Position numbers and translations under genes: made by a program
The notes under the pieces: model-generated
Told to the model about the DNA's origin: nothing
Databases searched by the model: none
The model's input: the letters and a program-made list of their open reading frames with translations, nothing else
DNA from: Flexilinea flocculi
Lineage (GTDB): Bacteria; Chloroflexota; Anaerolineae; Anaerolineales; Anaerolineaceae
Assembly (NCBI RefSeq): GCF_001192795.1
Contig: NZ_DF968181.1
Location: 1,974,974-2,038,973 of the forward strand
Length of the DNA: 64,000 bases
Reading direction: 5' to 3'
Shown: one piece after another, positions 1 through 64,000 of the stretch
How the letters are laid out: every line of letters starts with the position of its first letter
Position numbering within the stretch: position 1 is the first letter of the stretch

Positions 1-315
1 ATACTCAGTAAGGTAAATCGCAGAAAAAATGCCAAGCGGTACTGCTATCGTGATTGAAAGAATTGTCATTATCACTGTATTGATCAGAGCTGGCATGAGA
101 GAAACATTCTGTGTATTGTATTCAAGATCAAAGAGGTCCAAAGAGAGGTTCGGAATTCCTTTATAGAGAATATATCCGATGATCACAAAAAGTATCATGA
201 TCGTCAATGCGGCAGCGCACCAGACAAGAATTCGAAGAATTAGAGACACAGGATCTTTGGATTTTGATGTTAATTTTTTATTATTATTTATTACCGTTTT
301 TTTGGAAGTGCTCAT
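1..315 (-). CDS. pstA: Phosphate ABC transporter permease PstA (N-terminal part, cut by window edge)
   Basis: This is the start of the second permease of the high-affinity phosphate importer, in the cytoplasmic membrane. Translating the minus strand from the ATG at 315 gives a basic N-terminus (MSTSKKTVINNNKK), one transmembrane helix and the segment IAVPLGIFSAIYLTEY, which is typical of PstA. The start codon overlaps the pstC stop codon (ATGA at 315-312), which implies translational coupling. The remaining part and presumably pstB lie beyond position 1. The identification rests on about 105 residues plus the operon context. Confidence 0.9.
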   Translation of the reverse strand, partial: MSTSKKTVINNNKKLTSKSKDPVSLILRILVWCAAALTIMILFVIIGYILYKGIPNLSLDLFDLEYNTQNVSLMPALINTVIMTILSITIAVPLGIFSAIYLTEY

Positions 316-1160
316 ATGGATTTCCGATTAAGAAGCGAGAAGGAAAGATTGATGATCAAGATAAAGATAAATAAAACAACAGCAGTTGCGATTAAAGCTT
401 CGCGATGTAAATCTGCAGCATAACCCATTTCAATAACGATATTAGCAGTCAGAGTGCGAACACCTTTCAGTAATCCTTTGGGCATACGCGCCTGATTGCC
501 TGCCACCATGATAACCGCCATGGTTTCACCGATAGCTCTGCCTACACCCAAAACAATGCTGGCAAAAACCCCCGATTTAGCGGCTGGCAAAATCACAAAA
601 AACGCGCTGCGTTCATGACTCGCGCCAAGCGCTCTGCCGCCCTCATAATAATTCGATGGAACAGCTCGAATTGCCGACTCAGAGACGTTGATGATTGTTG
701 GTAAAATCATCATACCCAGCAGAATGGATGCAGTCAGCATAACGCTGCCATTTCCACCAATATAATTTCGAATAAAAGGAACAAGAACCACAAGTCCAAA
801 AAACCCGTAGACCACCGAGGGAATCCCCGCCAGCAGTTCGATGGCAGGTTTGATCAGGCGATACAGCTTTTTTGGACAGAATAATGAGAGGTACATGGCT
901 GTCAAAACGCCAATCGGAACTCCGATCAGAATTGCTCCGGCAGTTACGTAAATACTTCCCAATATCATCGGAAGAATTCCAAAAAGCGCGTTGGATGGTT
1001 TCCAGTTTTTCCCGAGGAGGAAATTAAAAACGCCGATTTTTGACATTGCCGGAATACCGTTTGCAAACAAAAAGATGCAGATTAAAAAAACCGCAATAAT
1101 CGATGTGCAGGCTGAAAAAAGAAATATCAAACGCATGAATTGTTCTTTTTTCTTAAGCAT
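312..1160 (-). CDS. pstC: Phosphate ABC transporter permease PstC
   Basis: This 282-residue integral membrane protein is the first permease of the Pst phosphate importer. It has about six hydrophobic helices. The cytoplasmic loop GGRALGASHERSAFFVILPAA followed by GRAIGETMAV is the EAA-type motif that docks the ATPase PstB. An AAGGA ribosome binding site lies 7 nt before the ATG at 1160. The gene sits third in the pstS-arsC-like-pstC-pstA order, 98 bp after the arsC-like gene, and overlaps pstA by 4 nt. Length and motifs are normal for the family. Confidence 0.95.
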   Translation of the reverse strand: MLKKKEQFMRLIFLFSACTSIIAVFLICIFLFANGIPAMSKIGVFNFLLGKNWKPSNALFGILPMILGSIYVTAGAILIGVPIGVLTAMYLSLFCPKKLYRLIKPAIELLAGIPSVVYGFFGLVVLVPFIRNYIGGNGSVMLTASILLGMMILPTIINVSESAIRAVPSNYYEGGRALGASHERSAFFVILPAAKSGVFASIVLGVGRAIGETMAVIMVAGNQARMPKGLLKGVRTLTANIVIEMGYAADLHREALIATAVVLFIFILIINLSFSLLNRKSI

Positions 1161-1258
1161 TGGAAAATCCTTTTCTGAAAACGATTATTTCCCGTCTTAT
1201 TCGCTTCGTCATAGCGGAACATTCCCCAGTCTTTTGAATCCAACGGGAATAAAAGTTA

Positions 1259-1681
1259 TTAGCCATATACTGTAATCAATGCTTCGACTTTCGTTTTGAT
1301 TTCATCTCGTATGGCTCTGATCTGCGCCAGTTTTTCTTCTTCCGAACCGACAACTGCTGATGGATCTGTGATATTCCAGTTCAGCGAAATACCGGCAGAT
1401 GGAAAGATCGGACAGCGTTGTCCGTTGATCTGATCACAGACTTTGACAACAATGGAATAAGTCCTACCCTCTTTAAGATATTCAAAAACAGAATTGGTGG
1501 AATTCTTGCTGATATCGATTCCAATTTCGCTCATCACTCTAACAACCAGGGGATTCAATTTTCCAGGTTCCAATCCGGCACTTTCGGCAAAAAATTTCCC
1601 TTTGCCTAATTGATTCAAAAAAGCTTCTGCCATTTGGCTTCTGGCAGAATTATGCACACAGACAAATAACACGCGTTTCAT
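1259..1681 (-). CDS. arsC: Arsenate reductase / low-molecular-weight phosphatase-like protein (ArsC, thioredoxin-type)
   Basis: This is a 140-residue cytoplasmic protein of the low-molecular-weight tyrosine phosphatase fold. The P-loop CVHNSARS places the nucleophile at Cys8 and the arginine at Arg14 (CX5R). Two further cysteines, Cys82 and Cys90, match the redox relay of thioredoxin-coupled ArsC enzymes, and Asp106-Pro107 is the expected general-acid motif. In that family arsenate is reduced to arsenite. Location between pstS and pstC is informative, since Pst takes up arsenate as a phosphate mimic. A strong Shine-Dalgarno (AGGAAGGA) precedes the ATG at 1681, and the gap to pstS is 27 bp. 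A true phosphatase role cannot be excluded. Confidence 0.85.
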   Translation of the reverse strand: MKRVLFVCVHNSARSQMAEAFLNQLGKGKFFAESAGLEPGKLNPLVVRVMSEIGIDISKNSTNSVFEYLKEGRTYSIVVKVCDQINGQRCPIFPSAGISLNWNITDPSAVVGSEEEKLAQIRAIRDEIKTKVEALITVYG

Positions 1682-1708
1682 TTGATCCTTCCTTTTTCCT
1701 GATTTGCG

Positions 1709-2581
1709 TTATTTATGCAAATCTGACCAAAACAGAGTTTTCCCCGTGAAAATCGATTTCACTTGATCAAAACTTAAATCCTGAATCGGATTTTTCTTAT
1801 TGACAATCACAGCAAGTCCATCTTTTGCAATGATTGTCGGAACCAGACCTGCTTCCAATTCACTGTCCTTCAAATTACGGGAAGCCATACCAATGTCACA
1901 TATACCCGCAATCACTGAAGTCATGCCGGTTGATGAATCACTTTGCTGGATTTCGATAGAAACATCCGGATTTTGGAGGATATACGCTTCTTTCAGTTTT
2001 TCCATGACCGGTGTCACTGATGAAGAACCTGCAATGACCAGTTTTCCTGTCATTCGACGATTTGTATAAGGCGGATTTTTCGTGACAGCAACGTAACCGT
2101 TGGACGTTACAATTGCCTGTCCATCCGAGCTTAGAATAAAATTAATAAAATCGTTGCAGAGAACATTCGCTTCATTTTTTACGACTATCGAAAAGGGACG
2201 ATAGATTTTATATGAATTATTCAAGATGTTTTTCTCATTTGCTTCCCGTCCATCAATTTTGACCGCTTTCACCGCTTCATTCATTGAACCCAGGGAGATA
2301 TAACCGATCGCGTAAGGATTTCCGATGACCGCGGTAAGCATCACCGACGTATTATTTGTGATACTGGCTTCATCCGTTGTATGATCGACTTTTGTACCGT
2401 CATCTTCTTTTTCTTCAATATCAAACAAATCAATAAAAGCACCTCGAGTACCAGATCCATCCTCACGGGAAATAACGGAGATTTCCTTATCTGATTGGAA
2501 AGCCCCTTTTTCTAAACAGCCGGAAAATAATACAATTGACGCAAAGATTGCCAAAATTATGCGATAAATTGGCCGTTTCAT
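1709..2581 (-). CDS. pstS: Phosphate-binding lipoprotein PstS, circularly permuted type
   Basis: This 290-residue extracytoplasmic phosphate receptor begins with a lipoprotein signal peptide whose lipobox ends FSGC, with Cys22 as the lipidation site. The phosphate-binding motif SREDGSGTRGAF comes directly after the signal (about residues 37-49). The motif that normally opens PstS, IAGSSSVTPVMEKLKEAY, lies in the second half, and the chain ends at SIFTGKTLFWSDL. This is the reverse of the E. coli order and equals a circular permutation, as I recall for streptococcal PstS1. The Shine-Dalgarno is GGAGGG, about 5 nt before the ATG. A Pho-box-like array lies upstream. It is the first gene of the operon. 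Confidence 0.93.
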   Translation of the reverse strand: MKRPIYRIILAIFASIVLFSGCLEKGAFQSDKEISVISREDGSGTRGAFIDLFDIEEKEDDGTKVDHTTDEASITNNTSVMLTAVIGNPYAIGYISLGSMNEAVKAVKIDGREANEKNILNNSYKIYRPFSIVVKNEANVLCNDFINFILSSDGQAIVTSNGYVAVTKNPPYTNRRMTGKLVIAGSSSVTPVMEKLKEAYILQNPDVSIEIQQSDSSTGMTSVIAGICDIGMASRNLKDSELEAGLVPTIIAKDGLAVIVNKKNPIQDLSFDQVKSIFTGKTLFWSDLHK

Positions 2582-2607
2582 TTTTCCCTCCGGTTTTCCA
2601 TTTACTG

Positions 2608-2662
2608 ATATTACTAAAGAAATGTAAAGAAAAAAATAATTGAAATGTAAAGTTTTTGTAAA
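2608..2662 (-). promoter_or_regulatory. Pho-box-like promoter of the pst operon
   Basis: Read on the minus strand, TTTACA hexamers occur at 2662-2657 and 2651-2646, exactly 11 bp apart, with another at 2628-2623. A -10-like TAATAT follows at 2613-2608, about 30 bp before the pstS start. Direct TTTACA-type repeats with an 11-bp period are the known layout of PhoP/PhoB boxes in several bacteria. The regulator gene is not in this window. Confidence 0.55.
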
Positions 2663-2743
2663 GTCTTGAATAATGGAAAAAGCAATTCGAATTTGACTGA
2701 ATGATTTGATAAGTGCAGAAAATTTTAATTCATTATTTTTTTC

Positions 2744-2867
2744 GAGTAATTCGTAATATAGACTTACTATTCGAATAAAGAGGGAAAAACTTGTTGATGT
2801 GATGTTATTGCGCGAAGCGCAAAAACATCACATCAACAAAGAAGCTTCCCCGTATTTTAAATCGCTG
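2744..2867 (+). repeat. Dispersed hairpin element, copy 1 (forward)
   Basis: The left terminus is GAGTAATTCGTAATAT and the right end ATTTTAAATCGCTG. Between them lies a perfect 16-bp hairpin stem at 2791-2839 that closes on a GCGCGAAGCGC core. The long arm is on the left. The copy sits in the gap between the pst promoter and the secreted protein gene. Confidence 0.8.
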
Positions 2868-2877
2868 TGTATGAATT

Positions 2878-2929
2878 AAAAAAAAGTCCTTCAATCTTTT
2901 TTCGTACTACGCAGAAGAACTTTTTTTTC
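2878..2929. terminator. Bidirectional terminator-like hairpin
   Basis: An A-rich run and AAGTCCTTC pair with GAAGAACTT followed by a run of T. It lies about 100 bp downstream of the secreted-protein gene that ends at 3028 on the minus strand and would terminate it. Confidence 0.5.
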
Positions 2930-3027
2930 ACAGAATTATTTTTTGATTCAGGAAATCCTGATCGTTAAATTGATTACTCCAAGATCGATCTATCTTTATA
3001 AGAATAAATATTAAAGATTTTTGATCG

Positions 3028-4125
3028 TTATACGGATTCGGGAGCACAAAAGAATACAAAAATGTGTTTTTCTTCTTCTGAATTCGAATTCGTTATGTAG
3101 ATCCAAATTTTATTTTCTTCTTTTTCTAAAAGAATCCGGTATCCATCACCCAGATCTTCTTCCAGAATGACCAAAGGAAGTTTTACAGGTTCTGACAACA
3201 AGAGATATCCATCATCCGCATATTCTTCCTGATAAAAGCTTTGAACTTCTTTCATCAATTTTTCTATTGAGATTTTTCCATTATAAGTATATAACTGCCA
3301 ATCGATTAGTACCTCTTCGTCCAGTAGTCCCAGAGAATCAGCTATCCCTTCCAACTCTTTTTCCACAGTTGGATCTGAATTCATCTCCTTGGTAAAGTAA
3401 ACGTTCAGAAAATCCGGTTGTAAGTGATCAACGCTGGGAAGCACCTGTTCCACTGGTTGTTCGGGAATTATATCATCCGCTGCAGCAGCAGATTTTCCTG
3501 CGGAAAATTCGAGGCTCCATTCTCCGGATGAGGTAACCTGGAAAATCGAAAAATTCGGATCAATAATGGTTTTTCCTTCTTTCGGTCCCATTTCAAAAAG
3601 GAGCATTTTAGATCCTTCATATCCTTTAATTCCATCCGAAGAATACTGCGTTAAATCAAAAAAGCTTTCAGCTTTGAATGAATAAGTCAGAATCTTATCA
3701 AAATTTTGAATCATAAAGGCGGATGATCCGGAACCGGTTACCGTCACAGGCGCCTGATAGGTATCCATATAAGCAGCGCTCATCGGCAAAAAGGAAATCT
3801 TCCAATTGCCCTCTGAGGAGACCTGGACATATTCGATCTGATCAATTTCATTATTCGCGTAATAAATTTTCCCCTGGCTTGGACAGGAGTTATAAAAGAC
3901 AACAATTTCCTCATCTTTAGAGCCATAAAGGGTAATCGAAATCGTGTCATATTCATTTTGACAATCGGATTCGAGTTGAATAATTGGATATTCCGCAACA
4001 TTAATCTTTTCTTCGATCACATCTTCCTCAGTTCCTTCAAAAACAAGGGGTTCTGATTGGGCGGTGACAGTAAATGTTGTCATTAAGAAAACGAAAATCA
4101 ATACCGCAATCCTGACTATTTTCAT
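3028..4125 (-). CDS. Secreted protein of unknown function with two similar beta-rich segments
   Basis: I do not recognise this 365-residue protein. It starts with a clear Sec signal peptide (MKIVRIAVLIFVFLMTTFTV, cleavage near TAQ-S at about residue 23) and has no further membrane helix, so it should be secreted or surface-located. Two segments look related: one ends VSSEGNWKISF (about residues 103-113) and the other VTSSGEWSLEF (about 198-208), each after a run of alternating beta-type residues. The composition is strongly acidic. The C-terminal third is less repetitive. It is transcribed alone, with a terminator-like hairpin downstream. Confidence 0.7.
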   Translation of the reverse strand: MKIVRIAVLIFVFLMTTFTVTAQSEPLVFEGTEEDVIEEKINVAEYPIIQLESDCQNEYDTISITLYGSKDEEIVVFYNSCPSQGKIYYANNEIDQIEYVQVSSEGNWKISFLPMSAAYMDTYQAPVTVTGSGSSAFMIQNFDKILTYSFKAESFFDLTQYSSDGIKGYEGSKMLLFEMGPKEGKTIIDPNFSIFQVTSSGEWSLEFSAGKSAAAADDIIPEQPVEQVLPSVDHLQPDFLNVYFTKEMNSDPTVEKELEGIADSLGLLDEEVLIDWQLYTYNGKISIEKLMKEVQSFYQEEYADDGYLLLSEPVKLPLVILEEDLGDGYRILLEKEENKIWIYITNSNSEEEKHIFVFFCAPESV

Positions 4126-4234
4126 TGGAGGCTCCTACTCTTGCATTTCTAATTCATATTCCGGATTTATACTCATTATCACAAAATAATTAAGATTTTT
4201 CAATTCGTCATTGGATAATTTAAGAATTCCGAAT

Positions 4235-4353
4235 CAGCAATTCGAAATATAAGCCTGCCTTTTTAATTCAATTGAGGGAAAATATTGTCGTGTTGTTTTG
4301 CTCGAGTAAAAACAAAACGGCAATAAATAACTCCCCCTATTTTTTAAATTCTG
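4235..4353 (+). repeat. Dispersed hairpin element, copy 2 (forward)
   Basis: It begins CAGCAATTCGAAATAT and ends AAATTCTG. The central stem at about 4284-4326 (ATTGTCGTGTTGTTTT against AAAACAAAACGGCAAT) contains mismatches, so this copy is partly decayed. Confidence 0.7.
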
Positions 4354-4479
4354 ATGATTCATTCTGAATCAGCAGAATTTAAAATAAGATTTACAAAAAG
4401 CAGGGGAAAACCCTCATGAAATTGTTAGATATTTATTTTCGTTCAAGGAGAATGTCTGGTAAAAAAGAGGAATTTCACA

Positions 4480-4659
4480 TCATTCTTTTTCCCCAGAATC
4501 TTTTTTTTCCTTACGGATTGAAAGGAGCGCAATTTTCCCGTCAATCAATCGCATCGCCAGTTCGTCATTACATTGGTCACAAAAAAAGTGCCTGGATTCC
4601 GGTATTTGTTTTAATTTTTTTCCACAATTGGGACATCTGAGGATTATCTTAAATGACAT
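4480..4659 (-). CDS. Small zinc-ribbon protein, 59 residues
   Basis: The minus strand encodes a 59-residue protein starting MSFKIILRCPNCGKK. It carries two cysteine pairs, Cys9-Cys12 (CPNC) and Cys27-Cys30 (CDQC), spaced as in a zinc ribbon. A clean Shine-Dalgarno, AGGAGAAAATC, precedes the ATG at 4659. The C-terminus is lysine- and glutamate-rich. I assign no specific function; small CxxC proteins of this type often act as nucleic-acid or protein adaptors. An antisense reading frame over the same bases lacks any ribosome binding site and looks spurious. Confidence 0.65.
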   Translation of the reverse strand: MSFKIILRCPNCGKKLKQIPESRHFFCDQCNDELAMRLIDGKIALLSIRKEKKDSGEKE

Positions 4660-5224
4660 TGATTTTCTCCTAAAATTTTTTTCATCTTTTCATCCGAAAA
4701 ACATGGTTAGAAACTATGATTCAAGACTATTTTGTCATGAGACTTTTATTTAATTTTCTACCTTCTTGATAGAATCGGTAATCCGTTTTTTGTTTTTTTT
4801 CAAAATTTTTTTTATTTTCATAGTGTGCTATTAAGCAGTCCGCATAAAAAGAATATGAATACGATCGATGTGATTTATTTTAGAAAATCGAGTGTGCAAG
4901 TATTGCACCTCGTAAAATCGAGTTTTTAATTGACCGAATCAGGGAATCATAGAAACGACAGATTCGCAAGAAATATTTTCGTTGTATGATATAGCTAAAA
5001 TCGCATGATTAATGATTCTATTTTCCTTCTCATCAGAATTCGAAACTTATGGAGCAATTCGAAATATGGATTGACTTTTCTAATGAAGCAAGAAAAAAAA
5101 GTAGTACTGATGGTTTTATGTCCCGCGTAAAATCGTAAGAATTACAAAGAATTCTTCTCATATTTCGACTCACAGATCTTCATGAACTGTGTTTGGTATT
5201 TATGAATGGATATTTGGAGGCCCT
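4660..5224. other. Intergenic region with one repeat copy and a small hairpin
   Basis: No gene is visible in these 565 bp. At about 4890-4912 there is a nested hairpin (CGAG-GTGCAA-gta-TTGCAC-CTCG) with the direct repeat AAAATCGAG on both sides. A repeat copy occupies 5052-5175. The rest is AT-rich and probably holds the promoter of the hydrolase gene. Confidence 0.5.
5052..5175 (+). repeat. Dispersed hairpin element, copy 3 (forward, degenerate stem)
   Basis: The long arm begins AGCAATTCGAAATATGGATT. The short arm, AAAGAATTCTTCTCATATTT, ends in CGACTCACAG. The stem (TAGTACTGATGGTTTT with CCGCGTAAAATCGTAAG) has lost much of its pairing. The arms match copies at 37852 and 46446 closely. Confidence 0.7.
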
Positions 5225-6094
5225 ATGAGAACCGAGTCGTCATTAGATATACTTTCAGGAAATCACAAAATTTTTATGCAATCCTGGCTGCCGGATGACC
5301 AAGCAGCGATCGCCAGAATCATTCTCGTTCATGGAATCGGTGAACATTCAAATCGTTATCGAGATGCTGCCGAGTTCTTTACGCCCTTGTCAATCGAATT
5401 TCATACATTTGATCAAATCGGGCACGGAAAATCGAGCGGCAAACGAGGAGCGGAATCGTATCAGCAAGTTTTTGAAATCATCACGAATTTGATAAATCGA
5501 TTGAGAAATGAACAGCCGGAAATACCAATCCTGCTTTATGGTCACTCTATGGGAGGTGCAATTGTTCTTGCCTACGGGCTGAATCATCCAGAATCTATCT
5601 GCGGGATCATCGCGTCATCACCAGCAATTGGATTGGCAAATCCGTTGCCCGATCGTGTTATTCAAATTCTTGAATTAATGATTCGCCTTTTTCCAGATTT
5701 GACAATTCAAAATAGAATGAACGTTCAGGGTCTTTCACAGGATCCATCAATCGCTGAAAAATATCGTTCTGATCCGCTGGTGCATAATCGCGTATCCTTA
5801 CAATTAGGCGTAGATATTTACAAAACAGGGAAACGCTTGCTGGCTCAATCCGCTTATCCACTTCCGTTGTTGCTGCTTCAAGGTGACAAGGATATTTTGG
5901 TAGATCCGAGTGCTACCAATCGATTTGCCGCAAAAATCAAAGGGAATGTAACTTATCACCAAATAAAGGACGGTTTTCATGAATTGCATAATGAGCCAAA
6001 TAAAGAAGATATTTTTTTTACAATTCGCGACTGGATTCTTGAAACCATCAAGGCTGAAGGAGAAAAGCTCAACATCCTGACCAATTCTGAATAA
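5225..6094 (+). CDS. Alpha/beta hydrolase, monoacylglycerol lipase-like
   Basis: This is a 289-residue cytoplasmic serine hydrolase of the S33/lysophospholipase type. The oxyanion motif LVHGIGEHSNRY, the nucleophile elbow GHSMGG (Ser108), the acid in GDKDILVDP and the histidine in DGFHELHNE form the expected triad and order. The family usually cleaves monoacylglycerols or lysophospholipids, but the substrate here is unknown. The start at 5225 is chosen because GGAGG lies 4 nt upstream, whereas the earlier in-frame ATG at 5189 has no ribosome binding site. It stands alone between repeats. Confidence 0.85.
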   Translation: MRTESSLDILSGNHKIFMQSWLPDDQAAIARIILVHGIGEHSNRYRDAAEFFTPLSIEFHTFDQIGHGKSSGKRGAESYQQVFEIITNLINRLRNEQPEIPILLYGHSMGGAIVLAYGLNHPESICGIIASSPAIGLANPLPDRVIQILELMIRLFPDLTIQNRMNVQGLSQDPSIAEKYRSDPLVHNRVSLQLGVDIYKTGKRLLAQSAYPLPLLLLQGDKDILVDPSATNRFAAKIKGNVTYHQIKDGFHELHNEPNKEDIFFTIRDWILETIKAEGEKLNILTNSE

Positions 6095-6236
6095 ATCTTT
6101 GAGATCTGTTGAAACCTCAAAATAACCTTGGACATACTTCTCGAATCGCGGTTTTAGCATTGGATAAGATGCTTTTTGGTAAATTGCGATAAACTTAAAA
6201 TTAATTAATCAATTGTACAGTCCAGGAGGTTTTTTC

Positions 6237-9200
6237 ATGGAAAACTATTTGTTCGATGGTCCTCTTTCAGAAATTGACGGAGCGATCGAATGGTTGACGA
6301 AGCTCGAAACAGAACGTCAAAAGCGAAAACTCATCATGATTCCCAGCGAATCTTTTGCACCTGAGTCTGTTCGTGAATCATTGGGATCAGTTTTTCAGAA
6401 TATCTATGCAGAAGGCTATCCGAACGAGGAATCCCGGTCATTATCTGAAGAAGAGCTGTTAGATTATCCTTCTATGCTGGGCGACTATCGCCGAAACTCA
6501 GATCCGCGATACTACAAAGGGGTGGATTATATTGACATCTTAGAAGCATTAACCCGCCGCCGATGTGCCGAAGCTTTTGCTAACGATCGCGTCAGCGCTG
6601 ATGATATTCAGGTAAATGTGCAGCCATTATCAGGAGCTCCTGCCAATAATGCAATTTATCATCTCATTAATCCCGGAGACACTGTTCTTGCCATGGATCT
6701 TCTGCACGGCGGACATTTAACACATGGGAGTCCGGTAAATCGATCCGGAATTCTGTATAATATTGTCCATTACACCGTTGATCCGGATACGGATATGCTG
6801 AATTACGATGAGATCCAACGGTTGGCAACGGAACATAAACCGAGGATGATCATCGCAGGATATACTTCCTACCCGTATATTCCTGATTGGAAACGCTATC
6901 GGGAAATTGCAGATAGTGTTGGAGCGTATCTTTTTGTAGACTTGGCTCATATCGCGGGTTTAGCCGCAGCAGGCGTGATTGAATCTCCTGTCGGATATGC
7001 TGATGTGATTTCTTTTACGACACATAAAACTATTTCGGGTCCAAGAGGCGCCGTTATTTTGACAACCGATCCGAAACTGGCAAAAATTATCGATAAAGCG
7101 GTTTTCCCAGGAGAACAAGGAGGTCCGCACGCTCATGTATTTGCCGCATTGGCAACCTCGTTTAAAATTGCAAAAACTGACCAATTCAAAAGATATCAAC
7201 AGCAAATTCTTGACAATACACAAGCTTTAATCCGCCAATTTCAAGCCAGAGGATTGAAAATCGCCTATCATGGATCCAACAGCCATATGGTACTGCTGGA
7301 TTGCAAAGGGATCAAAGGCACTGATGGAACGACACTTTCCGGTGACATCGCCGCCCGTATCCTGGATATCGTCGGTATCGTTCTGAATCGGAACACAATT
7401 CCAGGAGACAAATCAGCTTTGAAAGCCAGTGGAATCCGCATGGGCACTCCCTGTATCACGCAGATTGGTCTGAAAGAAGCGGATATGAAAGAAGTTGCTG
7501 ACATCATTGCGGATGTACTCTTTGCAATTCATCCATATTCCATGCCAGGAGCCAAAGGCAAATTACAGCGGGCCAGAATCGATTTCTCGGTTATGGAAGA
7601 TTGTAAGATTCGCGTTAGAAACCTTTGCGCACAAAAACGCGAGCTGAATCCTGATCCCGCATATGGCTATCCGCATTTTTATTACATAGATGATCAATTC
7701 AAATCCCGCAACGGTCAATCCGCCATTCTGATTCATGGCTGTCTCAATCGAGAATTTGTCAATTATGCGTTTCAAAGTGATGCGGAAGCTTTGCAAATGC
7801 ACACATATCAAAAAACTACCATAAGCGTAGATGGACAGCTTATTGAAGGCCGCCTTACATTAAGAGAGGAAGGATTCCAATTTGAATGTGAATCATCTAA
7901 GATGCCGATTGTGGCAGCCTGGCTGCGTGCGCTCTCGGACGGGTTTGTAAAATTTGATGATGATCTGCGTAAACGTCTGCCTGGCCCGGTTTATATTTCA
8001 GAATGTGAACCGATTAAGGGAATTGAATCTTCCCAAAAGGTTTTTGTCAAGCCCTATTCAATTGGTTCTAAAGTCACAGCAGGGAATCCACTTCCAAAAT
8101 TCGATTTTTCCAAGTACGCTGAAGATGAAAGTCTTCCGGCAAAAAAGACGCCATTATTTGAAACTCACAAAGCCCTTGGAGCAAAAATGGTTCCTTTTGC
8201 CGGTTGGGAAATGCCGGTTTGGTACACTTCAATTAAAGAAGAACATGCTGCCGTACGGAATGCTGCAGGATTGTTCGATGTGTCTCATATGGGCGTTTAC
8301 CTTGCATCTGGTCCTGACGCAATGGTTTTTCTTGACAGCATTGTTGGTAATGATGTAGCCGCAGTTCAGATTGGAGATACCTGTTATACACACTTGTTGG
8401 ATCCGGATGGCCATGTAATTGATGATTTAATCATTTACAGAATTGAATCAGAAAAATATCTGGTTGTAGTCAATGCCTCAAATGATGCAAAAGATTGGGA
8501 CTGGATAAACGCTGTCCGGGAACATTCAGTTTTAGTTGATAATGAACAACCAGATGCCTGCGCGTTTGGCAGAAATGTCATTCTTGAAAATCTTCGCGAT
8601 CCAAAAGCTGGTGATCGGATGCGAGTTGATCTGGCGCTGCAAGGACAGTTATCGACAGATATATTACTAAAGTTGGGAGCGTCTGAAGAAGATTCCGCAA
8701 AAATCAGGAATCTTAAAAAAGGTCACATCTGTCATGTTACACTGGGCGGATTCGATCTTTATACAGCGCGTACAGGGTACACAGGAGAAAAAATCTCATT
8801 TGAAATTTTTGTCCATCCGGAAAAGCTGCCAGCACTCTGGAATAAGCTTTTAGAAATCGGATCACCGATGGGTCTGAAACCTTGTGGTTTGGGATCAAGG
8901 GATTCGCTGCGAATTGAAGCAGGACTTCCATTGTATGGTCACGAATTGGCCGGACAATGTGATTATCGCGTTGGAGAAGCCGGTTTGAGCAGTTTTGTAA
9001 AAACCTATAAATCCTGGTTCATCGGTCGATCAGCATTTCGAAAGGACGAAGAAAATCAAAAACGAATCCTTGTTCGCTTCCGCTTCACGGATAAAACCGT
9101 CCGCCTGGCACACAACAATGATCCCGTTTTGGATTGCAAAGGGAAAGTTATTGGAAGGGTAACCAGCTGCGCGATGGATAAAGAAGGCTGGATTATGGGG

Positions 9201-9386
9201 CTGGCAATGCTGGATATGAAGTATACTGAAGAAGGGACAACTTTGTATATCTATCAAAACAGCGAGAAGACACAGCTAAAAAATCCTGATCAATTATCCG
9301 ATGGAGAAAAGATGACACTGCCCAATCAGGCCGTTGTTATCAGCCGTTTCCCCAAACCGGAAAAAAAAGAGCTGATTCCTTCATAA
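6237..9386 (+). CDS. Fused serine hydroxymethyltransferase-aminomethyltransferase (GlyA-GcvT)
   Basis: This 1049-residue protein joins two folate enzymes of glycine metabolism. Residues 1 to about 430 are serine hydroxymethyltransferase, with the PLP lysine at Lys264 in [12 protein letters not shown], although an insertion separates GYP from [10 protein letters not shown]. Residues about 440-630 form a segment I cannot assign. Residues about 635-1045 are the T-protein of the glycine cleavage system, with [20 protein letters not shown] and the C-terminal [20 protein letters not shown]. It would couple glycine/serine interconversion and methylene-tetrahydrofolate formation. AGGAGG lies 10 nt before the ATG at 6237. 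No gcvP or gcvH is nearby. Confidence 0.92.
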
Positions 9387-9405
9387 TCGATTCATCAACA
9401 GATAA

Positions 9406-9455
9406 GAATTCCGCATATTTGTCAGATAACGATTGACTTATGCGGAATTCTTCTT
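9406..9455 (+). terminator. Rho-independent terminator after the glyA-gcvT fusion gene
   Basis: The arm AAGAATTCCGCATA pairs with TATGCGGAATTCTT across a short loop and is followed by CTTTTTC. It starts about 20 bp after the stop codon. Confidence 0.8.
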
Positions 9456-9458
9456 TTT

Positions 9459-9550
9459 CAAGCAATTTGAAATATGAGAAGGATATTCTGTTGAAATGTT
9501 ATTTTTACGTTCTGCGTAAAAAATAACATTACGCATATTTACTCATTTTC
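9459..9550 (+). repeat. Dispersed hairpin element, copy 4 (degenerate right end)
   Basis: CAAGCAATTTGAAATATGAG forms the left end. The stem ATGTTATTTTTACG pairs with CGTAAAAAATAACAT, and the right terminus is decayed. It lies between the terminator of the fusion gene and the convergent kinase gene. Confidence 0.65.
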
Positions 9551-9584
9551 ATCATAAACCTAAATCAAATTTTGAAGTGCTGTT

Positions 9585-11303
9585 TTAGAAATGTCTCCAC
9601 ACTGAAAAATTTTTTAAATTGGATCCACCGATAAATTCAGCTAATATTGAATTTTCAGGGATCAGGCTGGTATCCAATGGAAGTACCCATTCTAAAAACG
9701 AAAGCAATCGTTTTGCTTCAATGAATTCCTGATTTCCCCAGGGTACTTGCTGCAGCGCCGTCTCTGCCAAAGTTTTTAAAGCCGATAGTTCATACACTAA
9801 GGAAGTATTGCAGAATTCATCCGCCATGCCTTGGTAAGGAAAAATATTTCGCTCTTCACCTGCGCGAACAGAATTCCAGCGTGCGATTGTTTCCTGAGCA
9901 CTGTACCCGCGATCACGATAATCCCGGACAATCCTACGTATTAATCGGGTATCCACTGTGGAAACACGGTTATAGCGATCAACATTAAGCTGGGTTAAAG
10001 GGGATACAAATATCTTGTACATCAGATTCGGATTAATCTCCTTCAACAACTCCGGATTTAATCCATGAATTCCCTCCAAAATGATCATTTGATCTTTTAC
10101 CAGTTTTATTATCTTCCCAGGTTTGCTCTTCCCGTCCAAAAAATCATACCTGGGTAGCTGAACTTCTTCCCCTTTTATCAGCTTTTTAACGCAATCTTCC
10201 AACAATGGCAGGTTCAAATTATGAAATGACTCAAAATCATAATTGCCGTCCTTGTCTTTTGGGCTTAGCGTTCGATCGACAAAAAAGTCATCCATTTCAA
10301 TCGGTACTGGTGAGATTCCCAATGCAAGCAGCTCGATGGATAATCGTTTTGAAAATGTTGTCTTTCCGGAAGATGACGGGCCGGCTATTAAGACGACTTT
10401 GACCTTTTTTTCGCCTTCTGCAATTTCTTTAGCAACCTGTACGAATTTTTGATCATGCAAAGCCTCGCTGACAAGTATCACTTCTTGAATTCTATCTTTT
10501 TCAATGGCTTCATTTAACGATGCAATGGAATCAATACCCAGTTTCTTCAGCCAATCACCGTATCGTCGAAATTCAAGCATCATCTTTGGTGATTCATTTA
10601 ACGGTGAGATTTCATTAGTCAGCATATCCTTCGGATAACGAAGGAAGAATTCATTCGCATTCAGGGATGGTTCGATAGCAAAAGTTTTCAGATAGCCGGT
10701 TGAAGGAACCATATACCCGTAATGGTAATCAATAAAATCTTCCAGTTGATAGATCGTCAGATACGGTTTATTTCTGAATTTCAGTAAATGTACTTTTTCT
10801 TTTTGATGCCTGCGGGTAAACATCGCTTTCGCCTCATCCAAAGATAATCTGCTTCTTTGAATTGGTAAATTGCGATCCACCATAGACCGCATTTCGGATT
10901 CAAGTTTTGTGATAAATTCTTTTTGATTCCGGATTTCAGGTCCACTGATACTGCAAAACAAGCCACCAGATTGAATTGAATGATCGACTTTTAATTCATG
11001 ATTGGGATACAAATGCTCAAACGTTGCTGATAGCAAGAATACAAGGGAGCGGCGATAAATGTTTTTGCCGTCAGACTCAACCGTGGTTACAGGACGAACT
11101 GTCGAATTTCGATCGATTATATATGACAATTCCCGCAATTCATTATTGACGATCGCACTTGTTAAAGGATGGGTTAGTTCGGGAACGATCAATTGGAGAA
11201 ATTGCTCGACTGTACTGCCTCGCGGTCCCTTAATAATTCGTCCGTCAGGCAACTCGACTTCAATCATATTTCCGGTCTCAACAAAACAAAATTTTTCTTC
11301 CAT
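9585..11303 (-). CDS. Uridine kinase-like P-loop kinase with TGS and ThrRS-editing-like N-terminal domains
   Basis: The 572-residue protein has three parts. Residues about 13-75 are a TGS domain, residues about 80-235 resemble the second additional domain of threonyl-tRNA synthetase (HxxxH-like YPNHELKVDHSI), and residues about 295-510 are a phosphoribulokinase/uridine kinase domain with Walker A GPSSSGKTT at 308-316. Proteins of this architecture are widespread in anaerobes and are annotated as nucleoside or uridine kinases; the true substrate is not fixed by sequence. AGGAC precedes the ATG at 11303. The gene is monocistronic. Confidence 0.85.
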   Translation of the reverse strand: MEEKFCFVETGNMIEVELPDGRIIKGPRGSTVEQFLQLIVPELTHPLTSAIVNNELRELSYIIDRNSTVRPVTTVESDGKNIYRRSLVFLLSATFEHLYPNHELKVDHSIQSGGLFCSISGPEIRNQKEFITKLESEMRSMVDRNLPIQRSRLSLDEAKAMFTRRHQKEKVHLLKFRNKPYLTIYQLEDFIDYHYGYMVPSTGYLKTFAIEPSLNANEFFLRYPKDMLTNEISPLNESPKMMLEFRRYGDWLKKLGIDSIASLNEAIEKDRIQEVILVSEALHDQKFVQVAKEIAEGEKKVKVVLIAGPSSSGKTTFSKRLSIELLALGISPVPIEMDDFFVDRTLSPKDKDGNYDFESFHNLNLPLLEDCVKKLIKGEEVQLPRYDFLDGKSKPGKIIKLVKDQMIILEGIHGLNPELLKEINPNLMYKIFVSPLTQLNVDRYNRVSTVDTRLIRRIVRDYRDRGYSAQETIARWNSVRAGEERNIFPYQGMADEFCNTSLVYELSALKTLAETALQQVPWGNQEFIEAKRLLSFLEWVLPLDTSLIPENSILAEFIGGSNLKNFSVWRHF

Positions 11304-11319
11304 CTTGTCCTCAATTCAT

Positions 11320-11417
11320 CAGGAATTCGAAATATCCATTATTTTGATTGTCATCATGTTGTTTAGCGTTCTGCGTAAAAATAAAATGATAACCAATTTT
11401 TCAATATCCTCGAAAGG
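11320..11417 (+). repeat. Dispersed hairpin element, copy 5 (degenerate)
   Basis: It begins AGGAATTCGAAATATCCATT. The stem GTCATCATGTTGTTTA with a TTCTGCGTAAA core is only partly paired. It lies just upstream of the divergent kinase gene start. Confidence 0.6.
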
Positions 11418-11679
11418 TTTATTTACATTTCATATTCCACTTTATTCATGGAAAAGCATGTAAAAGAAATTTCATCTTCCATGAATTTTCCGATTTTTCT
11501 TCAAGAGCATTCTTTTCAAAAAAGCATCGCAATGAGAAATACGGATTTACCTTATCAAATAAAAACAAGGATTCTTATCACATTTCGAACTAATGCCGAA
11601 AACCATCACTCCTGTTTCAAACGAATTATATAATCATATGACGAAAACATGTGAAACGGTAATTGTTCAAAGATACACA

Positions 11680-11792
11680 ATATGGATATGCTTTTCGAAC
11701 AGAATAAAAAAATAGTTATGGTGTTTTTGTGCTCCGCGTAAAACGCCATAACAACACCTTAACAACATTTGTTTTTAAATTTCGAATCGCTG
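11680..11792 (+). repeat. Dispersed hairpin element, copy 6
   Basis: The central stem GTTATGG-GTTTT pairs with AAAAC-CCATAAC at 11715-11752 with one T/G mismatch. The right terminus ATTTCGAATCGCTG ends at 11792. The left terminus is degraded. Confidence 0.7.
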
Positions 11793-11925
11793 GAAAATGT
11801 TTGAATTTATTGAGCAACATATAAATGAAGATTGACCTTTTGCATTGCTGTATATAAGATCAGTATTCATCAAAAGGTATAATGATGAATCACATTTGTA
11901 TGTCAGAATTATAAGGAACCAATCA

Positions 11926-12519
11926 ATGATTCTAATCCCGATAATCCTGTTTTTCTCTGTGATCGTTCTGATTCCGATCATCACCCGCGTTGTGTTGATT
12001 GCATGGAGTCGACATTTGTGCTTTCCCGTTCAGACTGCTCCCTGTCATTCAACCGCGATTGTTTTTGGTGCAGGGTTAGAAAAAAATGGACAGCCGTCAA
12101 AAGTATTGATGGAGCGCATCCAAACCGCAGCAAGTTTATATCATTCCGGTAGAGTCAGAAAAGTAATTTTTAGCGGAACCAACCGCTGGATTTATTATAA
12201 TGAGCCAATGGCGATGAAACTTGCTGGAATTCAGGCCGGAATTCCCGAACAGGACATTCTCATCGATCCTGACGGTTTTCGCAGTTTCAATACCTGTTTT
12301 AATGCAAAAAATATGTATCAAATTAACGAAGCAGCGCTCATTACGCAATCTTTTCATCTTCCGCGTGTTCTTTTTATTGCATCGAATCTGGGTATCGAAG
12401 CACATGGGATTATCGCGAAGCATGAAATACATCGCGTTGATGACGTAATATGGTGGCATATTCGAGAGATTCCGGCAACAATTCGCGCATTTTGGGATAT
12501 CAGAAAAAGCACCAGATAG
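11926..12519 (+). CDS. DUF218/YdcF-SanA family membrane-anchored protein
   Basis: This 197-residue protein has one N-terminal transmembrane helix (MILIPIILFFSVIVLIPIIT) and a Rossmann-like DUF218 domain. The family motifs are visible as STAIVFGAGLEKNGQPSK, RIQTAASLYHSGRVRKVIFSG and ALITQSFHLPRVLFIA. Relatives such as SanA and YdcF are linked to envelope integrity, without a defined reaction. The start at 11926 is chosen because AAGGA lies about 8 nt before it; an upstream in-frame ATG at 11845 has no ribosome binding site. Confidence 0.85.
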   Translation: MILIPIILFFSVIVLIPIITRVVLIAWSRHLCFPVQTAPCHSTAIVFGAGLEKNGQPSKVLMERIQTAASLYHSGRVRKVIFSGTNRWIYYNEPMAMKLAGIQAGIPEQDILIDPDGFRSFNTCFNAKNMYQINEAALITQSFHLPRVLFIASNLGIEAHGIIAKHEIHRVDDVIWWHIREIPATIRAFWDIRKSTR

Positions 12520-12529
12520 AATAATGGAA

Positions 12530-12567
12530 CAGTAATTCGAAATATTTACCAACATTTCAAATCACTG
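12530..12567. repeat. Minimal copy of the dispersed element (termini only)
   Basis: CAGTAATTCGAAATAT is followed after a few bases by a TTTCAAATCACTG end. The arms and central hairpin are missing, so this looks like a solo pair of termini. It lies in the convergent gap between the DUF218 gene and mtaB. Confidence 0.6.
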
Positions 12568-12592
12568 TTTACGAAATAACAATAACCATTTT

Positions 12593-13867
12593 CTAAAGGA
12601 TCAAACCTGTCAGCGATTTTCCATCATAATGCTCAATTTTTACTTCGCTGATTTCATTCTGCAGTCTTTTTGGAAAATGCGATTTAATGGTTAAATAATT
12701 GCCGGTCATGCCGTGTAATTCCCAATTGTTATTCTCATAAACCGAACTGTTTTCCCACAAAACACGCATTGTTTCCCCGACAAAGGATTGGTAAAAACGG
12801 TCTTTTTGTTTTAGGAATTCATCACGTAAAATTCTTGATCGTTCTTTAACAATTCTTCCAGTAATTTTTCCATCCATACGAGCTGCAGCAGTACCGGGTC
12901 TGGAAGAAAATGGAAACACATGACCTCCGCTAAAATTAATTTCGCGGATAAAATCGAGCGTCTGCTGAAATTCTTGTTCCGTCTCTCCAGGAAATCCGAC
13001 GATCACATCAGTGGTTATGGCAAAAGCAGGATCCAAATAGCGAGCTTGCCGAACCAGTTCACGAAAATCGGATAATCTGGTTCTCCGAGCCATACGCTTC
13101 AACACACTTTCCGATCCGGATTGCAGAGGAATATGAAAATGCGGACAAAGTCGTGGATTCTCCCATAATCTTACAAAATCTTCCGTTAGATTCCAGGTTT
13201 CCAACGATGAGAGCCGAATCCGTGGAATATCCGTCTCCATCAGAATTCGCTTCAGCAAACCGGTTAAATCAGTTCTCGGATTCAGATCAAGGCCCCAGGC
13301 GCCAAGATTGACGCCGGTTAAAACAATTTCTTTACCATCAGCAAGCTGAACAGATTGAATGCGTTGAAGTATTTCCTCAAATGAAACACTGCGCGCTTTC
13401 CCTCGCACAAGTCTGGTTACACAAAATGTACAAAAATTGTCACAGCCATCTTGAACTTTTATGAAGGCGCGGGTTCTCGCATGAACACCAGGCAGCGGTT
13501 CCCGTTTAATCGGTTCCAGATCAAATAGCTCTGGAGATATGCCTAATATGATCGATGGCAAAAAATCTTTTTTCTGATTAGGAATGATTTTCACGACACC
13601 GGGCAACGCTGCTGCGGTTTCAGAATCCATGTCTGACCAGCAGCCAGTTACAATTATCTGAGCTTTCTTATTGTTTCCTGCAATACGAATCTTTTCGCGA
13701 GAATCTGAGGCTGCAGCAGCCGTTACGGCGCAAGTATTAATGATAATCAAATCAGCATTTTCCCGGCTGCCGGTGATTTCATGTCCCTGGGAACGAAATT
13801 GAGCAGCGTATTGCTCAATTTCTGCTTGGTTAAGACGACATCCAATTAAATCAAAAAAAACTTTCAC
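12593..13867 (-). CDS. mtaB: tRNA threonylcarbamoyladenosine methylthiotransferase MtaB
   Basis: A 424-residue radical SAM enzyme that converts t6A37 to ms2t6A in tRNAs. The N-terminal MTTase domain starts KVFFDLIGCRLNQAE with cysteines for the auxiliary cluster (Cys10, and the Cys in INTCAV). The radical SAM cluster motif is CDNFCTFC, and the C-terminus is TRAM-like. The opening 'GCRLNQAE' and the length favour MtaB over MiaB or RimO. The start is a GTG at 13867, only 3 nt after the proC stop codon, so translation is probably coupled. Confidence 0.92.
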   Translation of the reverse strand: MKVFFDLIGCRLNQAEIEQYAAQFRSQGHEITGSRENADLIIINTCAVTAAAASDSREKIRIAGNNKKAQIIVTGCWSDMDSETAAALPGVVKIIPNQKKDFLPSIILGISPELFDLEPIKREPLPGVHARTRAFIKVQDGCDNFCTFCVTRLVRGKARSVSFEEILQRIQSVQLADGKEIVLTGVNLGAWGLDLNPRTDLTGLLKRILMETDIPRIRLSSLETWNLTEDFVRLWENPRLCPHFHIPLQSGSESVLKRMARRTRLSDFRELVRQARYLDPAFAITTDVIVGFPGETEQEFQQTLDFIREINFSGGHVFPFSSRPGTAAARMDGKITGRIVKERSRILRDEFLKQKDRFYQSFVGETMRVLWENSSVYENNNWELHGMTGNYLTIKSHFPKRLQNEISEVKIEHYDGKSLTGLIL

Positions 13868-13870
13868 GAG

Positions 13871-14710
13871 CTACACTGTCGGTCCCTTCTGTCGAGGCAG
13901 ATTCTCTCGGAGTTCGATTGTCCGGTTCAAACAAGCCCACATCCCGGAAGAAACTGCATGTCGAAGTCCTTCCTTTTCCATATAATATAATGCTTCCGCA
14001 GTTGTTCCGCCGGGAGATGTCACCTCATTACGAAGAACAGCCGGATGGACGCCCCGTCTTTCAAAATAATCAGCCGATCCGCGTACGGTTTGTATAACCA
14101 GTTTCTCTGCAATTTTTCTCGGGAATCCCATATGGACAGCCGTATCAATCATTGCTTCCATAAACAGGAATACATAGGCAGGACCGGAGCCGGAAACTGC
14201 TGCGACTTGATCCAGATCCGATTCTTTATCAAAATAGATCGCAAGTCCTAAACCGCTTAGAATTTTCTCAACAAGCCTTTTTTGATCGGAACTGACTTCC
14301 GCAGATGTGAACCATCCAGACATTCCCTCCAAAATTTGAGCCGGAGTATTCGGCATCACTCGAACAATTTTCTGATTTCCCAGTCCGTCCACAAATCGCT
14401 GAATTGGAACGCCGGCAACAATCGAGATAATCAGCGACTCTGAATTGATTTTTCCATGTAATTCATCCAAAACAGGTTGCAAGAATTGCGGTTTCACAGC
14501 GATTAAAACAATATCTGCGCCTTCTACACATTCAGTATTCGAGATTGCAGTTGAAACACCCAGCTCTTCATGAAGTGCCTTCGTTTTTTCCGGATCGACA
14601 TCCGAAACAAAAATTGTTTCCGGATTAAAAATTTGATTCTGAATGATTCCTGTGATGATTGCCCGCCCCATCATTCCGGAACCGATAATTGCCATTTTCA
14701 TATTTTCCAT
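13871..14710 (-). CDS. proC: Pyrroline-5-carboxylate reductase
   Basis: The 279-residue enzyme catalyses the last step of proline synthesis, the NAD(P)H-dependent reduction of pyrroline-5-carboxylate. The N-terminal dinucleotide-binding motif is AIIGSGMMGRAI. The signature near the C-terminus, AAVSGSGPAYVFLFMEAMID followed by SPGGTTAEAL, is diagnostic. AAAGG lies 7 nt before the ATG at 14710. It is cotranscribed with mtaB downstream and possibly with the methyltransferase gene 120 bp upstream. Confidence 0.95.
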   Translation of the reverse strand: MENMKMAIIGSGMMGRAIITGIIQNQIFNPETIFVSDVDPEKTKALHEELGVSTAISNTECVEGADIVLIAVKPQFLQPVLDELHGKINSESLIISIVAGVPIQRFVDGLGNQKIVRVMPNTPAQILEGMSGWFTSAEVSSDQKRLVEKILSGLGLAIYFDKESDLDQVAAVSGSGPAYVFLFMEAMIDTAVHMGFPRKIAEKLVIQTVRGSADYFERRGVHPAVLRNEVTSPGGTTAEALYYMEKEGLRHAVSSGMWACLNRTIELRENLPRQKGPTV

Positions 14711-14830
14711 GAAATTACCTTTCTTGTCGGTAAGTTAGTTAACAGCAATTCGAGATTTCGAGAAACCTTTTCCATTAAATAAATGATAAGGTCTTCAAAA
14801 GAAGCAGATTGCATTTTCATTGATATACGT

Positions 14831-15736
14831 CTAATTTTTCTGCCAGCGACCATAGACTGCCATGGACAACAATCTGCCTCCGGATCGATCCTGTAAACAG
14901 ACTTCTCCATTGGAGATGGATCCGCCAATACTTCGTGTGATTTCGCTGAGTGAATTATTCAGCGTCAATGAAGATGCTTTAATTGCATAAGCAGTAATCA
15001 GCATAAAATCAGCGTCCGCTGCCAGGATCGATCTGCATGCCTGAACCAATTCTGGAAAGCCTTTATAAAACTCCCAGACTTCTCCTTTGGGTCCTCTTCC
15101 GAACTTTGGTGGATCAAGAATGATCCCCTGATAAAAAGATCCCCGCCGTGATTCTCGTTGGACAAATTTCAAACCATCATCCATCATCCAACGGATGGAA
15201 TCTGCTTGCAATGATGAAAGACTTTGATTGTCTTTTGCCCATTGAATTGCTTTTTTTGAGGCATCCAAATGCGTTACCTTTGCTCCTGCAGAAGCTGCTG
15301 CCAAAGAAATGGCACCGGTATATCCAAAAAGGTTTAATATCCGCATCGGCCTTTTCGCCATACGAATCCGTTCTTGAACCCAATCCCACTGACAAGCCTG
15401 TTCAGGGAAAATTCCAAGTTGTTTTGAGTTGGAAAACATCAACTTAAAGGAAAGTCCTTTATATTGAATATTCCAGGATTCTGGAATTTTATGAAAGGGC
15501 TTCCAATGTCCGCCATTCTCTTCCGGTGAAGGGATAAATTCCGCATCGACTTTTTCCCATTCACTGGCTGGCAGCAGACATTTCCATACTGCTTCTGCTT
15601 CCGGACGAATTACCCGAATATTACCAAAACGTTCCAGTTTTCTTCCCTCTCCGCTGTCGATTAATTCGTAATCAATCCAATCGGGTGAGGTCATAATTTC
15701 AATTTTTGGATAGATCGTTGTATTAAACATAGCCAT
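14831..15736 (-). CDS. Class I SAM-dependent methyltransferase, RlmI/RlmK-like
   Basis: About 301 residues. The SAM-binding motif ILNLFGYTGAISLAAASAGA, the post-I aspartate in THLDASKKAIQWAKDN and the catalytic-type motif ILDPPKFGRGPKGEVW match the methyltransferase family that includes the 23S rRNA cytosine-C5 enzymes. The N-terminal PUA domain of RlmI is absent, so the target may differ. The start is uncertain: the ATG at 15736 has GGAG 15 nt upstream, and a TTG at 15769 is also in frame. Confidence 0.82.
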   Translation of the reverse strand: MAMFNTTIYPKIEIMTSPDWIDYELIDSGEGRKLERFGNIRVIRPEAEAVWKCLLPASEWEKVDAEFIPSPEENGGHWKPFHKIPESWNIQYKGLSFKLMFSNSKQLGIFPEQACQWDWVQERIRMAKRPMRILNLFGYTGAISLAAASAGAKVTHLDASKKAIQWAKDNQSLSSLQADSIRWMMDDGLKFVQRESRRGSFYQGIILDPPKFGRGPKGEVWEFYKGFPELVQACRSILAADADFMLITAYAIKASSLTLNNSLSEITRSIGGSISNGEVCLQDRSGGRLLSMAVYGRWQKN

Positions 15737-15932
15737 AAGTATAATCAGATTCTCCTTCAGAATCCTCAAAAACCTGAAACCTCTAACAATTCGAATCGAT
15801 CAATCCGTTTTTCAATCGAGGAGGCGAATATTCAATTATTAATTATTTAAAATTTTATTATGACATATTGCGTTTTTTGTGTGTATTTTATAACAATTTT
15901 TTTATAAATTTGCAATTCTCATCAATTCATCA

Positions 15933-15961
15933 TTGACCTTTTTTAACATCCTTCTTACCAT
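15933..15961 (+). promoter_or_regulatory. Sigma-70-like promoter of the aldehyde oxidoreductase gene
   Basis: TTGACC at 15933-15938 and TACCAT at 15956-15961 are separated by 17 bp. They lie about 110 bp before the mop start codon in an otherwise gene-free stretch. Confidence 0.4.
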
Positions 15962-16074
15962 TAATGTAATTGCTTTACAAATGATTGTTTTCATGAGAAT
16001 TGTTAACCTATCCCATTCATCAAAACAAGCATGTTTAAATGGCTCAATCCAATTCAGTAGAATAAGGAGTATTC

Positions 16075-18804
16075 ATGGAGAAAAAGTTTTTAACAATTAA
16101 CGGTATTCGACAGACAGTCATCCATCATCCGGATTCGATGCTTGCAGATGTGCTGCGCAATCAAATCCATGTCTTAGGTGTAAAAAAGGGATGCGGCCAA
16201 GGACACTGCGGCGCCTGCTCAGTCATTCTGAATGGTAAGTTAACACTTTCCTGTATAGTAAGAATGGAACGAGTCCCGGATGAATCAACCATCCTCACTG
16301 TTGAGGGTATCGGGACTCCGGGCAAACTACACCCGATTCAGGCTGCCTTCAAGTTACACGGTGTCGCTCAATGCGGTTTCTGCACACCCGGATTTGTCGT
16401 TTCATCCTACGCGCTGTTGCTTGAAAACCCAAAGCCAAGCCGCCAGGAAATTCGAGACTGGTTTACAAAACATCATAACGTCTGCCGCTGTAATGGTTAT
16501 AAACCGTATGTCGACGCTTTAATGGAAGCCGCTGCTGTTCTCCGCGGTGAGAAGAAACTGGAAGAACTGATTTACAAAGAACCGGCAGAAAACAAAGTTT
16601 GGGGTACAAGCCGTCCAAGGCCTTCAGAAGAAGCAAAAGTGACCGGAACTTGGGATTTTGGCGCTGATCTTGCCCAAAAACTTCCTTCAGATACACTGCA
16701 ATGCGCTTTGGTTCAATCTGAAGTTGCACACGCGAATATCCTTGGAATCGACACATCAGAAGCTGAGAAAATGCCGGGAGTCTTCAAAGTCGTCACAGCC
16801 AAAGATGTCAAAGGCCGAAATCAGATCACCGGATTAATTACCTTCCCGACCAATAAAGGTGATGGATGGGATCGTCCGATTCTGTGCGATAAGAAAGTAT
16901 TCCAGATCGGCGATGCAATGGCAATTGTCTGTGCTGATACCAAAGAACACGCAGAAGCTGCAGCGAAACTCGTCAAAGTGGAATTGGAAGTGTTGCCTGC
17001 TTATATGAGTGCACCGGAAGCTATGGCAGATGATGCCATTGAGATTCACCCGGGAACACCCAATATTTACTTTGAACAAAAAACGGTAAAAGGAGAAGAA
17101 GTCGGACCGTTGTTCGAAAAAGCCGCTTTTGTTGCAGAAGGTGATTACTATCTGCAGCGTCAACCGCATCTGACAGTGGAACCGGATAATGGTTTTGCGT
17201 ATATGGATGAAGATGGTTGTCTCACCATTCATTCAAAATCAATCGGGATTCATCTTCATGCAGCGATGATTGCCGAAGGCATGGGAATCTCCATGGATAA
17301 ACTCAGACTGGTTGAGAACAATGCCGGCGGAACCTTCGGTTATAAATTCAGTCCTACATTAGAAGCGCTGCTGGGTGTAGCATGTCTGGCGACACAGCGT
17401 CCTGTTGTTTTAATCTATAACTACTACCAGCACATGACTTACACAGGAAAACGTTCTCCGATGTTCTTACATTGTAAGATGGGAGCAGATAAAGATGGAA
17501 AGCTGATTGCCATGGAAGGTGATTGGTTCGTTGACCATGGTCCTTATTCCGAATTTGGCGATTTATTGACATTGCGCGTCAATCAGTTTATGGGTGGCGG
17601 TTATAACATTCCCAACATCCGCGGAATTGGTCGAACCGTTTGCACCAATCATATCTGGGGCGCAGCGTTCCGCGGTTATGGATCTCCGCAGGCGTATCTG
17701 GCCTCCGAATCCTGTATCGATGAACTGGCAGAAAAAATGGGTATGGATCCATTTGATCTGCGATACAAGAACATTTATCGGGAAGGTTCCACCACTCCGA
17801 CAGGACAAAAGCCGGACAGTCTATGCTTCGAAAAAATGTTTGACACACTCAAACCGTATTATGAAGCTGCAAAAGAAAAAGCAAGAAAAGAATCCACCCC
17901 TGAGTTTAAGAAAGGCGTTGGTATCTCACTGGGTGTGTATGGCTGCGGTCTCGATGGCGTTGACAGTGCTGAAGCGTATGCCGAACTGACTCCGGAAGGG
18001 AAAGTGATCATCTTCTCCTCGTGGGGTGAACATGGTCAGGGAAATGATGCCGGCGCTCTCGGTACAGCTCATGAAACATTACGAACAGCTGGTTTCACAG
18101 TAGATCAGATTAAGTTGATTTTCAATGACATGAAATATACGCCGAATTCAGGACCTGCAGGTGGTTCCCGCTCGCAAACCATGGTTGGCAACGCAATTAA
18201 GATTGCCTGTGAAAACCTGTTAGCAGAGATGAAGAAGAATGATGGTACTTACCGGAATTTTGATGAAATGAAAAAAGACGGGAAAAGCACAAAAGTATCC
18301 GGAAAATTTGCGATGTCCGATGCAGTCGGCTGCGATGATAAAGCGCAGGGTAAACCGTTTATGGTTTATGAATACGGTTTGTTTATGGCGGAAGTAACCG
18401 TGGAAACAGCAACCGGTAAAACCAAAGTGGATAAATATACCTGCTATGGAGACTGCGGGAAAATCAACAACTATCTGATCGTTGAAGGGCAAATTCTCGG
18501 CGGGTGTACACAAGGCATCGGATTGGCTCTTTCAGAGGATATCGAAGATTACCAAAAACACACAACAATGCGTGGCGCAGGTGTTCCGTACTGCAATGAT
18601 GTGCCGGATGAATGGGATATCCGCTTCTTTGAGAATCCACGTGAATACGGTCCGTACGGCGCCGGCGGTGTCGGTGAATTACCGCTGACATCTCCGCATG
18701 TTGCGGTAATCAATGCGATCTACAACGCTTGCGGCGTCCGCATCCGCCATTTACCAGCGTATCCGGAAAAAGTACTGGAAGGTCTGAAAGCGCTAAAAAA
18801 TTAA
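16075..18804 (+). CDS. mop: Molybdenum aldehyde oxidoreductase (Mop, Desulfovibrio gigas type)
   Basis: This 909-residue xanthine oxidase-family enzyme oxidises aldehydes to carboxylic acids with a molybdopterin cofactor and two [2Fe-2S] clusters. The eight cluster cysteines fall at 40, 45, 48, 60, 100, 103, 137 and 139, the positions I recall for the D. gigas enzyme, and there is no FAD domain. The C-terminal catalytic glutamate is Glu868 in GGVGELPLTSP. AAGGAG lies upstream of the ATG at 16075, and a terminator follows. The downstream Fe-S and radical SAM cluster is probably functionally linked. Confidence 0.93.
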   Translation: MEKKFLTINGIRQTVIHHPDSMLADVLRNQIHVLGVKKGCGQGHCGACSVILNGKLTLSCIVRMERVPDESTILTVEGIGTPGKLHPIQAAFKLHGVAQCGFCTPGFVVSSYALLLENPKPSRQEIRDWFTKHHNVCRCNGYKPYVDALMEAAAVLRGEKKLEELIYKEPAENKVWGTSRPRPSEEAKVTGTWDFGADLAQKLPSDTLQCALVQSEVAHANILGIDTSEAEKMPGVFKVVTAKDVKGRNQITGLITFPTNKGDGWDRPILCDKKVFQIGDAMAIVCADTKEHAEAAAKLVKVELEVLPAYMSAPEAMADDAIEIHPGTPNIYFEQKTVKGEEVGPLFEKAAFVAEGDYYLQRQPHLTVEPDNGFAYMDEDGCLTIHSKSIGIHLHAAMIAEGMGISMDKLRLVENNAGGTFGYKFSPTLEALLGVACLATQRPVVLIYNYYQHMTYTGKRSPMFLHCKMGADKDGKLIAMEGDWFVDHGPYSEFGDLLTLRVNQFMGGGYNIPNIRGIGRTVCTNHIWGAAFRGYGSPQAYLASESCIDELAEKMGMDPFDLRYKNIYREGSTTPTGQKPDSLCFEKMFDTLKPYYEAAKEKARKESTPEFKKGVGISLGVYGCGLDGVDSAEAYAELTPEGKVIIFSSWGEHGQGNDAGALGTAHETLRTAGFTVDQIKLIFNDMKYTPNSGPAGGSRSQTMVGNAIKIACENLLAEMKKNDGTYRNFDEMKKDGKSTKVSGKFAMSDAVGCDDKAQGKPFMVYEYGLFMAEVTVETATGKTKVDKYTCYGDCGKINNYLIVEGQILGGCTQGIGLALSEDIEDYQKHTTMRGAGVPYCNDVPDEWDIRFFENPREYGPYGAGGVGELPLTSPHVAVINAIYNACGVRIRHLPAYPEKVLEGLKALKN

Positions 18805-18823
18805 CTGCAATTTGATAAGGTAT

Positions 18824-18856
18824 GAAGAGGCTGTCTTGAATCGGCAGCCTCTTTCG
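18824..18856 (+). terminator. Terminator after mop
   Basis: AGAGGCTG pairs with CAGCCTCT across a 10-11 nt loop, followed by TTTCGTTATT. It lies 20 bp after the mop stop codon. The 210 bp from here to 19069 hold nothing I recognise. Confidence 0.7.
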
Positions 18857-19068
18857 TTATTAGAGAGAACAGAGAGACAGCGATTTATATGTAATCGATC
18901 TCAGCTAATGAGAAAGAGTATTTGTTTAACAGTAATTGTTGTTCGGATCCCAACAATCACTGTACAACAAATTGATATCGATATTCAATCGTTGGTCAAT
19001 AATTTGAGCGACTGAGGAACTTTACGAACAAATCAATACCGAATACAATCAATGAATCAGAGGGAAAT

Positions 19069-19193
19069 CAGCAATTTGAAATACGGGGGGGAATTCTTTG
19101 TCATTGTGATGTTTTTATGTGCAGCGCAAAAACATCACAATGACTATTTTTTCCCGATTAATTCGAATAGCAAATTGATATTTCGAATTACTG
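19069..19193 (-). repeat. Dispersed hairpin element, copy 7 (reverse orientation, intact stem)
   Basis: The short arm with CAGCAATTTGAAATAC is on the left, and the long arm with ATTCGAATAGCAA and ATATTTCGAATTACTG on the right. The hairpin at 19100-19144 has a perfect 17-bp stem (GTCATTGTGATGTTTTT) around ATGTGCAGCGC. It ends 15 bp before the start codon of the next gene, so it forms most of that gene's leader. Confidence 0.85.
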
Positions 19194-19207
19194 GAGGGTA
19201 ATACAAC

Positions 19208-21496
19208 ATGGATCAACAGAAATTAAGATTGTTGGAATCGTACTGTATACAGGAAGAAGCGCCAGCATGTATTGCTGCCTGCCCCATGCATATGGATGTC
19301 CGATTATTGCTTCGCCAATTGAGAGATCATGATATGGATGGAGCGTTTAAAACTTATCGAAAAAGTATCCCGTTTCCATCAATATTAAGCCGAATATGCG
19401 AAGAACCTTGCCAGAAAAAATGCCGGCTCTCAGAAATTGGCGAAGGAATAAGCATTCGCGCTCTCGAATCCTTCCTTTTCTCCCGTTCGAATTCATCCGC
19501 TTTGCCGACGATGCTTCCGCAAAAAAATAAAAAAGTGGCATTTCTGGGTTCCGGGCTGGATGCTCTGGCTGCGGCATATGACCTGCGCCGTAAAGGCTAT
19601 ATTACGAAGATTTATGAACCTGCATCATCAGCTGGCGGATTTCTGAAAAATGTATCGGAAACGATTTTGCCCTCTCAGATCATCGATGACACTTGTTCTC
19701 TTCTTATTAAGATGGGAATCGAATTAAACCTATCGCAGCATACAACAGGATCTTCTGCCCTGCAAATTATTGACAGTGGAAAATTCAAAATACAGGATGA
19801 TGAATTTATTTGTGTGTACATTTCCGGCAACCTGGAAATTAACCGAATTGATCAAATTACTCGCATGACAGAAACCAGCGGTATTTTTGGCGGGACAGCC
19901 GCTCCAGAATCATGGATTGAGCAGGCAGCTGACGGAAGACGGGCAGCAATTTCAATGGATCGTTATATACAAAATGTATCGATGACTGCTTCCAGATCCG
20001 ATGAAGGCAGTTATGAGACGCGTCTGTTTACATCGTTAACTTCTGTTCCGCCATCCCATACTTTCATTCGGAATTCGCAAACAATACCGGACGAAGACAC
20101 TGCCATACAGGAAGCAGCCAGATGTATCCAATGTACTTGTATGGAATGTGCGAAAGGATGTGAATTTATCCGCCATTATGAAGCGTATCCCCGTGTTTAC
20201 CTGCGGCAGGTTTACAACAATGTGTCCATCTGCACGGGATTACGGCAAAAGAATAATATGATTAATTCTTGTTCCGTTTGCGGTCAATGTGAAAGCGTCT
20301 GTCCAAATAAATTGAATTTTCACGATGTCATACGGGAAACAAGGCAAACTATGGTGGAGACAAAAAAAATGCCCCCTTCAGCATTTGACTTTGCTTTGCG
20401 AGATATGATTTTTTCTAACAGCGATGCGTTTATGGTAGCGAAAAGCCCGGAAGGACATAAAGTTTGTTCATTTGTATTCTTCCCCGGATGTCAGCTTTCT
20501 GCCTCAAATCCTGCTGCAGTGGAAAAAGTTTATGCGTTATTGCTGGAAAAATTCAGCGATTCCACCGGTTTATTGCTGAGATGCTGCGGAATTATTGCAG
20601 ATTGGGCTGGCGAAAAAGAGAAATTTCAGCAGGCTCGCAATGAATTGCTTCAGGAAGTTGAATCTCTCGGAAATCCCGAATTGATTGTCGGTTGTCCTGG
20701 TTGCATGCAAACATTTCGAAATTTCTACCCTGCATTAAAGATTCGTTCCCTTTGGACCATATTGGATCAAATGGATATTCATTCGAAACAACATGAAACA
20801 ATACAAACCTTTGCGATTCATGATCCATGTGGAGCAAGATATCAACCAGAAGTTCAGGACGCTGTGCGATCGTTAGCAAAAAAAATTGGCATTCAATTGG
20901 AAGAACTCCCGCTGAACAGAGATCAAACTTCCTGTTGTACTTATGGAGGTAACGCCTGGAACGCAAATCGCTCGCTCAGCGATGCCGCTGTGGATGCCCT
21001 TGCTGCAGAGAATCCTCATGATTATTTAACCTATTGCGCCATGTGCCGTGATTTTTTTCTGAAACGGGGGAAAAATGCGTATCATATTTTAGATTTATTT
21101 TTTGATCCGGAGCGAATCATCAGCGGCAAAGCCATGCCAAGACCGGATTATTCCATGCGGCATGAAAACCGATCTCGTTTAAAAAAGCACTTATTAAAAA
21201 AGTATTGGAGTGAAGAAATGAACGCATCTGCACCTTATGAAAAGATCAAACTTTTTATTTCTGAGGAAGTCCGCAGCGTGTTAGAAGAAAGAATGATTTT
21301 AGTGGAGGATTTGCAGCAGGTTTTGTATCAAACGCTCGAAACAGGAAACCGGATGGTCAATGCACAAACTGGGCATTACCTGACCCATGCTACTCCGGGA
21401 CATGTAACGTATTGGATTGAATATTTGCCGAAGAATGATGGATATCAGATTTTTACTGCCTATTCACACAGAATGTTCATTGAGGAGGCAAACTGA
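19208..21496 (+). CDS. Multi-cluster Fe-S flavoprotein with CCG domains (DVU_1558-type dicluster reductase)
   Basis: A 762-residue soluble redox protein. Residues about 8-80 form a GltD-like cysteine region (CIAACPMHMDV, ICEEPCQKKC). Residues about 108-160 are an FAD-binding Rossmann motif (VAFLGSGLDALAAAYDLRRK). Then come a CIQCTCMECAKGC segment, a ferredoxin motif CSVCGQCESVCP, and two CCG domains (FFPGCQ..RCCG..GCPGC and HDPCG..CCTYGG..CAMC) as in heterodisulfide reductase subunit B. The NADPH half of a normal GltD seems missing. The likely role is electron transfer to or from Mop. The start codon at 19208 has GGAGGG upstream. Confidence 0.8.
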   Translation: MDQQKLRLLESYCIQEEAPACIAACPMHMDVRLLLRQLRDHDMDGAFKTYRKSIPFPSILSRICEEPCQKKCRLSEIGEGISIRALESFLFSRSNSSALPTMLPQKNKKVAFLGSGLDALAAAYDLRRKGYITKIYEPASSAGGFLKNVSETILPSQIIDDTCSLLIKMGIELNLSQHTTGSSALQIIDSGKFKIQDDEFICVYISGNLEINRIDQITRMTETSGIFGGTAAPESWIEQAADGRRAAISMDRYIQNVSMTASRSDEGSYETRLFTSLTSVPPSHTFIRNSQTIPDEDTAIQEAARCIQCTCMECAKGCEFIRHYEAYPRVYLRQVYNNVSICTGLRQKNNMINSCSVCGQCESVCPNKLNFHDVIRETRQTMVETKKMPPSAFDFALRDMIFSNSDAFMVAKSPEGHKVCSFVFFPGCQLSASNPAAVEKVYALLLEKFSDSTGLLLRCCGIIADWAGEKEKFQQARNELLQEVESLGNPELIVGCPGCMQTFRNFYPALKIRSLWTILDQMDIHSKQHETIQTFAIHDPCGARYQPEVQDAVRSLAKKIGIQLEELPLNRDQTSCCTYGGNAWNANRSLSDAAVDALAAENPHDYLTYCAMCRDFFLKRGKNAYHILDLFFDPERIISGKAMPRPDYSMRHENRSRLKKHLLKKYWSEEMNASAPYEKIKLFISEEVRSVLEERMILVEDLQQVLYQTLETGNRMVNAQTGHYLTHATPGHVTYWIEYLPKNDGYQIFTAYSHRMFIEEAN

Positions 21497-21708
21497 TGGC
21501 GCAATATGTTAAAAATGAAGAGTTCGCAGAATGGCGATGTGATAAATGCAACTGCGAACTGGAATTGAAAAAGGTCGTTGTATCGTATTTGGAAGGTTCA
21601 TTTCCAGTAGATCTTCCAGTCTGTAAGAAGTGCGGTCAAGTGTTCATTCCAGAATCGTTAGCCATTCATAAGATGCTCGAAATTGAACAACAAATGGAGG
21701 ACAAATAA
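21496..21708 (+). CDS. Small zinc-ribbon redox protein (DVU_1557-like)
   Basis: This 70-residue protein has two cysteine pairs, CDKC at about 15-18 and CKKCG at about 43-46, separated by a VVVSYLEGSFPVDLP segment. This spacing suggests a zinc ribbon or a small rubredoxin-like metal site. Its ATG overlaps the stop codon of the preceding gene (TGATG at 21494-21498), which implies coupling. The DVU_1557 resemblance is from memory of the Desulfovibrio neighbourhood and is supported by gene order. Confidence 0.7.
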   Translation: MAQYVKNEEFAEWRCDKCNCELELKKVVVSYLEGSFPVDLPVCKKCGQVFIPESLAIHKMLEIEQQMEDK

Positions 21709-22337
21709 TTTCCGGCACTACCTTTGAAACTTGCTTTCATCCAGGTGGTTTGGAATTGACAAAACGTCTGGTCCAATTGAGTGGAATTCCCGCTCATGCA
21801 GCCATTGCAGATTTGGGATGCGGGGAGGGTATTGTTTGTGAATTCTTGCATCGCAATGGGTTTGAGCCAACTGGTGTCGATCTGAGTAAGCATTTTATTA
21901 ATTCCAATGAAATCAAGTTTATACAAGCTGATTTTCTGGACTTGCCATTGATATCAAACTCTTTTGACGCAGTTATGATGGAATGTGTTCTATCCATCCA
22001 GAATGATCTTTCAACAGGTTTATCGGAAGCCCGTCGAATCCTGAAACAATCTGGATTATTACTATTGAGCGATCTGTATCTGCATTCCGATCAAGATAGC
22101 GATTGTAATCTGATTACAATGAACCAATATCTTGAGATAATCAGGAAGATGGGTTTTCAGATTATCCAATGGGAAGATCATACACGAGAATTAAGAGACT
22201 TGATTTTTAAAATTTTATGGGAACAAGATTCCATAGAGCCTTGTTGTTTTCCAAACGGGCAGCATGGAATGAAAGGATCGAGAAATCTGGGCTATTTTAT
22301 ATTGATCGGGAGAAAAAACGCTCATACATATGGATAA
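21708..22337 (+). CDS. SAM-dependent methyltransferase (TrsM/DVU_1556-like), probable non-ATG start
   Basis: The class I methyltransferase motifs are IADLGCGEGIVCEFL, a motif-II acidic residue in TGVDLS, and FDAVMMECVLSI. Residues upstream of the first conventional start (TTG at 21750) read FHPGGLELTKRLV, which looks conserved, so translation should begin earlier. Between that TTG and the upstream stop there is no ATG, GTG or TTG in frame. GGAGG at 21696-21700 is well placed for an ATT at 21708 (overlapping the stop TAA) or an ATA at 21705. I chose 21708, giving 209 residues. The methyl acceptor is unknown. Confidence 0.7.
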   Translation: MSGTTFETCFHPGGLELTKRLVQLSGIPAHAAIADLGCGEGIVCEFLHRNGFEPTGVDLSKHFINSNEIKFIQADFLDLPLISNSFDAVMMECVLSIQNDLSTGLSEARRILKQSGLLLLSDLYLHSDQDSDCNLITMNQYLEIIRKMGFQIIQWEDHTRELRDLIFKILWEQDSIEPCCFPNGQHGMKGSRNLGYFILIGRKNAHTYG

Positions 22338-22386
22338 ATCCGTTCAATTATTCGGCTTTATCAATGTTATTGAATTTGAAAAATTC

Positions 22387-22508
22387 CAGTAATTCGAGAT
22401 ATTAACCAACTTTTCGAATCAATCGAGAAAACCCGTTGTCGTGTTTTTTTTCGCTTTGTACAGAAACAACACAAAAATAAATGAATTTCCCCATATTTCG
22501 AATCGCAA
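22387..22508 (+). repeat. Dispersed hairpin element, copy 8 (inside the operon)
   Basis: The long arm CAGTAATTCGAGATATTAAC with TTCGAATCAATCGAG is on the left, and the right end is ATATTTCGAATCGCAAG. The stem GTTGTCGTGTTTTTTT is imperfect. It fills the only sizeable gap of the Fe-S/radical SAM gene cluster. Confidence 0.7.
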
Positions 22509-22578
22509 GAGAAATACTCGATTGGAGATTTTGTTAAAAACAGAATACTGAATCGAAACTGGTAAAAAGGAGTTATCG

Positions 22579-23031
22579 ATGGAAGAAATCGAAGAATTAT
22601 TACAATATGGCCGTCAAGGCTACAATTGCGGTCAAATTATGATGATCCGGGCTTTAGAGATGCAAGGGAAAGAAAATCCTGATGTTGTGCGTGCTATGAC
22701 CGGCTTCGCAGGCGGAATAGGATGGTCAGGCGATCTTTGCGGAGTGCTCACGGGCGCCGTTGCTGTGTTGGGGCTATATGCAGGCAAAGGATCTTTACAG
22801 GATCAGGATGATGTACGGCTGATGTTTATGATTGAAGATCTGATTAAGTGGTTTAAAGAGAGATATGGGGAAACATACGGCGGAATTCATTGCAATGAGA
22901 TTTTAGGTTTAAATTCAGGGAAAATTGATATGGATCGCTGCCCTGTCATGATCGCTGAAACGTTACAATATATTAAAGAGTTATTAGTCAAAAATGGTTA
23001 CGATCTTACCGGGGGAATCCTGGATGAATGA
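22579..23031 (+). CDS. C-GCAxxG-C-C family protein (DVU_1555-like)
   Basis: A 150-residue cytoplasmic protein with the C-GCAxxG-C-C family pattern: NCGQIMM near the N-terminus, FAGGIGWSGDLCGVLTGAVAV in the middle, then HCNEILGLN and DRCPVMI. The conserved cysteines suggest a metal or redox cofactor site; no reaction is known for the family. AAGGAG precedes the ATG at 22579. The stop overlaps the start of the radical SAM gene. Confidence 0.8.
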   Translation: MEEIEELLQYGRQGYNCGQIMMIRALEMQGKENPDVVRAMTGFAGGIGWSGDLCGVLTGAVAVLGLYAGKGSLQDQDDVRLMFMIEDLIKWFKERYGETYGGIHCNEILGLNSGKIDMDRCPVMIAETLQYIKELLVKNGYDLTGGILDE

Positions 23032-24391
23032 ACCCCGAATATTTTCACAGACACAAAGCGTCTGTCCGGTTTGTTTAAAAGTCATCCCGGCAATGGAAGT
23101 CATCAGAGAAAATCATCATGTCTATTTGGAAAAAACGTGCCCGGATCATGGTTCTTTCTCTGTGATTACCTGGCGGGGTGAACCTTCGCTGGAAACTTGG
23201 GGGATGAAAAACATCCCCGCTCATCCGGATCATCCATTTACCAATCTGAACTATGGCTGCCCGTATGATTGCGGGCTCTGTCCGGATCATGAACAGCAAC
23301 CCTGTTGTGTTTTATTGGAAGTCACGCAGCGATGTAATCTGCAATGTCCTGTTTGTTACGCTTCTGCCGGGATCTCCAAACGAATGGATCCATCCATCGA
23401 CACGATCCGTTTCTGGTATCAGCGACTGATGGAAGCAGGCGGTCCATTTAATATTCAGCTTTCCGGCGGGGAACCATCGCTCCGAGACGATCTTCCGGAG
23501 ATCATTCGCATCGGGAAACAGATGGGGTTTAACTTCTTTCAACTCAATACGAATGGAATTCGAATCGCAGAGGAGGAAGGTTTTCTTGAAACACTGAAAG
23601 AAGCCGGACTAAATACTGTCTATCTTCAATTTGATGGGACAGAAGATTCAATTTACCAACGCATTCGCGGAAAACCGCTATTCGATTTGAAGAAGAAAGT
23701 CATAGAACGATGTCAGAATGCAGAAATCGGTGTCGTCCTGGTTCCAACGGTAATTCCGGGAATCAATGACTGGAATCTGGGAGAAATCATCCATTACGCT
23801 ATTTCTCATATTCCAGTAGTTCGGTGTGTCCATATCCAACCTGTTTGTTATTCCGGAAGAATGATGCAAAAGCCTGAAAATAAAGACCGGTTGACCATTC
23901 CGGAAATATTTCGAAAAGTGGAAGAACAGACAAACGGATTGATAAAAGTTGACCATTTTAAACCAGGCGGTGGTCAGCATCCGATGTGCGGTTTTCAGGC
24001 AAATTTTGTCCTGATGGAGGATGGGACCTTAAAAGCTTTATCAAAATTTGTTCCGAATGAAAAAACGGAAGGTTGCTGCTGTAAATCCATAGAAGCTTCA
24101 GCCAGTAGAATAAAAGCTCAAAATTTTGTCGCAAAGACATGGACTTTTCCTGAAAAAATTCACTTAAAACAAAGGAATCCAGAGCCGTTTTTTTCGGAAT
24201 GGGATCATTTTCTTGAGCGGAAGAAGAACTATCAGTTCACCATTTCAGGAATGGCATTCCAGGATGCCTGGAATTTAGACCTGGAACGCCTTAGAAGCTG
24301 TTATATCATGATCGTATCGCCGGAAGGGAATCTGGTTCCTTTCTGTGCCTGTAATTTAACAGGTGAATCCGGAAATTCAATCTATCGATGA
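23024..24391 (+). CDS. Radical SAM protein (TrsS-like)
   Basis: This 455-residue radical SAM enzyme carries its [4Fe-4S] motif at Cys104-x3-Cys108-x2-Cys111 (CNLQCPVC). An N-terminal zinc-ribbon-like region (CPVC at 14-17, TCPDHGSF) and a further cysteine group (CPYDCGLC, QPCC) precede it. The C-terminus contains CGFQANF and VPFCACNLTG. I recall related proteins being selenoproteins in some genomes; no in-frame TGA is used here. The ATG at 23024 overlaps the preceding gene by 8 nt and has GGGGGA upstream. The substrate is unknown. An in-frame ATG at 22994 is too far inside the upstream gene. Confidence 0.8.
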   Translation: MNEPRIFSQTQSVCPVCLKVIPAMEVIRENHHVYLEKTCPDHGSFSVITWRGEPSLETWGMKNIPAHPDHPFTNLNYGCPYDCGLCPDHEQQPCCVLLEVTQRCNLQCPVCYASAGISKRMDPSIDTIRFWYQRLMEAGGPFNIQLSGGEPSLRDDLPEIIRIGKQMGFNFFQLNTNGIRIAEEEGFLETLKEAGLNTVYLQFDGTEDSIYQRIRGKPLFDLKKKVIERCQNAEIGVVLVPTVIPGINDWNLGEIIHYAISHIPVVRCVHIQPVCYSGRMMQKPENKDRLTIPEIFRKVEEQTNGLIKVDHFKPGGGQHPMCGFQANFVLMEDGTLKALSKFVPNEKTEGCCCKSIEASASRIKAQNFVAKTWTFPEKIHLKQRNPEPFFSEWDHFLERKKNYQFTISGMAFQDAWNLDLERLRSCYIMIVSPEGNLVPFCACNLTGESGNSIYR

Positions 24392-25704
24392 ATCCAAATA
24401 TCGTCTCCGATCCCAAAATCAATCAAACAGAACTGACTGCATTGCCGCTGACACCCGTTCAACTTGAAATTGAGCGGAAAATTGGGATTTTAAGGGACTC
24501 ATTGTCGACACAAATCTTACAACAATGGCAGTTAGCTCGATTGAATCAGGTATTGCAATATGTAAAAAAACGCAGCCCATTTTATCAAAATTTGTTTGCA
24601 TCTTTCCCTGAACACCTGAATAGTTTTACAGAATTTGAAAAATATCCCTTTACAACGGCTGATGACATCGCAAAAGAAGGAAATCGGATGATCTGTGTCT
24701 CACAAAGCGAGATTGCCCGAATCGTCACGCTGGATACCTCAGGAACAACCGGTAAACCAAAACGCATCTTTTTCACACGGGAAGATCAAGAATTGACGAT
24801 TGATTTTTTTGGTGTTGGTATGTCCACTCTGATCGAACCAGGATACAAAGTTCTGATCCTTTTACCCGGGAATACTCCAGGAAGTGTCGGAGATCTTTTA
24901 CAGAAAGGTATCGAAAGAGTCGGTTCTATCGGGATCCAGCATGGACCGTTTACTGATCCATATGCTACCAATACACGGATCGAAGCGCTCCGGATTCAAA
25001 CGCTTGTCGGTACGCCAAAACAAGTATTTACGCTGGCTCGAGTCTGGCAAATAGCTGGAATGAAAAATTGTCCGGTTCGTTCTATTTTATTATCGACCGA
25101 TTATGCAGCACCTTCTCTGATGAATCGTATACGAGAAACCTGGAATTGCAGCATATTGCAGCACTACGGTATGACAGAAGCTGGTTTGGGCGTCGGGATT
25201 GATTGCGCTGCGGCAAGAGGATTCCACTTGCGGGAAGCCGATCTCTATTTTGAATTGATTGATTCAAATGGGCTGCCAGTTCCTGACGGGACTCCCGGAG
25301 AAGTCGTTCTCACAACTCTGACGCGGAAAGGAATGCCGTTGATCCGCTATCGATCGAAAGATATCAGTCGGGTGATCCAAGGAGACTGCCCCTGCGGCAC
25401 GGTTCAAAAAACTTATGAATGGATTAAAAAGCGAAAAGATGATGATCCATCAATCATTTCGATCCAACAATTGGATGATTTAATCTTCGACCAATCCGGA
25501 ATCAATGGTTTTAATGCTGCATGGATCGGGAAAGACTTAAAACTGAATCTATACTGGGAATCAGAGTCTCATTTCAAAAATGCATCTATCATTGATCGGA
25601 TGATTCGAGATCAGCATCCTTTAATAACGCATATAATTATCCAAAATGAAATTGGATTTCCAGACTCTGCTTTTGAAATGAGAAAAAAAAGAATCGCGTC
25701 ATGA
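24388..25704 (+). CDS. AMP-dependent CoA ligase-like protein (DVU_1553-like, PaaK relative)
   Basis: The 438-residue protein has the phenylacetate-CoA ligase fold. The nucleotide-binding motif TLDTSGTTGKPKRIFF is at about 113-128, and YGMTEAGLGVG and PLIRYRSKDISR are the later conserved motifs. The C-terminal domain is short. In this family a carboxylate is adenylated and usually joined to CoA; an aldehyde or acid handled by Mop would be a logical substrate, but that is inference. ATGA overlap with the radical SAM gene shows coupling. Confidence 0.82.
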   Translation: MNPNIVSDPKINQTELTALPLTPVQLEIERKIGILRDSLSTQILQQWQLARLNQVLQYVKKRSPFYQNLFASFPEHLNSFTEFEKYPFTTADDIAKEGNRMICVSQSEIARIVTLDTSGTTGKPKRIFFTREDQELTIDFFGVGMSTLIEPGYKVLILLPGNTPGSVGDLLQKGIERVGSIGIQHGPFTDPYATNTRIEALRIQTLVGTPKQVFTLARVWQIAGMKNCPVRSILLSTDYAAPSLMNRIRETWNCSILQHYGMTEAGLGVGIDCAAARGFHLREADLYFELIDSNGLPVPDGTPGEVVLTTLTRKGMPLIRYRSKDISRVIQGDCPCGTVQKTYEWIKKRKDDDPSIISIQQLDDLIFDQSGINGFNAAWIGKDLKLNLYWESESHFKNASIIDRMIRDQHPLITHIIIQNEIGFPDSAFEMRKKRIAS

Positions 25705-26306
25705 ATCAAGAAAAATCTACAGTCCAAATAGATAAATTAAAGTCCGGAGACGAGGAATCGTTTGCAATGTTAGTTGATGAGACATCTGGGAAAATTTATC
25801 GCACCTTACTTCAGATTCTGGGCAACGAACAAGACGCGGAAGATATTTTACAAGAAACGTATTTGAAAGCCTATCGTGCCATCCCTGAATTTGAAAACCG
25901 ATCCGGTTTATATACCTGGCTTCACCGCATTGCCCTGAATGAAGCACTGATGCAGATTCGGATTCGGAAACCGCAGATTGTCTCTATTGATGACAATGAG
26001 CCTTTTTCCGATGATCTGGATATTGAACAGAAGGACATTGTTGATTTCTGCTGTCTGCCTGAAGGAGAATTGCTCTCCAAAGAAAGCCGGCATTTTTTAG
26101 ATCAGGCAGTCCAAACCCTTCCCGAATCTCTCAGAATTGTTTTCGTAATGCGCGATATAGAAGGATTATCGACGCAAGAAACCGCTGATGCATTACAAAT
26201 CAGTGAAAACAATGTGAAAATCAGACTGATGCGGGCACGGATGATCCTAAGAAAAAAACTTTCAGCATACTTCAACAAGTTTTTCATTGAGGAAAAAGAA
26301 TTATGA
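25701..26306 (+). CDS. ECF-type RNA polymerase sigma factor
   Basis: A 201-residue sigma-70 family protein. Region 2 reads EQDAEDILQETYLKAYRAI with YTWLHRIALNEAL. Region 4 is LPESLRIVFVMRDIEGLSTQ followed by a helix-turn-helix (ETADALQISENNVKIRLMRA). An acidic linker of about 40 residues lies between. The ATG overlaps the ligase stop (ATGA at 25701-25704), and the stop overlaps the anti-sigma start the same way. This is an unusually tight link of a sigma factor to a metabolic cluster. Target promoters are unknown. Confidence 0.9.
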   Translation: MNQEKSTVQIDKLKSGDEESFAMLVDETSGKIYRTLLQILGNEQDAEDILQETYLKAYRAIPEFENRSGLYTWLHRIALNEALMQIRIRKPQIVSIDDNEPFSDDLDIEQKDIVDFCCLPEGELLSKESRHFLDQAVQTLPESLRIVFVMRDIEGLSTQETADALQISENNVKIRLMRARMILRKKLSAYFNKFFIEEKEL

Positions 26307-26578
26307 AAAACCATAACCATGCTCCATCATGCAAACAAATGTTAGGAAATCTTTCGGAATTCATTGATGGTGATCTGCAAGCGGAATTGTGCTCTGAAAT
26401 TGAAGAACATTTAAAAAATTGCAAAAATTGCCGCATCGTAGTTGACACACTGAAAAAGACTGTAGAACTTTATGAAAAATGTGCTTCTGAAGAAACAAAT
26501 TTACCGAATGACGTGCGCGAACGATTATTTAAAAAATTAGCATTAGATGATTTGAAAAAGCACCAAGAATCTTCATAA
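26303..26578 (+). CDS. Zinc-binding anti-sigma factor
   Basis: This 91-residue soluble protein carries the ZAS signature HLKNCKNC (HX3CX2C) with an upstream histidine/cysteine (HAPSCKQML). It has no membrane helix, so it resembles the cytoplasmic redox-sensing anti-sigma factors such as RsrA rather than RsiW. Overlap with the sigma gene by 4 nt fits a sigma/anti-sigma pair made in equal amounts. A redox or metal signal is a reasonable guess. Confidence 0.85.
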   Translation: MKNHNHAPSCKQMLGNLSEFIDGDLQAELCSEIEEHLKNCKNCRIVVDTLKKTVELYEKCASEETNLPNDVRERLFKKLALDDLKKHQESS

Positions 26579-26583
26579 TGGAT

Positions 26584-26705
26584 CAGCATTTCGAAATTTA
26601 TGCAGATTATCGGATACTGAGAGAAATTTTGATGCTGTGTGATTTTTGAGCAGAACTTATAAATCACACAACATCAAACAATCCTCCTACGATTTCGAAT
26701 TAATG
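26584..26705 (+). repeat. Dispersed hairpin element, copy 9
   Basis: It starts 6 bp after the anti-sigma stop with CAGCATTTCGAAATTTATGC and ends GATTTCGAATTAATG. The stem at 26629-26677 (TTGATG-TGTGTGATTT with AAATCACACA-CATCAA, one bulged pair) could work as the operon terminator, although no T-tract follows. Confidence 0.75.
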
Positions 26706-26732
26706 GAAATCAATTCAGAGCAGTCAATTTGT

Positions 26733-27296
26733 TTAGAATTTATCCAAAAAGTATTGATGTACCCTGAGATCATCGGTCAGTTCCGGATGAAAAGAAGTAA
26801 CGAGCATGTTCTTCTGTCTTGCAGCAACAATATGGTCATCCATGCGGCAAAGGATTTGAACATTTTCATCATCGATTCGCTCAATAAATGGCGCACGAAT
26901 AAACGTCATCGGAATTCTTCCAATTCCTTCAAAATTCTCAACCGCGCAAAAACTTCCAAGCTGCCTTCCATAAGCATTTCTTTTCACCGAAATATCCATG
27001 GCCTGAAAGTAAAGACGATCATCATTGACGATTCTTTTTGCCAGCAGAATCATACCGGCACAAGTGCCTAAAACCGGTACACCGCTTCGTATCAGATCAT
27101 CGATACATTGAAAAAGTCCGCTGCTGTGCAATAATTTTCCGATCGTTGTACTCTCGCCGCCTGGAAGAATGATCCCATCCGGCTTATTTTTCTCCAAATC
27201 GCCCATCTCCCGAATCTCAAAATTAGGGACGCCTAATTTTTCAAGGGCATGAATATGTTCGATAAAACCACCTTGTAATGCCAGCACACCGATCAT
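26733..27296 (-). CDS. pdxT: Pyridoxal 5'-phosphate synthase glutaminase subunit PdxT
   Basis: This 187-residue glutaminase delivers ammonia to PdxS for vitamin B6 synthesis. The class I amidotransferase-like triad is visible: the nucleophile Cys in GTCAGMI, and His-Glu in SFHPELTDD. The loop LPGGESTT is characteristic of PdxT. The start codon at 27296 overlaps the pdxS stop by one base. Confidence 0.96.
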   Translation of the reverse strand: MIGVLALQGGFIEHIHALEKLGVPNFEIREMGDLEKNKPDGIILPGGESTTIGKLLHSSGLFQCIDDLIRSGVPVLGTCAGMILLAKRIVNDDRLYFQAMDISVKRNAYGRQLGSFCAVENFEGIGRIPMTFIRAPFIERIDDENVQILCRMDDHIVAARQKNMLVTSFHPELTDDLRVHQYFLDKF

Positions 27297-28168
27297 TATT
27301 TGCCGCGCTCCGCCATTAAAAGGTCAATTTCCTGTTCATTAATACCGACCATGGCTTCCCCTAAATCCTCAGAGAGTTGAGCGATTAAGGCAGGATTATT
27401 AAAATTGGTTACCGACTTAACAATAGCTTCAGCCCGTTTTGCTGGATTTCCGGACTTAAAAATTCCTGATCCCACAAAAACGCCTTCTGCGCCTAATTGC
27501 ATCATTAAAGCAGCATCAGCCGGTGTTGCAACACCGCCTGCCGCGAAATTCACCACCGGAAGTTTTCCATTCTCATGAACATACTGAACGAGTTCATAGG
27601 ATACCTGCAGTTCTTTAGCTGTATGAAAAAGTTCATCTTCGCGCTGGTTTTGAATTTGTCGAATTTGTGACATCATCATCCGCATATGACGGACAGCCTG
27701 AATGATATCGCCTGTTCCAGGTTCCCCTTTTGTGCGAATCATGGAAGCCCCTTCAGAAATTCTTCGTAAGGCTTCGCCCAGATCCTTTGCCCCGCACACA
27801 AATGGAACATTGAATTTCGTTTTGTCAATGTGGAACAAATCATCTGCCGGTGAAAGCACTTCGCTTTCATCAATGTAATCAATCTCAATTGCTTCCAGAA
27901 TCTGAGCTTCAACAAAATGCCCGATTCGCACTTTTGCCATGACGGGAATGGATACAGCATGCTGGATTTCCTTGATCATCTTCGGATCACTCATGCGCGA
28001 TACGCCGCCCGCTGCCCGAATGTCCGCGGGGATCCGTTCCAACGCCATCACTGCACACGCACCGGCATTTTCAGCAATGCGTGCCTGTTCCGGAGATGTC
28101 ACATCCATGATGACACCGCCTTTCAGCATCTGTGCAAGATTTTTATTTAATTCATAACGTTCATTCAT
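27296..28168 (-). CDS. pdxS: Pyridoxal 5'-phosphate synthase subunit PdxS
   Basis: The 290-residue TIM-barrel synthase forms PLP from ribose 5-phosphate, glyceraldehyde 3-phosphate and ammonia. Characteristic stretches are [44 protein letters not shown] and [18 protein letters not shown], including the catalytic lysines. AGGTG precedes the ATG at 28168. pdxS and pdxT form a two-gene operon of the deoxyxylulose-independent pathway. Confidence 0.97.
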
Positions 28169-28310
28169 TGTTTCACCTGTTGTAATAATTGGATTAATAC
28201 ATTCATAATTTCACTACAGAACATCACGTTTGAAAAAGAATGATTACATTTATCGATTTCAAACCCTGACGGAATTTATTATCCGGAGAAACCATTCAAC
28301 TCCAATTTTT

Positions 28311-28328
28311 CAATATTTCGAACCACTG
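28311..28328. repeat. Solo terminus of the dispersed element
   Basis: CAATATTTCGAACCACTG matches the right terminus of the dispersed element, with no recognisable partner on its left. Confidence 0.4.
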
Positions 28329-28370
28329 TGAAACGATATTTATGACACAAAGCACGCTGCATTCGAATAA

Positions 28371-28424
28371 AAAAAAAGTGTTGAGGCTGATCCTCATCAG
28401 ATCGCATCAACACTTCTTTTTTTA
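28371..28424. terminator. Bidirectional terminator downstream of trxA
   Basis: An A-run and AAGTGTTGA pair with TCAACACTT and a run of T, across a loop that contains a small GAGG/CCTC hairpin. It lies about 55 bp downstream of trxA (minus strand). Confidence 0.8.
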
Positions 28425-28477
28425 ATTTCATCAATAAAGTTTTTTACGAACCTTATTAAACATTTTCCGGTGATAAC

Positions 28478-28813
28478 TTAGTTTTTTCCAGCAAGGAAAT
28501 CATTCACCAGGTTTTTCAACCCTGATTCGGAAAGAGCGCCTACCTGTGTTTTTACAACTTGCCCCTTGGAAATAAAAAGCATTGTCGGTATACCCTGAAC
28601 ACGATAATTGACCGCCCATTGGCTGTTTTCATCCGTATTGACCTTTGCCACAATGATTTTACCGGAATACTCTGACGCAATTTTATCTAACAATGGAGCA
28701 ACCATCCGGCAAGGCCCGCACCAGGGAGCCCAAAAATCTACAAGAACCGGAAGCTCAGCTTTTAATACTACTTCTTCAAATTGATCATCATTGACATGAA
28801 TAACACTGTTCAT
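28478..28813 (-). CDS. trxA: Thioredoxin
   Basis: The 111-residue protein carries the active site WAPWCGPCRM and the cis-proline loop GIPTMLFI, both standard for thioredoxin. The ATG at 28813 is chosen because GGAG lies 6 nt upstream; an in-frame TTG at 28825 lies within that ribosome binding site. It follows trxB by 17 bp, so the two are cotranscribed. It is the likely reductant for the ArsC-like protein at 1259-1681. Confidence 0.96.
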   Translation of the reverse strand: MNSVIHVNDDQFEEVVLKAELPVLVDFWAPWCGPCRMVAPLLDKIASEYSGKIIVAKVNTDENSQWAVNYRVQGIPTMLFISKGQVVKTQVGALSESGLKNLVNDFLAGKN

Positions 28814-28830
28814 TTTTTTCTCCAATTATT

Positions 28831-29832
28831 TTATTGTTTTTTCTCTGACCAATCAACCATCATGCGACTGCGGCCATTTATTTCTTTTTCAATTGCCATT
28901 GCAGCTATAGCACCCTCTGCGGCAGAAACAACTACTTGCTTTACATGGGTACATAAAACATCCCCAATAGCATAAACTCCCGGAATGCTGGTCTGAAAAC
29001 TGGAATCCACTATCAGGCATCCGCTTTGTGAAACTTCCAGTTGTCCCTGAATAAAATCTGTCACCGGTCTGCCGCCTTGCAAGTACACAAATGCACCTGA
29101 AACGCTCAGCAATACCTCATGCTGATCCGATTGAACCGCTAATACAGCTTCTACGCGATTTTCGCCAATAATTTCTTTTAGTTTTGTTCCTGCATATAGA
29201 ATAACTTTTGGATGATTCTTCAGCGTTTCCACAAGTTCTTGCGGTGCAGCCAAACGTTCCGTCTGGGACAGGAAATAGACCTGATTCGCATATTTGGTTA
29301 AAAATAAAGCCTCCTCTATCGCTTCATCAGTATTTCCTGCGACAACAACATCTTTATTTCGATAAAAAGCCGCATCACAAGTTGCGCAATAGGAAACGCC
29401 ATGACCAAGCAGCCGATCTTCTCCTTGAATTCTGACCCCTCTTCCCATCGACCCCGTGGAGATAATCACGAATCGGCTGTTATATACGCCTCCATTTCCA
29501 AAAATGCTTTTCGTTTCACTTTGTAGATCAACCCCAATCACTTTATCAGAAATATATTCAGCTCCGAATAATTTTGCCTGCTCCCGCATTTTTTCAACCA
29601 GTTGTGCGCCGCTGATCTCTTCTACAATTCCGGGATAATTGACGATTTTTGAAGTAATACCAAGTGCTCCGGATGTCAATCCTTTGTCCACAACCAATGT
29701 TTTTAATCCTGAGCGGGCTGCATAGATTGCTGCAGTTGAACCGGCAGGACCGCCGCCGATGATCACAACATCATAATTTGCAGACGCTTTCTGACTCTCA
29801 TTTGAATTGTTTTTTATTTGATTATCTTCCAT
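28831..29832 (-). CDS. trxB: Thioredoxin reductase-like flavoprotein with atypical pyridine nucleotide site
   Basis: A 333-residue FAD protein. The FAD motif GGGPAG is at 26-31, the redox pair CATC at Cys149-Cys152, and the C-terminal FAD motif GVYAIGDV is present. The central domain differs from ordinary TrxB: the GGGDSA-type NADPH loop is replaced by VVVAGNTDEAIEEA, and the HRRxxxR motif that binds the 2'-phosphate of NADPH is replaced by SQTERLAAP. It may therefore use another donor (NADH, reduced ferredoxin or a flavin). The start at 29832 has GGAG 6 nt upstream. It is cotranscribed with trxA. Confidence 0.88.
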   Translation of the reverse strand: MEDNQIKNNSNESQKASANYDVVIIGGGPAGSTAAIYAARSGLKTLVVDKGLTSGALGITSKIVNYPGIVEEISGAQLVEKMREQAKLFGAEYISDKVIGVDLQSETKSIFGNGGVYNSRFVIISTGSMGRGVRIQGEDRLLGHGVSYCATCDAAFYRNKDVVVAGNTDEAIEEALFLTKYANQVYFLSQTERLAAPQELVETLKNHPKVILYAGTKLKEIIGENRVEAVLAVQSDQHEVLLSVSGAFVYLQGGRPVTDFIQGQLEVSQSGCLIVDSSFQTSIPGVYAIGDVLCTHVKQVVVSAAEGAIAAMAIEKEINGRSRMMVDWSEKKQ

Positions 29833-29921
29833 CATCAGCTCCATTTTTTTTCTTCATTGATATTAGATGCAAAAATCAAAAGAAAGTTACAATGGGTTTT
29901 CCAAATTCATCAAATCCGCTG

Positions 29922-30037
29922 CAGTAGTTCGAAATTGCGAAAAGTCTTTTCAGAAAAAAGAGTATTATTGAGTTTTTTTGAGCAGAGCGTAAAAACAATA
30001 CTTCAATAAATAGTATTTCTCATATTTCGAATCGCTG
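29922..30037 (+). repeat. Dispersed hairpin element, copy 10
   Basis: CAGTAGTTCGAAATTGCG begins it and CATATTTCGAATCGCTG ends it at 30037. The stem ATTATTGAGTTTTT is imperfectly paired around GAGCAGAGCG. It lies between the divergent trxB and alcohol dehydrogenase genes. Confidence 0.7.
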
Positions 30038-30115
30038 GAATTACGATGAAAAATCTGACTATAATTATTCTTACGTTAATTTTGTAACCCATTGGCAACG
30101 AATAAGGAGAGAACG

Positions 30116-31297
30116 ATGCTGAATTTTGACTATCAGAATAAAACAAGAATTGTATTCGGAAAAGATACCCACAAACAAATCGGAAGCCTGATTAAACCGT
30201 TCACATCAAAAGTTCTGCTGCATTATGGCAGCGGAAGTATTAAAAAAAATGGCATCTATGATGATGTGATCCGTTCCCTAAAAGAACAATCGATCGAATT
30301 TATTGAACTGGGCGGTGTAAAGCCAAATCCACGACTATCATTGATTCATGAAGGGATCGATCTCTGTCGGAAAGAAAAAATCGGATTCATCCTGGCTGTA
30401 GGAGGCGGCAGCGTAATCGATTCCGCAAAAGCCATTGCCATGGGAGTTCCTTATGATGGCGATGTTTGGGATTTCTTCGCAGCCGGTAAACATCCCGATA
30501 CTGTGCTGCCGGTTGCCACGGTATTAACCATTCCTGCGACAGGATCAGAATCCAGTATCCGATCCGTCATATCGGATGAAAAGACACAGCGCAAGCTGGG
30601 ATATGGTGACGAAAAAATTCGTCCGGTTGTCAGTGTCATCAATCCTGAAATTTATTTTTCACTTCCGGATTTTCAAATTGCCTGCGGTGTTTGTGACATG
30701 ATGAGCCATATTATGGAAAGATATTTTACAAATACGACTCATACCGACTTGATCGATGGACTTTCGGAAAGTACTATGAAAACGATCATGAAAAACGGTT
30801 TAATCCTGAAACGTGACCATACAAATTATGACGCCTGGGCTGAAGTGGCATTCTCTGGCACACTGGCACATAACGGATTTCTAAATTTGGGCAGAGAGCA
30901 GGATTGGGCTTGTCATGCCATGGAGCATGAGATGAGCGCAATCTATGACGTTGCGCATGCGGCAGGTCTGACCGTCGTAACCCCAGCCTGGATGAAATAT
31001 GTCTATCAAACCAATTTACCGATGTTCGTTCAATTTGCTGTCAATGTAATGGGCGTTGAAGGCAGTTTCCGTGATCAGGAATGGATTGCGCTGGAAGGGA
31101 TTCGCAGGCTGGAGGATTTCTATTCTAGAATGGAAATGCCATTATCCATGAAAGAAATTGACATTGACAGCGAAAACTTTGAATTGATGGCGAAGAAGGC
31201 TACCGGATTTGCATTTGGAAAAGAAAATAAAATCGGCGGATTGAAAAAACTTACCTGGGAAGATGTGCTGGCTATTTATCAATTGGCTGACCGATAA
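30116..31297 (+). CDS. Iron-containing alcohol dehydrogenase, butanol dehydrogenase-like
   Basis: This 393-residue group III alcohol dehydrogenase is NAD(P)-dependent. The nucleotide-binding segment is FILAVGGGSVIDSAKAIAMG. The metal ligands are expected in DMMSHIMERYF and in HAMEHEMSAIYDVAHAAGL, all intact. Closest in style are the YugJ/BdhA/YqhD enzymes that reduce short aldehydes in fermentation. AAGGAG lies 8 nt before the ATG at 30116. The gene stands alone, and a repeat hairpin begins 10 bp after its stop codon. Confidence 0.92.
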   Translation: MLNFDYQNKTRIVFGKDTHKQIGSLIKPFTSKVLLHYGSGSIKKNGIYDDVIRSLKEQSIEFIELGGVKPNPRLSLIHEGIDLCRKEKIGFILAVGGGSVIDSAKAIAMGVPYDGDVWDFFAAGKHPDTVLPVATVLTIPATGSESSIRSVISDEKTQRKLGYGDEKIRPVVSVINPEIYFSLPDFQIACGVCDMMSHIMERYFTNTTHTDLIDGLSESTMKTIMKNGLILKRDHTNYDAWAEVAFSGTLAHNGFLNLGREQDWACHAMEHEMSAIYDVAHAAGLTVVTPAWMKYVYQTNLPMFVQFAVNVMGVEGSFRDQEWIALEGIRRLEDFYSRMEMPLSMKEIDIDSENFELMAKKATGFAFGKENKIGGLKKLTWEDVLAIYQLADR

Positions 31298-31299
31298 AA

Positions 31300-31381
31300 C
31301 TGACTGCTTATTGTGTTGTTTCTGCGCGAAGCGCAAAAACAACACAATAAGTATCAATCCTTCCTATATCTCGAATCATTG
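31300..31381 (+). repeat. Dispersed hairpin element, copy 11 (left arm lost)
   Basis: A perfect 15-bp stem at 31307-31351 (CTTATTGTGTTGTTT) closes on TGCGCGAAGCGCA, followed by a right end ATATCTCGAATCATTG. The left terminus is absent because the hairpin directly abuts the alcohol dehydrogenase stop codon. Confidence 0.75.
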
Positions 31382-31422
31382 TAGTAAGCAATGAAAAATT
31401 GCCATTTTTTATAGTGATCGTG

Positions 31423-31827
31423 TTATGTCCGTTTAATAAATTCTGTTCGGCATTTTGGACAGGTGATGCAGATTTTCCCTTTTCCTTTTGGTACGCGAAT
31501 CTTTTGTCGGCATTCAGGACAGCGATAAAACTTATACGTTTTCATCTCTTTCAACTGCCGTTTTTGCCGCAGCAGCCAGTTCTCAACCGGATACCAATAC
31601 TTTAGAAACCATGAATTTTCCTTACTTCTGCGCAGATAATCGCGGGAAAATGCACGATAGATCATGAATCCCAAAAGAATATAACTCGGAAGCATCAGGA
31701 TTTCAATTCGGACCAAAGAGGAAATTAGCGAAAGGATGACTCCAAGGATTAATACTGCGATATTCAGCTGATCGTTTCCATAACGACCGCGCATAAATTG
31801 ATTGAATTTGTTCTGAAATTGATTCAT
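31423..31827 (-). CDS. Small membrane protein with C-terminal zinc ribbon
   Basis: This 134-residue protein of unknown function has one or two hydrophobic segments (about residues 22-60) followed by a basic stretch and a C-terminal zinc-ribbon motif, CPECRQK...CPKC, with spacing typical of a four-cysteine site. The arrangement resembles small membrane proteins with an RNA- or protein-binding ribbon facing the cytoplasm. It is monocistronic. Confidence 0.75.
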   Translation of the reverse strand: MNQFQNKFNQFMRGRYGNDQLNIAVLILGVILSLISSLVRIEILMLPSYILLGFMIYRAFSRDYLRRSKENSWFLKYWYPVENWLLRQKRQLKEMKTYKFYRCPECRQKIRVPKGKGKICITCPKCRTEFIKRT

Positions 31828-31896
31828 TTTCTCACTCGTATTTTTTTTAGTATTGTATCATTCTCTTGTAAAAATCCATCCTTCAAATAATACATC

Positions 31897-32345
31897 AGCA
31901 ATTCCTATGAAAATAGAATTCAATTTTCATAGGAATTGCTATAAGGAACCTGTCATTGCGAGCCCCGAAGGGGCGTGGCAATCTCCCAGCTACATGTAGG
32001 GCAGAGCTCCATCCGGAAAGAGATTGCTTCGTCGGGCTGACGCCCTCCTCGCAATGACAGATCAATCAATATTTCGAATAGCAGAGGAAAGAAACTACAC
32101 ATCCGATAATGAAAATTGAATTCTATTTTCATAGGAATTACTATAAGGAACCTGTCATTGCGAGCCCCGAAGGGGCGTGGCAATCTCCCAGCTACATGTA
32201 GGGCAGAGCTCCATCCGGTAAGAGATTGCTTCGTCGTGCTGACGCCCTCCTCGCAATGACAGATCAATCAATATTTCGAATAGCAGAGGAAAGAAACTAC
32301 ACATCCGATAATGAAAATTGAATTCTATTTTCATAGGAATTACTG
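31897..32345. repeat. 202-bp tandem duplication containing CTGTCATTGCGAG-type repeats
   Basis: Two complete units (about 31909-32110 and 32111-32312) differ at a few positions, and a partial third unit ends at 32345. Each holds one CTGTCATTGCGAG...CGCAATGACAG palindromic repeat (31949-32060 and 32151-32262) followed by ATATTTCGAATAGCAG. The left edge is a 44-bp near-perfect palindrome at 31897-31940. Predicted proteins here are artefacts of the repeat. Confidence 0.85.
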
Positions 32346-32425
32346 GACTGAATGTTAATAAATCCGGCAATTCATAAAATGAAAAAAATTCTTATTGTTA
32401 TGAATTTTTGGATGTCGATTGACAG

Positions 32426-32545
32426 TCATTTGGAAATTAGCTGTTCTTGATCAATCTCAGGGACATATGGAATAAATCTTGCAACTTTCTCTATAAAATC
32501 GTCGCAATCATCCATATGATAATAATCCAATTGGTTTTCAATCAA
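32426..32545 (-). CDS. Possible 39-residue acidic protein
   Basis: A TTG-started frame has AGAGGA 5 nt upstream and encodes MIENQLDYYH followed by MDDCDDFIEKVARFIPYVPE. The composition looks protein-like (charged, amphipathic), but the frame is short and could be a relic. I know no relative. Confidence 0.3.
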   Translation of the reverse strand: MIENQLDYYHMDDCDDFIEKVARFIPYVPEIDQEQLISK

Positions 32546-32653
32546 AACAGTCCTCTTTTTTGTGGATTTATGAGAAGCGAAAAAGCTTCGATGTTTTCAA
32601 AACAATAAAAAAGTAGTCTCTACTGCAAATTTTTATCGAAAGGCAATTGAAAA

Positions 32654-33853
32654 ATGCAAAATCAAAAACATATAAATAAACGTTATCACGCTGTTAATAG
32701 AACCCGCTATATTCAAATAATTTTGATATCCATTTTAGCGGTATTTCTTCTGATGGCCGCAGCGCCAGTGGAAGCATCCAGCACAGTCACCATTCACAAT
32801 ATAATCGACTTGAATGGCAATAATACACAATCCAACAGCGATAATGACCAGCTTCCAGGTAGTGGATGGTCATTCCAGGCATCCGTTTCAAGCGGTGGCA
32901 GTATATCTCCTTCAACCGGAACAACCAATGCGCAAGGAGTCTTAGGACCTTATACAGTCACACTCACCAGCTCTTTTGCTTATGTTAATCTGAATATCCC
33001 GGTTGTTCCCTCCTTTTACACATTTGTATATGGATACTGCACAGGAACTGACAGCTATGAATTGGATTTGGATTACCTTGATGGAGACGATCGCGGAATC
33101 CAGGAGATCGAAGTAGGTGACAGCACAGATGTCCAATGCTATTTTTTCAGTCGCCCGCGTACACCCATCCTCATCATTAAAGAAGACACACTCTCAGATG
33201 TGGATCCCCAGGATTTTCAATATTCATTAATAGGGCAGTCATCCGCAATGGCAGAGAAGTATTTTACACTTGATGATGATAATGATGATACATATTCCAA
33301 TAGTGCCATTTACCCGCTGCAATGGAGCGGTTATCCGATGCCTGGGATCTACAGTTTGACGCAGACTGGCATAACAGGATGGAGAACTGAATCAGCCTGC
33401 ACCAGTTCCCTGGGAAAAAGTCAGATTGCCTCAAATATCAACATTGCAGAAAATGAAATTGTTACCTGTACATTTACAAATTCCAGAAGCTTGGGAAGCA
33501 CACCGAATTATCCGATTCTAACGTTGATCAACCATGTAAAAGGGGATGGACTGGCAAAACGATCCGACTGGTCAATGACTGCCGCTGCCGATGACAACCT
33601 TAAAATATTTGAATCCGGAATACCGCAATCGGTTCATGCCGGAGTAATGTATTCATTAAACGCAACTGTTAACAATTTCGATATTGATCCGGATGATTAT
33701 GACCGCAGCGAATGGAATTGTAGAACGCGCGAAGGGATCGAAATTCCGCTCTTTAATGGAAATTCAATCATTCTGAATAATGGCGAAGATGTCATCTGCA
33801 CCATTACCAATTCCTATAACAAATATTTGATTCCAGGTTTAGGCCCATACTAA
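32654..33853 (+). CDS. Secreted surface protein with repeated prealbumin-like (SpaA/DUF-type) segments
   Basis: The 399-residue protein has an N-terminal signal peptide (ILISILAVFLLMAAAPVEA, cleavage near residue 41) and no sorting motif. Three segments share a theme: an opening strand (TVTIHNIIDLNG, PILIIKEDT, PILTLINHVKG) and an ending such as VTCTFTNS, VQCYFFS and VICTITNS. This is the pattern of repeated beta-sandwich modules in bacterial adhesin-like proteins. It is rich in Ser, Thr, Asp and Asn. The function is probably at the cell surface; the ribosome binding site (AAAGG) is weak. Confidence 0.75.
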   Translation: MQNQKHINKRYHAVNRTRYIQIILISILAVFLLMAAAPVEASSTVTIHNIIDLNGNNTQSNSDNDQLPGSGWSFQASVSSGGSISPSTGTTNAQGVLGPYTVTLTSSFAYVNLNIPVVPSFYTFVYGYCTGTDSYELDLDYLDGDDRGIQEIEVGDSTDVQCYFFSRPRTPILIIKEDTLSDVDPQDFQYSLIGQSSAMAEKYFTLDDDNDDTYSNSAIYPLQWSGYPMPGIYSLTQTGITGWRTESACTSSLGKSQIASNINIAENEIVTCTFTNSRSLGSTPNYPILTLINHVKGDGLAKRSDWSMTAAADDNLKIFESGIPQSVHAGVMYSLNATVNNFDIDPDDYDRSEWNCRTREGIEIPLFNGNSIILNNGEDVICTITNSYNKYLIPGLGPY

Positions 33854-33952
33854 TACGCCTCTGCTATTCGAAAAGCGGGAAGGATTTTTAACTGTTTTTA
33901 TGGTTTTTTGCTTCATGCCAAAGATTTCTTAAATAAATGATCCATAGATGGA

Positions 33953-34042
33953 TCTGTCATTGTGAGAAGAGCGCTCACTGGACAAAGCTTTGTTTCGGTA
34001 AGTTTCAAAAGATAGCTTCGCTCTAGGTTATTCGCGATGACA
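33953..34042. repeat. CTGTCATTGCGAG-type repeat, diverged copy
   Basis: It starts CTGTCATTGTGAG and ends GCGATGACAG. The preceding 45 bp (from ATGCCAAAGATTT) recur before the copy at 38012, so the mobile or duplicated unit is longer than the palindrome. Confidence 0.7.
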
Positions 34043-34052
34043 GGTTTCATTC

Positions 34053-34168
34053 CGGTAATTCGAATTTTGGAAAAATTTTTTAAGCAAAAACAAGAACCTG
34101 TTGTGTTGTTTATGCGCGAAGTGCATAAACAACACAACAATTATTCCATTCTATATTTGAAATTTCTG
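34053..34168 (+). repeat. Dispersed hairpin element, copy 12
   Basis: It begins GGTAATTCGAATTTTGG and ends ATATTTGAAATTTCTG. The hairpin at 34101-34137 (TTGTGTTGTTTATGC with GCATAAACAACACAA) is fully paired around GCGCGAAGTGC apart from one G-T pair. It is adjacent to the CTGTCATTG-type copy. Confidence 0.8.
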
Positions 34169-34215
34169 GTTTCATTATATAATGTTGATATCGGTGTGAT
34201 ATAAAGGTAAAATCG

Positions 34216-34770
34216 ATGAAAAAGAGTAAATTCATTGATTGTTTATTTATGATCGGGATGACAACTTTCCTTTTTTTTGCAGGTAATTATTCACAGCAGT
34301 CATTCCAGCAAGAAAAGACAAAGGACGCAACGATGAAGATAACCAGTGTCGCCTTCGATAACAATCAATTTATTCCATCCAAATATACATGTGATGGGAA
34401 AAACATCAATCCGCCGCTGGCATTTTCTGAAATTCCTGAAGGTACGCGGAGTTTTGTACTCATTGTTGATGACCCGGATGCTCCAGCTGGAACGTGGGTT
34501 CATTGGGTTTTATACAACATTCCGCCTGATGTTTCCACAATTAAAGAAGATGACGTGCCTGATGGTTTACAGGGGAAAAACAGTTTTAGTAAATCGTCTT
34601 ATGGAGGTCCCTGTCCCCCATCAGGTACACACCGTTACTATTTTAAACTATACGCATTAAATACAGTTCTACCTGTTTTCGACCATCCGGATAAAAAAGC
34701 CATCGAAACAGCGATGAAAAACCACATTCTCGCTCAGGCTGAGTTGATCGGATTATATAAAAGAGAATAA
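34216..34770 (+). CDS. YbhB/YbcL family phosphatidylethanolamine-binding-like protein, exported
   Basis: A 184-residue PEBP-fold protein with an N-terminal hydrophobic signal or anchor (residues about 8-24). The family motifs are all present: FIPSKYTCDGKNINPPLAF, FVLIVDDPDAPAGTWVHWVLYNIP and YGGPCPPSGTHRYYFKLYAL. Bacterial members have no clearly established role. AAAGGTAAA is a modest ribosome binding site. The gene lies alone. Confidence 0.88.
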   Translation: MKKSKFIDCLFMIGMTTFLFFAGNYSQQSFQQEKTKDATMKITSVAFDNNQFIPSKYTCDGKNINPPLAFSEIPEGTRSFVLIVDDPDAPAGTWVHWVLYNIPPDVSTIKEDDVPDGLQGKNSFSKSSYGGPCPPSGTHRYYFKLYALNTVLPVFDHPDKKAIETAMKNHILAQAELIGLYKRE

Positions 34771-34946
34771 TTCGAAACATAAAAAGCGCCTGTATGAAAG
34801 AAATAAATTCAATATTTTCCTGATTCGTTCATTTATTCGCTAACCAGGTACTGGTTTTCTCACTCGATTCGAATAATCGGTCAATATTTTCGAATTATTC
34901 TATTTTGTTGTAATTTTTTTTATAAAAAAAATGGAGAAAAATCATC

Positions 34947-36068
34947 TTGAAATTTGAACCTTTTCATTTGGAACGTTACTTTGCCCGTTATGAATTTACA
35001 GCCCGTCATTTACTCTGCTGTTCTGACTGCGATGGATTATCGCTGAATTCTATTCTGAATATGGCCGATGCAGAAACCAGACAGTTATGGGACGACCTGC
35101 ATCTCGGTTATACCGAATCGTTGGGGCACCCGCTGCTGAGAGAAGAAATTGCGTCATTATATCGAGGAATTCAACCAGAACAGTGTCTGGTAACCGCTCC
35201 CGAAGAAGGAATCCTCCTGACCATGAACGCCATTTTAGATGAAGGGGACCATGTTATTTGCACATTTCCTGGATACCAATCACTTTACCAAATTGCTCAA
35301 AATGCGAAATGTGAAGTCACGCTTTGGACTCCTGAGGAAGAAAATGGATGGCGCTTTAATCCCGATTTTTTGGAATCGCATATCCGGCCAAATACGAAAT
35401 TATTGGTGATTAATTTCCCTCACAATCCGACAGGTTTTCTGCCTTCGCATGAGGATTTTCGAAAAATCATTTCCTTTGCAGAAAGCCATCATCTATATCT
35501 GTTCTCCGATGAAATGTACCGCTTTCTGGAATACGATGATTCAAATCGGCTTCCGGCTGCCTGTGAAATTTATGAAAATGCAGTATCGCTGATGGGAATG
35601 TCAAAGACATTTGGACTGGCAGGAGCAAGAATCGGCTGGATTGTCACAAGAAACCGCGATTTGTTCTCAAAAATCGCTGAACAAAAAGATTACACTACGA
35701 TTTGCAGCAACGCTCCAGGCGAAATTCTATCCATCATCGTATTAAGAAACAAAGATAAAGTCATCAGTGAACATTTGGAGAGAATTCACAGAAATCTGTC
35801 AGTATTGGATTCGTTTTTATTAAAACACTCGGAAATGCTGGATTGGATAAAACCGAAAGCAGGTACCATTGGTTTTCCAAAATTGAAAACCAATCAAGAC
35901 TCAACCGGTTTCTGTCAGGAAATCATTGAAAAGGCTGGAATCCTTTTACTGCCTTCTTACGTATATGATTTTGACACGAAACATTTTCGTATTGGTTTTG
36001 GTCGTGAAAATTTTCCGGAGGCGTTGGAACAATTGGATGGTTATTTGAAAAGAAGGAAAGAAATTTGA
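34947..36068 (+). CDS. PLP-dependent aminotransferase, class I/II
   Basis: This 373-residue fold-type I aminotransferase has the PLP lysine in SLMGMSKTFGLAGARIGW, the aspartate/tyrosine pair in YLFSDEMYRFL and the NFPHNPTG loop. The N-terminal region (LCCSDCDGLSLNSILNMAD) is typical of the group related to capreomycidine synthase-like enzymes rather than AspC. The amino acid substrate is not predictable. The start is a TTG at 34947, 10 nt after GGAG. Confidence 0.87.
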   Translation: MKFEPFHLERYFARYEFTARHLLCCSDCDGLSLNSILNMADAETRQLWDDLHLGYTESLGHPLLREEIASLYRGIQPEQCLVTAPEEGILLTMNAILDEGDHVICTFPGYQSLYQIAQNAKCEVTLWTPEEENGWRFNPDFLESHIRPNTKLLVINFPHNPTGFLPSHEDFRKIISFAESHHLYLFSDEMYRFLEYDDSNRLPAACEIYENAVSLMGMSKTFGLAGARIGWIVTRNRDLFSKIAEQKDYTTICSNAPGEILSIIVLRNKDKVISEHLERIHRNLSVLDSFLLKHSEMLDWIKPKAGTIGFPKLKTNQDSTGFCQEIIEKAGILLLPSYVYDFDTKHFRIGFGRENFPEALEQLDGYLKRRKEI

Positions 36069-36130
36069 GTTCAAAACGGAAGCAAAATTCATAATTTGAA
36101 GTATGGAAAATTATCAAAAGAAAGAAAAAT

Positions 36131-37774
36131 ATGAAATTTAGATCGATTTATAATCATTTATCAAGTGAAATAGAAATTACATTACACACATTTCCAGCTA
36201 CCGCTGCGCTGATTATTCTCATTTCGATCATCTTGTCGATTGTCATCGATCAAAAAGACCAAAATTATCAATTCCTGTTAAATACAATGCTTCCCTTTCT
36301 CATTCTCTGGGGACCAGGAGCTTTTCTGTCCGAAGTCTATTTTCCATTCCAGAAAAAAATTCGTTGGGCTTTTATCGGATTTTTTGCAGCTCCAGCTCTC
36401 TTATTCGTATTCCTGGCTCAAAAAAATGATAGCACCTTCTGGTCAATCGCTGCTGATCCGAATCAATACCAGATCGCAAGGGCTATCCTTGCATGGTGGA
36501 TCATTCTGTTCGTTTTCGGCATTTATGGAAGTTACCGAAAATCCGGTTTCCTGTTCAGCCATTTTTTAACTCGTGTTATTGAAAACATTACCAAAATTGG
36601 AATTATCGCAGCGGTTCTTTCTGCCGGTGTATCGCTGATTTCTCTGATTTTCATTTTTCTGATTCTGGATGGAAAGAATTATGACTCCATGATAAGGTCG
36701 CAGTTGCTGATCAACAGCAGCGTTATCGGAATTGGATTTCTGTCTTCGTTACATAACCTCAGAGAAGAAATATCCAATTTTTTCAGCATCATCGTGAAAT
36801 ACATTTTATGTATTTTGCTCATTGTGGCATTCGCGATCATCTATTTATATATCGCGCGAATTTTCATTACCCAGATTATTCCATCCAACGAAATTTTCAG
36901 GATCATCGCTGCTTTGTTCACAATAGGACTGCCAATCTGGACGATGGCAGGATATTTTAAAGAAGACAATCTTCTCACCAAAATCACAAAGAAATTGCCT
37001 TATAGTTTCATCCCTTTTCTGGGCCTTCAGGCTTATTCGATAGGAATTCGAATTTTTGAATATGGATTAACGCCACTCCGATATCTTTGTGTTGTGATGA
37101 TCATCTTTGAAGCCGCCTATATCCTATTGTATTGGCTGAAAAAAGGGCAGACCGAGTTAATCTTGATCATATTTTCGATCTTTACACTTTTCGCATTACT
37201 CCTCCCAGGTCTAAATATGTTCAGCAGTTCGATCCACAATCAACAACAATCATTAAACAAGATAAATACTGCGCCGTTTGAACAATGGACACCGGAAGAA
37301 CAAAGAAGAATCGCTGGCGCTTATTTCTTCTTGAAAGATTCCAACGAAGCGAAAAAGATTCTTGGGAATTTCAGCGCGGAACAAATCAGCAGCATTGAAA
37401 ACAGCGTTCAATTTCAGAAGGTTTTCAACCAGGAACGGAATTTCGTCCATCAATTTACGCTTGATGGGATTGATATCCAGGATTTTCGAAGTTTGAGTGA
37501 AATCAATTATTACTCCAATCAGGAACCGGTAACCCTGAATGCCGTTCCATTTACGAATGTCGAGGAAAAATCTGTTATCACTGTAGATATGTCAAACCTT
37601 TTTCAGGAATTTCTGGCAGTAGATCCTAAGGATGAACAAAAAATGGCTGAATTATCAAATCGCCTGGTTACAAAGGAAGGCGACACGATTTACTTTTCTC
37701 TGATCCAATTTTCGACAGATGATGAGGGGAAAATAGTATATGCATTTTTTGATGGAATTTTACTGAAACAGTAG
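36131..37774 (+). CDS. DUF4153-like polytopic membrane protein
   Basis: The 547-residue protein has about ten to twelve transmembrane helices in residues 20-380, then a soluble tail of about 170 residues. The segment GIRIFEYGLTPLRYLCVVMI fits the G-ITxxRY motif I recall for the DUF4153 family. The tail contains WTPEEQRRIAGAYFFLKDSN. Function is unknown. It starts 63 bp after the aminotransferase gene on the same strand, possibly in one transcript. The ribosome binding site is weak (AAAGAAAG). Confidence 0.75.
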   Translation: MKFRSIYNHLSSEIEITLHTFPATAALIILISIILSIVIDQKDQNYQFLLNTMLPFLILWGPGAFLSEVYFPFQKKIRWAFIGFFAAPALLFVFLAQKNDSTFWSIAADPNQYQIARAILAWWIILFVFGIYGSYRKSGFLFSHFLTRVIENITKIGIIAAVLSAGVSLISLIFIFLILDGKNYDSMIRSQLLINSSVIGIGFLSSLHNLREEISNFFSIIVKYILCILLIVAFAIIYLYIARIFITQIIPSNEIFRIIAALFTIGLPIWTMAGYFKEDNLLTKITKKLPYSFIPFLGLQAYSIGIRIFEYGLTPLRYLCVVMIIFEAAYILLYWLKKGQTELILIIFSIFTLFALLLPGLNMFSSSIHNQQQSLNKINTAPFEQWTPEEQRRIAGAYFFLKDSNEAKKILGNFSAEQISSIENSVQFQKVFNQERNFVHQFTLDGIDIQDFRSLSEINYYSNQEPVTLNAVPFTNVEEKSVITVDMSNLFQEFLAVDPKDEQKMAELSNRLVTKEGDTIYFSLIQFSTDDEGKIVYAFFDGILLKQ

Positions 37775-37851
37775 GAATTTATTCCAGGCAATACGAGGAT
37801 TATTTCATTCCATCAATAAACAGACACCTTTCGATGGAATGGATAACCCAT

Positions 37852-37917
37852 CAGCAATTCGAAATATGGATTGACTTTTCGAATCAATCAAGAAAATTTG
37901 TTGTTCTTATGGTTTTG
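37852..37917 (+). repeat. Dispersed hairpin element, copy 13 (long arm only)
   Basis: CAGCAATTCGAAATATGGAT with the small inner palindrome GATTGACTTTTCGAATCAATC (spaced arms) and AAGAAAATTTGTTGTT is nearly identical to the 46446 copy. It breaks off within the central stem. Confidence 0.75.
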
Positions 37918-38011
37918 CCATCAATTCGAATTATGGAAAGAATTATATGATGTTGTGTCGATTTTGCGCTTTGTGCCAAAGATTTATAGGATGAATAATT
38001 CATAGATTAAT

Positions 38012-38104
38012 CTGTCATTGCGAGGAGGGCGTTAGCCCGACAAAGCAATCTATTCCCACATATGGTAGAAGATTGCTTCGTCTCTAAGGGACTCGCAATG
38101 ACAG
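38012..38104. repeat. CTGTCATTGCGAG-type repeat
   Basis: CTGTCATTGCGAGGAGGGCG at the left pairs with ACTCGCAATGACAG at the right, with an inner AAGCAATC/GATTGCTT hairpin. The family is widespread in unrelated bacterial genomes, in my recollection. Confidence 0.8.
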
Positions 38105-38264
38105 ATTTGATCCATTCCATTTGACTTGTTATCAAATAATTTCATATAAATCATCATTAATGAAGGTAAAAGTCTTTAATATTTTTAGACAATTTTTATT
38201 CGTGTCTCCTAATTTCCATATTTCAAATTGCTGGTAATCCATAAAAAAGTGTATGGTTTTATTT

Positions 38265-39371
38265 CTAACGAATTTTTTCGGTATTTTCCCGGATTTTTCT
38301 CCTGATTTGCGCAGCCTGATCAAAAATCGCTTCCCTGCTCAAACCGGCTTCTTCATACATGGCAAAAATATTTTCATCCGGAGTTTCCGGAGGTATCGTA
38401 TGAGAAGCGGCAAGAATATATCCGCCGTTTTGCGCTTCCATTTGGCTCAAAAGCTGATGAATTGCATCCCGAACTTCCCGAATCGTCCCGTTGGGAAGCA
38501 ATCGCTGGGTATCGACTCCGCCCATAAAGGTCAAATCTTTGCCGAATTCCCGTTTCAGTGACAACGCTTCCATGCCAGGGCAGTTGCTCTGAATTGGATT
38601 GAGGACATTCAATCCCATCTCGATAAGATCGGGAATAATCGGACGCAGACTGCCGCAGCAATGATAAGCGACGAACAAATGATGTGATCTGCCCACATCA
38701 AACAGACGTTGTAATCCGGGACGGATCATCTGTCGCCACAGGTTCGGGCGAAACATCATTTGTTGTTGAGACGCCACATCATCACCAGTCCAGAGCCAAT
38801 CCAACGAGTATCGACTGCAGGCTGTTTCGGCTAATTGGATCGAAAAATCAATACAACGGTTGATCATGATCTGTGAAAATTCAGGATCTTCAATCATATC
38901 CAGCAATACAGAATCCATACCGCGCAGCCGCCATAACAATTCAAATGCGCATGGTGACACATCACAACCTATAAAATAATGGTTTCGCGTATCTGCAATT
39001 GGAACCATTCGATTCATAAACTCATCAATTTTCGATAGCGGAAACTGATATGCCAGTACTTCCTCTTTGGTCTTATTCTTCAACGGGAAATGTGTAATTT
39101 GATTGAAGCCATAGCTTCTCGTCCAGGTGATACCCCAATCATCAACATGGGATTCGCCATCCTGATCATGAACGATTCCCTCCATGGCAAGATTATTGTT
39201 CACCCATGTCTGATGGATATCATTGCCCATCGCATCACCGACTGCATCGACAGGTATCTCCAACAGTTCGCTTAAATGTCTGGCTGTTTCCGGATGAAAC
39301 CACATGAAAATCGGAACCCTGTCCACCTTTTCATGACGCAATGCAGCATAAACGCGTTCCCGTGAATTCAT
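38265..39371 (-). CDS. Uroporphyrinogen decarboxylase-family protein (methyltransferase-like)
   Basis: This 368-residue UroD-fold protein has the N-terminus MNSRERVYAALRHEKVDRVP, which is typical of the MtaA/CmuA-like branch. A metal-binding pattern is suggested by YHCCGSLRPIIPDLIEMG and GGVDTQRLLP. It is probably not a haem enzyme, since no haem genes are near; cobamide-dependent methyl transfer is the usual expectation for the branch in anaerobes. The ATG at 39371 has GGAGG 4 nt upstream. Confidence 0.82.
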   Translation of the reverse strand: MNSRERVYAALRHEKVDRVPIFMWFHPETARHLSELLEIPVDAVGDAMGNDIHQTWVNNNLAMEGIVHDQDGESHVDDWGITWTRSYGFNQITHFPLKNKTKEEVLAYQFPLSKIDEFMNRMVPIADTRNHYFIGCDVSPCAFELLWRLRGMDSVLLDMIEDPEFSQIMINRCIDFSIQLAETACSRYSLDWLWTGDDVASQQQMMFRPNLWRQMIRPGLQRLFDVGRSHHLFVAYHCCGSLRPIIPDLIEMGLNVLNPIQSNCPGMEALSLKREFGKDLTFMGGVDTQRLLPNGTIREVRDAIHQLLSQMEAQNGGYILAASHTIPPETPDENIFAMYEEAGLSREAIFDQAAQIRRKIRENTEKIR

Positions 39372-39524
39372 CACTCCTCCATTTTCATAATTTCGTTCAA
39401 GAGATTTTTAACAAAAAGAACATAGCAAGATATGCTAATTCAATGATTCGAAATATGAACAAGCTATTTGAATAGAAAAAGTGCCTTTTTTCATAATTCG
39501 ACAGATAATCGCGCGAAAAACAAA

Positions 39525-40460
39525 TTATTCCGGAAGATCTGAAAACAAACCAGTACTCAGGTAACGCTCTCCAAAATCCGGAATGATTACAACAATCAGT
39601 TTTTCTAAGCTTTCAGGCCGTGCAGCTACCTGTAAAGCAGCCCACATTGCTGCACCGGAGGAGATTCCGACTAAAATACCTTCCTCAGCCGCTAATCTGC
39701 GTGCCGTACTCATTGCATCTTCATTTTTCACTCGGATCACTTCATCATAGATTTGCGTGTTAAGAACCTCCGGAATGAACCCGGCTCCAATTCCCTGAAT
39801 CTGATGTGGTCCTTTTGAGCCACCGGATAAAACCGGAGACGCATCCGGTTCAACAGCGATGATATGCATAGAAGGTTTGCGGCTTTTTAAGACTTCGCCC
39901 ACACCGGTAATTGTCCCACCTGTTCCGACGCCAGCAATCAGTATATCGATTTTGCCATCCGTATCGCGCCAAATCTCTTCCGCAGTCGTTTTCCGATGAA
40001 TTTCCGGATTGGCAGGATTCTTGAATTGCTGAGGGAGGAAATATTTGTCCGGTTCCTGGAAGACCAATTCTTCCGCTCTATTAATGGCTCCGCTCATCCC
40101 TTCAGAGGCTGGTGTCAGAACAAGCTCCGCACCATATGCACGCATCATCAGGCGCCGTTCCCGGCTGAAATTTTCAGGCAGAAAAATCATGATGGGATAA
40201 CCTTTTGCAGCAGCAACCATGGATAGTCCAATACCGGTATTTCCGCTGGTGGGCTCAACAATCGTCATGCCCTTCTTTAGTTTTCCATCAAGCTCTGCAG
40301 TCTCAATCATAGCGGCCGCAATGCGATCCTTGATGCTGTGCGCAGGATTAAAAGACTCAAGTTTTACTGCGATAACAGCGCCGGTTCCCCTGGATAATTG
40401 GTTTATACGAACCAGAGGAGTATTACCGATAAGTTCTGTAACATTGGAAGCAATTTTCAT
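39525..40460 (-). CDS. cysK: Cysteine synthase A
   Basis: A 311-residue PLP enzyme that makes cysteine from O-acetylserine and sulfide. The PLP lysine lies in [10 protein letters not shown], the substrate loop is [11 protein letters not shown], and the phosphate-binding loop is [23 protein letters not shown] near the C-terminus is also conserved. It could accept related acceptors, but the match to CysK is full length. AAGG precedes the ATG at 40460. A repeat-rich leader lies upstream. Confidence 0.94.
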
Positions 40461-40823
40461 TTTGGGTACCTTTTTCCTTTAACAAAAAAGCAACTTGTTA
40501 ATGGCTGCAGCGATTCAAATCCGGTTTTTCACAGCAGGTATTCGAATTCGGAGCGTATTTAAATTTTGACCATGATTTTCTTGACATGCTTTGTGAAGCA
40601 CAAAAAACTGAGCTGATTATTAAGCGACCAGTAATTCGAAATTCGATAAGAACAACAAATTTTCTTGATTGATTCGAAAAGTCAATCCGTTTTTCAAATT
40701 TCTGTTGATCGACCGAAATAAAGGTACGAATCATAAATTATGATTCATACCTTTATTCTATATCAATGTTATTTTCTTGAAGAGGAGAAATTTTCGTTAT
40801 CTTTCACCCAACAGTTCGAAATA
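40461..40823. other. cysK leader and repeat region
   Basis: These 363 bp hold a decayed hairpin (ATGCTTTGTGAAGCA core at about 40585-40605), an inverted dispersed-element pair at 40629-40704, and a hairpin ATTCATACCTTTA/TAAAGGTACGAATC at about 40720-40757. A 29-codon cysteine-rich frame (40498-40587, minus) lies here without a ribosome binding site. Confidence 0.4.
40629..40704 (-). repeat. Dispersed element, reverse copy without central hairpin
   Basis: CAGTAATTCGAAATTCG (short end) runs directly into the reverse complement of the long arm and ends TTTTTCAAATTTCTG. The long-arm part matches the 37852 copy closely. Confidence 0.7.
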
Positions 40824-41630
40824 TCATAGTATTTCATTCATACTGCCTGAGCGATACCCTTGCAAATCCAATGTGACATAAGTAAAACCGATTTGTTTCA
40901 ATTTCGCTTCCACTTTTTCGCGGATTGCTTTTTCCAGAAAGCGATCGAATGCTTCCGGTTCAATTTCAATTCTGGCCATCAGTCCGTGAATTCTCACTCG
41001 GACCTGGACAAAGCCAAGATCCATTAAAAATTGTTCGGCCTGATCCACCATGCTCAATTTATCCGCTGTGATCGTTTCTCCATAGACAAAACGGGAAGCC
41101 AGACAGGCATAAGAAGGCTTTTCCCAGGTCGAAATTCCGATGTCTTTCGAAAGCTGACGAATTTCTTTTTTATATAGCTGTGCATACTGTAATGGACTTT
41201 TTACCGCCAGTTCCCGAATTGCCTGCAGCCCGGGGCGATAATCGCCCAAATCATCCATATTGGAACCTTCTGCTACAAAAGAAATCCCCTGCTCTTTCGA
41301 GATTTCAATGATCTTTGAAAAAATCCCTTTCTTGCATAGATAACAGCGGTTGGGAGGATTCTGGGCAAATCCGGGTATGCTCATTTCATTTGAATCGAAT
41401 ATTATATGTCGAATATGATTCGTCTCGGTAAAGTTAATCGCTTCCGTTAATTCTCGCTTTGGAAAAGATGCTGATCTTGCAGTAACTGCAATCACCTGAT
41501 CGCCTAAAACATCATGAGCGGTCTTCAGCAAAAATGTGGAATCAACACCACCTGAAAAAGCGATTGCCACGCTGCCCAATTCTTTCAGGTAATTTTGCAG
41601 TTTTAGAAATTTTTCTTCAAGTTCACTCAT
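40824..41630 (-). CDS. larE: ATP-dependent sulfur transferase LarE
   Basis: The 268-residue PP-loop enzyme sulfurates the nicotinic acid-derived precursor of the nickel-pincer cofactor of lactate racemase. The PP-loop is AFSGGVDSTFLL (residues 24-35). Cysteines 96 and 99 (CYLC) and 176 (YACLASR) are present. Cys176 is the sacrificial cysteine position in the Lactobacillus enzyme, while the added CxxC matches the LarE group I recall as carrying a [4Fe-4S] cluster. No larA, larB or larC is in this window, so the cofactor target is unknown. Confidence 0.88.
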   Translation of the reverse strand: MSELEEKFLKLQNYLKELGSVAIAFSGGVDSTFLLKTAHDVLGDQVIAVTARSASFPKRELTEAINFTETNHIRHIIFDSNEMSIPGFAQNPPNRCYLCKKGIFSKIIEISKEQGISFVAEGSNMDDLGDYRPGLQAIRELAVKSPLQYAQLYKKEIRQLSKDIGISTWEKPSYACLASRFVYGETITADKLSMVDQAEQFLMDLGFVQVRVRIHGLMARIEIEPEAFDRFLEKAIREKVEAKLKQIGFTYVTLDLQGYRSGSMNEIL

Positions 41631-41851
41631 TCGGCATGCCTTATGTATTGTTTTTACTATTCAGAATTATAGGGATAGGATTCGACTTTCAAAGATTATT
41701 ATAAATCTTGATGACAAAAAAATTACCTTATGAACAATGAGAGTAAAAAGACAACAACTCGAAATACAGAAAAGCATCCCCATGCCGCAGATTGATACGA
41801 TTCAATTGCATATTTTTACATATATTTTTCTCTCATCAGGGAAAAGACATC

Positions 41852-42005
41852 CAATGAAAAAGCCCAGTCCGAACAACCTGATGGCTGCATAAACACACAT
41901 ATGAAATCAAGATTTGATAATTCGTCATTTTTTCAATATTAATATGAGATTTTTTGAGTGGGCGTAACAGGACTCGAACCTGCGACCCCATCCTTGTAAG
42001 AGATG
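41852..42005. repeat. Left direct repeat flanking the AbiE cassette (att-like)
   Basis: These 154 bp align without gaps to 43612-43765 (offset 1760 bp). The shared segment covers about 105 bp of tRNA-Val 3' flank and the 3' 47 nt of the tRNA gene. This copy carries several substitutions. Confidence 0.8.
41959..42005 (-). pseudogene. tRNA-Val 3' fragment
   Basis: The sequence corresponds to the 3' 47 nt of the tRNA-Val(TAC) gene at 43719-43792, including the T arm and part of the anticodon arm, with two substitutions (acceptor G to T, anticodon stem G to A). It then diverges. It is the typical trace left by integration at a tRNA gene. Confidence 0.8.
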
Positions 42006-42301
42006 CTGAGCAGTGCTTAATTATGTCTATACCATATATATAGTAACTAATTGCCTACTACATACCTATATATGGTAGTACAACTGTCTATATAGTCTCA
42101 ATATTCTATGCTTTGGTGTTTCATCTGCACCAGATTAATTTAAACAAGAAGGGCGACTCGTTTGTTTAATCCATGCCATAATTCTCTTCCTGAAGTAAAA
42201 GAATTGGGATAGCTTATGTTATTACATCGACAAAATTCTGTAAAGAAAATAATCAACATGAGCATCGAATCTAGGTTGGTATTACATAGATCGGTCTGCT
42301 T

Positions 42302-42874
42302 TTAAAACCCCAACTCTGAAACCTTTTTCCGGACGCTGGCATTGTAAAATGGCAAATATTCCGCTAACTTTTCCTTATCCAGGTCACTCAGGTACCATTC
42401 TGAAGTGTTTCCGATTCTCTTACCCAAAGTCATTAAATAAATCTGATCCAAAAAAGCCTTCTCCGGCTGTGCCAGGTAGGTTCCATTGATCAAATCAAAA
42501 CCAAAAAATAATGCTTCCTGTAATTTGGAATATTCACATTCCACATCAGCGAAGGTCATTTTCTTAGTATGACGGGTTGTAGCCAACGTCAATCCATATA
42601 ATCCCTGATTGATAATTCCGTATTTTGATAATGCGCTTTCAAAACTGATATAACTGGGATAATAAAGCTGTGTAGCCACTTTTTCGATATCCAATTTTTC
42701 TCGTTTCAGAGTATAGATACCACGCGTAATCTGAATTAAAACACCTGCGTCTAGCATTCTTTTAACCGGAATTTTGAGATGTGTTTCTTCCGGGAACAAT
42801 TTTTTCAAGTCTTTAATGCTAAAGACATCTTTTCCTAATATTTCCAGTTTTTGGATTAACTGTTGGCGTTTCAT
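42302..42874 (-). CDS. abiEi: AbiEi-type antitoxin/transcriptional regulator
   Basis: A 190-residue protein with an N-terminal winged helix (DVFSIKDLKKLFPEETHLKIPVKRMLDAGVLIQITRGIYTL) and a C-terminal antitoxin domain (YISFESALSKYGII...EKAFLDQIYLM). The family represses its own operon and neutralises AbiEii. The ATG at 42874 overlaps the stop of the toxin gene (ATGA). The antitoxin is the second gene here, opposite to the usual AbiEi-AbiEii order. Confidence 0.85.
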   Translation of the reverse strand: MKRQQLIQKLEILGKDVFSIKDLKKLFPEETHLKIPVKRMLDAGVLIQITRGIYTLKREKLDIEKVATQLYYPSYISFESALSKYGIINQGLYGLTLATTRHTKKMTFADVECEYSKLQEALFFGFDLINGTYLAQPEKAFLDQIYLMTLGKRIGNTSEWYLSDLDKEKLAEYLPFYNASVRKKVSELGF

Positions 42875-43554
42875 TTTTTGAATAACTCGATTACTTTCCG
42901 TTGGTTTTTAGGCAGATAATGGTATAGACTATCCATTAGTTCTTTTTGATCATATTTATAATCATCTCTGATAATAAAATTTTGGCCCAATTTTTGGCTG
43001 ATATACCAGGCATCGAATAAATCCCTGGGTTCTCGCCGTTCGCGATCCTCAATAATGCGGATTTTATCTTTAAGAATTGACTCCAGTGTGTAAACCCGAC
43101 CGATCACTTCAAGATTATTAAAAGGACTTTTGATTAATGCGATCGTCTGTATAAAATCCCGGGGATTCTTGTTAACCTCAACTTTTATACCAATAGGAAT
43201 AGGTCGGTAGTCCACATGGATGAGTACTTTAGCAAATAGTGTATATCGTTTATCATAAATGTCTTTGATCGCTGCTTCCGGAATGATTTTTTCAATCTTT
43301 TTGAGTACCCGGCTGAAATCAGTAAAAGCCACCTCATCCAACAAAGAAAAATCCAAATCTTCGGAGAATCTGACCGAACCATAAGCTAATCTCAAAGCAG
43401 TTCCACCTTTAAAAACCAGATTATTTTCAAAAGAGGAATTAAACAAAATATCCAGCAAAAACATTTGATAATGTTCCTTGAGAATATTATCAACAGTGGT
43501 TTGTTGCTCTAATGCGAATTTTTGAGTTTGATCTTGTGTTAGCATAGTATACAT
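42871..43554 (-). CDS. abiEii: AbiEii-type nucleotidyltransferase toxin
   Basis: A 227-residue protein of the nucleotidyltransferase AbiEii family. The core motif LVFKGGTALRLAYGSVRFSEDLDFSLLD holds the GG-T and SEDLDF catalytic residues, and PRDLFDAWYI is the later conserved segment. Such proteins modify nucleotides or tRNA and stop growth, giving phage abortive infection in the AbiE systems. The start could be 43554 (within an 18-bp palindrome) or 43545. It is the first gene of the cassette. Confidence 0.85.
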   Translation of the reverse strand: MYTMLTQDQTQKFALEQQTTVDNILKEHYQMFLLDILFNSSFENNLVFKGGTALRLAYGSVRFSEDLDFSLLDEVAFTDFSRVLKKIEKIIPEAAIKDIYDKRYTLFAKVLIHVDYRPIPIGIKVEVNKNPRDFIQTIALIKSPFNNLEVIGRVYTLESILKDKIRIIEDRERREPRDLFDAWYISQKLGQNFIIRDDYKYDQKELMDSLYHYLPKNQRKVIELFKK

Positions 43555-43584
43555 TAATGTATACCAACCTTACATTGTTGTCAA
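43547..43584 (-). promoter_or_regulatory. Promoter and operator palindrome of the AbiE-type operon
   Basis: On the minus strand TTGACA at 43584-43579 and TACATT at 43561-43556 are 17 bp apart. The perfect 18-bp palindrome GTATACATTAATGTATAC covers 43547-43564, overlapping the -10 and the first start codon. It is a natural operator for AbiEi autorepression. Transcription would begin about 43549, so an mRNA starting at the 43545 ATG would be almost leaderless. Confidence 0.55.
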
Positions 43585-43611
43585 GCGCTTCAATATTTAT
43601 CTAACCTCATA

Positions 43612-43765
43612 CAATGAAATAATCTGATCCAAACGGCCAAACGGCTACATAAACACACATATGAAATCAAAATTTGATAAATCGTAATTTTTTTTATAAT
43701 AATCAGGGATTTTTTGAGTGGGCGGAACAGGACTCGAACCTGCGACCCCATCCTTGTAAGGGATG
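43612..43765. repeat. Right direct repeat flanking the AbiE cassette (att-like)
   Basis: Partner of 41852-42005, 1760 bp away. It contains the 3' part of the intact tRNA-Val and the adjacent 3' flank, so this is the copy with the intact tRNA. Confidence 0.8.
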
Positions 43766-43792
43766 TGCTCTAACCAACTGAGCTATCCGCCC
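43719..43792 (-). tRNA. tRNA-Val(TAC), copy 1
   Basis: The 74-nt minus-strand gene folds into a standard cloverleaf: acceptor GGGCGG/CCGCCC, D arm GCTC-AGTTGGTTA-GAGC, anticodon loop CTTACAA (anticodon TAC) in a CATCC/GGATG stem, T loop GTTCGAGTC. No CCA is encoded. It is identical in all 74 positions to the copy at 45484. Confidence 0.95.
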
Positions 43793-44381
43793 GAATGTCC
43801 GAAATTATATCATAACCGCAGGTTAATTACGAATAATCAATTCGAAATCCGAATAGAATTCGTTGTTATTGTGTTGTTATTATGCTTCGTTTAAAAACAA
43901 CACAATAACATACTGTTCGTTTTCCTTATAAGGTTTTTCCAGATTTATGAAACGCTGTTCTGATCTTGATCGGTCATCCGAATAAAGAGAAACATTTATT
44001 AATTCACTTGTTAACCGTTTTGTACAAAAATATAAGTTAAATAAACCATCTTAAGTCAATTCATAATTAAACAATTCCTTTCTGTTGTCTTTTCTTGAAC
44101 AGATTGTTCTGATAAAATACTGATTACATCACAATCAAACTATGTGACATGAATGATGTATCCATGGTCGTTTTTGCAAGAATACTGCACGTTATAGCAT
44201 CCTGCTGATCAATAAAATAATCTGCGCCAGGCAATTTGCAGATCAGTAAGATCCTTTTAATACGCTTCTTCAGCAAAATTAATTTTTGACCAACGCTATC
44301 TGATTTGATTCAGTTCATAAGCGTGTAATGATGATTCGATCGTTCTATGATCGTCTAACAAGAAAAGGCCAGGCGGAAAAA
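43793..44381. other. Intergenic region upstream of secreted protein gene
   Basis: These 589 bp hold one dispersed-element copy and otherwise AT-rich sequence. A GAACAGATTGTTC inverted repeat at about 44096-44108 precedes TAAAAT, a possible operator-promoter. I see no gene. Confidence 0.4.
43837..43957 (+). repeat. Dispersed hairpin element, copy 14
   Basis: ATCAATTCGAAATCC begins the element. A stem GTTATTGTGTTGTT / AACAACACAATAAC at 43865-43909 closes on a TATGCTTCGTTTA loop. The right terminus (AGATTTATGAAACGCTG) is diverged. Confidence 0.7.
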
Positions 44382-45425
44382 ATGAAAAAAATTACTTATT
44401 GGTTTCTGACGATTCTGATGACATTGATTTCAGTCAGCCTCGTTTCAGCGCAAGATCTGCAAGCGACCAACCAGGCGCTGCAATTGGAACTGAATATTAT
44501 GAAACTCCAGGCAACGATGGATGCCCTGCAGGCTGAAATGAATCAGACAAATAAGATTCCCGAAGACCCAAGCGGTGGGAAATTGACATGGGGAAGTCAG
44601 AATTCAGCATATTCTCCCACTCCAACCGCCTTGGGAAGTAATTATGCTCCTATCAATATGCAAAACTTTCCAGCATTGGTTCGTCCACAAGTTCCGTATG
44701 GTCCTCCGCCGAGATGGGAAAAGCCGAGAACCAATCATTTAACAGAAATTTATGTTGGCGAATCCGGTTCCTATCGAACAATCGCTGAGGCTTTGAAAAA
44801 TTTGCCAGATAATGCAGGGGAAGTGATCCTGTACATGACAAGTGATACCGAAGAACCTTCCGATGGATTTGGTATTCCTATCGATAAAAAAATCACAGTG
44901 CTGCGAATTGCGTCCAATACGGGAGAACATCGAACTGCATGGCCTGCCGGTCGTTCGATTTGGTTTTTCTGCAATGGCGTCCCGTTCATTATCGAACCGG
45001 ATGTTGAGTTCGCGAACAAAAGCATGATCATGGGCGGCGCCATCACTTATTCCCGGCATAATGTGCAAACTCCGCAAAGCGTCATCATCATTAATGGATC
45101 AGCCTGGTGGGTTTACGCTGGCGGCCAGTCAGGTGACAACGGTTACAGTTCTACCGTGGATAATGCCCTCGTGATTATTAATGGCAAAGTCGACCGCGTA
45201 TTTGCCGGAGGCCGAACCATTTATGGCGAAACCTTTGTCAACCAATCCACTGTTGTATTGAACGGAACTGCGAATGAGGTTTATTGCAGCGGTTACACCG
45301 AATACCCGAATGCAAAAACGACCGTAGGATCTGCAAATATGTTGATTTATGGCTGGTATGGGATTTATGGACTAAGCCGCGGACAAGGCGAAGCTTTTCT
45401 GCTGAATTCAAGAGGCTGTTATTAG
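44382..45425 (+). CDS. Secreted beta-strand-rich protein of unknown function
   Basis: I do not recognise this protein of 347 residues from the ATG at 44382. It has a signal peptide (MKKITYWFLTILMTLISVSL, cleavage near SAQ-D), a predicted coiled-coil stretch (ATNQALQLELNIMKLQATMD) and a proline-rich linker (RPQVPYGPPPRWEKPR). The C-terminal region has repeated short strands (SVIIINGSAWWVYAGGQ, NALVIINGKVDRVFAGGR, STVVLNGTANEVYCSGY) with a spacing of about 40 residues, suggesting a beta-helix. The 44382 start has AGGCGG upstream, whereas 44328 would add a basic tail. It lies between two tRNA-Val genes. Confidence 0.65.
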   Translation: MKKITYWFLTILMTLISVSLVSAQDLQATNQALQLELNIMKLQATMDALQAEMNQTNKIPEDPSGGKLTWGSQNSAYSPTPTALGSNYAPINMQNFPALVRPQVPYGPPPRWEKPRTNHLTEIYVGESGSYRTIAEALKNLPDNAGEVILYMTSDTEEPSDGFGIPIDKKITVLRIASNTGEHRTAWPAGRSIWFFCNGVPFIIEPDVEFANKSMIMGGAITYSRHNVQTPQSVIIINGSAWWVYAGGQSGDNGYSSTVDNALVIINGKVDRVFAGGRTIYGETFVNQSTVVLNGTANEVYCSGYTEYPNAKTTVGSANMLIYGWYGIYGLSRGQGEAFLLNSRGCY

Positions 45426-45483
45426 TTTTTCGGATCGAACCGGATTGGAAAGCGTTTTGGTTTTGTATCAAAGAAAGAAATAG

Positions 45484-45557
45484 TGGGCGGAACAGGACTC
45501 GAACCTGCGACCCCATCCTTGTAAGGGATGTGCTCTAACCAACTGAGCTATCCGCCC
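45484..45557 (-). tRNA. tRNA-Val(TAC), copy 2
   Basis: Identical in all 74 positions to the copy at 43719-43792, with the same cloverleaf and no CCA. The flanks differ entirely between the two, so only the gene itself is duplicated or conserved. It is transcribed towards the secreted-protein gene. Confidence 0.95.
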
Positions 45558-45606
45558 GAACGCAACACATTATACTATAGTTTTTCATTGTCAAGCGATT
45601 TTCGCC

Positions 45607-45648
45607 GGAAATTCGAAATATGAAAAGAATACTTTTCTTCAACGACTG
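45607..45648. repeat. Short copy of the dispersed element
   Basis: GAAATTCGAAATATGAAAAG is followed by a short spacer and AACGACTG. It lacks arms and hairpin. Confidence 0.45.
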
Positions 45649-45669
45649 GAAGGCAAGGATCCGTTAATC

Positions 45670-45711
45670 AAAAAATCCCCCGGGAATCGATCACTCCTTG
45701 AGGGATTTTTT
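45670..45711. terminator. Bidirectional terminator between MazG-like gene and tRNA-Val
   Basis: AAAAAATCCC pairs with GGGATTTTTT across about 20 nt containing an inner C/G pairing. On the minus strand it lies downstream of the MazG-like gene and upstream of the tRNA. The remaining bases of the 400-bp gap are AT-rich and unassigned. Confidence 0.75.
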
Positions 45712-45963
45712 GAACAAACAGGGAAACAATGGTTTTACTTCTGTCAGGTTATAATACAATTATACTATAAAAAGAAATGTTTTTGTCAATGCATTAACTC
45801 ATATAGATTTTCCGGTTTTAAGGAATATTCAAGCTTTTTTTAAAAGCAGAAAGAATTCTAATTATTTTTCCATTCGTCTTGTTAAGATATCGAAATATTC
45901 CCTCATGAATCACAGAATTACCACAAATTAATGGATATTATTCCTCAAAATACAGGAGGAATA

Positions 45964-46302
45964 TCATGCAATTCGATTCTGACTTGCTTCACTACTGAAG
46001 CCATCCGGATATCGCTTTTCAAGTTTGGTGATATTTTTTTGTGCAATTTCCTGCAAATCAACACCAATATCATGGGAATATACGGCAATATACCAAAGGA
46101 TATCACCCAATTCCTCTATGACCTTTTCTTGATCATAGGGATGCCCATGTAAAAATACTTTCTTAGTACGATTGGCCAGTTCTCCCACTTCCCCAGCCAA
46201 TGCCAGCGACCAGGTCAAATGCATCGTTTTTTCATCCATCGGTACTGTTGCTGTTCGCAGACAGAAATCCTGGTATTCATTCATCGTTTCAAAATTTACC
46301 AT
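45964..46302 (-). CDS. MazG-like nucleotide pyrophosphohydrolase
   Basis: A 112-residue all-alpha NTP pyrophosphohydrolase. The metal-binding motifs are ALAGEVGELAN and EELGDILWYIAV, the EExxE...ExxD pattern of the MazG/dUTPase-like family; the C-terminal KRYPDGF is common in this single-domain group. It probably removes non-canonical nucleotides. AAGGAG lies before the ATG at 46302. It is monocistronic. Confidence 0.88.
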   Translation of the reverse strand: MVNFETMNEYQDFCLRTATVPMDEKTMHLTWSLALAGEVGELANRTKKVFLHGHPYDQEKVIEELGDILWYIAVYSHDIGVDLQEIAQKNITKLEKRYPDGFSSEASQNRIA

Positions 46303-46445
46303 CTCGCTCCTTTATTCGTAATATTTTTTTCATGTATTTTCTATTCAAAAGCAGAATTCTAAATCTTCTCGTTTTCGTAATGAAGCTGTAGATAGCCGAG
46401 ATCTTCAATTCTACAAATATTAATGCAAATTCCTCCGTTGATAAT

Positions 46446-46569
46446 CAGTAATTCGAAATTTAGATTGATTTTTCAAATCAATCAAGAAAATTTATTATCC
46501 TTATGATTTTTGCGCGAACCGAATAACGATAAGAGTAACAAAGAATTCTTCTCAGATTTCGAATTACTG
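46446..46569 (+). repeat. Dispersed hairpin element, copy 15 (both termini intact)
   Basis: CAGTAATTCGAAATTTAGAT at the left and CAGATTTCGAATTACTG at the right are perfect partners over the outer 12 bases, extending one base further (T/A). The long arm is left. The stem (TATTATCCTTATGATTTTTG with CGATAAGAGTAAC) is decayed around GCGCGAACCG. It shows the full layout of arms without a paired stem. Confidence 0.8.
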
Positions 46570-46766
46570 ATTGTTAACAGCATTTATACAAAATTTTTAT
46601 ACAATATTATCAGGTTTCATCGATAATAATACAGGACTCTTTAATAGAATTATCGCCAATTGAGAAAAAAGACCACAATCTTTAAAAGTCAGACGATATG
46701 AAATAAGAGTATTCCTACAAAATTTAGGGCTGCAGTCAGACAAATGATTGCACCATGGAGTAAAAA

Positions 46767-49340
46767 ATGAATTTTGATAAATTTACACAAAAAGCACAGG
46801 AAGCGGTCAGTCAATCACAGCAAATTGCCATCGAATTTTCCCATCAGACGATTGAACCGGCACATCTGTTATTAGCGCTGATCCGTCAACAGGAAGGCAT
46901 CGTTCCAGCGATCGTCACACGCGTATCAGGTAGTGTTGCCGGGCTGCAAACGGATCTTGAAAAGGATCTTGAAGCTCGTTCGAAAGTATATGGAAGCAAC
47001 ACATCGTTAAGCATGTCCAAAACTACAGCAGACATCTTGGGAAACGCTGAAAAAATTGCCAAAGGCATGCAAGATGAATATGTTTCAACCGAACATCTAT
47101 TCCTTGCACTGTGTGACAGTACAGAAGGAAAACGATTATCACAATTCGGATTGACAAAGGATTCGATTCTTAAAGCATTAATGTCTATTCGCGGCCGCCA
47201 AAGAGTGACCAATCAAAACCCTGAGGAAACCTATCAGTCATTGGAAAAATATGGCCGTGATTTGACTGCCATTGCCCGCCAGGGAAAACTGGATCCTGTC
47301 ATCGGAAGAGATGACGAAATCCGGCGGACAATTCAAATATTATCCCGCAGGACGAAAAATAATCCGGCATTAATCGGTGACCCGGGTGTCGGAAAAACTG
47401 CAGTTGTGGAAGGGCTTGCACAGCGAATAGTCAAAGGAGATGTCCCGGAAGGTCTAAAAAATAAACGATTGGTCCAATTGGACATGTCCGCACTGGTTGC
47501 AGGTGCAAAATATCGTGGTGACTTTGAAGAACGACTGAAAGCGGTCCTGAAAGAGATTACGGACTCAGAAGGTGAAATTATCCTTTTTATTGACGAAATG
47601 CATACCATCGTTGGAGCGGGCGCTGCAGAAGGATCCATGGATGCCGGTAATATGATCAAACCGATGCTGGCACGCGGTGAATTACATCTGATCGGAGCCA
47701 CCACGCTGGATGAATATCGAAAATATATCGAAAAAGATGCTGCGCTGGAAAGACGTTTTCAGACGGTTCTGGTCAATGAACCCAGTGTTGAAGATACCAT
47801 CAGCATCCTGCGTGGTTTGAAACAACGGTATGAAGTCCATCACGGAGTTCGAATCACAGATCCGGCTGTTATTGCTGCGGCGACGCTCTCAAACCGCTAT
47901 ATCACTGACAGGCACCTGCCAGATAAAGCAATTGATCTGATCGATGAAGCGGCAGCCCGCCTTCGGACTGAAATTGATTCAAAGCCGCAGATCCTGGATG
48001 ATGTCGACCGACAAATTATGCAACTCGAAATTGAAAAACAGGCACTCCAGAAAGAGCATGATGCCGCATCGAAAGAACGCCTGAAGAAAATTGAAGAGGA
48101 TCTGTCCAATCTGAAAGAAAAGGCAAATTCCCTGTCGACCCGATGGCACACGGAAAAAGAGGCAATTCTAAAGCTTCGCACGATAAAAGAAAGATTGGAA
48201 GAGACTAATCTGAAAATCGAACAATCCGAACGAAACAGCAACTTGGAACAGGCAGCGCGGCTGCGTTACGGTGAACTGCCTGCACTGGAAAAAGAACGAA
48301 GTGAAGCTGAAAATCTGCTAAAAACGCTGCAGAAAGAAGGAGCTTTGCTAAAAGAGGAAGTTGATGATGAGGAAATCGCAGCTGTCGTCGGTAAATGGAC
48401 GGGAATTCCAGTGTCACGCCTTTTGGAAAGCGAAATGCAGAAACTTTCTCATATGGAAGAACGGCTGCATCAACGCGTAGTCGGTCAGAATGATGCGGTC
48501 AACGCCGTCAGCAATGCAGTCCGCCGTTCTCGAGCTGGTTTACAGGATCCAAACCGCCCCATCGGATCGTTTATCTTTATTGGTCCGACTGGCGTCGGTA
48601 AAACCGAACTGGCAAAAGCGCTGGCAGAATTTCTGTTTGACGACGAAAAGGCAATCGTACGAATTGATATGAGCGAATATCAGGAAAAGCATACCGTTTC
48701 TCGACTGATCGGTGCGCCTCCCGGATATGTCGGTTATGAAGAGGGCGGACAATTGACTGAATCCATCCGCCGTCATCCGTACAGCGTCGTCTTATTTGAT
48801 GAAATCGAAAAAGCTCACAGTGAAGTCTTTAATGTTTTACTGCAAGTCCTTGACGATGGACGGCTTACTGACGGTCAGGGCAGGACAGTCGATTTTCGCA
48901 ATACGGTGATCATAATGACTTCGAATGCAGGATCTGAATTATGGATGAATGGAGCTCAGCTTGTGAGTCGTGAAGCCATTAACCGTGTTTTACAAAACAC
49001 TTTTCGCCCCGAATTTCTTAACCGGCTTGATGAGATCGTTGTTTTCCATCCATTGACGATCAGTGATCTGCAACGCATCGTGAACATCCAATTGGAAAAA
49101 GTCCGTCAGCTCCTACGGCAAAGGGAGATGGCGCTCGAGCTATCGGATTCTGCCATTCGTTATCTGGTTGAAGCAGGAACAGATATCGAATATGGCGCTC
49201 GGCCTTTAAAGCGGGCTATCCAGCAAAACCTGTTGGATCCTCTCGCGTCTGAAATGATCAGCGGAAAATTTGTATCAGGAGATACAATTCACGTCAATGT
49301 GGATCCGAACCAGGAAAATCTCATATTTACGAAAGCATAA
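46767..49340 (+). CDS. clpB: ATP-dependent disaggregase ClpB
   Basis: An 857-residue Hsp100 chaperone. The N domain (about 1-145), first AAA domain with [17 protein letters not shown] and [20 protein letters not shown], long coiled-coil middle domain (about 405-530), and second AAA domain with [16 protein letters not shown] are complete. The length is that of canonical ClpB and excludes ClpC. GGAG lies 6 nt before the ATG at 46767. I searched the upstream region by eye for a CIRCE element (TTAGCACTC) and found none. A strong terminator follows. Confidence 0.97.
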
Positions 49341-49361
49341 TACTGAAAAGATATTTTGACA

Positions 49362-49408
49362 AAGCGGATCATGGCTCCAAGTTAGATTGCCATGATCCGC
49401 TTTTTTTT
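49362..49408 (+). terminator. Rho-independent terminator of clpB
   Basis: GCGGATCATGGC pairs perfectly with GCCATGATCCGC across a 13-nt loop and is followed by eight T. Confidence 0.92.
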
Positions 49409-49430
49409 CATTCAACCGATCTTGATTTAC

Positions 49431-49671
49431 CAGCAATTCGAAATATGAAAATTGAATCCTATTTTCATAGGAATTGCTATAAGGAACCTGTCATTGCGAG
49501 CCCCAAAAGGGGCGTGGCAATCTCCCCGCCACACGTAGGGCAGAGCGCCATCCGGAAAGAGATTGCTTCTCAATGATCGCAATGACAGATCAATCAATAT
49601 TTCGAACAGCAGATGAAAGAAATTACACATCCGATAATGAAAATTGAATCCTATTTTCATAGGAATTACTG
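49431..49671. repeat. Composite repeat: CTGTCATTGCGAG repeat nested between dispersed-element termini
   Basis: CAGCAATTCGAAATATGAAA opens the unit. It passes into ATTGAATCCTATTTTCATAG, then a CTGTCATTGCGAG...GCAATGACAG repeat (49488-49588), then ATATTTCGAACAGCAG, and closes with a second ATTGAATCCTATTTTCATAG and ATTACTG. It is a single-copy relative of the 202-bp tandem unit at 31909-32312. Confidence 0.8.
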
Positions 49672-49744
49672 ATTATTGGCAATTTTCAGTTTTCCTTTTT
49701 CTAACGGGTATAATTGGTTTCGAAATATTTATAACGGAGGCCCA

Positions 49745-50374
49745 ATGTCCAACGTAACAATTACGAATCATCCATTAATTGAACACAAATTGTCAATTTT
49801 ACGTGACGTTAACACGAACCCCACAATTTTTCGCCAACTGGTGAGTGAATTGGGGGCTCTTTTATGTTATGAAGCAACACGTGATCTGCCGATAAAACCC
49901 GTTGAAGTTCAGACTCCTTTGACAACGATGACAGCCTATGAAATGCAGGAAAGTATCGCGCTTATTCCGATTCTTCGTGCCGGCTTAGGAATGGTGGAAG
50001 GTATATGGGCGTTAATCCCCAATGCGCATGTTTTCCATATCGGTTTCTATCGTAATGAACAAACACTGGAGCCGGTTGAGTATTACAACAAACTCCCCAA
50101 GAATCATCCATTTAATACCTGTCTGATTCTTGATCCAATGCTCGCGACAGGCGGATCGGCAATTGCAACAACCGATATCATCAAACGTTGGGGAGCGAAA
50201 AAGATCAAATTTGTTGGGTTGATTGGCGCGCCGGAAGGAATCCGTGCATTACAAGAAGTGCATCCGGATGTCGATATCCATCTGGCAGCCATTGACGATC
50301 ATCTCAATGAAAAAGGATACATTGTTCCTGGGCTGGGAGATGCCGGAGATCGACAATTTGGAACTGTTTTTTAA
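49745..50374 (+). CDS. upp: Uracil phosphoribosyltransferase
   Basis: The 209-residue enzyme salvages uracil to UMP with PRPP. The PRPP-binding loop LILDPMLATGGSAIATTDII and the uracil-binding C-terminus YIVPGLGDAGDRQFGT are canonical. The start is the ATG at 49745, because GGAGG lies upstream at 49737-49741; upstream codons in the same frame are not conserved. It complements the purine salvage genes at the right end. Confidence 0.96.
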   Translation: MSNVTITNHPLIEHKLSILRDVNTNPTIFRQLVSELGALLCYEATRDLPIKPVEVQTPLTTMTAYEMQESIALIPILRAGLGMVEGIWALIPNAHVFHIGFYRNEQTLEPVEYYNKLPKNHPFNTCLILDPMLATGGSAIATTDIIKRWGAKKIKFVGLIGAPEGIRALQEVHPDVDIHLAAIDDHLNEKGYIVPGLGDAGDRQFGTVF

Positions 50375-50478
50375 TCCGGTTACCATTATGGTTTCACATA
50401 AAAAGTGGATGCACCGATCATAATCAGTCAATGCTTCCATTTTTAAGAAGCTTTTTTTATTTGAGAAAAGAACTATTG

Positions 50479-50530
50479 GTTATACCGTTATTGTTGAGAA
50501 TCGTTCAACAATAACGGTATAACTTTTTAA
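50479..50530 (+). terminator. Terminator-like perfect hairpin after upp
   Basis: GTTATACCGTTATTGTTGA pairs perfectly with its 19-nt complement across GAATCGT, followed by TTTTTAATC. A dispersed-element right terminus (TTTCGAATTTCGAATCGTTG, ending 50573) lies 45 bp further, so this is probably an element whose hairpin works as a terminator. Confidence 0.8.
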
Positions 50531-50605
50531 TCTTCAATTTTTACAAAAGGGTTTTTCGAATTTCGAATCGTTGTATAAATCTCCTTCTGTAATTTGAAGG
50601 AGGAA

Positions 50606-51172
50606 CTATTTTAAAATTTTTGCATAAATTTTTGCGTCACAGAATTCTCCATGCACCGGCAGACGTTTCCGATAAACACCTTCCTGCTGCATTCCAAGTT
50701 TTTGCATAACGCGTTCTGATTTGTAGTTATCAATTTCGCATTGAGCCTCAACGCGATGTAAATTCAGATATTTTGCTCCAGCATCGATCATCGCATTTGC
50801 TGCCTCAACAATATACCCATGTCCCCAATATCGCGGGGACAAGCAGTATCCTAACTCTCCCATCAACAGATCAAAATCGACTGTCACGAATGCTATTGTT
50901 CCAATCAATTTATTTTCTTCTTTCAGAATAATTCCTCTGTCAATTTGCAATCTTTTCCCTTCCACATCTTCAAGAAACTTCAGAAAAGCTCGTGTGTCTT
51001 CAATAGTCCTGTGGGCAGACCAGCTCATAAACTGGGCGACCTCAGGTTTGGATGCATACTCAAAAATATCGTTTTCATCTTCCCATCGGATTGGACGAAG
51101 AATTAACCGATCTGTTGTAATCAACGCCGGAAATTGAGCCAAAATATCAAAAGACACTTTATTTGCCTCCAT
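50606..51172 (-). CDS. GNAT acetyltransferase, RimJ/RimL type
   Basis: A 188-residue N-acetyltransferase. TDRLILRPIRWEDENDIFEYAS is the family N-terminus, ELGYCLSPRYWGHGYIVEAA holds the acetyl-CoA-binding pattern (R/Q-x-x-G-x-G/A), and NYKSERVMQKLGMQQEGVYR is the C-terminal motif. The substrate is usually a ribosomal or other N-terminus, or an antibiotic. The start could instead be a TTG at 51181, close to AAGGA. Confidence 0.85.
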   Translation of the reverse strand: MEANKVSFDILAQFPALITTDRLILRPIRWEDENDIFEYASKPEVAQFMSWSAHRTIEDTRAFLKFLEDVEGKRLQIDRGIILKEENKLIGTIAFVTVDFDLLMGELGYCLSPRYWGHGYIVEAANAMIDAGAKYLNLHRVEAQCEIDNYKSERVMQKLGMQQEGVYRKRLPVHGEFCDAKIYAKILK

Positions 51173-51413
51173 AATGAGCAACTGTCCTTTTGCAATTTAA
51201 TTCTTTTTAGTAATAGAAAAGTAATTCGCAATTGTCACTAAGTCTATAATTCCTATAGATTTGAAAAAAATATTCATGCTAAAATTGATAAGCGTCATAG
51301 AATCCTTATGACATTTGTAATATTACTCCAATATACTCGTGATAATTTTATCACCAAGGTCATTTGAATGGAATTGGAAGCCCCGAAATAATGAATCGAA
51401 ACAAGGAGTTTTT

Positions 51414-52034
51414 ATGTTAGTTGGTTCTCGAATGACGTATCCCGTGATTACAATCAGTCCAAGAGCGACATTGGATTCAGCCAATGATTTGATCAATAAG
51501 GAATCCATTCATTCGCTGCCGGTTGTCGATCGACAGGGGCGTTTATTAGGTTTAATTACAAAAGATAAAATTGACAGCGTTCTTTGCAAAAACGGTTCGA
51601 CTAATGAAGTAGAATCAGAGCTTTTAGTCGAAGACTTTATGATGACGCAAGTATTGACTGTTACTGAAAATACTCCCATTGAAGAAGCTGCACGGATTAT
51701 TTCGGATTATGACATTAAATCTCTTCCGGTAATACGCGGTAATTATGTCGTAGGAATTATTACAGCCACCTCTCTTATCCGTATCTTCCTTGAAATGACT
51801 GGAGCCCGTTCCCAGGGAATTCGCTTGACGCTGCAAGTTGAAGACGTTCCTGGCAAGATTTTCTCCATTTTTAAGAAAATTTGTGAAATGAATGGAAATG
51901 TCGTTTCTTTTTCAACATACAACTCGGAAGAAAAAGGTTATAAGATGATGACGTTAAAAATTGACGGAATTGAAAAATATGAGTTAAAACAGGCAATTAC
52001 ACCGCTTGTATATAAAGTCGCAGATATTCGATAA
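51414..52034 (+). CDS. CBS-pair and ACT-like domain protein (AcuB-like)
   Basis: A 206-residue cytoplasmic sensor-type protein. Two CBS domains span about 1-125 (MLVGSRMTYPVITISPRATL and FMMTQVLTVTENTPIEEAAR). An ACT-like domain follows (LTLQVEDVPGKIFSIFKKIC). Such proteins bind adenine nucleotides or a small ligand. The target is not known; AcuB itself is linked to acetoin use. AAGGAG lies 5 nt before the ATG at 51414. The gene is monocistronic. Confidence 0.85.
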   Translation: MLVGSRMTYPVITISPRATLDSANDLINKESIHSLPVVDRQGRLLGLITKDKIDSVLCKNGSTNEVESELLVEDFMMTQVLTVTENTPIEEAARIISDYDIKSLPVIRGNYVVGIITATSLIRIFLEMTGARSQGIRLTLQVEDVPGKIFSIFKKICEMNGNVVSFSTYNSEEKGYKMMTLKIDGIEKYELKQAITPLVYKVADIR

Positions 52035-52196
52035 TTAGTATCCTTCTAAATCCGGATGACTGCTGCTTGAGCTCAACCGTTTTGTTCTTCATTGGAATAA
52101 ATATCGAGAATACCCCATTGAAAAATCGATTTGAATTGGCGCAAAAAATCCTTCAATGATTAAAGGCAGATTGTAGCATTGGTTACAATTATTAAC

Positions 52197-52321
52197 GAAT
52201 AATTCGAAATATGAAAAGAATTCATTGATGTTCATACTGTTTTATGCTTAGCGCAAAGACATCAAAAGAACAAGTTTTTTTCCGATGGATACAAATTGCG
52301 AGTCAATATTTCGAATTACTG
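52197..52321 (-). repeat. Dispersed hairpin element, copy 16 (reverse)
   Basis: ATAATTCGAAATATGAAAAG with AATTCATTG (short arm) is left, and GCGAGTCAATATTTCGAATT plus ACTG (long arm) is right. The stem is decayed around TGCTTAGCGCA. Confidence 0.7.
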
Positions 52322-52489
52322 CCACAAATCCGCTATTGGTGTGTCATAATTGTAGACAGTTAAGAAAATTGAGGAATTGAGCCCAGATGATTTTCCGCAA
52401 TACAAGACTATCGATAATCAAAAATCATAATCTCCTCTGATAGGGCAATTAGCCGTAATTTCGAAATTTGGAAAAGACTTAAAAAAATG

Positions 52490-52612
52490 CAGTTATTCGA
52501 AATATGAGAGGATTCTTTGTTGTTATATTGTTTTTGAACTTTCCATAAAACATCATAACGACAGGTTTTTCCTCGATTGATTCGAATAGCAAGTTAATAT
52601 TTCGAATTTCTG
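52490..52612 (-). repeat. Dispersed hairpin element, copy 17 (reverse)
   Basis: CAGTTATTCGAAATATGAGA opens the short arm, and ATTCGAATAGCAAG with ATATTTCGAATTTCTG forms the long arm. The right arm closely follows that of the copy at 19069. The stem GTTGTTATATTG / CATCATAACG is partly lost. Confidence 0.7.
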
Positions 52613-52738
52613 AAAAAAAGATCTTTCCAAAGTATAATGCTGCTCTGATTGATCGACATAAGATGAGAATCAAAAGGTTTGAACTGTTCAGACAGAAAGT
52701 ACGAAAATCTTGAAGAATTAAAGGAAAGAAAACGATTC

Positions 52739-55522
52739 ATGATCGCATTGGACATTGAAACAACCGGACTTGATCCCCAAATTGATAGCATCACAGAAAT
52801 TGCTGCGGTCAGGTTTTCAGCTTCAAGAATTGAAGACTCTTTTCAAACACTTGTGAACCCCAACCGGCCGATTCCTTCAAATATCACGCAGCTCACTCAC
52901 ATCACCAATGATATGGTGCGAAATGCTCCACAGATCAGTGATGTTTATTCGAAATTTATAGAGTTTATCGGTGATGATACGATCGTTGGACACAACGTTG
53001 GATTTGACCTCAGCTTTTTAAAGCGCGGTAATTACCTGAAAAAAAATCAGGTCTTCGACACCTATGAAATAGCTTCCGTACTCTTACCTTGCGCCTCCCG
53101 ATATAATCTCGGTTCATTAGCGCAACAGATGGGAATCTTTGTTCAAGACCAGCATAGGGCTTTAGCGGATTGCATTTCGAATTATCAGGTTTATAATCGG
53201 CTGGTCGAAAAAGCCAATTCACTTCCTTTAAATCTTCTGATGGATATTGTTTCACTGGCATCCGGCACAGGATGGAGCGGTTCAGAGTTTTTCCGGCAGA
53301 TCATTCAAAAACGGATTAAAAATGGCGAAAAGCCCCAATCCAGTTTCCAGATCCCGATTCCTGCAATTAAAAACCAATGGACTGACCAGAAATTAGAACT
53401 GAAACCTGCAGAAAAACCCGATCGACTTGATGCTGATGAAATTGCTGCGATTCTTGAATATGGCGGTGAATTTCACAAACATTTTCCAAATTATGAACAA
53501 CGCCCACAACAAATTGAGATGCTGCGTTCCATTTGTCACGCTTTTTCTGAAGGGAAACACATGTTTATCGAAGCAGGTACCGGCACTGGAAAATCATTTG
53601 CCTATCTGATTCCTGCCTTTCATTGGGCGATAAAAAATGGAGAACGGGTAATCGTCTCAACCAATACGATCAACCTTCAGGATCAGCTAATTCATAAAGA
53701 CATCCCTGAATTGGGACAAGCACTGGGAATAGACCTGCGCGCGACAATCCAAAAAGGTCGTAATAATTATCTTTGTCCACGCAAACTTCAACTCATCCAT
53801 AACCGTGGGGCTGAATCACCGGAAGAAGTCCGTGTCATCGGTAAAATCTTAGTTTGGCTGCATGAAGGCGGAAATGGTGACCGCAGCGAAATAAATTTGA
53901 ATGGTCCGATTGAAAAAGACATCTGGAGTCAGCTCAGCGCTGAAAATGATAGTTGTCGTTCAAACCAATGCCAAATCAGGCGCAAGGGTGCATGTCCATT
54001 CTACAACATACGCGATCAGGCGCTGCGCTCGCACGTCATCATCGCAAACCATGCGCTGCTTTTAGCGGATCTGGCAAATAATGGCGGCGTCTTACCGGAT
54101 TATAAATATCTGATCATCGACGAAGGACACCATCTGGAATCCGCTGCGACAAGCGCATTCAGCTATCGTCTGTCCCCGATAGAAATTAACCGGATGCTGT
54201 TAGAACTGGGTAGTATCGGCAAAGGATTAATCGGACGGCTGCAAACTGAATTGCAGCCAATACTAAAACAAGATAACTATGCGCAGTTGATCGAGCGCTT
54301 CAATTTCATCACACAATACTCTTCCCAGCTTGACATCTCCTGCAAAGCATTGTTTGGATTGATTCAATTCTTTATGTCAGAAGCCAGAGAGGGTACACCG
54401 CTTTCAGTCTATGGTCAGCAGCTTCGGATAACCTCATCAGTTCGTACAGCAGCAGGCTGGAGTGACTTAGAGATCGCCTGGGATGATACAAACAATGCGT
54501 TTGAGAAAATCATTTCTGAAATGACTCTTGTTTCCAAAGATTTTGCTGATAATGACGATCTTGATGATGAAAATATTCTGGAATTGATTGATCTTTTTCG
54601 CGGTATCGGAAAACAGTTGCTGGAAGCCAGAAATCAAATCGATGGATTAATTGCCAATCCGATTCAAAATTTTGTCTATTGGATCGACATTTCTCCAGTC
54701 AACAACCGGTTGACACTGAATTCTGCGCCGCTTGCTGTTGGACCGATTGTCGAAAAATTACTCTGGCATGAAAAAGAGAGCATCATTCTTACCTCCGCCA
54801 CATTAACGACTGATAACAGCTTTGACTATATGAAGGAAAGATTATGCGCTGACGAAGCGGAAGAATTATGTGTCGGATCACCCTTTGATTATGAGAATGC
54901 GGTTTTATTGTACATTCCGAATGACATACCGGATCCAAACCAGGGCGCCTCTCAGCATATGGTTGAAACGACCCTTATAAAGTTATGCAAAGCGACCGGT
55001 GGCAGAACATTGGCGCTTTTCACATCGTATGCCCAGTTGAAACGAACATCCAACAGTATTGCTCCTCAATTGGCTGAAGCCGGTATTACAGTCTTTGAAC
55101 AAGGGGAAGGAGCTTCGGCATCTTCTTTGTTGGAAACATTTCGTGAGACAGATCAGGCAATTTTGCTGGGAACGCGCAGTTTTTGGGAAGGTGTTGATAT
55201 TCAAGGCGAAAAATTATCTGTCGTTGTGATTGTCAAACTTCCGTTTGATGTGCCTTCCGATCCGATCATTGCAGCACGGTCAGAGAGTTTTGAGAATTCA
55301 TTTGGCCAATACAACCTGCCGGAAGCAATCTTGAAATTCAGGCAGGGATTTGGTCGTTTAATTCGATCCCAATCAGATCGGGGGATCATCCTGGTTCTGG
55401 ATTCCCGTGTACTGACAAAAAAATATGGGAGAGAATTTATCAACTCCATTCCCAAGTGCACTCAAATCATTAACAGCATCCGTGATCTGCCGCAAGTAGC
55501 ACGCCGCTGGCTGAATTTATAA
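52739..55522 (+). CDS. dinG: DinG-type DNA helicase with N-terminal DnaQ-like exonuclease
   Basis: A protein of about 927 residues. The N-terminal part is a DEDDh exonuclease (ALDIETTGLDPQ, HNVGFDLSFL, HRALADC). The helicase core has Walker A EAGTGTGKSFA and DEGHHLES, and the iron-sulfur cysteines of the XPD/DinG family appear as YLCPRKL, CRSNQC and GACPFY. DEVH-box helicases of this group resolve displaced strands and replication-blocking structures. The ATG at 52739 begins MIALDIETT. An in-frame TTG at 52679 would add 20 residues. It converges with alr, overlapping by 6 bp. Confidence 0.9.
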   Translation: MIALDIETTGLDPQIDSITEIAAVRFSASRIEDSFQTLVNPNRPIPSNITQLTHITNDMVRNAPQISDVYSKFIEFIGDDTIVGHNVGFDLSFLKRGNYLKKNQVFDTYEIASVLLPCASRYNLGSLAQQMGIFVQDQHRALADCISNYQVYNRLVEKANSLPLNLLMDIVSLASGTGWSGSEFFRQIIQKRIKNGEKPQSSFQIPIPAIKNQWTDQKLELKPAEKPDRLDADEIAAILEYGGEFHKHFPNYEQRPQQIEMLRSICHAFSEGKHMFIEAGTGTGKSFAYLIPAFHWAIKNGERVIVSTNTINLQDQLIHKDIPELGQALGIDLRATIQKGRNNYLCPRKLQLIHNRGAESPEEVRVIGKILVWLHEGGNGDRSEINLNGPIEKDIWSQLSAENDSCRSNQCQIRRKGACPFYNIRDQALRSHVIIANHALLLADLANNGGVLPDYKYLIIDEGHHLESAATSAFSYRLSPIEINRMLLELGSIGKGLIGRLQTELQPILKQDNYAQLIERFNFITQYSSQLDISCKALFGLIQFFMSEAREGTPLSVYGQQLRITSSVRTAAGWSDLEIAWDDTNNAFEKIISEMTLVSKDFADNDDLDDENILELIDLFRGIGKQLLEARNQIDGLIANPIQNFVYWIDISPVNNRLTLNSAPLAVGPIVEKLLWHEKESIILTSATLTTDNSFDYMKERLCADEAEELCVGSPFDYENAVLLYIPNDIPDPNQGASQHMVETTLIKLCKATGGRTLALFTSYAQLKRTSNSIAPQLAEAGITVFEQGEGASASSLLETFRETDQAILLGTRSFWEGVDIQGEKLSVVVIVKLPFDVPSDPIIAARSESFENSFGQYNLPEAILKFRQGFGRLIRSQSDRGIILVLDSRVLTKKYGREFINSIPKCTQIINSIRDLPQVARRWLNL

Positions 55523-56641
55523 ATAAATTCGGTCAACACGATCCGTTATTCCAGTCGTAACATCAGCTCGGGTGGTATGCCATCTTTCAGCGAGATCTTC
55601 AACTTCGATGGATTCCGAGCCTTGCTTGCCCAGAAGGATCACCTCTTCACCGATTGGAAAATAATCCGGCAGCAATACCATACAGGCATCAGTACACACA
55701 CTCCCGACAACCGGAATTTTTTTCCCACCAATTAAAACGACATTATCATGCATTCGTCTGAATCCATCCCCATAACCAACCGGAATTACTCCAATCCAGG
55801 AATCTTCAGCAAGATGATAATGTTGTCCATACCCGATTCCATATCCTGCTGGTAATTTCCTGACAGATACAAGCCGTGTTTTCCAGACTAACGCTCTCTG
55901 CAGGTAAGATGGAAAAGGTTCATAATAGAATGGATTAACTCCTAAAAGAGCGCAGCCGACCCGCACTAAATTATAGCGAGATGAAGGAGTATTAAAAGCT
56001 GCTGCTGAGTTGGAGCAATGAATTTTTGCAGGATAAATGTTAATAGATCTGAGCAAATCCAGCGATTTTTCAAATCGTTCTTTCTGAATCACATTCAAAG
56101 GGGAATCGGGATCATCATCGATATTCGCATAATGGCTGTAGATACCTTCAATCTGAATACATCCCGTCGCCATCGCAGCTTCTGCTAAAGACGGTATTTC
56201 CTCAGGGAAGACTCCAAAACGTCCCATGCCTGTATCTACTTTTAAGTGAATTCTGGCAGGTATCTGAAATTTGCGGAAAGAGCATTCAATTTTCGGCAGC
56301 ATTTCGATACCGTTTAACGATAATACTAAACGATTGCTGACTGCTGTATCGATTTCCTCCTGAGAAAAGGCATGAAAAACAAGAATATCCTTCTTAATTC
56401 CATTTTCCAGCAGTGTAAGACCTTCCTGTACCCGCGCAACGGCAAAAGAATCCACACCTACCTCATCGGCGATGCGAGCCACATCCACTGCGCCATAACC
56501 ATAAGCGTTTGCTTTAACAACCGCCATCACGGGGGTTCCGGTTATTTCCATGCAGCTCCGGCAATTTTCCCGGATTGCATTTAAATCGATTTCCAACCAT
56601 GTTGAAAAAAAGTCTGATTTAGTGAATTTTTGTTTTTCCAT
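55517..56641 (-). CDS. alr: Alanine racemase
   Basis: The 374-residue PLP enzyme makes D-alanine for peptidoglycan. The lysine is in AVVKANAYGYGAV and the tyrosine-bearing loop is VGCALLGVNPFY; RVGC and the C-terminal GTDACMVLLPD-like segment (VCTDACMVLLPD) are conserved. The likely start is the ATG at 56641 (MEKQKFTKSDF), because an upstream in-frame extension to 56776 runs through the repeat hairpin. It converges with dinG. Confidence 0.94.
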   Translation of the reverse strand: MEKQKFTKSDFFSTWLEIDLNAIRENCRSCMEITGTPVMAVVKANAYGYGAVDVARIADEVGVDSFAVARVQEGLTLLENGIKKDILVFHAFSQEEIDTAVSNRLVLSLNGIEMLPKIECSFRKFQIPARIHLKVDTGMGRFGVFPEEIPSLAEAAMATGCIQIEGIYSHYANIDDDPDSPLNVIQKERFEKSLDLLRSINIYPAKIHCSNSAAAFNTPSSRYNLVRVGCALLGVNPFYYEPFPSYLQRALVWKTRLVSVRKLPAGYGIGYGQHYHLAEDSWIGVIPVGYGDGFRRMHDNVVLIGGKKIPVVGSVCTDACMVLLPDYFPIGEEVILLGKQGSESIEVEDLAERWHTTRADVTTGITDRVDRIYL

Positions 56642-56685
56642 TTTGAGTATTTTATCAGGGAAATTCGTATCAGCAGGAGTATGAT

Positions 56686-56807
56686 CAGCAATTCTGAATT
56701 TGATAAAGCCTTTTGAGAAAAAGATATGATTAGGTGTCGTGTTGTTTCCGCGCTCTACGCGGAAACAACACGACACCTAATCATATTTCTCATATTTCGA
56801 ATCGCTG
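56686..56807 (+). repeat. Dispersed hairpin element, copy 18 (longest perfect hairpin)
   Basis: CAGCAATTCTGAATTTGATA opens the element, and CATATTTCGAATCGCTG closes it. The hairpin at 56724-56786 is 29 bp of perfect pairing around a 5-nt CTCTA loop. Its arms contain GTGTCGTGTTGTTTCCGCG. It lies between divergent alr and the BMP lipoprotein-type gene. Confidence 0.9.
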
Positions 56808-56949
56808 GAGTATAATACGTATTAAACAAGTAATAGTTGTTCACACAAGTAAAATAGCGTTTTTTACGCTTGGAAATGAAAGCTTGTAATAAACTACATA
56901 TTTAAAACAAGATTAATTGCACTAAAAATTTCTATTGTCTGACATTTTA

Positions 56950-56978
56950 TTGCATTTTTTTGTTTCATTCCATATAAT
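56950..56978 (+). promoter_or_regulatory. Sigma-70 promoter of the purine transport operon
   Basis: TTGCAT at 56950-56955 and TATAAT at 56973-56978 are 17 bp apart. Transcription from it would give a leader of about 240 nt before the ATG at 57227. Confidence 0.6.
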
Positions 56979-56984
56979 TAACCC

Positions 56985-57226
56985 ACGAAACTAATTTTCT
57001 GTCTCAGTCAATCACAGGAAAAACGCTGTTTCGAAAAAGGAGGCCCAAAAAAAAACTGAGCCAAAATAATCTCCGAAATGACTTTTTTTGTTGAACAGCA
57101 GATCATCTTTCGATAATCTGCTCTCATAAAATGAATTATATTGATGACTTATTTATATAAGTTCGTTCTAAGGTCTTCTCAGCTTTATGACTGAGAGATA
57201 AAAAACATAAGAGGAGAATCATTATT
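56985..57226 (+). other. Long 5' leader of the BMP receptor gene
   Basis: The leader contains the hairpins AGCAGAT/ATCTGCT (about 57100-57126) and CTCAG/CTGAG (about 57178-57196), and an isolated GGAGG at about 57042. No known purine riboswitch consensus is visible. A ribosome binding site, AGAGGAG, is at the end. Confidence 0.4.
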
Positions 57227-58423
57227 ATGAAGAAGCTTTTTACAGTACTGTTTGTTCTTGTTTTCACGTTGACCGTTGTTGCGTTCAACGCTGAAGCTGC
57301 GGCTGAAGACTTCAAACTGGGCGTTATCCTTGTCCATGATGAAAACTCAGGCTATGATATGGCGCACATTGATGGCGTCAAAGGCGCTCAGGAAAAATTA
57401 GGCCTGACAGATGATCAAATCATCTTCAAATACAATATCCCAGAAACTGAAGCATGTTACGACAATGCAGTCGACCTTGCCGAGCAGGGCTGCGACCTGA
57501 TTATCTCAGATTCATATGGACATCAGTCTTATATGATGCAGGCAGCAGCAGAATATCCGGACGTGATCTTCCTGGCTGCAACCGGTGATACCGCCTGGAA
57601 AGAACCGATGGAAAATGTCGCGAACTTCTTCCCTCACACGTACGAATCCCGCTACGTTTCCGGAATTGTCGCTGGAATGAAGCTGAAGGAATTGCTTGAT
57701 TCCGGAAAAATTACCGATCCGTATGTCGGATATGTTGGCGCATACCCGTACGCCGAAGTGGTCAGTGGTTACACTGCCTTCTTCCTCGGCATCCGCTCAA
57801 TCGTTCCGGACGCTCACATGGACGTTCAATATACGAACTCATGGTACGATCCGAAAGCTGAAGGCGAAGCAGCTAACGCTTTGATATCCAGAGGTTGCGT
57901 CATCATTGGTCAGCACGCTGACTCCACCGGCGCCCCGTCAGCCATTCAGGCAGCCAAAGACAGCGGCAAAATTGTTTACAGCGTTGGTTACAACATCAGC
58001 ATGCTCGCTGTTGCTCCGACCGCTGCTCTGACCAGTGCCCAGAACCGTTGGGCTGCGCTCTACACACCGATTATCGAAAAAGCGATGAAGGGCGAAGCAA
58101 TCCCGAAGGACTTTTCAGTAGGGTACGCAAATGACGCCGTTCAGATCGCTCCGCTTGGCCCGGAAGTTGCTGAAGGAACTCAGGAAGCGGTTGATGCCGC
58201 CATCGCTGGAATCATTGATGGCAGCCTGAATGTCTTTGACACTGACAATTTCACCGTCAAAGGCGAAAAAATCACCTCTTTCCTGGCTCTCGACACTGAT
58301 GGCGACTGGACTGGAGACACTGGCGAAGCAATTGAGGATGGTATCTTCTATGAATCCAAACTCATCAGCGCTCCTTATTTCTCGCTGCGAATTGACGGCA
58401 TCACTGAACTCACAAACGAGTAA
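57227..58423 (+). CDS. BMP-family nucleoside-binding receptor (PnrA-like)
   Basis: The 398-residue extracytoplasmic receptor of a nucleoside ABC importer. A signal peptide (MKKLFTVLFVLVFTLTVVAF) ends near NAEA-A without a lipobox cysteine. The BMP-fold motifs include FKLGVILVHDENSGYDMAH, AVDLAEQGCDLIISDSYGH and VIIGQHADSTGAPSA. Codon use is heavily biased compared with the neighbours, suggesting high expression. It heads the operon with the ATPase and two permeases and is followed by two hairpins. Confidence 0.88.
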   Translation: MKKLFTVLFVLVFTLTVVAFNAEAAAEDFKLGVILVHDENSGYDMAHIDGVKGAQEKLGLTDDQIIFKYNIPETEACYDNAVDLAEQGCDLIISDSYGHQSYMMQAAAEYPDVIFLAATGDTAWKEPMENVANFFPHTYESRYVSGIVAGMKLKELLDSGKITDPYVGYVGAYPYAEVVSGYTAFFLGIRSIVPDAHMDVQYTNSWYDPKAEGEAANALISRGCVIIGQHADSTGAPSAIQAAKDSGKIVYSVGYNISMLAVAPTAALTSAQNRWAALYTPIIEKAMKGEAIPKDFSVGYANDAVQIAPLGPEVAEGTQEAVDAAIAGIIDGSLNVFDTDNFTVKGEKITSFLALDTDGDWTGDTGEAIEDGIFYESKLISAPYFSLRIDGITELTNE

Positions 58424-58440
58424 TTATTAATCACTAACAA

Positions 58441-58470
58441 TGAGAAGCGACTGATATCAGTCGCTTCTCA
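58441..58470 (+). terminator. Perfect palindrome after the receptor gene
   Basis: Thirty bp of complete inverted symmetry (TGAGAAGCGACTGAT and its complement, no loop bases), 15 bp after the stop codon, without a T-tract. It would protect or attenuate the receptor transcript. Confidence 0.65.
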
Positions 58471-58574
58471 TAATCAAAACGATTTGAGCAGTATAGGATT
58501 AATAAAAAAATAGCAGAATATTCCAGACGATTCAACGAAATATCTGCTGATTGAGTTTTCACTTCCTGTCAATA

Positions 58575-58627
58575 TTTTTAACAGAGGTGTAACCCTTAAT
58601 AAATATGAGTTACACCTCTGTTAAAAA
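58575..58627. terminator. Second hairpin between receptor and ATPase genes
   Basis: AACAGAGGTGTAAC pairs with GTTACACCTCTGTT, with further A/T pairing outside. A T-run lies on the minus-strand side. It may set partial read-through to the ATPase. Confidence 0.65.
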
Positions 58628-58689
58628 ACAAAAAAAAATAACTGTTTTTCAGGATTTTATTCAAGGCAGAGCAGCGTTATCGCCCTGTC

Positions 58690-60246
58690 ATGAGAAAGGA
58701 ACCCTACTTGGAACAGAATGTAGCTATTCGAATGGTCGATATCACCAAACGATTCGCTGATGTGGTCGCCAACAACAAAATTAATCTGGAAATTCGGTTC
58801 GGAGAAATTTTGGCTCTCCTTGGTGAAAACGGCAGCGGCAAGACCACATTAATGAACATGCTGTCCGGAATCTACATGCAGGACAGCGGTGCCATCTATG
58901 TCAAAGGTGAACGGATTACAATCAAAGACCCGCACGATGCATATAGTCTGCACATCGGTATGATCCACCAGCACTTTAAATTGGTAGAAGTGCTGACTGC
59001 TGCAGAAAACATTATCCTCGGGCTGAATGAAACCCGCCTGATCGATTTAAAAAACGTCCGTGAACAGGTTAAAAAAATCTGTGATCGTTATGGATTCGTC
59101 GTTGATCCGGATAAAAAAGTTTACGATATGTCCGTTTCCGAAAAACAGACGCTCGAAATCGTCAAGGTTCTTTATCGTGGTGCTGATATTCTGATTCTGG
59201 ACGAACCGACTGCAGTGCTGACCCCTCAGGAAACTGACAAGCTCTTCGTTGTCATGCGCAACATGAAAGCGGATGGGAAATCAATTGTGATCATCACGCA
59301 CAAATTGCACGAAGTGATGGAAATTTCAGATCGGGTTGCCGTTCTACGCAAAGGTGAATACATCGGCGATGTTCTCACGAGCCAAACGGATCCGCAGAAA
59401 CTGACCGACATGATGGTGGGTCGTTCAGTTACACTCAACATCGATCGGCCGGAACCAGTCAATCCGAAGGAAAGCCTGGTTGTAAAGAACTTGGGCGTCA
59501 AAGACATCAACGGCGTGAAAAAACTTGAAAATGTATCTTTCACAGCTTACACCGGTGAAATCCTCGGCATCGCCGGCATTTCAGGCTGCGGACAGAAAGA
59601 ATTACTTGAAGCGATTGCCGGATTGCACAAGCTGGAACCAGGTAGTAGCATCATGTTTTATCCCCGTGGAAACAAAGAAGAGGGAGAAGACCTTGCCGGT
59701 CAGTCGCCGATCGATATCAAGCATAAAGGCGTTCATCTGGCCTTTGTCCCCGAAGACCGGCTCGGTATGGGGCTGGTTGGAAACATGAACATTCCTGACA
59801 ACATAATGCTCAAATGCTATGATCAGGGCAAATCACCCTTTACTAACAAAAAAAAGCCGCGGCAACAGGCGATCGAAATCATCCATGATCTTGAAATCGT
59901 GACTCCGGGATTGCGGACGCCCATTCGTCGTCTCTCCGGTGGGAACGTCCAGAAGATTCTGGTCGGTCGGGAAATCTCCTCCGATCCTTATCTGCTGATG
60001 ACGGCTTACGCAGTACGCGGACTTGACATCAACACTTCCTACACAATCTATCGGTTGCTTAACGAGCAAAAGAAAAAAGGAACAGCCGTGATTTATGTCG
60101 GTGAAGACCTGGACGTTCTGCTTGAGCTTTGTGACCGCATTCTGGTGTTATGTAGCGGACGTGTCAGCGGGATCGTCGACGGCCGGACAGCGAAGAAAGA
60201 AGAAGTTGGTCTGTTAATGACGCATTTCAAGGAGGAGACAGCATGA
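58690..60246 (+). CDS. Nucleoside ABC transporter ATPase (NupO/RbsA-like, two nucleotide domains)
   Basis: The 518-residue ATPase has two nucleotide-binding halves. The first has Walker A GENGSGKTTL and Walker B ILILDEPTAVL. The second retains GISGCGQKELLEAIAG and the signature LSGGNVQK, but the Walker B region reads LLMTAYAVRGLD in place of the usual acidic pair, so it is probably inactive. It drives purine nucleoside or base uptake. The ATG at 58690 lacks a clear ribosome binding site. Confidence 0.9.
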   Translation: MRKEPYLEQNVAIRMVDITKRFADVVANNKINLEIRFGEILALLGENGSGKTTLMNMLSGIYMQDSGAIYVKGERITIKDPHDAYSLHIGMIHQHFKLVEVLTAAENIILGLNETRLIDLKNVREQVKKICDRYGFVVDPDKKVYDMSVSEKQTLEIVKVLYRGADILILDEPTAVLTPQETDKLFVVMRNMKADGKSIVIITHKLHEVMEISDRVAVLRKGEYIGDVLTSQTDPQKLTDMMVGRSVTLNIDRPEPVNPKESLVVKNLGVKDINGVKKLENVSFTAYTGEILGIAGISGCGQKELLEAIAGLHKLEPGSSIMFYPRGNKEEGEDLAGQSPIDIKHKGVHLAFVPEDRLGMGLVGNMNIPDNIMLKCYDQGKSPFTNKKKPRQQAIEIIHDLEIVTPGLRTPIRRLSGGNVQKILVGREISSDPYLLMTAYAVRGLDINTSYTIYRLLNEQKKKGTAVIYVGEDLDVLLELCDRILVLCSGRVSGIVDGRTAKKEEVGLLMTHFKEETA

Positions 60247-61358
60247 TGAAACAAAAACATAGAAAGAAGGAACCTCTGTTTCGCATCTCCAAGAACGGTT
60301 TTGTCCCGCTTTATAAAGCGTGGGCAATCCGAATCGGCGCGTTGCTGCTGGCTTTAGTCGTATGCGCGTTCATCATTTATTCAATAACCAAACTAAACCC
60401 GCTGAAAGTTTATGGAACGATGTTCCAGGGTGCTTTTGGAACCAACAAGCGCATGTGGGTCACCATCCGCGACACCATGATGCTTCTCTGCATCGGATTG
60501 GGGCTTGCGCCGGCATTCAAAATGCGTTTTTGGAATATCGGTGCCGAGGGTCAGGTGCTCGTTGGCGGAATCGCCTCAGCTGCCTGCATGATTTATCTCA
60601 GAGGGAAGATGTCCGCAACGGCAGTGCTGCCCATCATGTTTGTCTGCAGCATGTTGGCGGGCGCTATCTGGGGATTCATTCCCGGCTATTTCAAAGCCAA
60701 ATATGGAACAAATGAAACGCTGTTCACGCTGATGATGAACTACATCGCGATCCAGCTGACCTCATACTTTGTGGCGCTCTGGGAAAATCCTTACGGTTCG
60801 AACACAGTCGGAATCATCAACTCCCGCGATAAATTTGGGTGGTTCCCGCCGATATTCGGACAGATGTATGGCTTGAACGTCATCATTGTCCTGGTGCTGG
60901 TGGTCTTAATTTATGTTTATCTGAATTACACCAAACAGGGCTTTGAGATTTCCGTAGTTGGTGACAGCGAAAATACCGCCAGATACTGCGGCATTGACGT
61001 CAAACGAGTCATCATCCGAACAATGATCATCTCCGGAGCAATCTGCGGAATCGCCGGCTTTCTGGCGGTCGCCGGTGCCGGACACACGATCTCAGTCAGT
61101 ACCGCCGGCGGTCGTGGCTTTACGACCATCATCGTCGCCTGGATGGCAAAATTCAATTCGTTTGTGATGGTTTTATTCTCATCGCTGCTGGTTTTCCTCG
61201 AAAAAGGCGCAATGGAAATCGCTTCCCGTTATCAGCTTTCAGATTATGTCTCAAATATGATTATCGGCATTATCCTGTTTTTCATTTTGGGAAGTGAATT
61301 CTTTATCAACTTCAAAGTCAGATTACGCCAGCGCTTTACAAAGGATAAGTCCCAATGA
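60243..61358 (+). CDS. Nucleoside ABC transporter permease 1 (NupP-like)
   Basis: A 371-residue permease with about ten helices. GLAPAFKMRFWNIGAEGQVL, AKYGTNETLFTLMMNYIAI and GDSENTARYCGIDVKRVI are typical of the BMP-linked permeases. It overlaps the ATPase by 4 nt and the second permease by 4 nt, which indicates coupling. The substrate is inferred from the neighbours. Confidence 0.92.
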   Translation: MMKQKHRKKEPLFRISKNGFVPLYKAWAIRIGALLLALVVCAFIIYSITKLNPLKVYGTMFQGAFGTNKRMWVTIRDTMMLLCIGLGLAPAFKMRFWNIGAEGQVLVGGIASAACMIYLRGKMSATAVLPIMFVCSMLAGAIWGFIPGYFKAKYGTNETLFTLMMNYIAIQLTSYFVALWENPYGSNTVGIINSRDKFGWFPPIFGQMYGLNVIIVLVLVVLIYVYLNYTKQGFEISVVGDSENTARYCGIDVKRVIIRTMIISGAICGIAGFLAVAGAGHTISVSTAGGRGFTTIIVAWMAKFNSFVMVLFSSLLVFLEKGAMEIASRYQLSDYVSNMIIGIILFFILGSEFFINFKVRLRQRFTKDKSQ

Positions 61359-62338
61359 ACCAATTCATCTCATTATTTCAGGCATCCATCGTTTTTGGAA
61401 CCGTCATCCTTTTCGGTGCAGTTGGAGAAATCCTGACCGAAAAATCGGGTAACCTGAACCTTGGTGTTCCAGGCATTATGTATCTTGGAAGTATAGCCAG
61501 TCTGATCGGTGTTTTCTATTATGAACGATATGTCGAAAATCCGATCCCGATTGTCTGTATTCTGATCGCGCTCGTCTGCGCAATCATCGCCTCCATGCTG
61601 GGGGGGCTGTTGTTCAGCTTTATGACCATCACGCTGCGCTGCAACCAGAATGTGATGGGGCTTGCATTCAATATTTTTGCTGGCGGATTCGCCAATTTTT
61701 ATGGCGGCTCCCTCAACAAACTGGCTGGTGGCGTCGGTCAAATCAACGTGTTGGCAACCAGTGCGGCATTCAGAACTAAAATTCCCTCCTATCAAAGTTT
61801 AGGACCCTTCGGCCATCTTTTCCTGTCTTATGGATTTTTGGTCTATCTCGCAATTTTCCTGGCTTTCGCGATCAGCTGGTTTTTGACTCGTACTACAGTC
61901 GGATTAAATCTGCGCTCGGTCGGTGAAAATCCAGCGACCGCAGATGCGGCAGGAATTAACGTCACAAAGTACAAGTACGTTTCAACTTGCGTCGGCGCTG
62001 CAATTTCAGGCCTCGGTGGTCTCTATTATGTGATGGATTATATGAAAGGCACCTGGGACAGCGATGGCTCAATCGAAGGGCTGGGTTGGCTTGCGGTGGC
62101 GCTGGTCATTTTCGCCTCCTGGAAAGCACCTCGCGCGATCTGGGGATCTTACCTGTTTGGAATGCTCTCATGGGCTTATTTCTATATCCCGGAACTGACA
62201 CGCAGTTCACAGGAAATATTCAAAATGCTTCCCTATATCGTGACTGTTCTAGTTCTGATTGTCGTGGCTTATCAGCATAAACCGGACAATCAACCGCCCA
62301 ATGCGCTTGGGCTTCCCTATTTCCGGGAAGATCGCTAA
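61355..62338 (+). CDS. Nucleoside ABC transporter permease 2 (NupQ-like)
   Basis: A 327-residue permease with eight or more helices. TVILFGAVGEILTEKSGNLN is the common N-terminal motif, and VGENPATADAAGINVTKYKY is the loop that contacts the ATPase. It overlaps permease 1 by 4 nt. A terminator follows. Confidence 0.92.
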   Translation: MNQFISLFQASIVFGTVILFGAVGEILTEKSGNLNLGVPGIMYLGSIASLIGVFYYERYVENPIPIVCILIALVCAIIASMLGGLLFSFMTITLRCNQNVMGLAFNIFAGGFANFYGGSLNKLAGGVGQINVLATSAAFRTKIPSYQSLGPFGHLFLSYGFLVYLAIFLAFAISWFLTRTTVGLNLRSVGENPATADAAGINVTKYKYVSTCVGAAISGLGGLYYVMDYMKGTWDSDGSIEGLGWLAVALVIFASWKAPRAIWGSYLFGMLSWAYFYIPELTRSSQEIFKMLPYIVTVLVLIVVAYQHKPDNQPPNALGLPYFREDR

Positions 62339-62343
62339 TGGCA

Positions 62344-62380
62344 GGCATGGATTGTATATAAAACGATCCATGCCTTTTTT
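62344..62380 (+). terminator. Terminator after the transporter operon
   Basis: GGCATGGAT pairs with ATCCATGCC across 13 nt and is followed by six T. It separates the transporter from the adenine deaminase gene, though read-through is possible. Confidence 0.85.
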
Positions 62381-62442
62381 CATAAAAATTTCGGACAAAA
62401 TATCTGGTCGGATAAAACAATAACAGGCAGGAGGAATAACAC

Positions 62443-64000
62443 ATGACAATTTATAATCACAAACCGAAAAAGCTTGCCGATGTTACCCGTGACCTTGCGG
62501 CTGTCGCCATGGGCAGTTTACCAGCGGATCTGATCATTCGCAACGGTAATTTAGTCAATGTCAATATCGGTTGCATTCAAAAAAATATCGATGTTGCTGT
62601 CAAACACGGTTTTATTGTCTATGTCGGTCAAGAATCAGAAGGAAAAATTAAAACAGACGATCATACGAAAATTGTAGATGCAAACGGGCGTTATCTGGTG
62701 CCTGGTTTCATTGACAGCCATGTCCACATAGAGAGCTCAATGACGGATCCCCGTCATTTTATTAAGGGAATTCTTCCGAGGGGAACTACTACAATCTGTC
62801 CTGACAACCATGAAATTACAAACGTTCTTGGATTAAAAGCTGTCGAGTTATTTCATCAGGCTGCTCAGGGATTGCCCATCAAGTTTTTACTGGCAATGCC
62901 GGTTTGTGTTCCGGCTGTTGCAGGATTTGAGAATGCCGGAGCAGAAATTAACGCTGCGGATGTGTCCAAAGCTTACCAAAACGGCTGGGCACAGCTCCAG
63001 GGAGAGCAGATGAATTTTGTCGGGGTGATTCATGGCGATGAACACGTTCACTCCATCATTAAAGCATCCCATGATGCCGGTATGATCCTTACTGGTCATT
63101 ATTCCAGCCTGGAACTTGATCAGGGATTAAATGCATTTGCAGCAACAGGAATTAATTGCTGCCATGAAGTTACCACGGCAGACTCAGTCCTCCGTCGGGC
63201 TGAACTCGGTTTTTACAGTCAGTTACGCTACGGATCAGCATGGCTGGATCTGCCGAACACCATCAAAGCGTATACAAACAATCCAGGAATTGATTCCCGA
63301 TTTTTAACCATCTGCACCGACGATGTAAACGCATCGACGATTGTAGAAGAAGGGCAAATGGATCGAGCCATCCGTACTGCAATTCGAAATGGTGTACCGC
63401 CAATAACAGCGATTCAAATGGCAACGCTTAATCCTGCCCAGCTTCTGGAAAAAGCCCGCTGGATTGGTTCTATCGCACCAGGACGTGCAGCCGACATCCT
63501 GATTGTCAGTAATTTGACAGAACTCGTCATCGATGAGGTTTATAGTGACGGTGTGTTAGTTGCAAAGAATGGAATCCTTTCCGTTGATTTTGAACCGTAT
63601 TCTTATCCGGAAATTGCTACTAAAACGATGTATTTAGATCCTTTATCCCCTGAAGATTTTAAAATTCCTGCTGGTACCGAGAATCCCGTTAAAATCAGAG
63701 CAATTGAAATCATCCCGGGTATGGTTCATACTATCGAGAAAATGAAACGGATGCGCCCGGTCAACGGGAATTTAATTGCAGACAGCTCACGAGACCTGGC
63801 AAAGGCGTTCGTTTTCTATCGACACCAGCCGAAAGAAACGCTGAAAGGGTCTCGCGGATATGGTTTTGTCGCTGGAACGAAATTTAATTCGAATTGTGCT
63901 TATGCTTCCACAGTTTCACATGACTGCCATAATCTGTTAGTTGTCGGAACCAGCGATGAAGCCATGGCACTGGCAGCCAATGAAGTGATCCAGGCTGGCG
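62443..64000 (+). CDS. ade: Adenine deaminase (cut by the right edge)
   Basis: An open frame from the ATG at 62443 continues past the window end, so only about 519 residues are seen. They include the amidohydrolase metal motifs DSHVHIESSM and DNHEIT, then IHGDEHVHSI, GHYSSLELDQGLNAF, and TDDVNASTIVEEG, all of the Ade family. It deaminates adenine to hypoxanthine. AGGAGG lies 8 nt before the start. Location after the nucleoside transporter supports purine salvage. Confidence 0.93.
   Translation, partial: MTIYNHKPKKLADVTRDLAAVAMGSLPADLIIRNGNLVNVNIGCIQKNIDVAVKHGFIVYVGQESEGKIKTDDHTKIVDANGRYLVPGFIDSHVHIESSMTDPRHFIKGILPRGTTTICPDNHEITNVLGLKAVELFHQAAQGLPIKFLLAMPVCVPAVAGFENAGAEINAADVSKAYQNGWAQLQGEQMNFVGVIHGDEHVHSIIKASHDAGMILTGHYSSLELDQGLNAFAATGINCCHEVTTADSVLRRAELGFYSQLRYGSAWLDLPNTIKAYTNNPGIDSRFLTICTDDVNASTIVEEGQMDRAIRTAIRNGVPPITAIQMATLNPAQLLEKARWIGSIAPGRAADILIVSNLTELVIDEVYSDGVLVAKNGILSVDFEPYSYPEIATKTMYLDPLSPEDFKIPAGTENPVKIRAIEIIPGMVHTIEKMKRMRPVNGNLIADSSRDLAKAFVFYRHQPKETLKGSRGYGFVAGTKFNSNCAYASTVSHDCHNLLVVGTSDEAMALAANEVIQAG

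Follow-up and report, generated by a model that had tools for sequence, protein, structure and literature searches.

Within the window, that is, the whole 64,000-nucleotide stretch of Flexilinea flocculi DNA that was analysed, nine open reading frames were confirmed on the + strand between positions 16075 and 26578, from Mop through a zinc anti-sigma factor. These genes and the elements that flank Mop are located as follows:

15933-15961, + strand: sigma-70-like element before Mop, TTGACC-17-TACCAT (consensus match; conserved in Flexilinea MO118)
16075-18804, + strand: Mop-type molybdopterin aldehyde oxidoreductase, 909 aa (NF045668, 1552 bits, cut-off 1100)
18826-18852, + strand: hairpin and T run 3′ of Mop, probable terminator (kept in Flexilinea MO118)
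19208-21496, + strand: dicluster flavoprotein (NF045663, 977 bits, cut-off 530; Pfam)
21496-21708, + strand: DUF7479 / DVU_1557 family redox protein (NF045645, 94 bits, cut-off 60; PF24292)
21750-22337, + strand: DVU_1556-type SAM methyltransferase (NF045667, 151.9 bits, cut-off 155)
22579-23031, + strand: C-GCAxxG-C-C protein (CGA), DVU_1555 family (NF045669, 155 bits, cut-off 103)
22994-24391, + strand: TrsS radical SAM protein, likely start 23024 (NF045646, 639 bits, cut-off 490)
24388-25704, + strand: DVU_1553-type AMP-binding (adenylate-forming) enzyme (NF045666, 428 bits, cut-off 300)
25701-26306, + strand: ECF sigma factor (sigma70-ECF TIGR02937, 99 bits, cut-off 43)
26303-26578, + strand: zinc anti-sigma factor (zf-HC2 PF13490, 39 bits, cut-off 22)

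Eight of the nine proteins score above a curated cut-off for the family expected of them, the methyltransferase being the exception; with the sigma and anti-sigma factors left aside, six of the seven cluster proteins scored above NCBIfam cut-offs, and the dicluster flavoprotein, the DUF7479 protein, CGA, the AMP ligase and Mop are adjacent members, each above its own cut-off. These matches agree with the preliminary description of an Fe-S/radical SAM gene run next to Mop and with its likeness to the Desulfovibrio DVU_1551-1559 set; judged by the NCBIfam models, the cluster is the already curated TrsS / DVU_1551-1559 set and hence not new. Overlaps of 1 to 8 nt, said to link most of the genes, occur at five of the eight junctions, provided that TrsS starts at 23024; if its first ATG (22994) were used, the overlap with the preceding gene would be 38 nt. 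Gaps of 403, 41 and 241 nt occupy the remaining junctions (Mop-dicluster, DUF7479-methyltransferase and methyltransferase-CGA, respectively), and both junctions of the sigma/anti-sigma pair (AMP ligase-ECF and ECF-anti-sigma) are ATGA overlaps. Among the matches listed by searches of the open-access literature, none treats the cluster or this sigma factor in Chloroflexi, and the accessible parts of PMC10102598, PMC8941075 and PMC4287179 do not mention the cluster.

Mop resembles the Desulfovibrio enzyme from end to end, at about 1280 bits (1279 against 1DGJ and 1277 against 1SIJ, full length). The accessible part of the report on D. gigas Mop at 1.28 Å describes molybdopterin cytosine dinucleotide and two Fe-S centres (PMC10223205). 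Sigma-70-like sites are no commoner in the region than in shuffled sequence (28 observed, 33.6 expected), so only its conservation in Flexilinea MO118 counts for the element before Mop. The hairpin at 18826-18852 was read by eye and is absent from the terminator scan, which allows loops of 3-8; because this conserved hairpin stands 3′ of Mop, the Mop transcript is probably separate from that of the remaining cluster.

The dicluster flavoprotein combines, according to Pfam, Fer4_20, an NAD-binding part, a 4Fe-4S dicluster and a CCG domain, and the translation of the DUF7479 gene contains two CxxC pairs. The methyltransferase falls just under the NF045667 cut-off, and the TTG at 21750 may be too far downstream to be its real start; a same-genus homologue begins with residues whose codons lie upstream of that position here, and the missing part may explain the shortfall. 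In the AMP enzyme, the PF14535 lid is recognised in 0 of 26 proteins of the Mop clade, our protein included, versus 11 of 12 in the Mop-free clades, and the profile alignment still spans the C-terminal lid. The protein is classed as an adenylate-forming enzyme whose C-terminal lid has diverged. It differs in this from PaaK-type CoA ligases, and the unrecognised PF14535 makes ordinary CoA ligation insecure for the Mop-clade enzymes.

The gene order here is that of many Mop-clade loci of the NCBIfam TrsS set, which also includes NF045664 and NF045665. The locus differs from the Desulfovibrio set: the XdhC-like and NTP-transferase genes are absent from the gene run, the XdhC-like factor is unlinked (homologues elsewhere in the genome score 373 and 324 bits, cut-off 350), and the cluster is followed by the ECF/anti-sigma pair. 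No NTP transferase above the cut-off of 315 was found in the genome, the best candidate being a 213-aa frame with 123 bits. Among the blastp families near TrsS, an XdhC-like family (NF045664) occurs in 27 of 81 loci, a MocA-like NTP transferase (NF045665) in 30 of 81 and a NifS-type desulfurase in 6 of 81, each family being named by one representative, which for the MocA-like family is fused to a phosphatase. With such frequencies, the linkage of the first two is not strictly defining for the set.

Phylogenetic profiling supported the proposed link of the cluster to Mop. We drew 150 genomes from the order to which a Desulfovibrio belongs; like our 80 loci, they are a non-independent sample, with counts that ignore relatedness. 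Of these genomes, 86 have both Mop and TrsS, 4 Mop only, 2 TrsS only and 58 neither. The uncorrected table read 81, 9, 2 and 58, and the correction covered six of the nine Mop-only genomes of the first count, with G647, G649 and G651 outside it. In five of the six genomes fetched, all the other cluster genes, TrsS included, adjoin Mop; TrsS was probably missed in them because it aligned in pieces or over >500 columns, below the threshold. In the sixth, G573, the 19 kb fetched around Mop contain no cluster gene, and no TrsS exceeded the threshold. In the TrsS-only genome G715, the cluster lies at a contig edge, at the expected place of Mop, and in G637 TrsS is partial. In the TrsS tree, Mop accompanies 64 of the 67 members of one clade. 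In the 39 of 66 Mop-clade TrsS loci with enough flank, we found Mop in 36, the dicluster flavoprotein in 38, DUF7479 in 37, the methyltransferase in 37, CGA in 33 and the AMP ligase in 36, and the ECF and anti-sigma factors in 1 each. The link of the cluster to Mop is strong, and near-obligate in one order.

The preliminary description had considered that the cluster might occur mostly without Mop-type enzymes; this is not so, although two deeper TrsS clades, one archaeal and one mostly of Chloroflexota, have Mop over the cut-off in 0 of 14 genomes, and the six archaeal TrsS genomes gave no candidate at all in the Mop search. Near TrsS, these Mop-free clades keep DUF7479 (13 of 14), the AMP ligase (12 of 14) and the methyltransferase (7 of 14); this Mop-free form of the core branches deeper in the TrsS tree. 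HdrA/sulfhydrogenase-like and double-cubane-reductase-like proteins adjoin TrsS in Mop-free genomes, all under curated cut-offs. In locus L112, the neighbours of TrsS are MnmA, alanine racemase and an aminotransferase-type protein, which are uninformative. Distance correlations over 32 loci, to which we give little weight in the lack of a species-tree control, were 0.61-0.79 between Mop and the other cluster proteins and 0.85-0.88 among TrsS, the dicluster flavoprotein and the AMP ligase; those of the methyltransferase and CGA with some partners were low too, down to 0.51.

That Mop and TrsS are almost always found together in one order would suit equally well a maturation machine, with the TrsS set producing or attaching some modification of Mop or of the molybdenum cofactor in it, and the XdhC-like, MocA-like and NifS-type proteins near TrsS in some loci point the same way. 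Against it, TrsS, DUF7479 and the AMP ligase persist in Mop-free genomes, G573 has Mop with neither an adjoining cluster gene nor TrsS over the threshold, and no further modification of D. gigas Mop is reported in the accessible part of PMC10223205, a point that would count if D. gigas carries the set. We consider such a machine unlikely; that the cluster makes or repairs a cofactor of Mop, as had been suggested, is possible, not favoured.

TrsS, judged by alignment, is related to tetraether synthase (Tes) over its full length and is a Tes-type radical SAM enzyme. Against 7TOL (Tes / GDGT-MAS), it scores 292 bits over the whole sequence, with homology across residues 18-455 and a largely common Cys pattern. 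Of the fourteen Cys that at least 97% of the 67 Mop-clade rows conserve, twelve (C24, C27, C49, C89, C93, C96, C104, C114, C118, C121, C436 and C451) recur in at least 88% of the 8 Tes-like rows, where C240 and C332 are found in 12% and 38%. TrsS differs from Tes in its score against the Tes model NF045702 (365 bits, under the cut-off of 450), in the separate clade formed by the 8 Tes-like rows and in its gene neighbours. Selenocysteine forms were also considered: when 81 TrsS loci were read through TGA with nine cluster profiles, no in-frame TGA was found inside TrsS, CGA or Mop matches, and a single one lay in a dicluster-like stretch of locus L113. The "(seleno)protein" naming of TrsS by NCBI is therefore unexplained by this sample. 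No described reaction of TrsS was found in the open-access literature.

From the gene content, homology, co-occurrence and Mop-free core observed, we infer an electron route and an order of steps. The dicluster flavoprotein and DUF7479 probably supply TrsS with electrons. Together with the methyltransferase and the adenylate-forming enzyme, TrsS would make or modify, at an unreactive carbon, a small molecule whose aldehyde form is then probably oxidised by Mop. We give this pathway an even chance. A broader proposal, which we regard as speculative and rather improbable, is an undescribed radical-SAM pathway with Tes-like chemistry, present from Methanomassiliicoccales to Clostridia and made up of TrsS, DUF7479, the adenylating enzyme and, in many lineages, the methyltransferase. 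It would yield a single redox-active small molecule, either a new cofactor or a C-C-coupled metabolite. Mop would be the commonest of its several redox partners, and the HdrA/sulfhydrogenase-like and double-cubane-reductase-like proteins would be further ones in Mop-free genomes.

The ECF sigma factor has a different distribution. In the order to which our organism itself belongs, ECF matches at E <= 1e-25 occur in 67 of 151 genomes, our own included, the best others being 50-58% identical. In all 14 relatives fetched, the pair lies away from cluster genes, and in 11 of them it adjoins OsmC- and/or disulfide-oxidoreductase-type genes. Among the loci examined, the only other one in which the pair stands next to the cluster is that of Flexilinea MO118 (TrsS 84%, ECF 88% and anti-sigma 81% identical, with order and close spacing kept); a third genome of the genus has the cluster with no such pair behind it. 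A second ECF match among the 80 loci, in L067, is 27% identical, lies about 8 kb from a dicluster-like gene and has no anti-sigma match; we regard it as unrelated to the pair on these grounds. The sigma factor is a member of an Anaerolineae thiol-redox-type subfamily, outside the conserved cluster, to which the preliminary description had assigned it.

The pair resembles SigR/RsrA in its zinc anti-sigma factor (HxxxCxxC at residue 36; 38 bits against the RsrA equivalog TIGR03988, below the cut-off of 62.5) and in a predicted thioredoxin-type target, and differs in its predicted promoter, TGTAAC-N16/17-CATCTA. The SigR consensus has the form GGAAT-GTT, which gave 7 loose matches in 28 upstream regions (2 by shuffling) with no common position; its stricter form gave no match in these regions. 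A first motif enumeration found the TGTAAC-CATCTA core in just 5 of 14 upstream regions (3 in shuffles), and at <= 1 mismatch the loci of the 14 relatives hold 15 sites against 0.5 expected. The motif was derived from the sequence of these loci. Its best site in the window, at 26.7 bits (next site, 15.7), lies before the following genes:

29864-29891, - strand: predicted ECF-sigma promoter, TGTAAC-16-CATCTA, putative -10 at 29864-29869 (26.7 bits)
28831-29844, - strand: thioredoxin reductase, directly downstream of the predicted promoter (TIGR01292, 311 bits, cut-off 343)
28478-28825, - strand: thioredoxin, probably in the same operon as thioredoxin reductase (TIGR01068, 124 bits, cut-off 97)

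This site is kept in Flexilinea MO118. A search of the whole genome (3.51 Mb), which took exact matches only, returned two (reversed control, 0), one before thioredoxin reductase and one before a rhodanese, and none before any cluster gene. The best scores at the cluster were 8.0 bits before Mop (16075) and 0.4 before the dicluster gene (19208), where a search for the ECF promoter had been suggested, and -1.5 before CGA; the ECF gene itself scored 3.8. As far as promoter sequence alone can tell, the sigma factor appears to switch on thioredoxin reductase and rhodanese, not the cluster, to which its regulon had been tied; it may use a weaker site at the cluster. Of the redox-responsive unit suggested earlier, the part concerning the sigma factor probably stands, as a thiol-stress regulator; the cluster as its target is not supported.

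That the sigma factor controls the cluster itself would fit the ATGA overlaps and the order and close spacing kept in MO118, and it is nevertheless very improbable: a perfect promoter match precedes thioredoxin reductase and no good one the cluster genes, Mop has a conserved sigma-70-like element, the family of the pair extends across the order and, in the 14 relatives fetched, lies away from cluster genes, and the cluster also occurs without the pair. We consider it highly likely that the pair is a joined thiol-stress system that serves thioredoxin and rhodanese genes. From the homologues in the order, the motif and its sites, we infer binding, release and read-through as follows. In the Flexilinea lineage, the pair would have come to lie directly at the cluster's 3′ end; upon oxidation of thiols, the anti-sigma factor probably releases the sigma factor, and the freed sigma would direct transcription of thioredoxin reductase-thioredoxin and rhodanese. 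The cluster would not be driven by the sigma factor, and its transcription may set the sigma supply.

The join might also be a functional coupling, compatible with this explanation, in which transcribing the oxygen-sensitive cluster raises the thiol-stress sigma factor and thioredoxin is kept ready for cluster use. Two genomes share the join as well as the promoter before thioredoxin reductase, and the ECF gene here lacks the promoter element that, as we read the loci, precedes it in nine of the 14 relatives (a site at <= 1 mismatch right before this gene is missing in five); yet the arrangement is missing in the third genome of the genus with the cluster and is seen in just two related genomes, and we hold the coupling to be a tentative idea, somewhat doubtful. 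Overall, two units side by side, the Mop/TrsS set and a thiol-stress ECF sigma factor with its zinc anti-sigma factor, are our main reading, with a probability of roughly 0.6.

TrsS is a widespread radical SAM enzyme, kin of the enzyme that joins archaeal membrane lipids. Its partners, with Mop nearly always present in one large clade and in none of the sampled members of the two deeper ones, narrow its possible roles, and their survey names organisms suited to testing TrsS function. An adjacent regulator can mislead: the operon-like overlap seen here is not proof that the sigma factor serves the operon. The cluster is known as a set, and the sigma factor at its end appears to be borrowed for the neighbouring thioredoxin repair genes.

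The region between positions 16075 and 26578 contains nine genes, all on the plus strand, as the preliminary description had observed. Based on curated NCBIfam models, they are arranged in the following order:

16075-26578, plus strand:
Mop, molybdopterin aldehyde oxidoreductase
dicluster flavoprotein
DVU_1557 redox protein (DUF7479)
DVU_1556 methyltransferase (151.9 bits, slightly under the model cut-off of 155)
DVU_1555 C-GCAxxG-C-C protein (CGA)
TrsS, radical SAM protein
DVU_1553 AMP ligase
ECF sigma factor
zinc anti-sigma factor

These models name the same members as the Desulfovibrio set, which confirms the resemblance proposed earlier; the cluster is not new, the set being already familiar to NCBI's curators. 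Upstream of the run lie rRNA-methyltransferase-, ProC- and MtaB-type genes, and downstream, on the opposite strand, PdxT, PdxS, thioredoxin and thioredoxin reductase. Mop has a conserved sigma-70-like element and is separated from the remaining cluster by 403 nt with a hairpin that is kept in Flexilinea sp. MO118.

Hairpins with arms like GTGATGTTTTT/AAAAACATCAC, near ATTTCGAAT words, were found at 19089-19155, 26628-26678 and other intergenic places of the window, as well as near 4585-4650 of another fetched locus (L183). They occupy the gaps 5′ of the dicluster gene and 3′ of the anti-sigma gene, and look like a short interspersed repeat; the ATTTCGAAT 9-mer has 29 copies in the window, on both strands. 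Elsewhere in the window, a single 1057-aa frame (6213-9386) joins a serine hydroxymethyltransferase domain (residues 99-432) to an aminomethyltransferase GcvT domain (649-915), to our knowledge an uncommon joining of one-carbon enzymes. Two tRNA-Val(tac) genes of the same sequence (43718-43792 and 45483-45557, minus strand) lie on either side of a 365-aa plus-strand frame.

Of 400 genomes drawn evenly from the phylum, two exceeded the cut-off for TrsS (the window's genome and G121) and two for Mop (the window's genome and G264); thus, the cluster is sporadic in the phylum. The TrsS loci analyzed were the best 80 of 499 candidates confirmed in a genome_contigs scan, a sample biased towards the relatives of the query, the closest among them being that of Flexilinea sp. 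MO118 (84% identity), which makes the Anaerolineaceae (Chloroflexota) the most likely family of the window's genome. Mop was near TrsS in 47 of the 80 loci. Whole-genome searches for the other 33 located Mop elsewhere in 16 genomes, in 14 above the cut-off and in two in pieces (L048, over two contigs, and L090, a fragment), while the remaining 17 had no Mop above the cut-off, including L113, which has a 799-bit relative.

A second draw covered 150 genomes from the order, presumably Desulfovibrionales, of the genome carrying the Desulfovibrio locus L108 (G427). The first count gave TrsS in 83, Mop in 90 and both in 81 (Fisher p = 3e-29 on this uncorrected table, with relatedness ignored). Of the nine genomes that seemed to have Mop only, six were re-checked; in five of these, TrsS and the cluster adjoined Mop, and the corrected table has 86 genomes with both, 4 with Mop only, 2 with TrsS only and 58 with neither. 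One Mop-only genome has no cluster gene near Mop and three were outside the re-check; the TrsS-only genomes are a contig-edge case and a partial gene. In three loci of this order (L190, L191 and L192), the TrsS alignment is broken into two or three pieces, a pattern pointing to an insertion within the gene in several genomes.

A quick maximum-likelihood tree of 81 TrsS and 8 tetraether synthase (Tes)-like outgroup rows, with SH-aLRT support only, placed all 64 Mop-bearing members in one clade (n = 67, support 100) together with three metagenome bins without Mop. Together with the corrected table, this grouping upholds and sharpens the proposed link between the cluster and Mop. The remaining 14 TrsS form two deeper clades, one of six archaeal members (Thermoplasmatota, mainly Methanomassiliicoccus-type) and one of eight bacterial members (by label, six Chloroflexi or Dehalococcoidia, two Deltaproteobacteria); Mop above the cut-off was absent from all 14 genomes. 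Among loci with enough flank, Mop was present in 36 of 39 of the Mop clade and in 0 of 9 deep ones, all nine of which carry DUF7479 and the AMP ligase. In Mop-free genomes, the proteins beside TrsS resemble either an HdrA2/sulfhydrogenase electron module (L092, with related families in L077) or double-cubane reductases (L091, with related families in L067 and L074); none of these matches reaches its curated cut-off. Several archaeal loci have a URO-D-type protein, a MEDS/PAS sensor and a DUF169 protein as neighbours. The DVU_1556-type methyltransferase of L092 (9108-9941) additionally scores 123 bits with arsenite methyltransferase models (cut-off 263), a hint that it methylates a soft atom, e.g., sulfur.

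The C-terminal lid PF14535 was recognizable in 11 of 12 AMP-binding enzymes of the Mop-free clades and was detected in none of the 26 of the Mop clade, three of which (L071, L083 and L115; <370 aa) have no room for a full lid. Since the profile alignment of the others spans the lid region and their consensus keeps the terminal lysine-arginine pair, the lid has for the most part diverged and not disappeared; therefore, the label of CoA ligase is unsafe for the Mop-clade enzyme.

TrsS resembles Tes in matching the solved structure 7TOL (GDGT-MAS) over residues 18-455, and of 14 cysteines at least 97% conserved in Mop-clade TrsS, 12 reach at least 88% in the Tes-like rows. Nevertheless, TrsS scores below the Tes cut-off, and its neighbours identified here are unlike lipid genes. 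A survey of bacterial Tes homologues was reportedly made by Zeng and co-workers. The literature account reports 456 such homologues and suggests a part for them in bacterial membrane-spanning lipids (PMC8941075).

In the proposed working of the cluster, Mop would oxidize an aldehyde, TrsS would probably begin radical chemistry at an unreactive carbon with electrons probably supplied by the dicluster and DUF7479 proteins, and the adenylating enzyme and methyltransferase would prepare or finish the molecule. The Mop of D. gigas carries molybdopterin cytosine dinucleotide together with two Fe-S centres and is able to hand electrons to flavodoxin (PMC10223205). The cluster could instead serve the maturation of Mop. 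We favour a pathway around the Mop substrate, because TrsS is retained in genomes that lack Mop, the archaeal TrsS genomes gave no candidate at all in the Mop search, and the portion of the structural account used here presents nothing unusual in Mop (PMC10223205).

In the order to which the window's genome belongs, 67 of 151 genomes, this one among them, have an ECF sigma match at E ≤ 1e-25 (best others, 50-58% identity); G176 and G560, two other genomes of the genus, have none at this level. Around 14 fetched relatives, with genes named from one representative per family, OsmC-type genes were near in nine and disulfide-oxidoreductase-type genes in five, and 11 had one or both kinds; several have TsaD-, SelA- and peptidase-type genes upstream. 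From their upstream regions, and without the window sequence, we derived the motif TGTAAC-N16/17-CATCTA. Its core, present in 5 of 14 regions versus 3 in shuffles, was more frequent than any other spaced pair. Allowing at most one mismatch, the motif has 15 sites in the 14 loci versus 0.5 expected and, by our reading of the coordinates, stands directly 5′ of the ECF gene in nine. In the window, one site (29891-29864, minus strand) scores far above all others and directly precedes thioredoxin reductase-thioredoxin; MO118 has the same arrangement. The genome as a whole contains two exact copies of the motif, of which the other one precedes a rhodanese-domain gene (G000:C2:355678-355705). The window scan gave no comparable site before Mop, the dicluster gene, CGA or the ECF gene. 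Based on these predicted sites, the sigma factor most likely serves thiol repair. The promoter scan also turned up a near-perfect palindrome, AGGTGTAAC...GTTACACCT, at 58588-58616.

G564 is a third genome of the genus in which the cluster is located near the same rRNA-methyltransferase gene, with unread bases interrupting its dicluster gene. Other genes come after the cluster there, and the 19.9 kb fetched gave no match to the sigma or anti-sigma factor. In six further genomes of the genus, the fetched rRNA-methyltransferase loci (L173-L178) showed no cluster gene. That the cluster has a sigma factor of its own, as claimed earlier, is very improbable, given the predicted sites before thioredoxin reductase and rhodanese and the G564 cluster without the pair. 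Because of that cluster and the six genomes without it at this locus, the joining of cluster and sigma pair is probably recent and local. This joining, represented by two genomes, may bring a benefit, for instance if it couples the supply of thioredoxin to the use of an oxygen-sensitive pathway.
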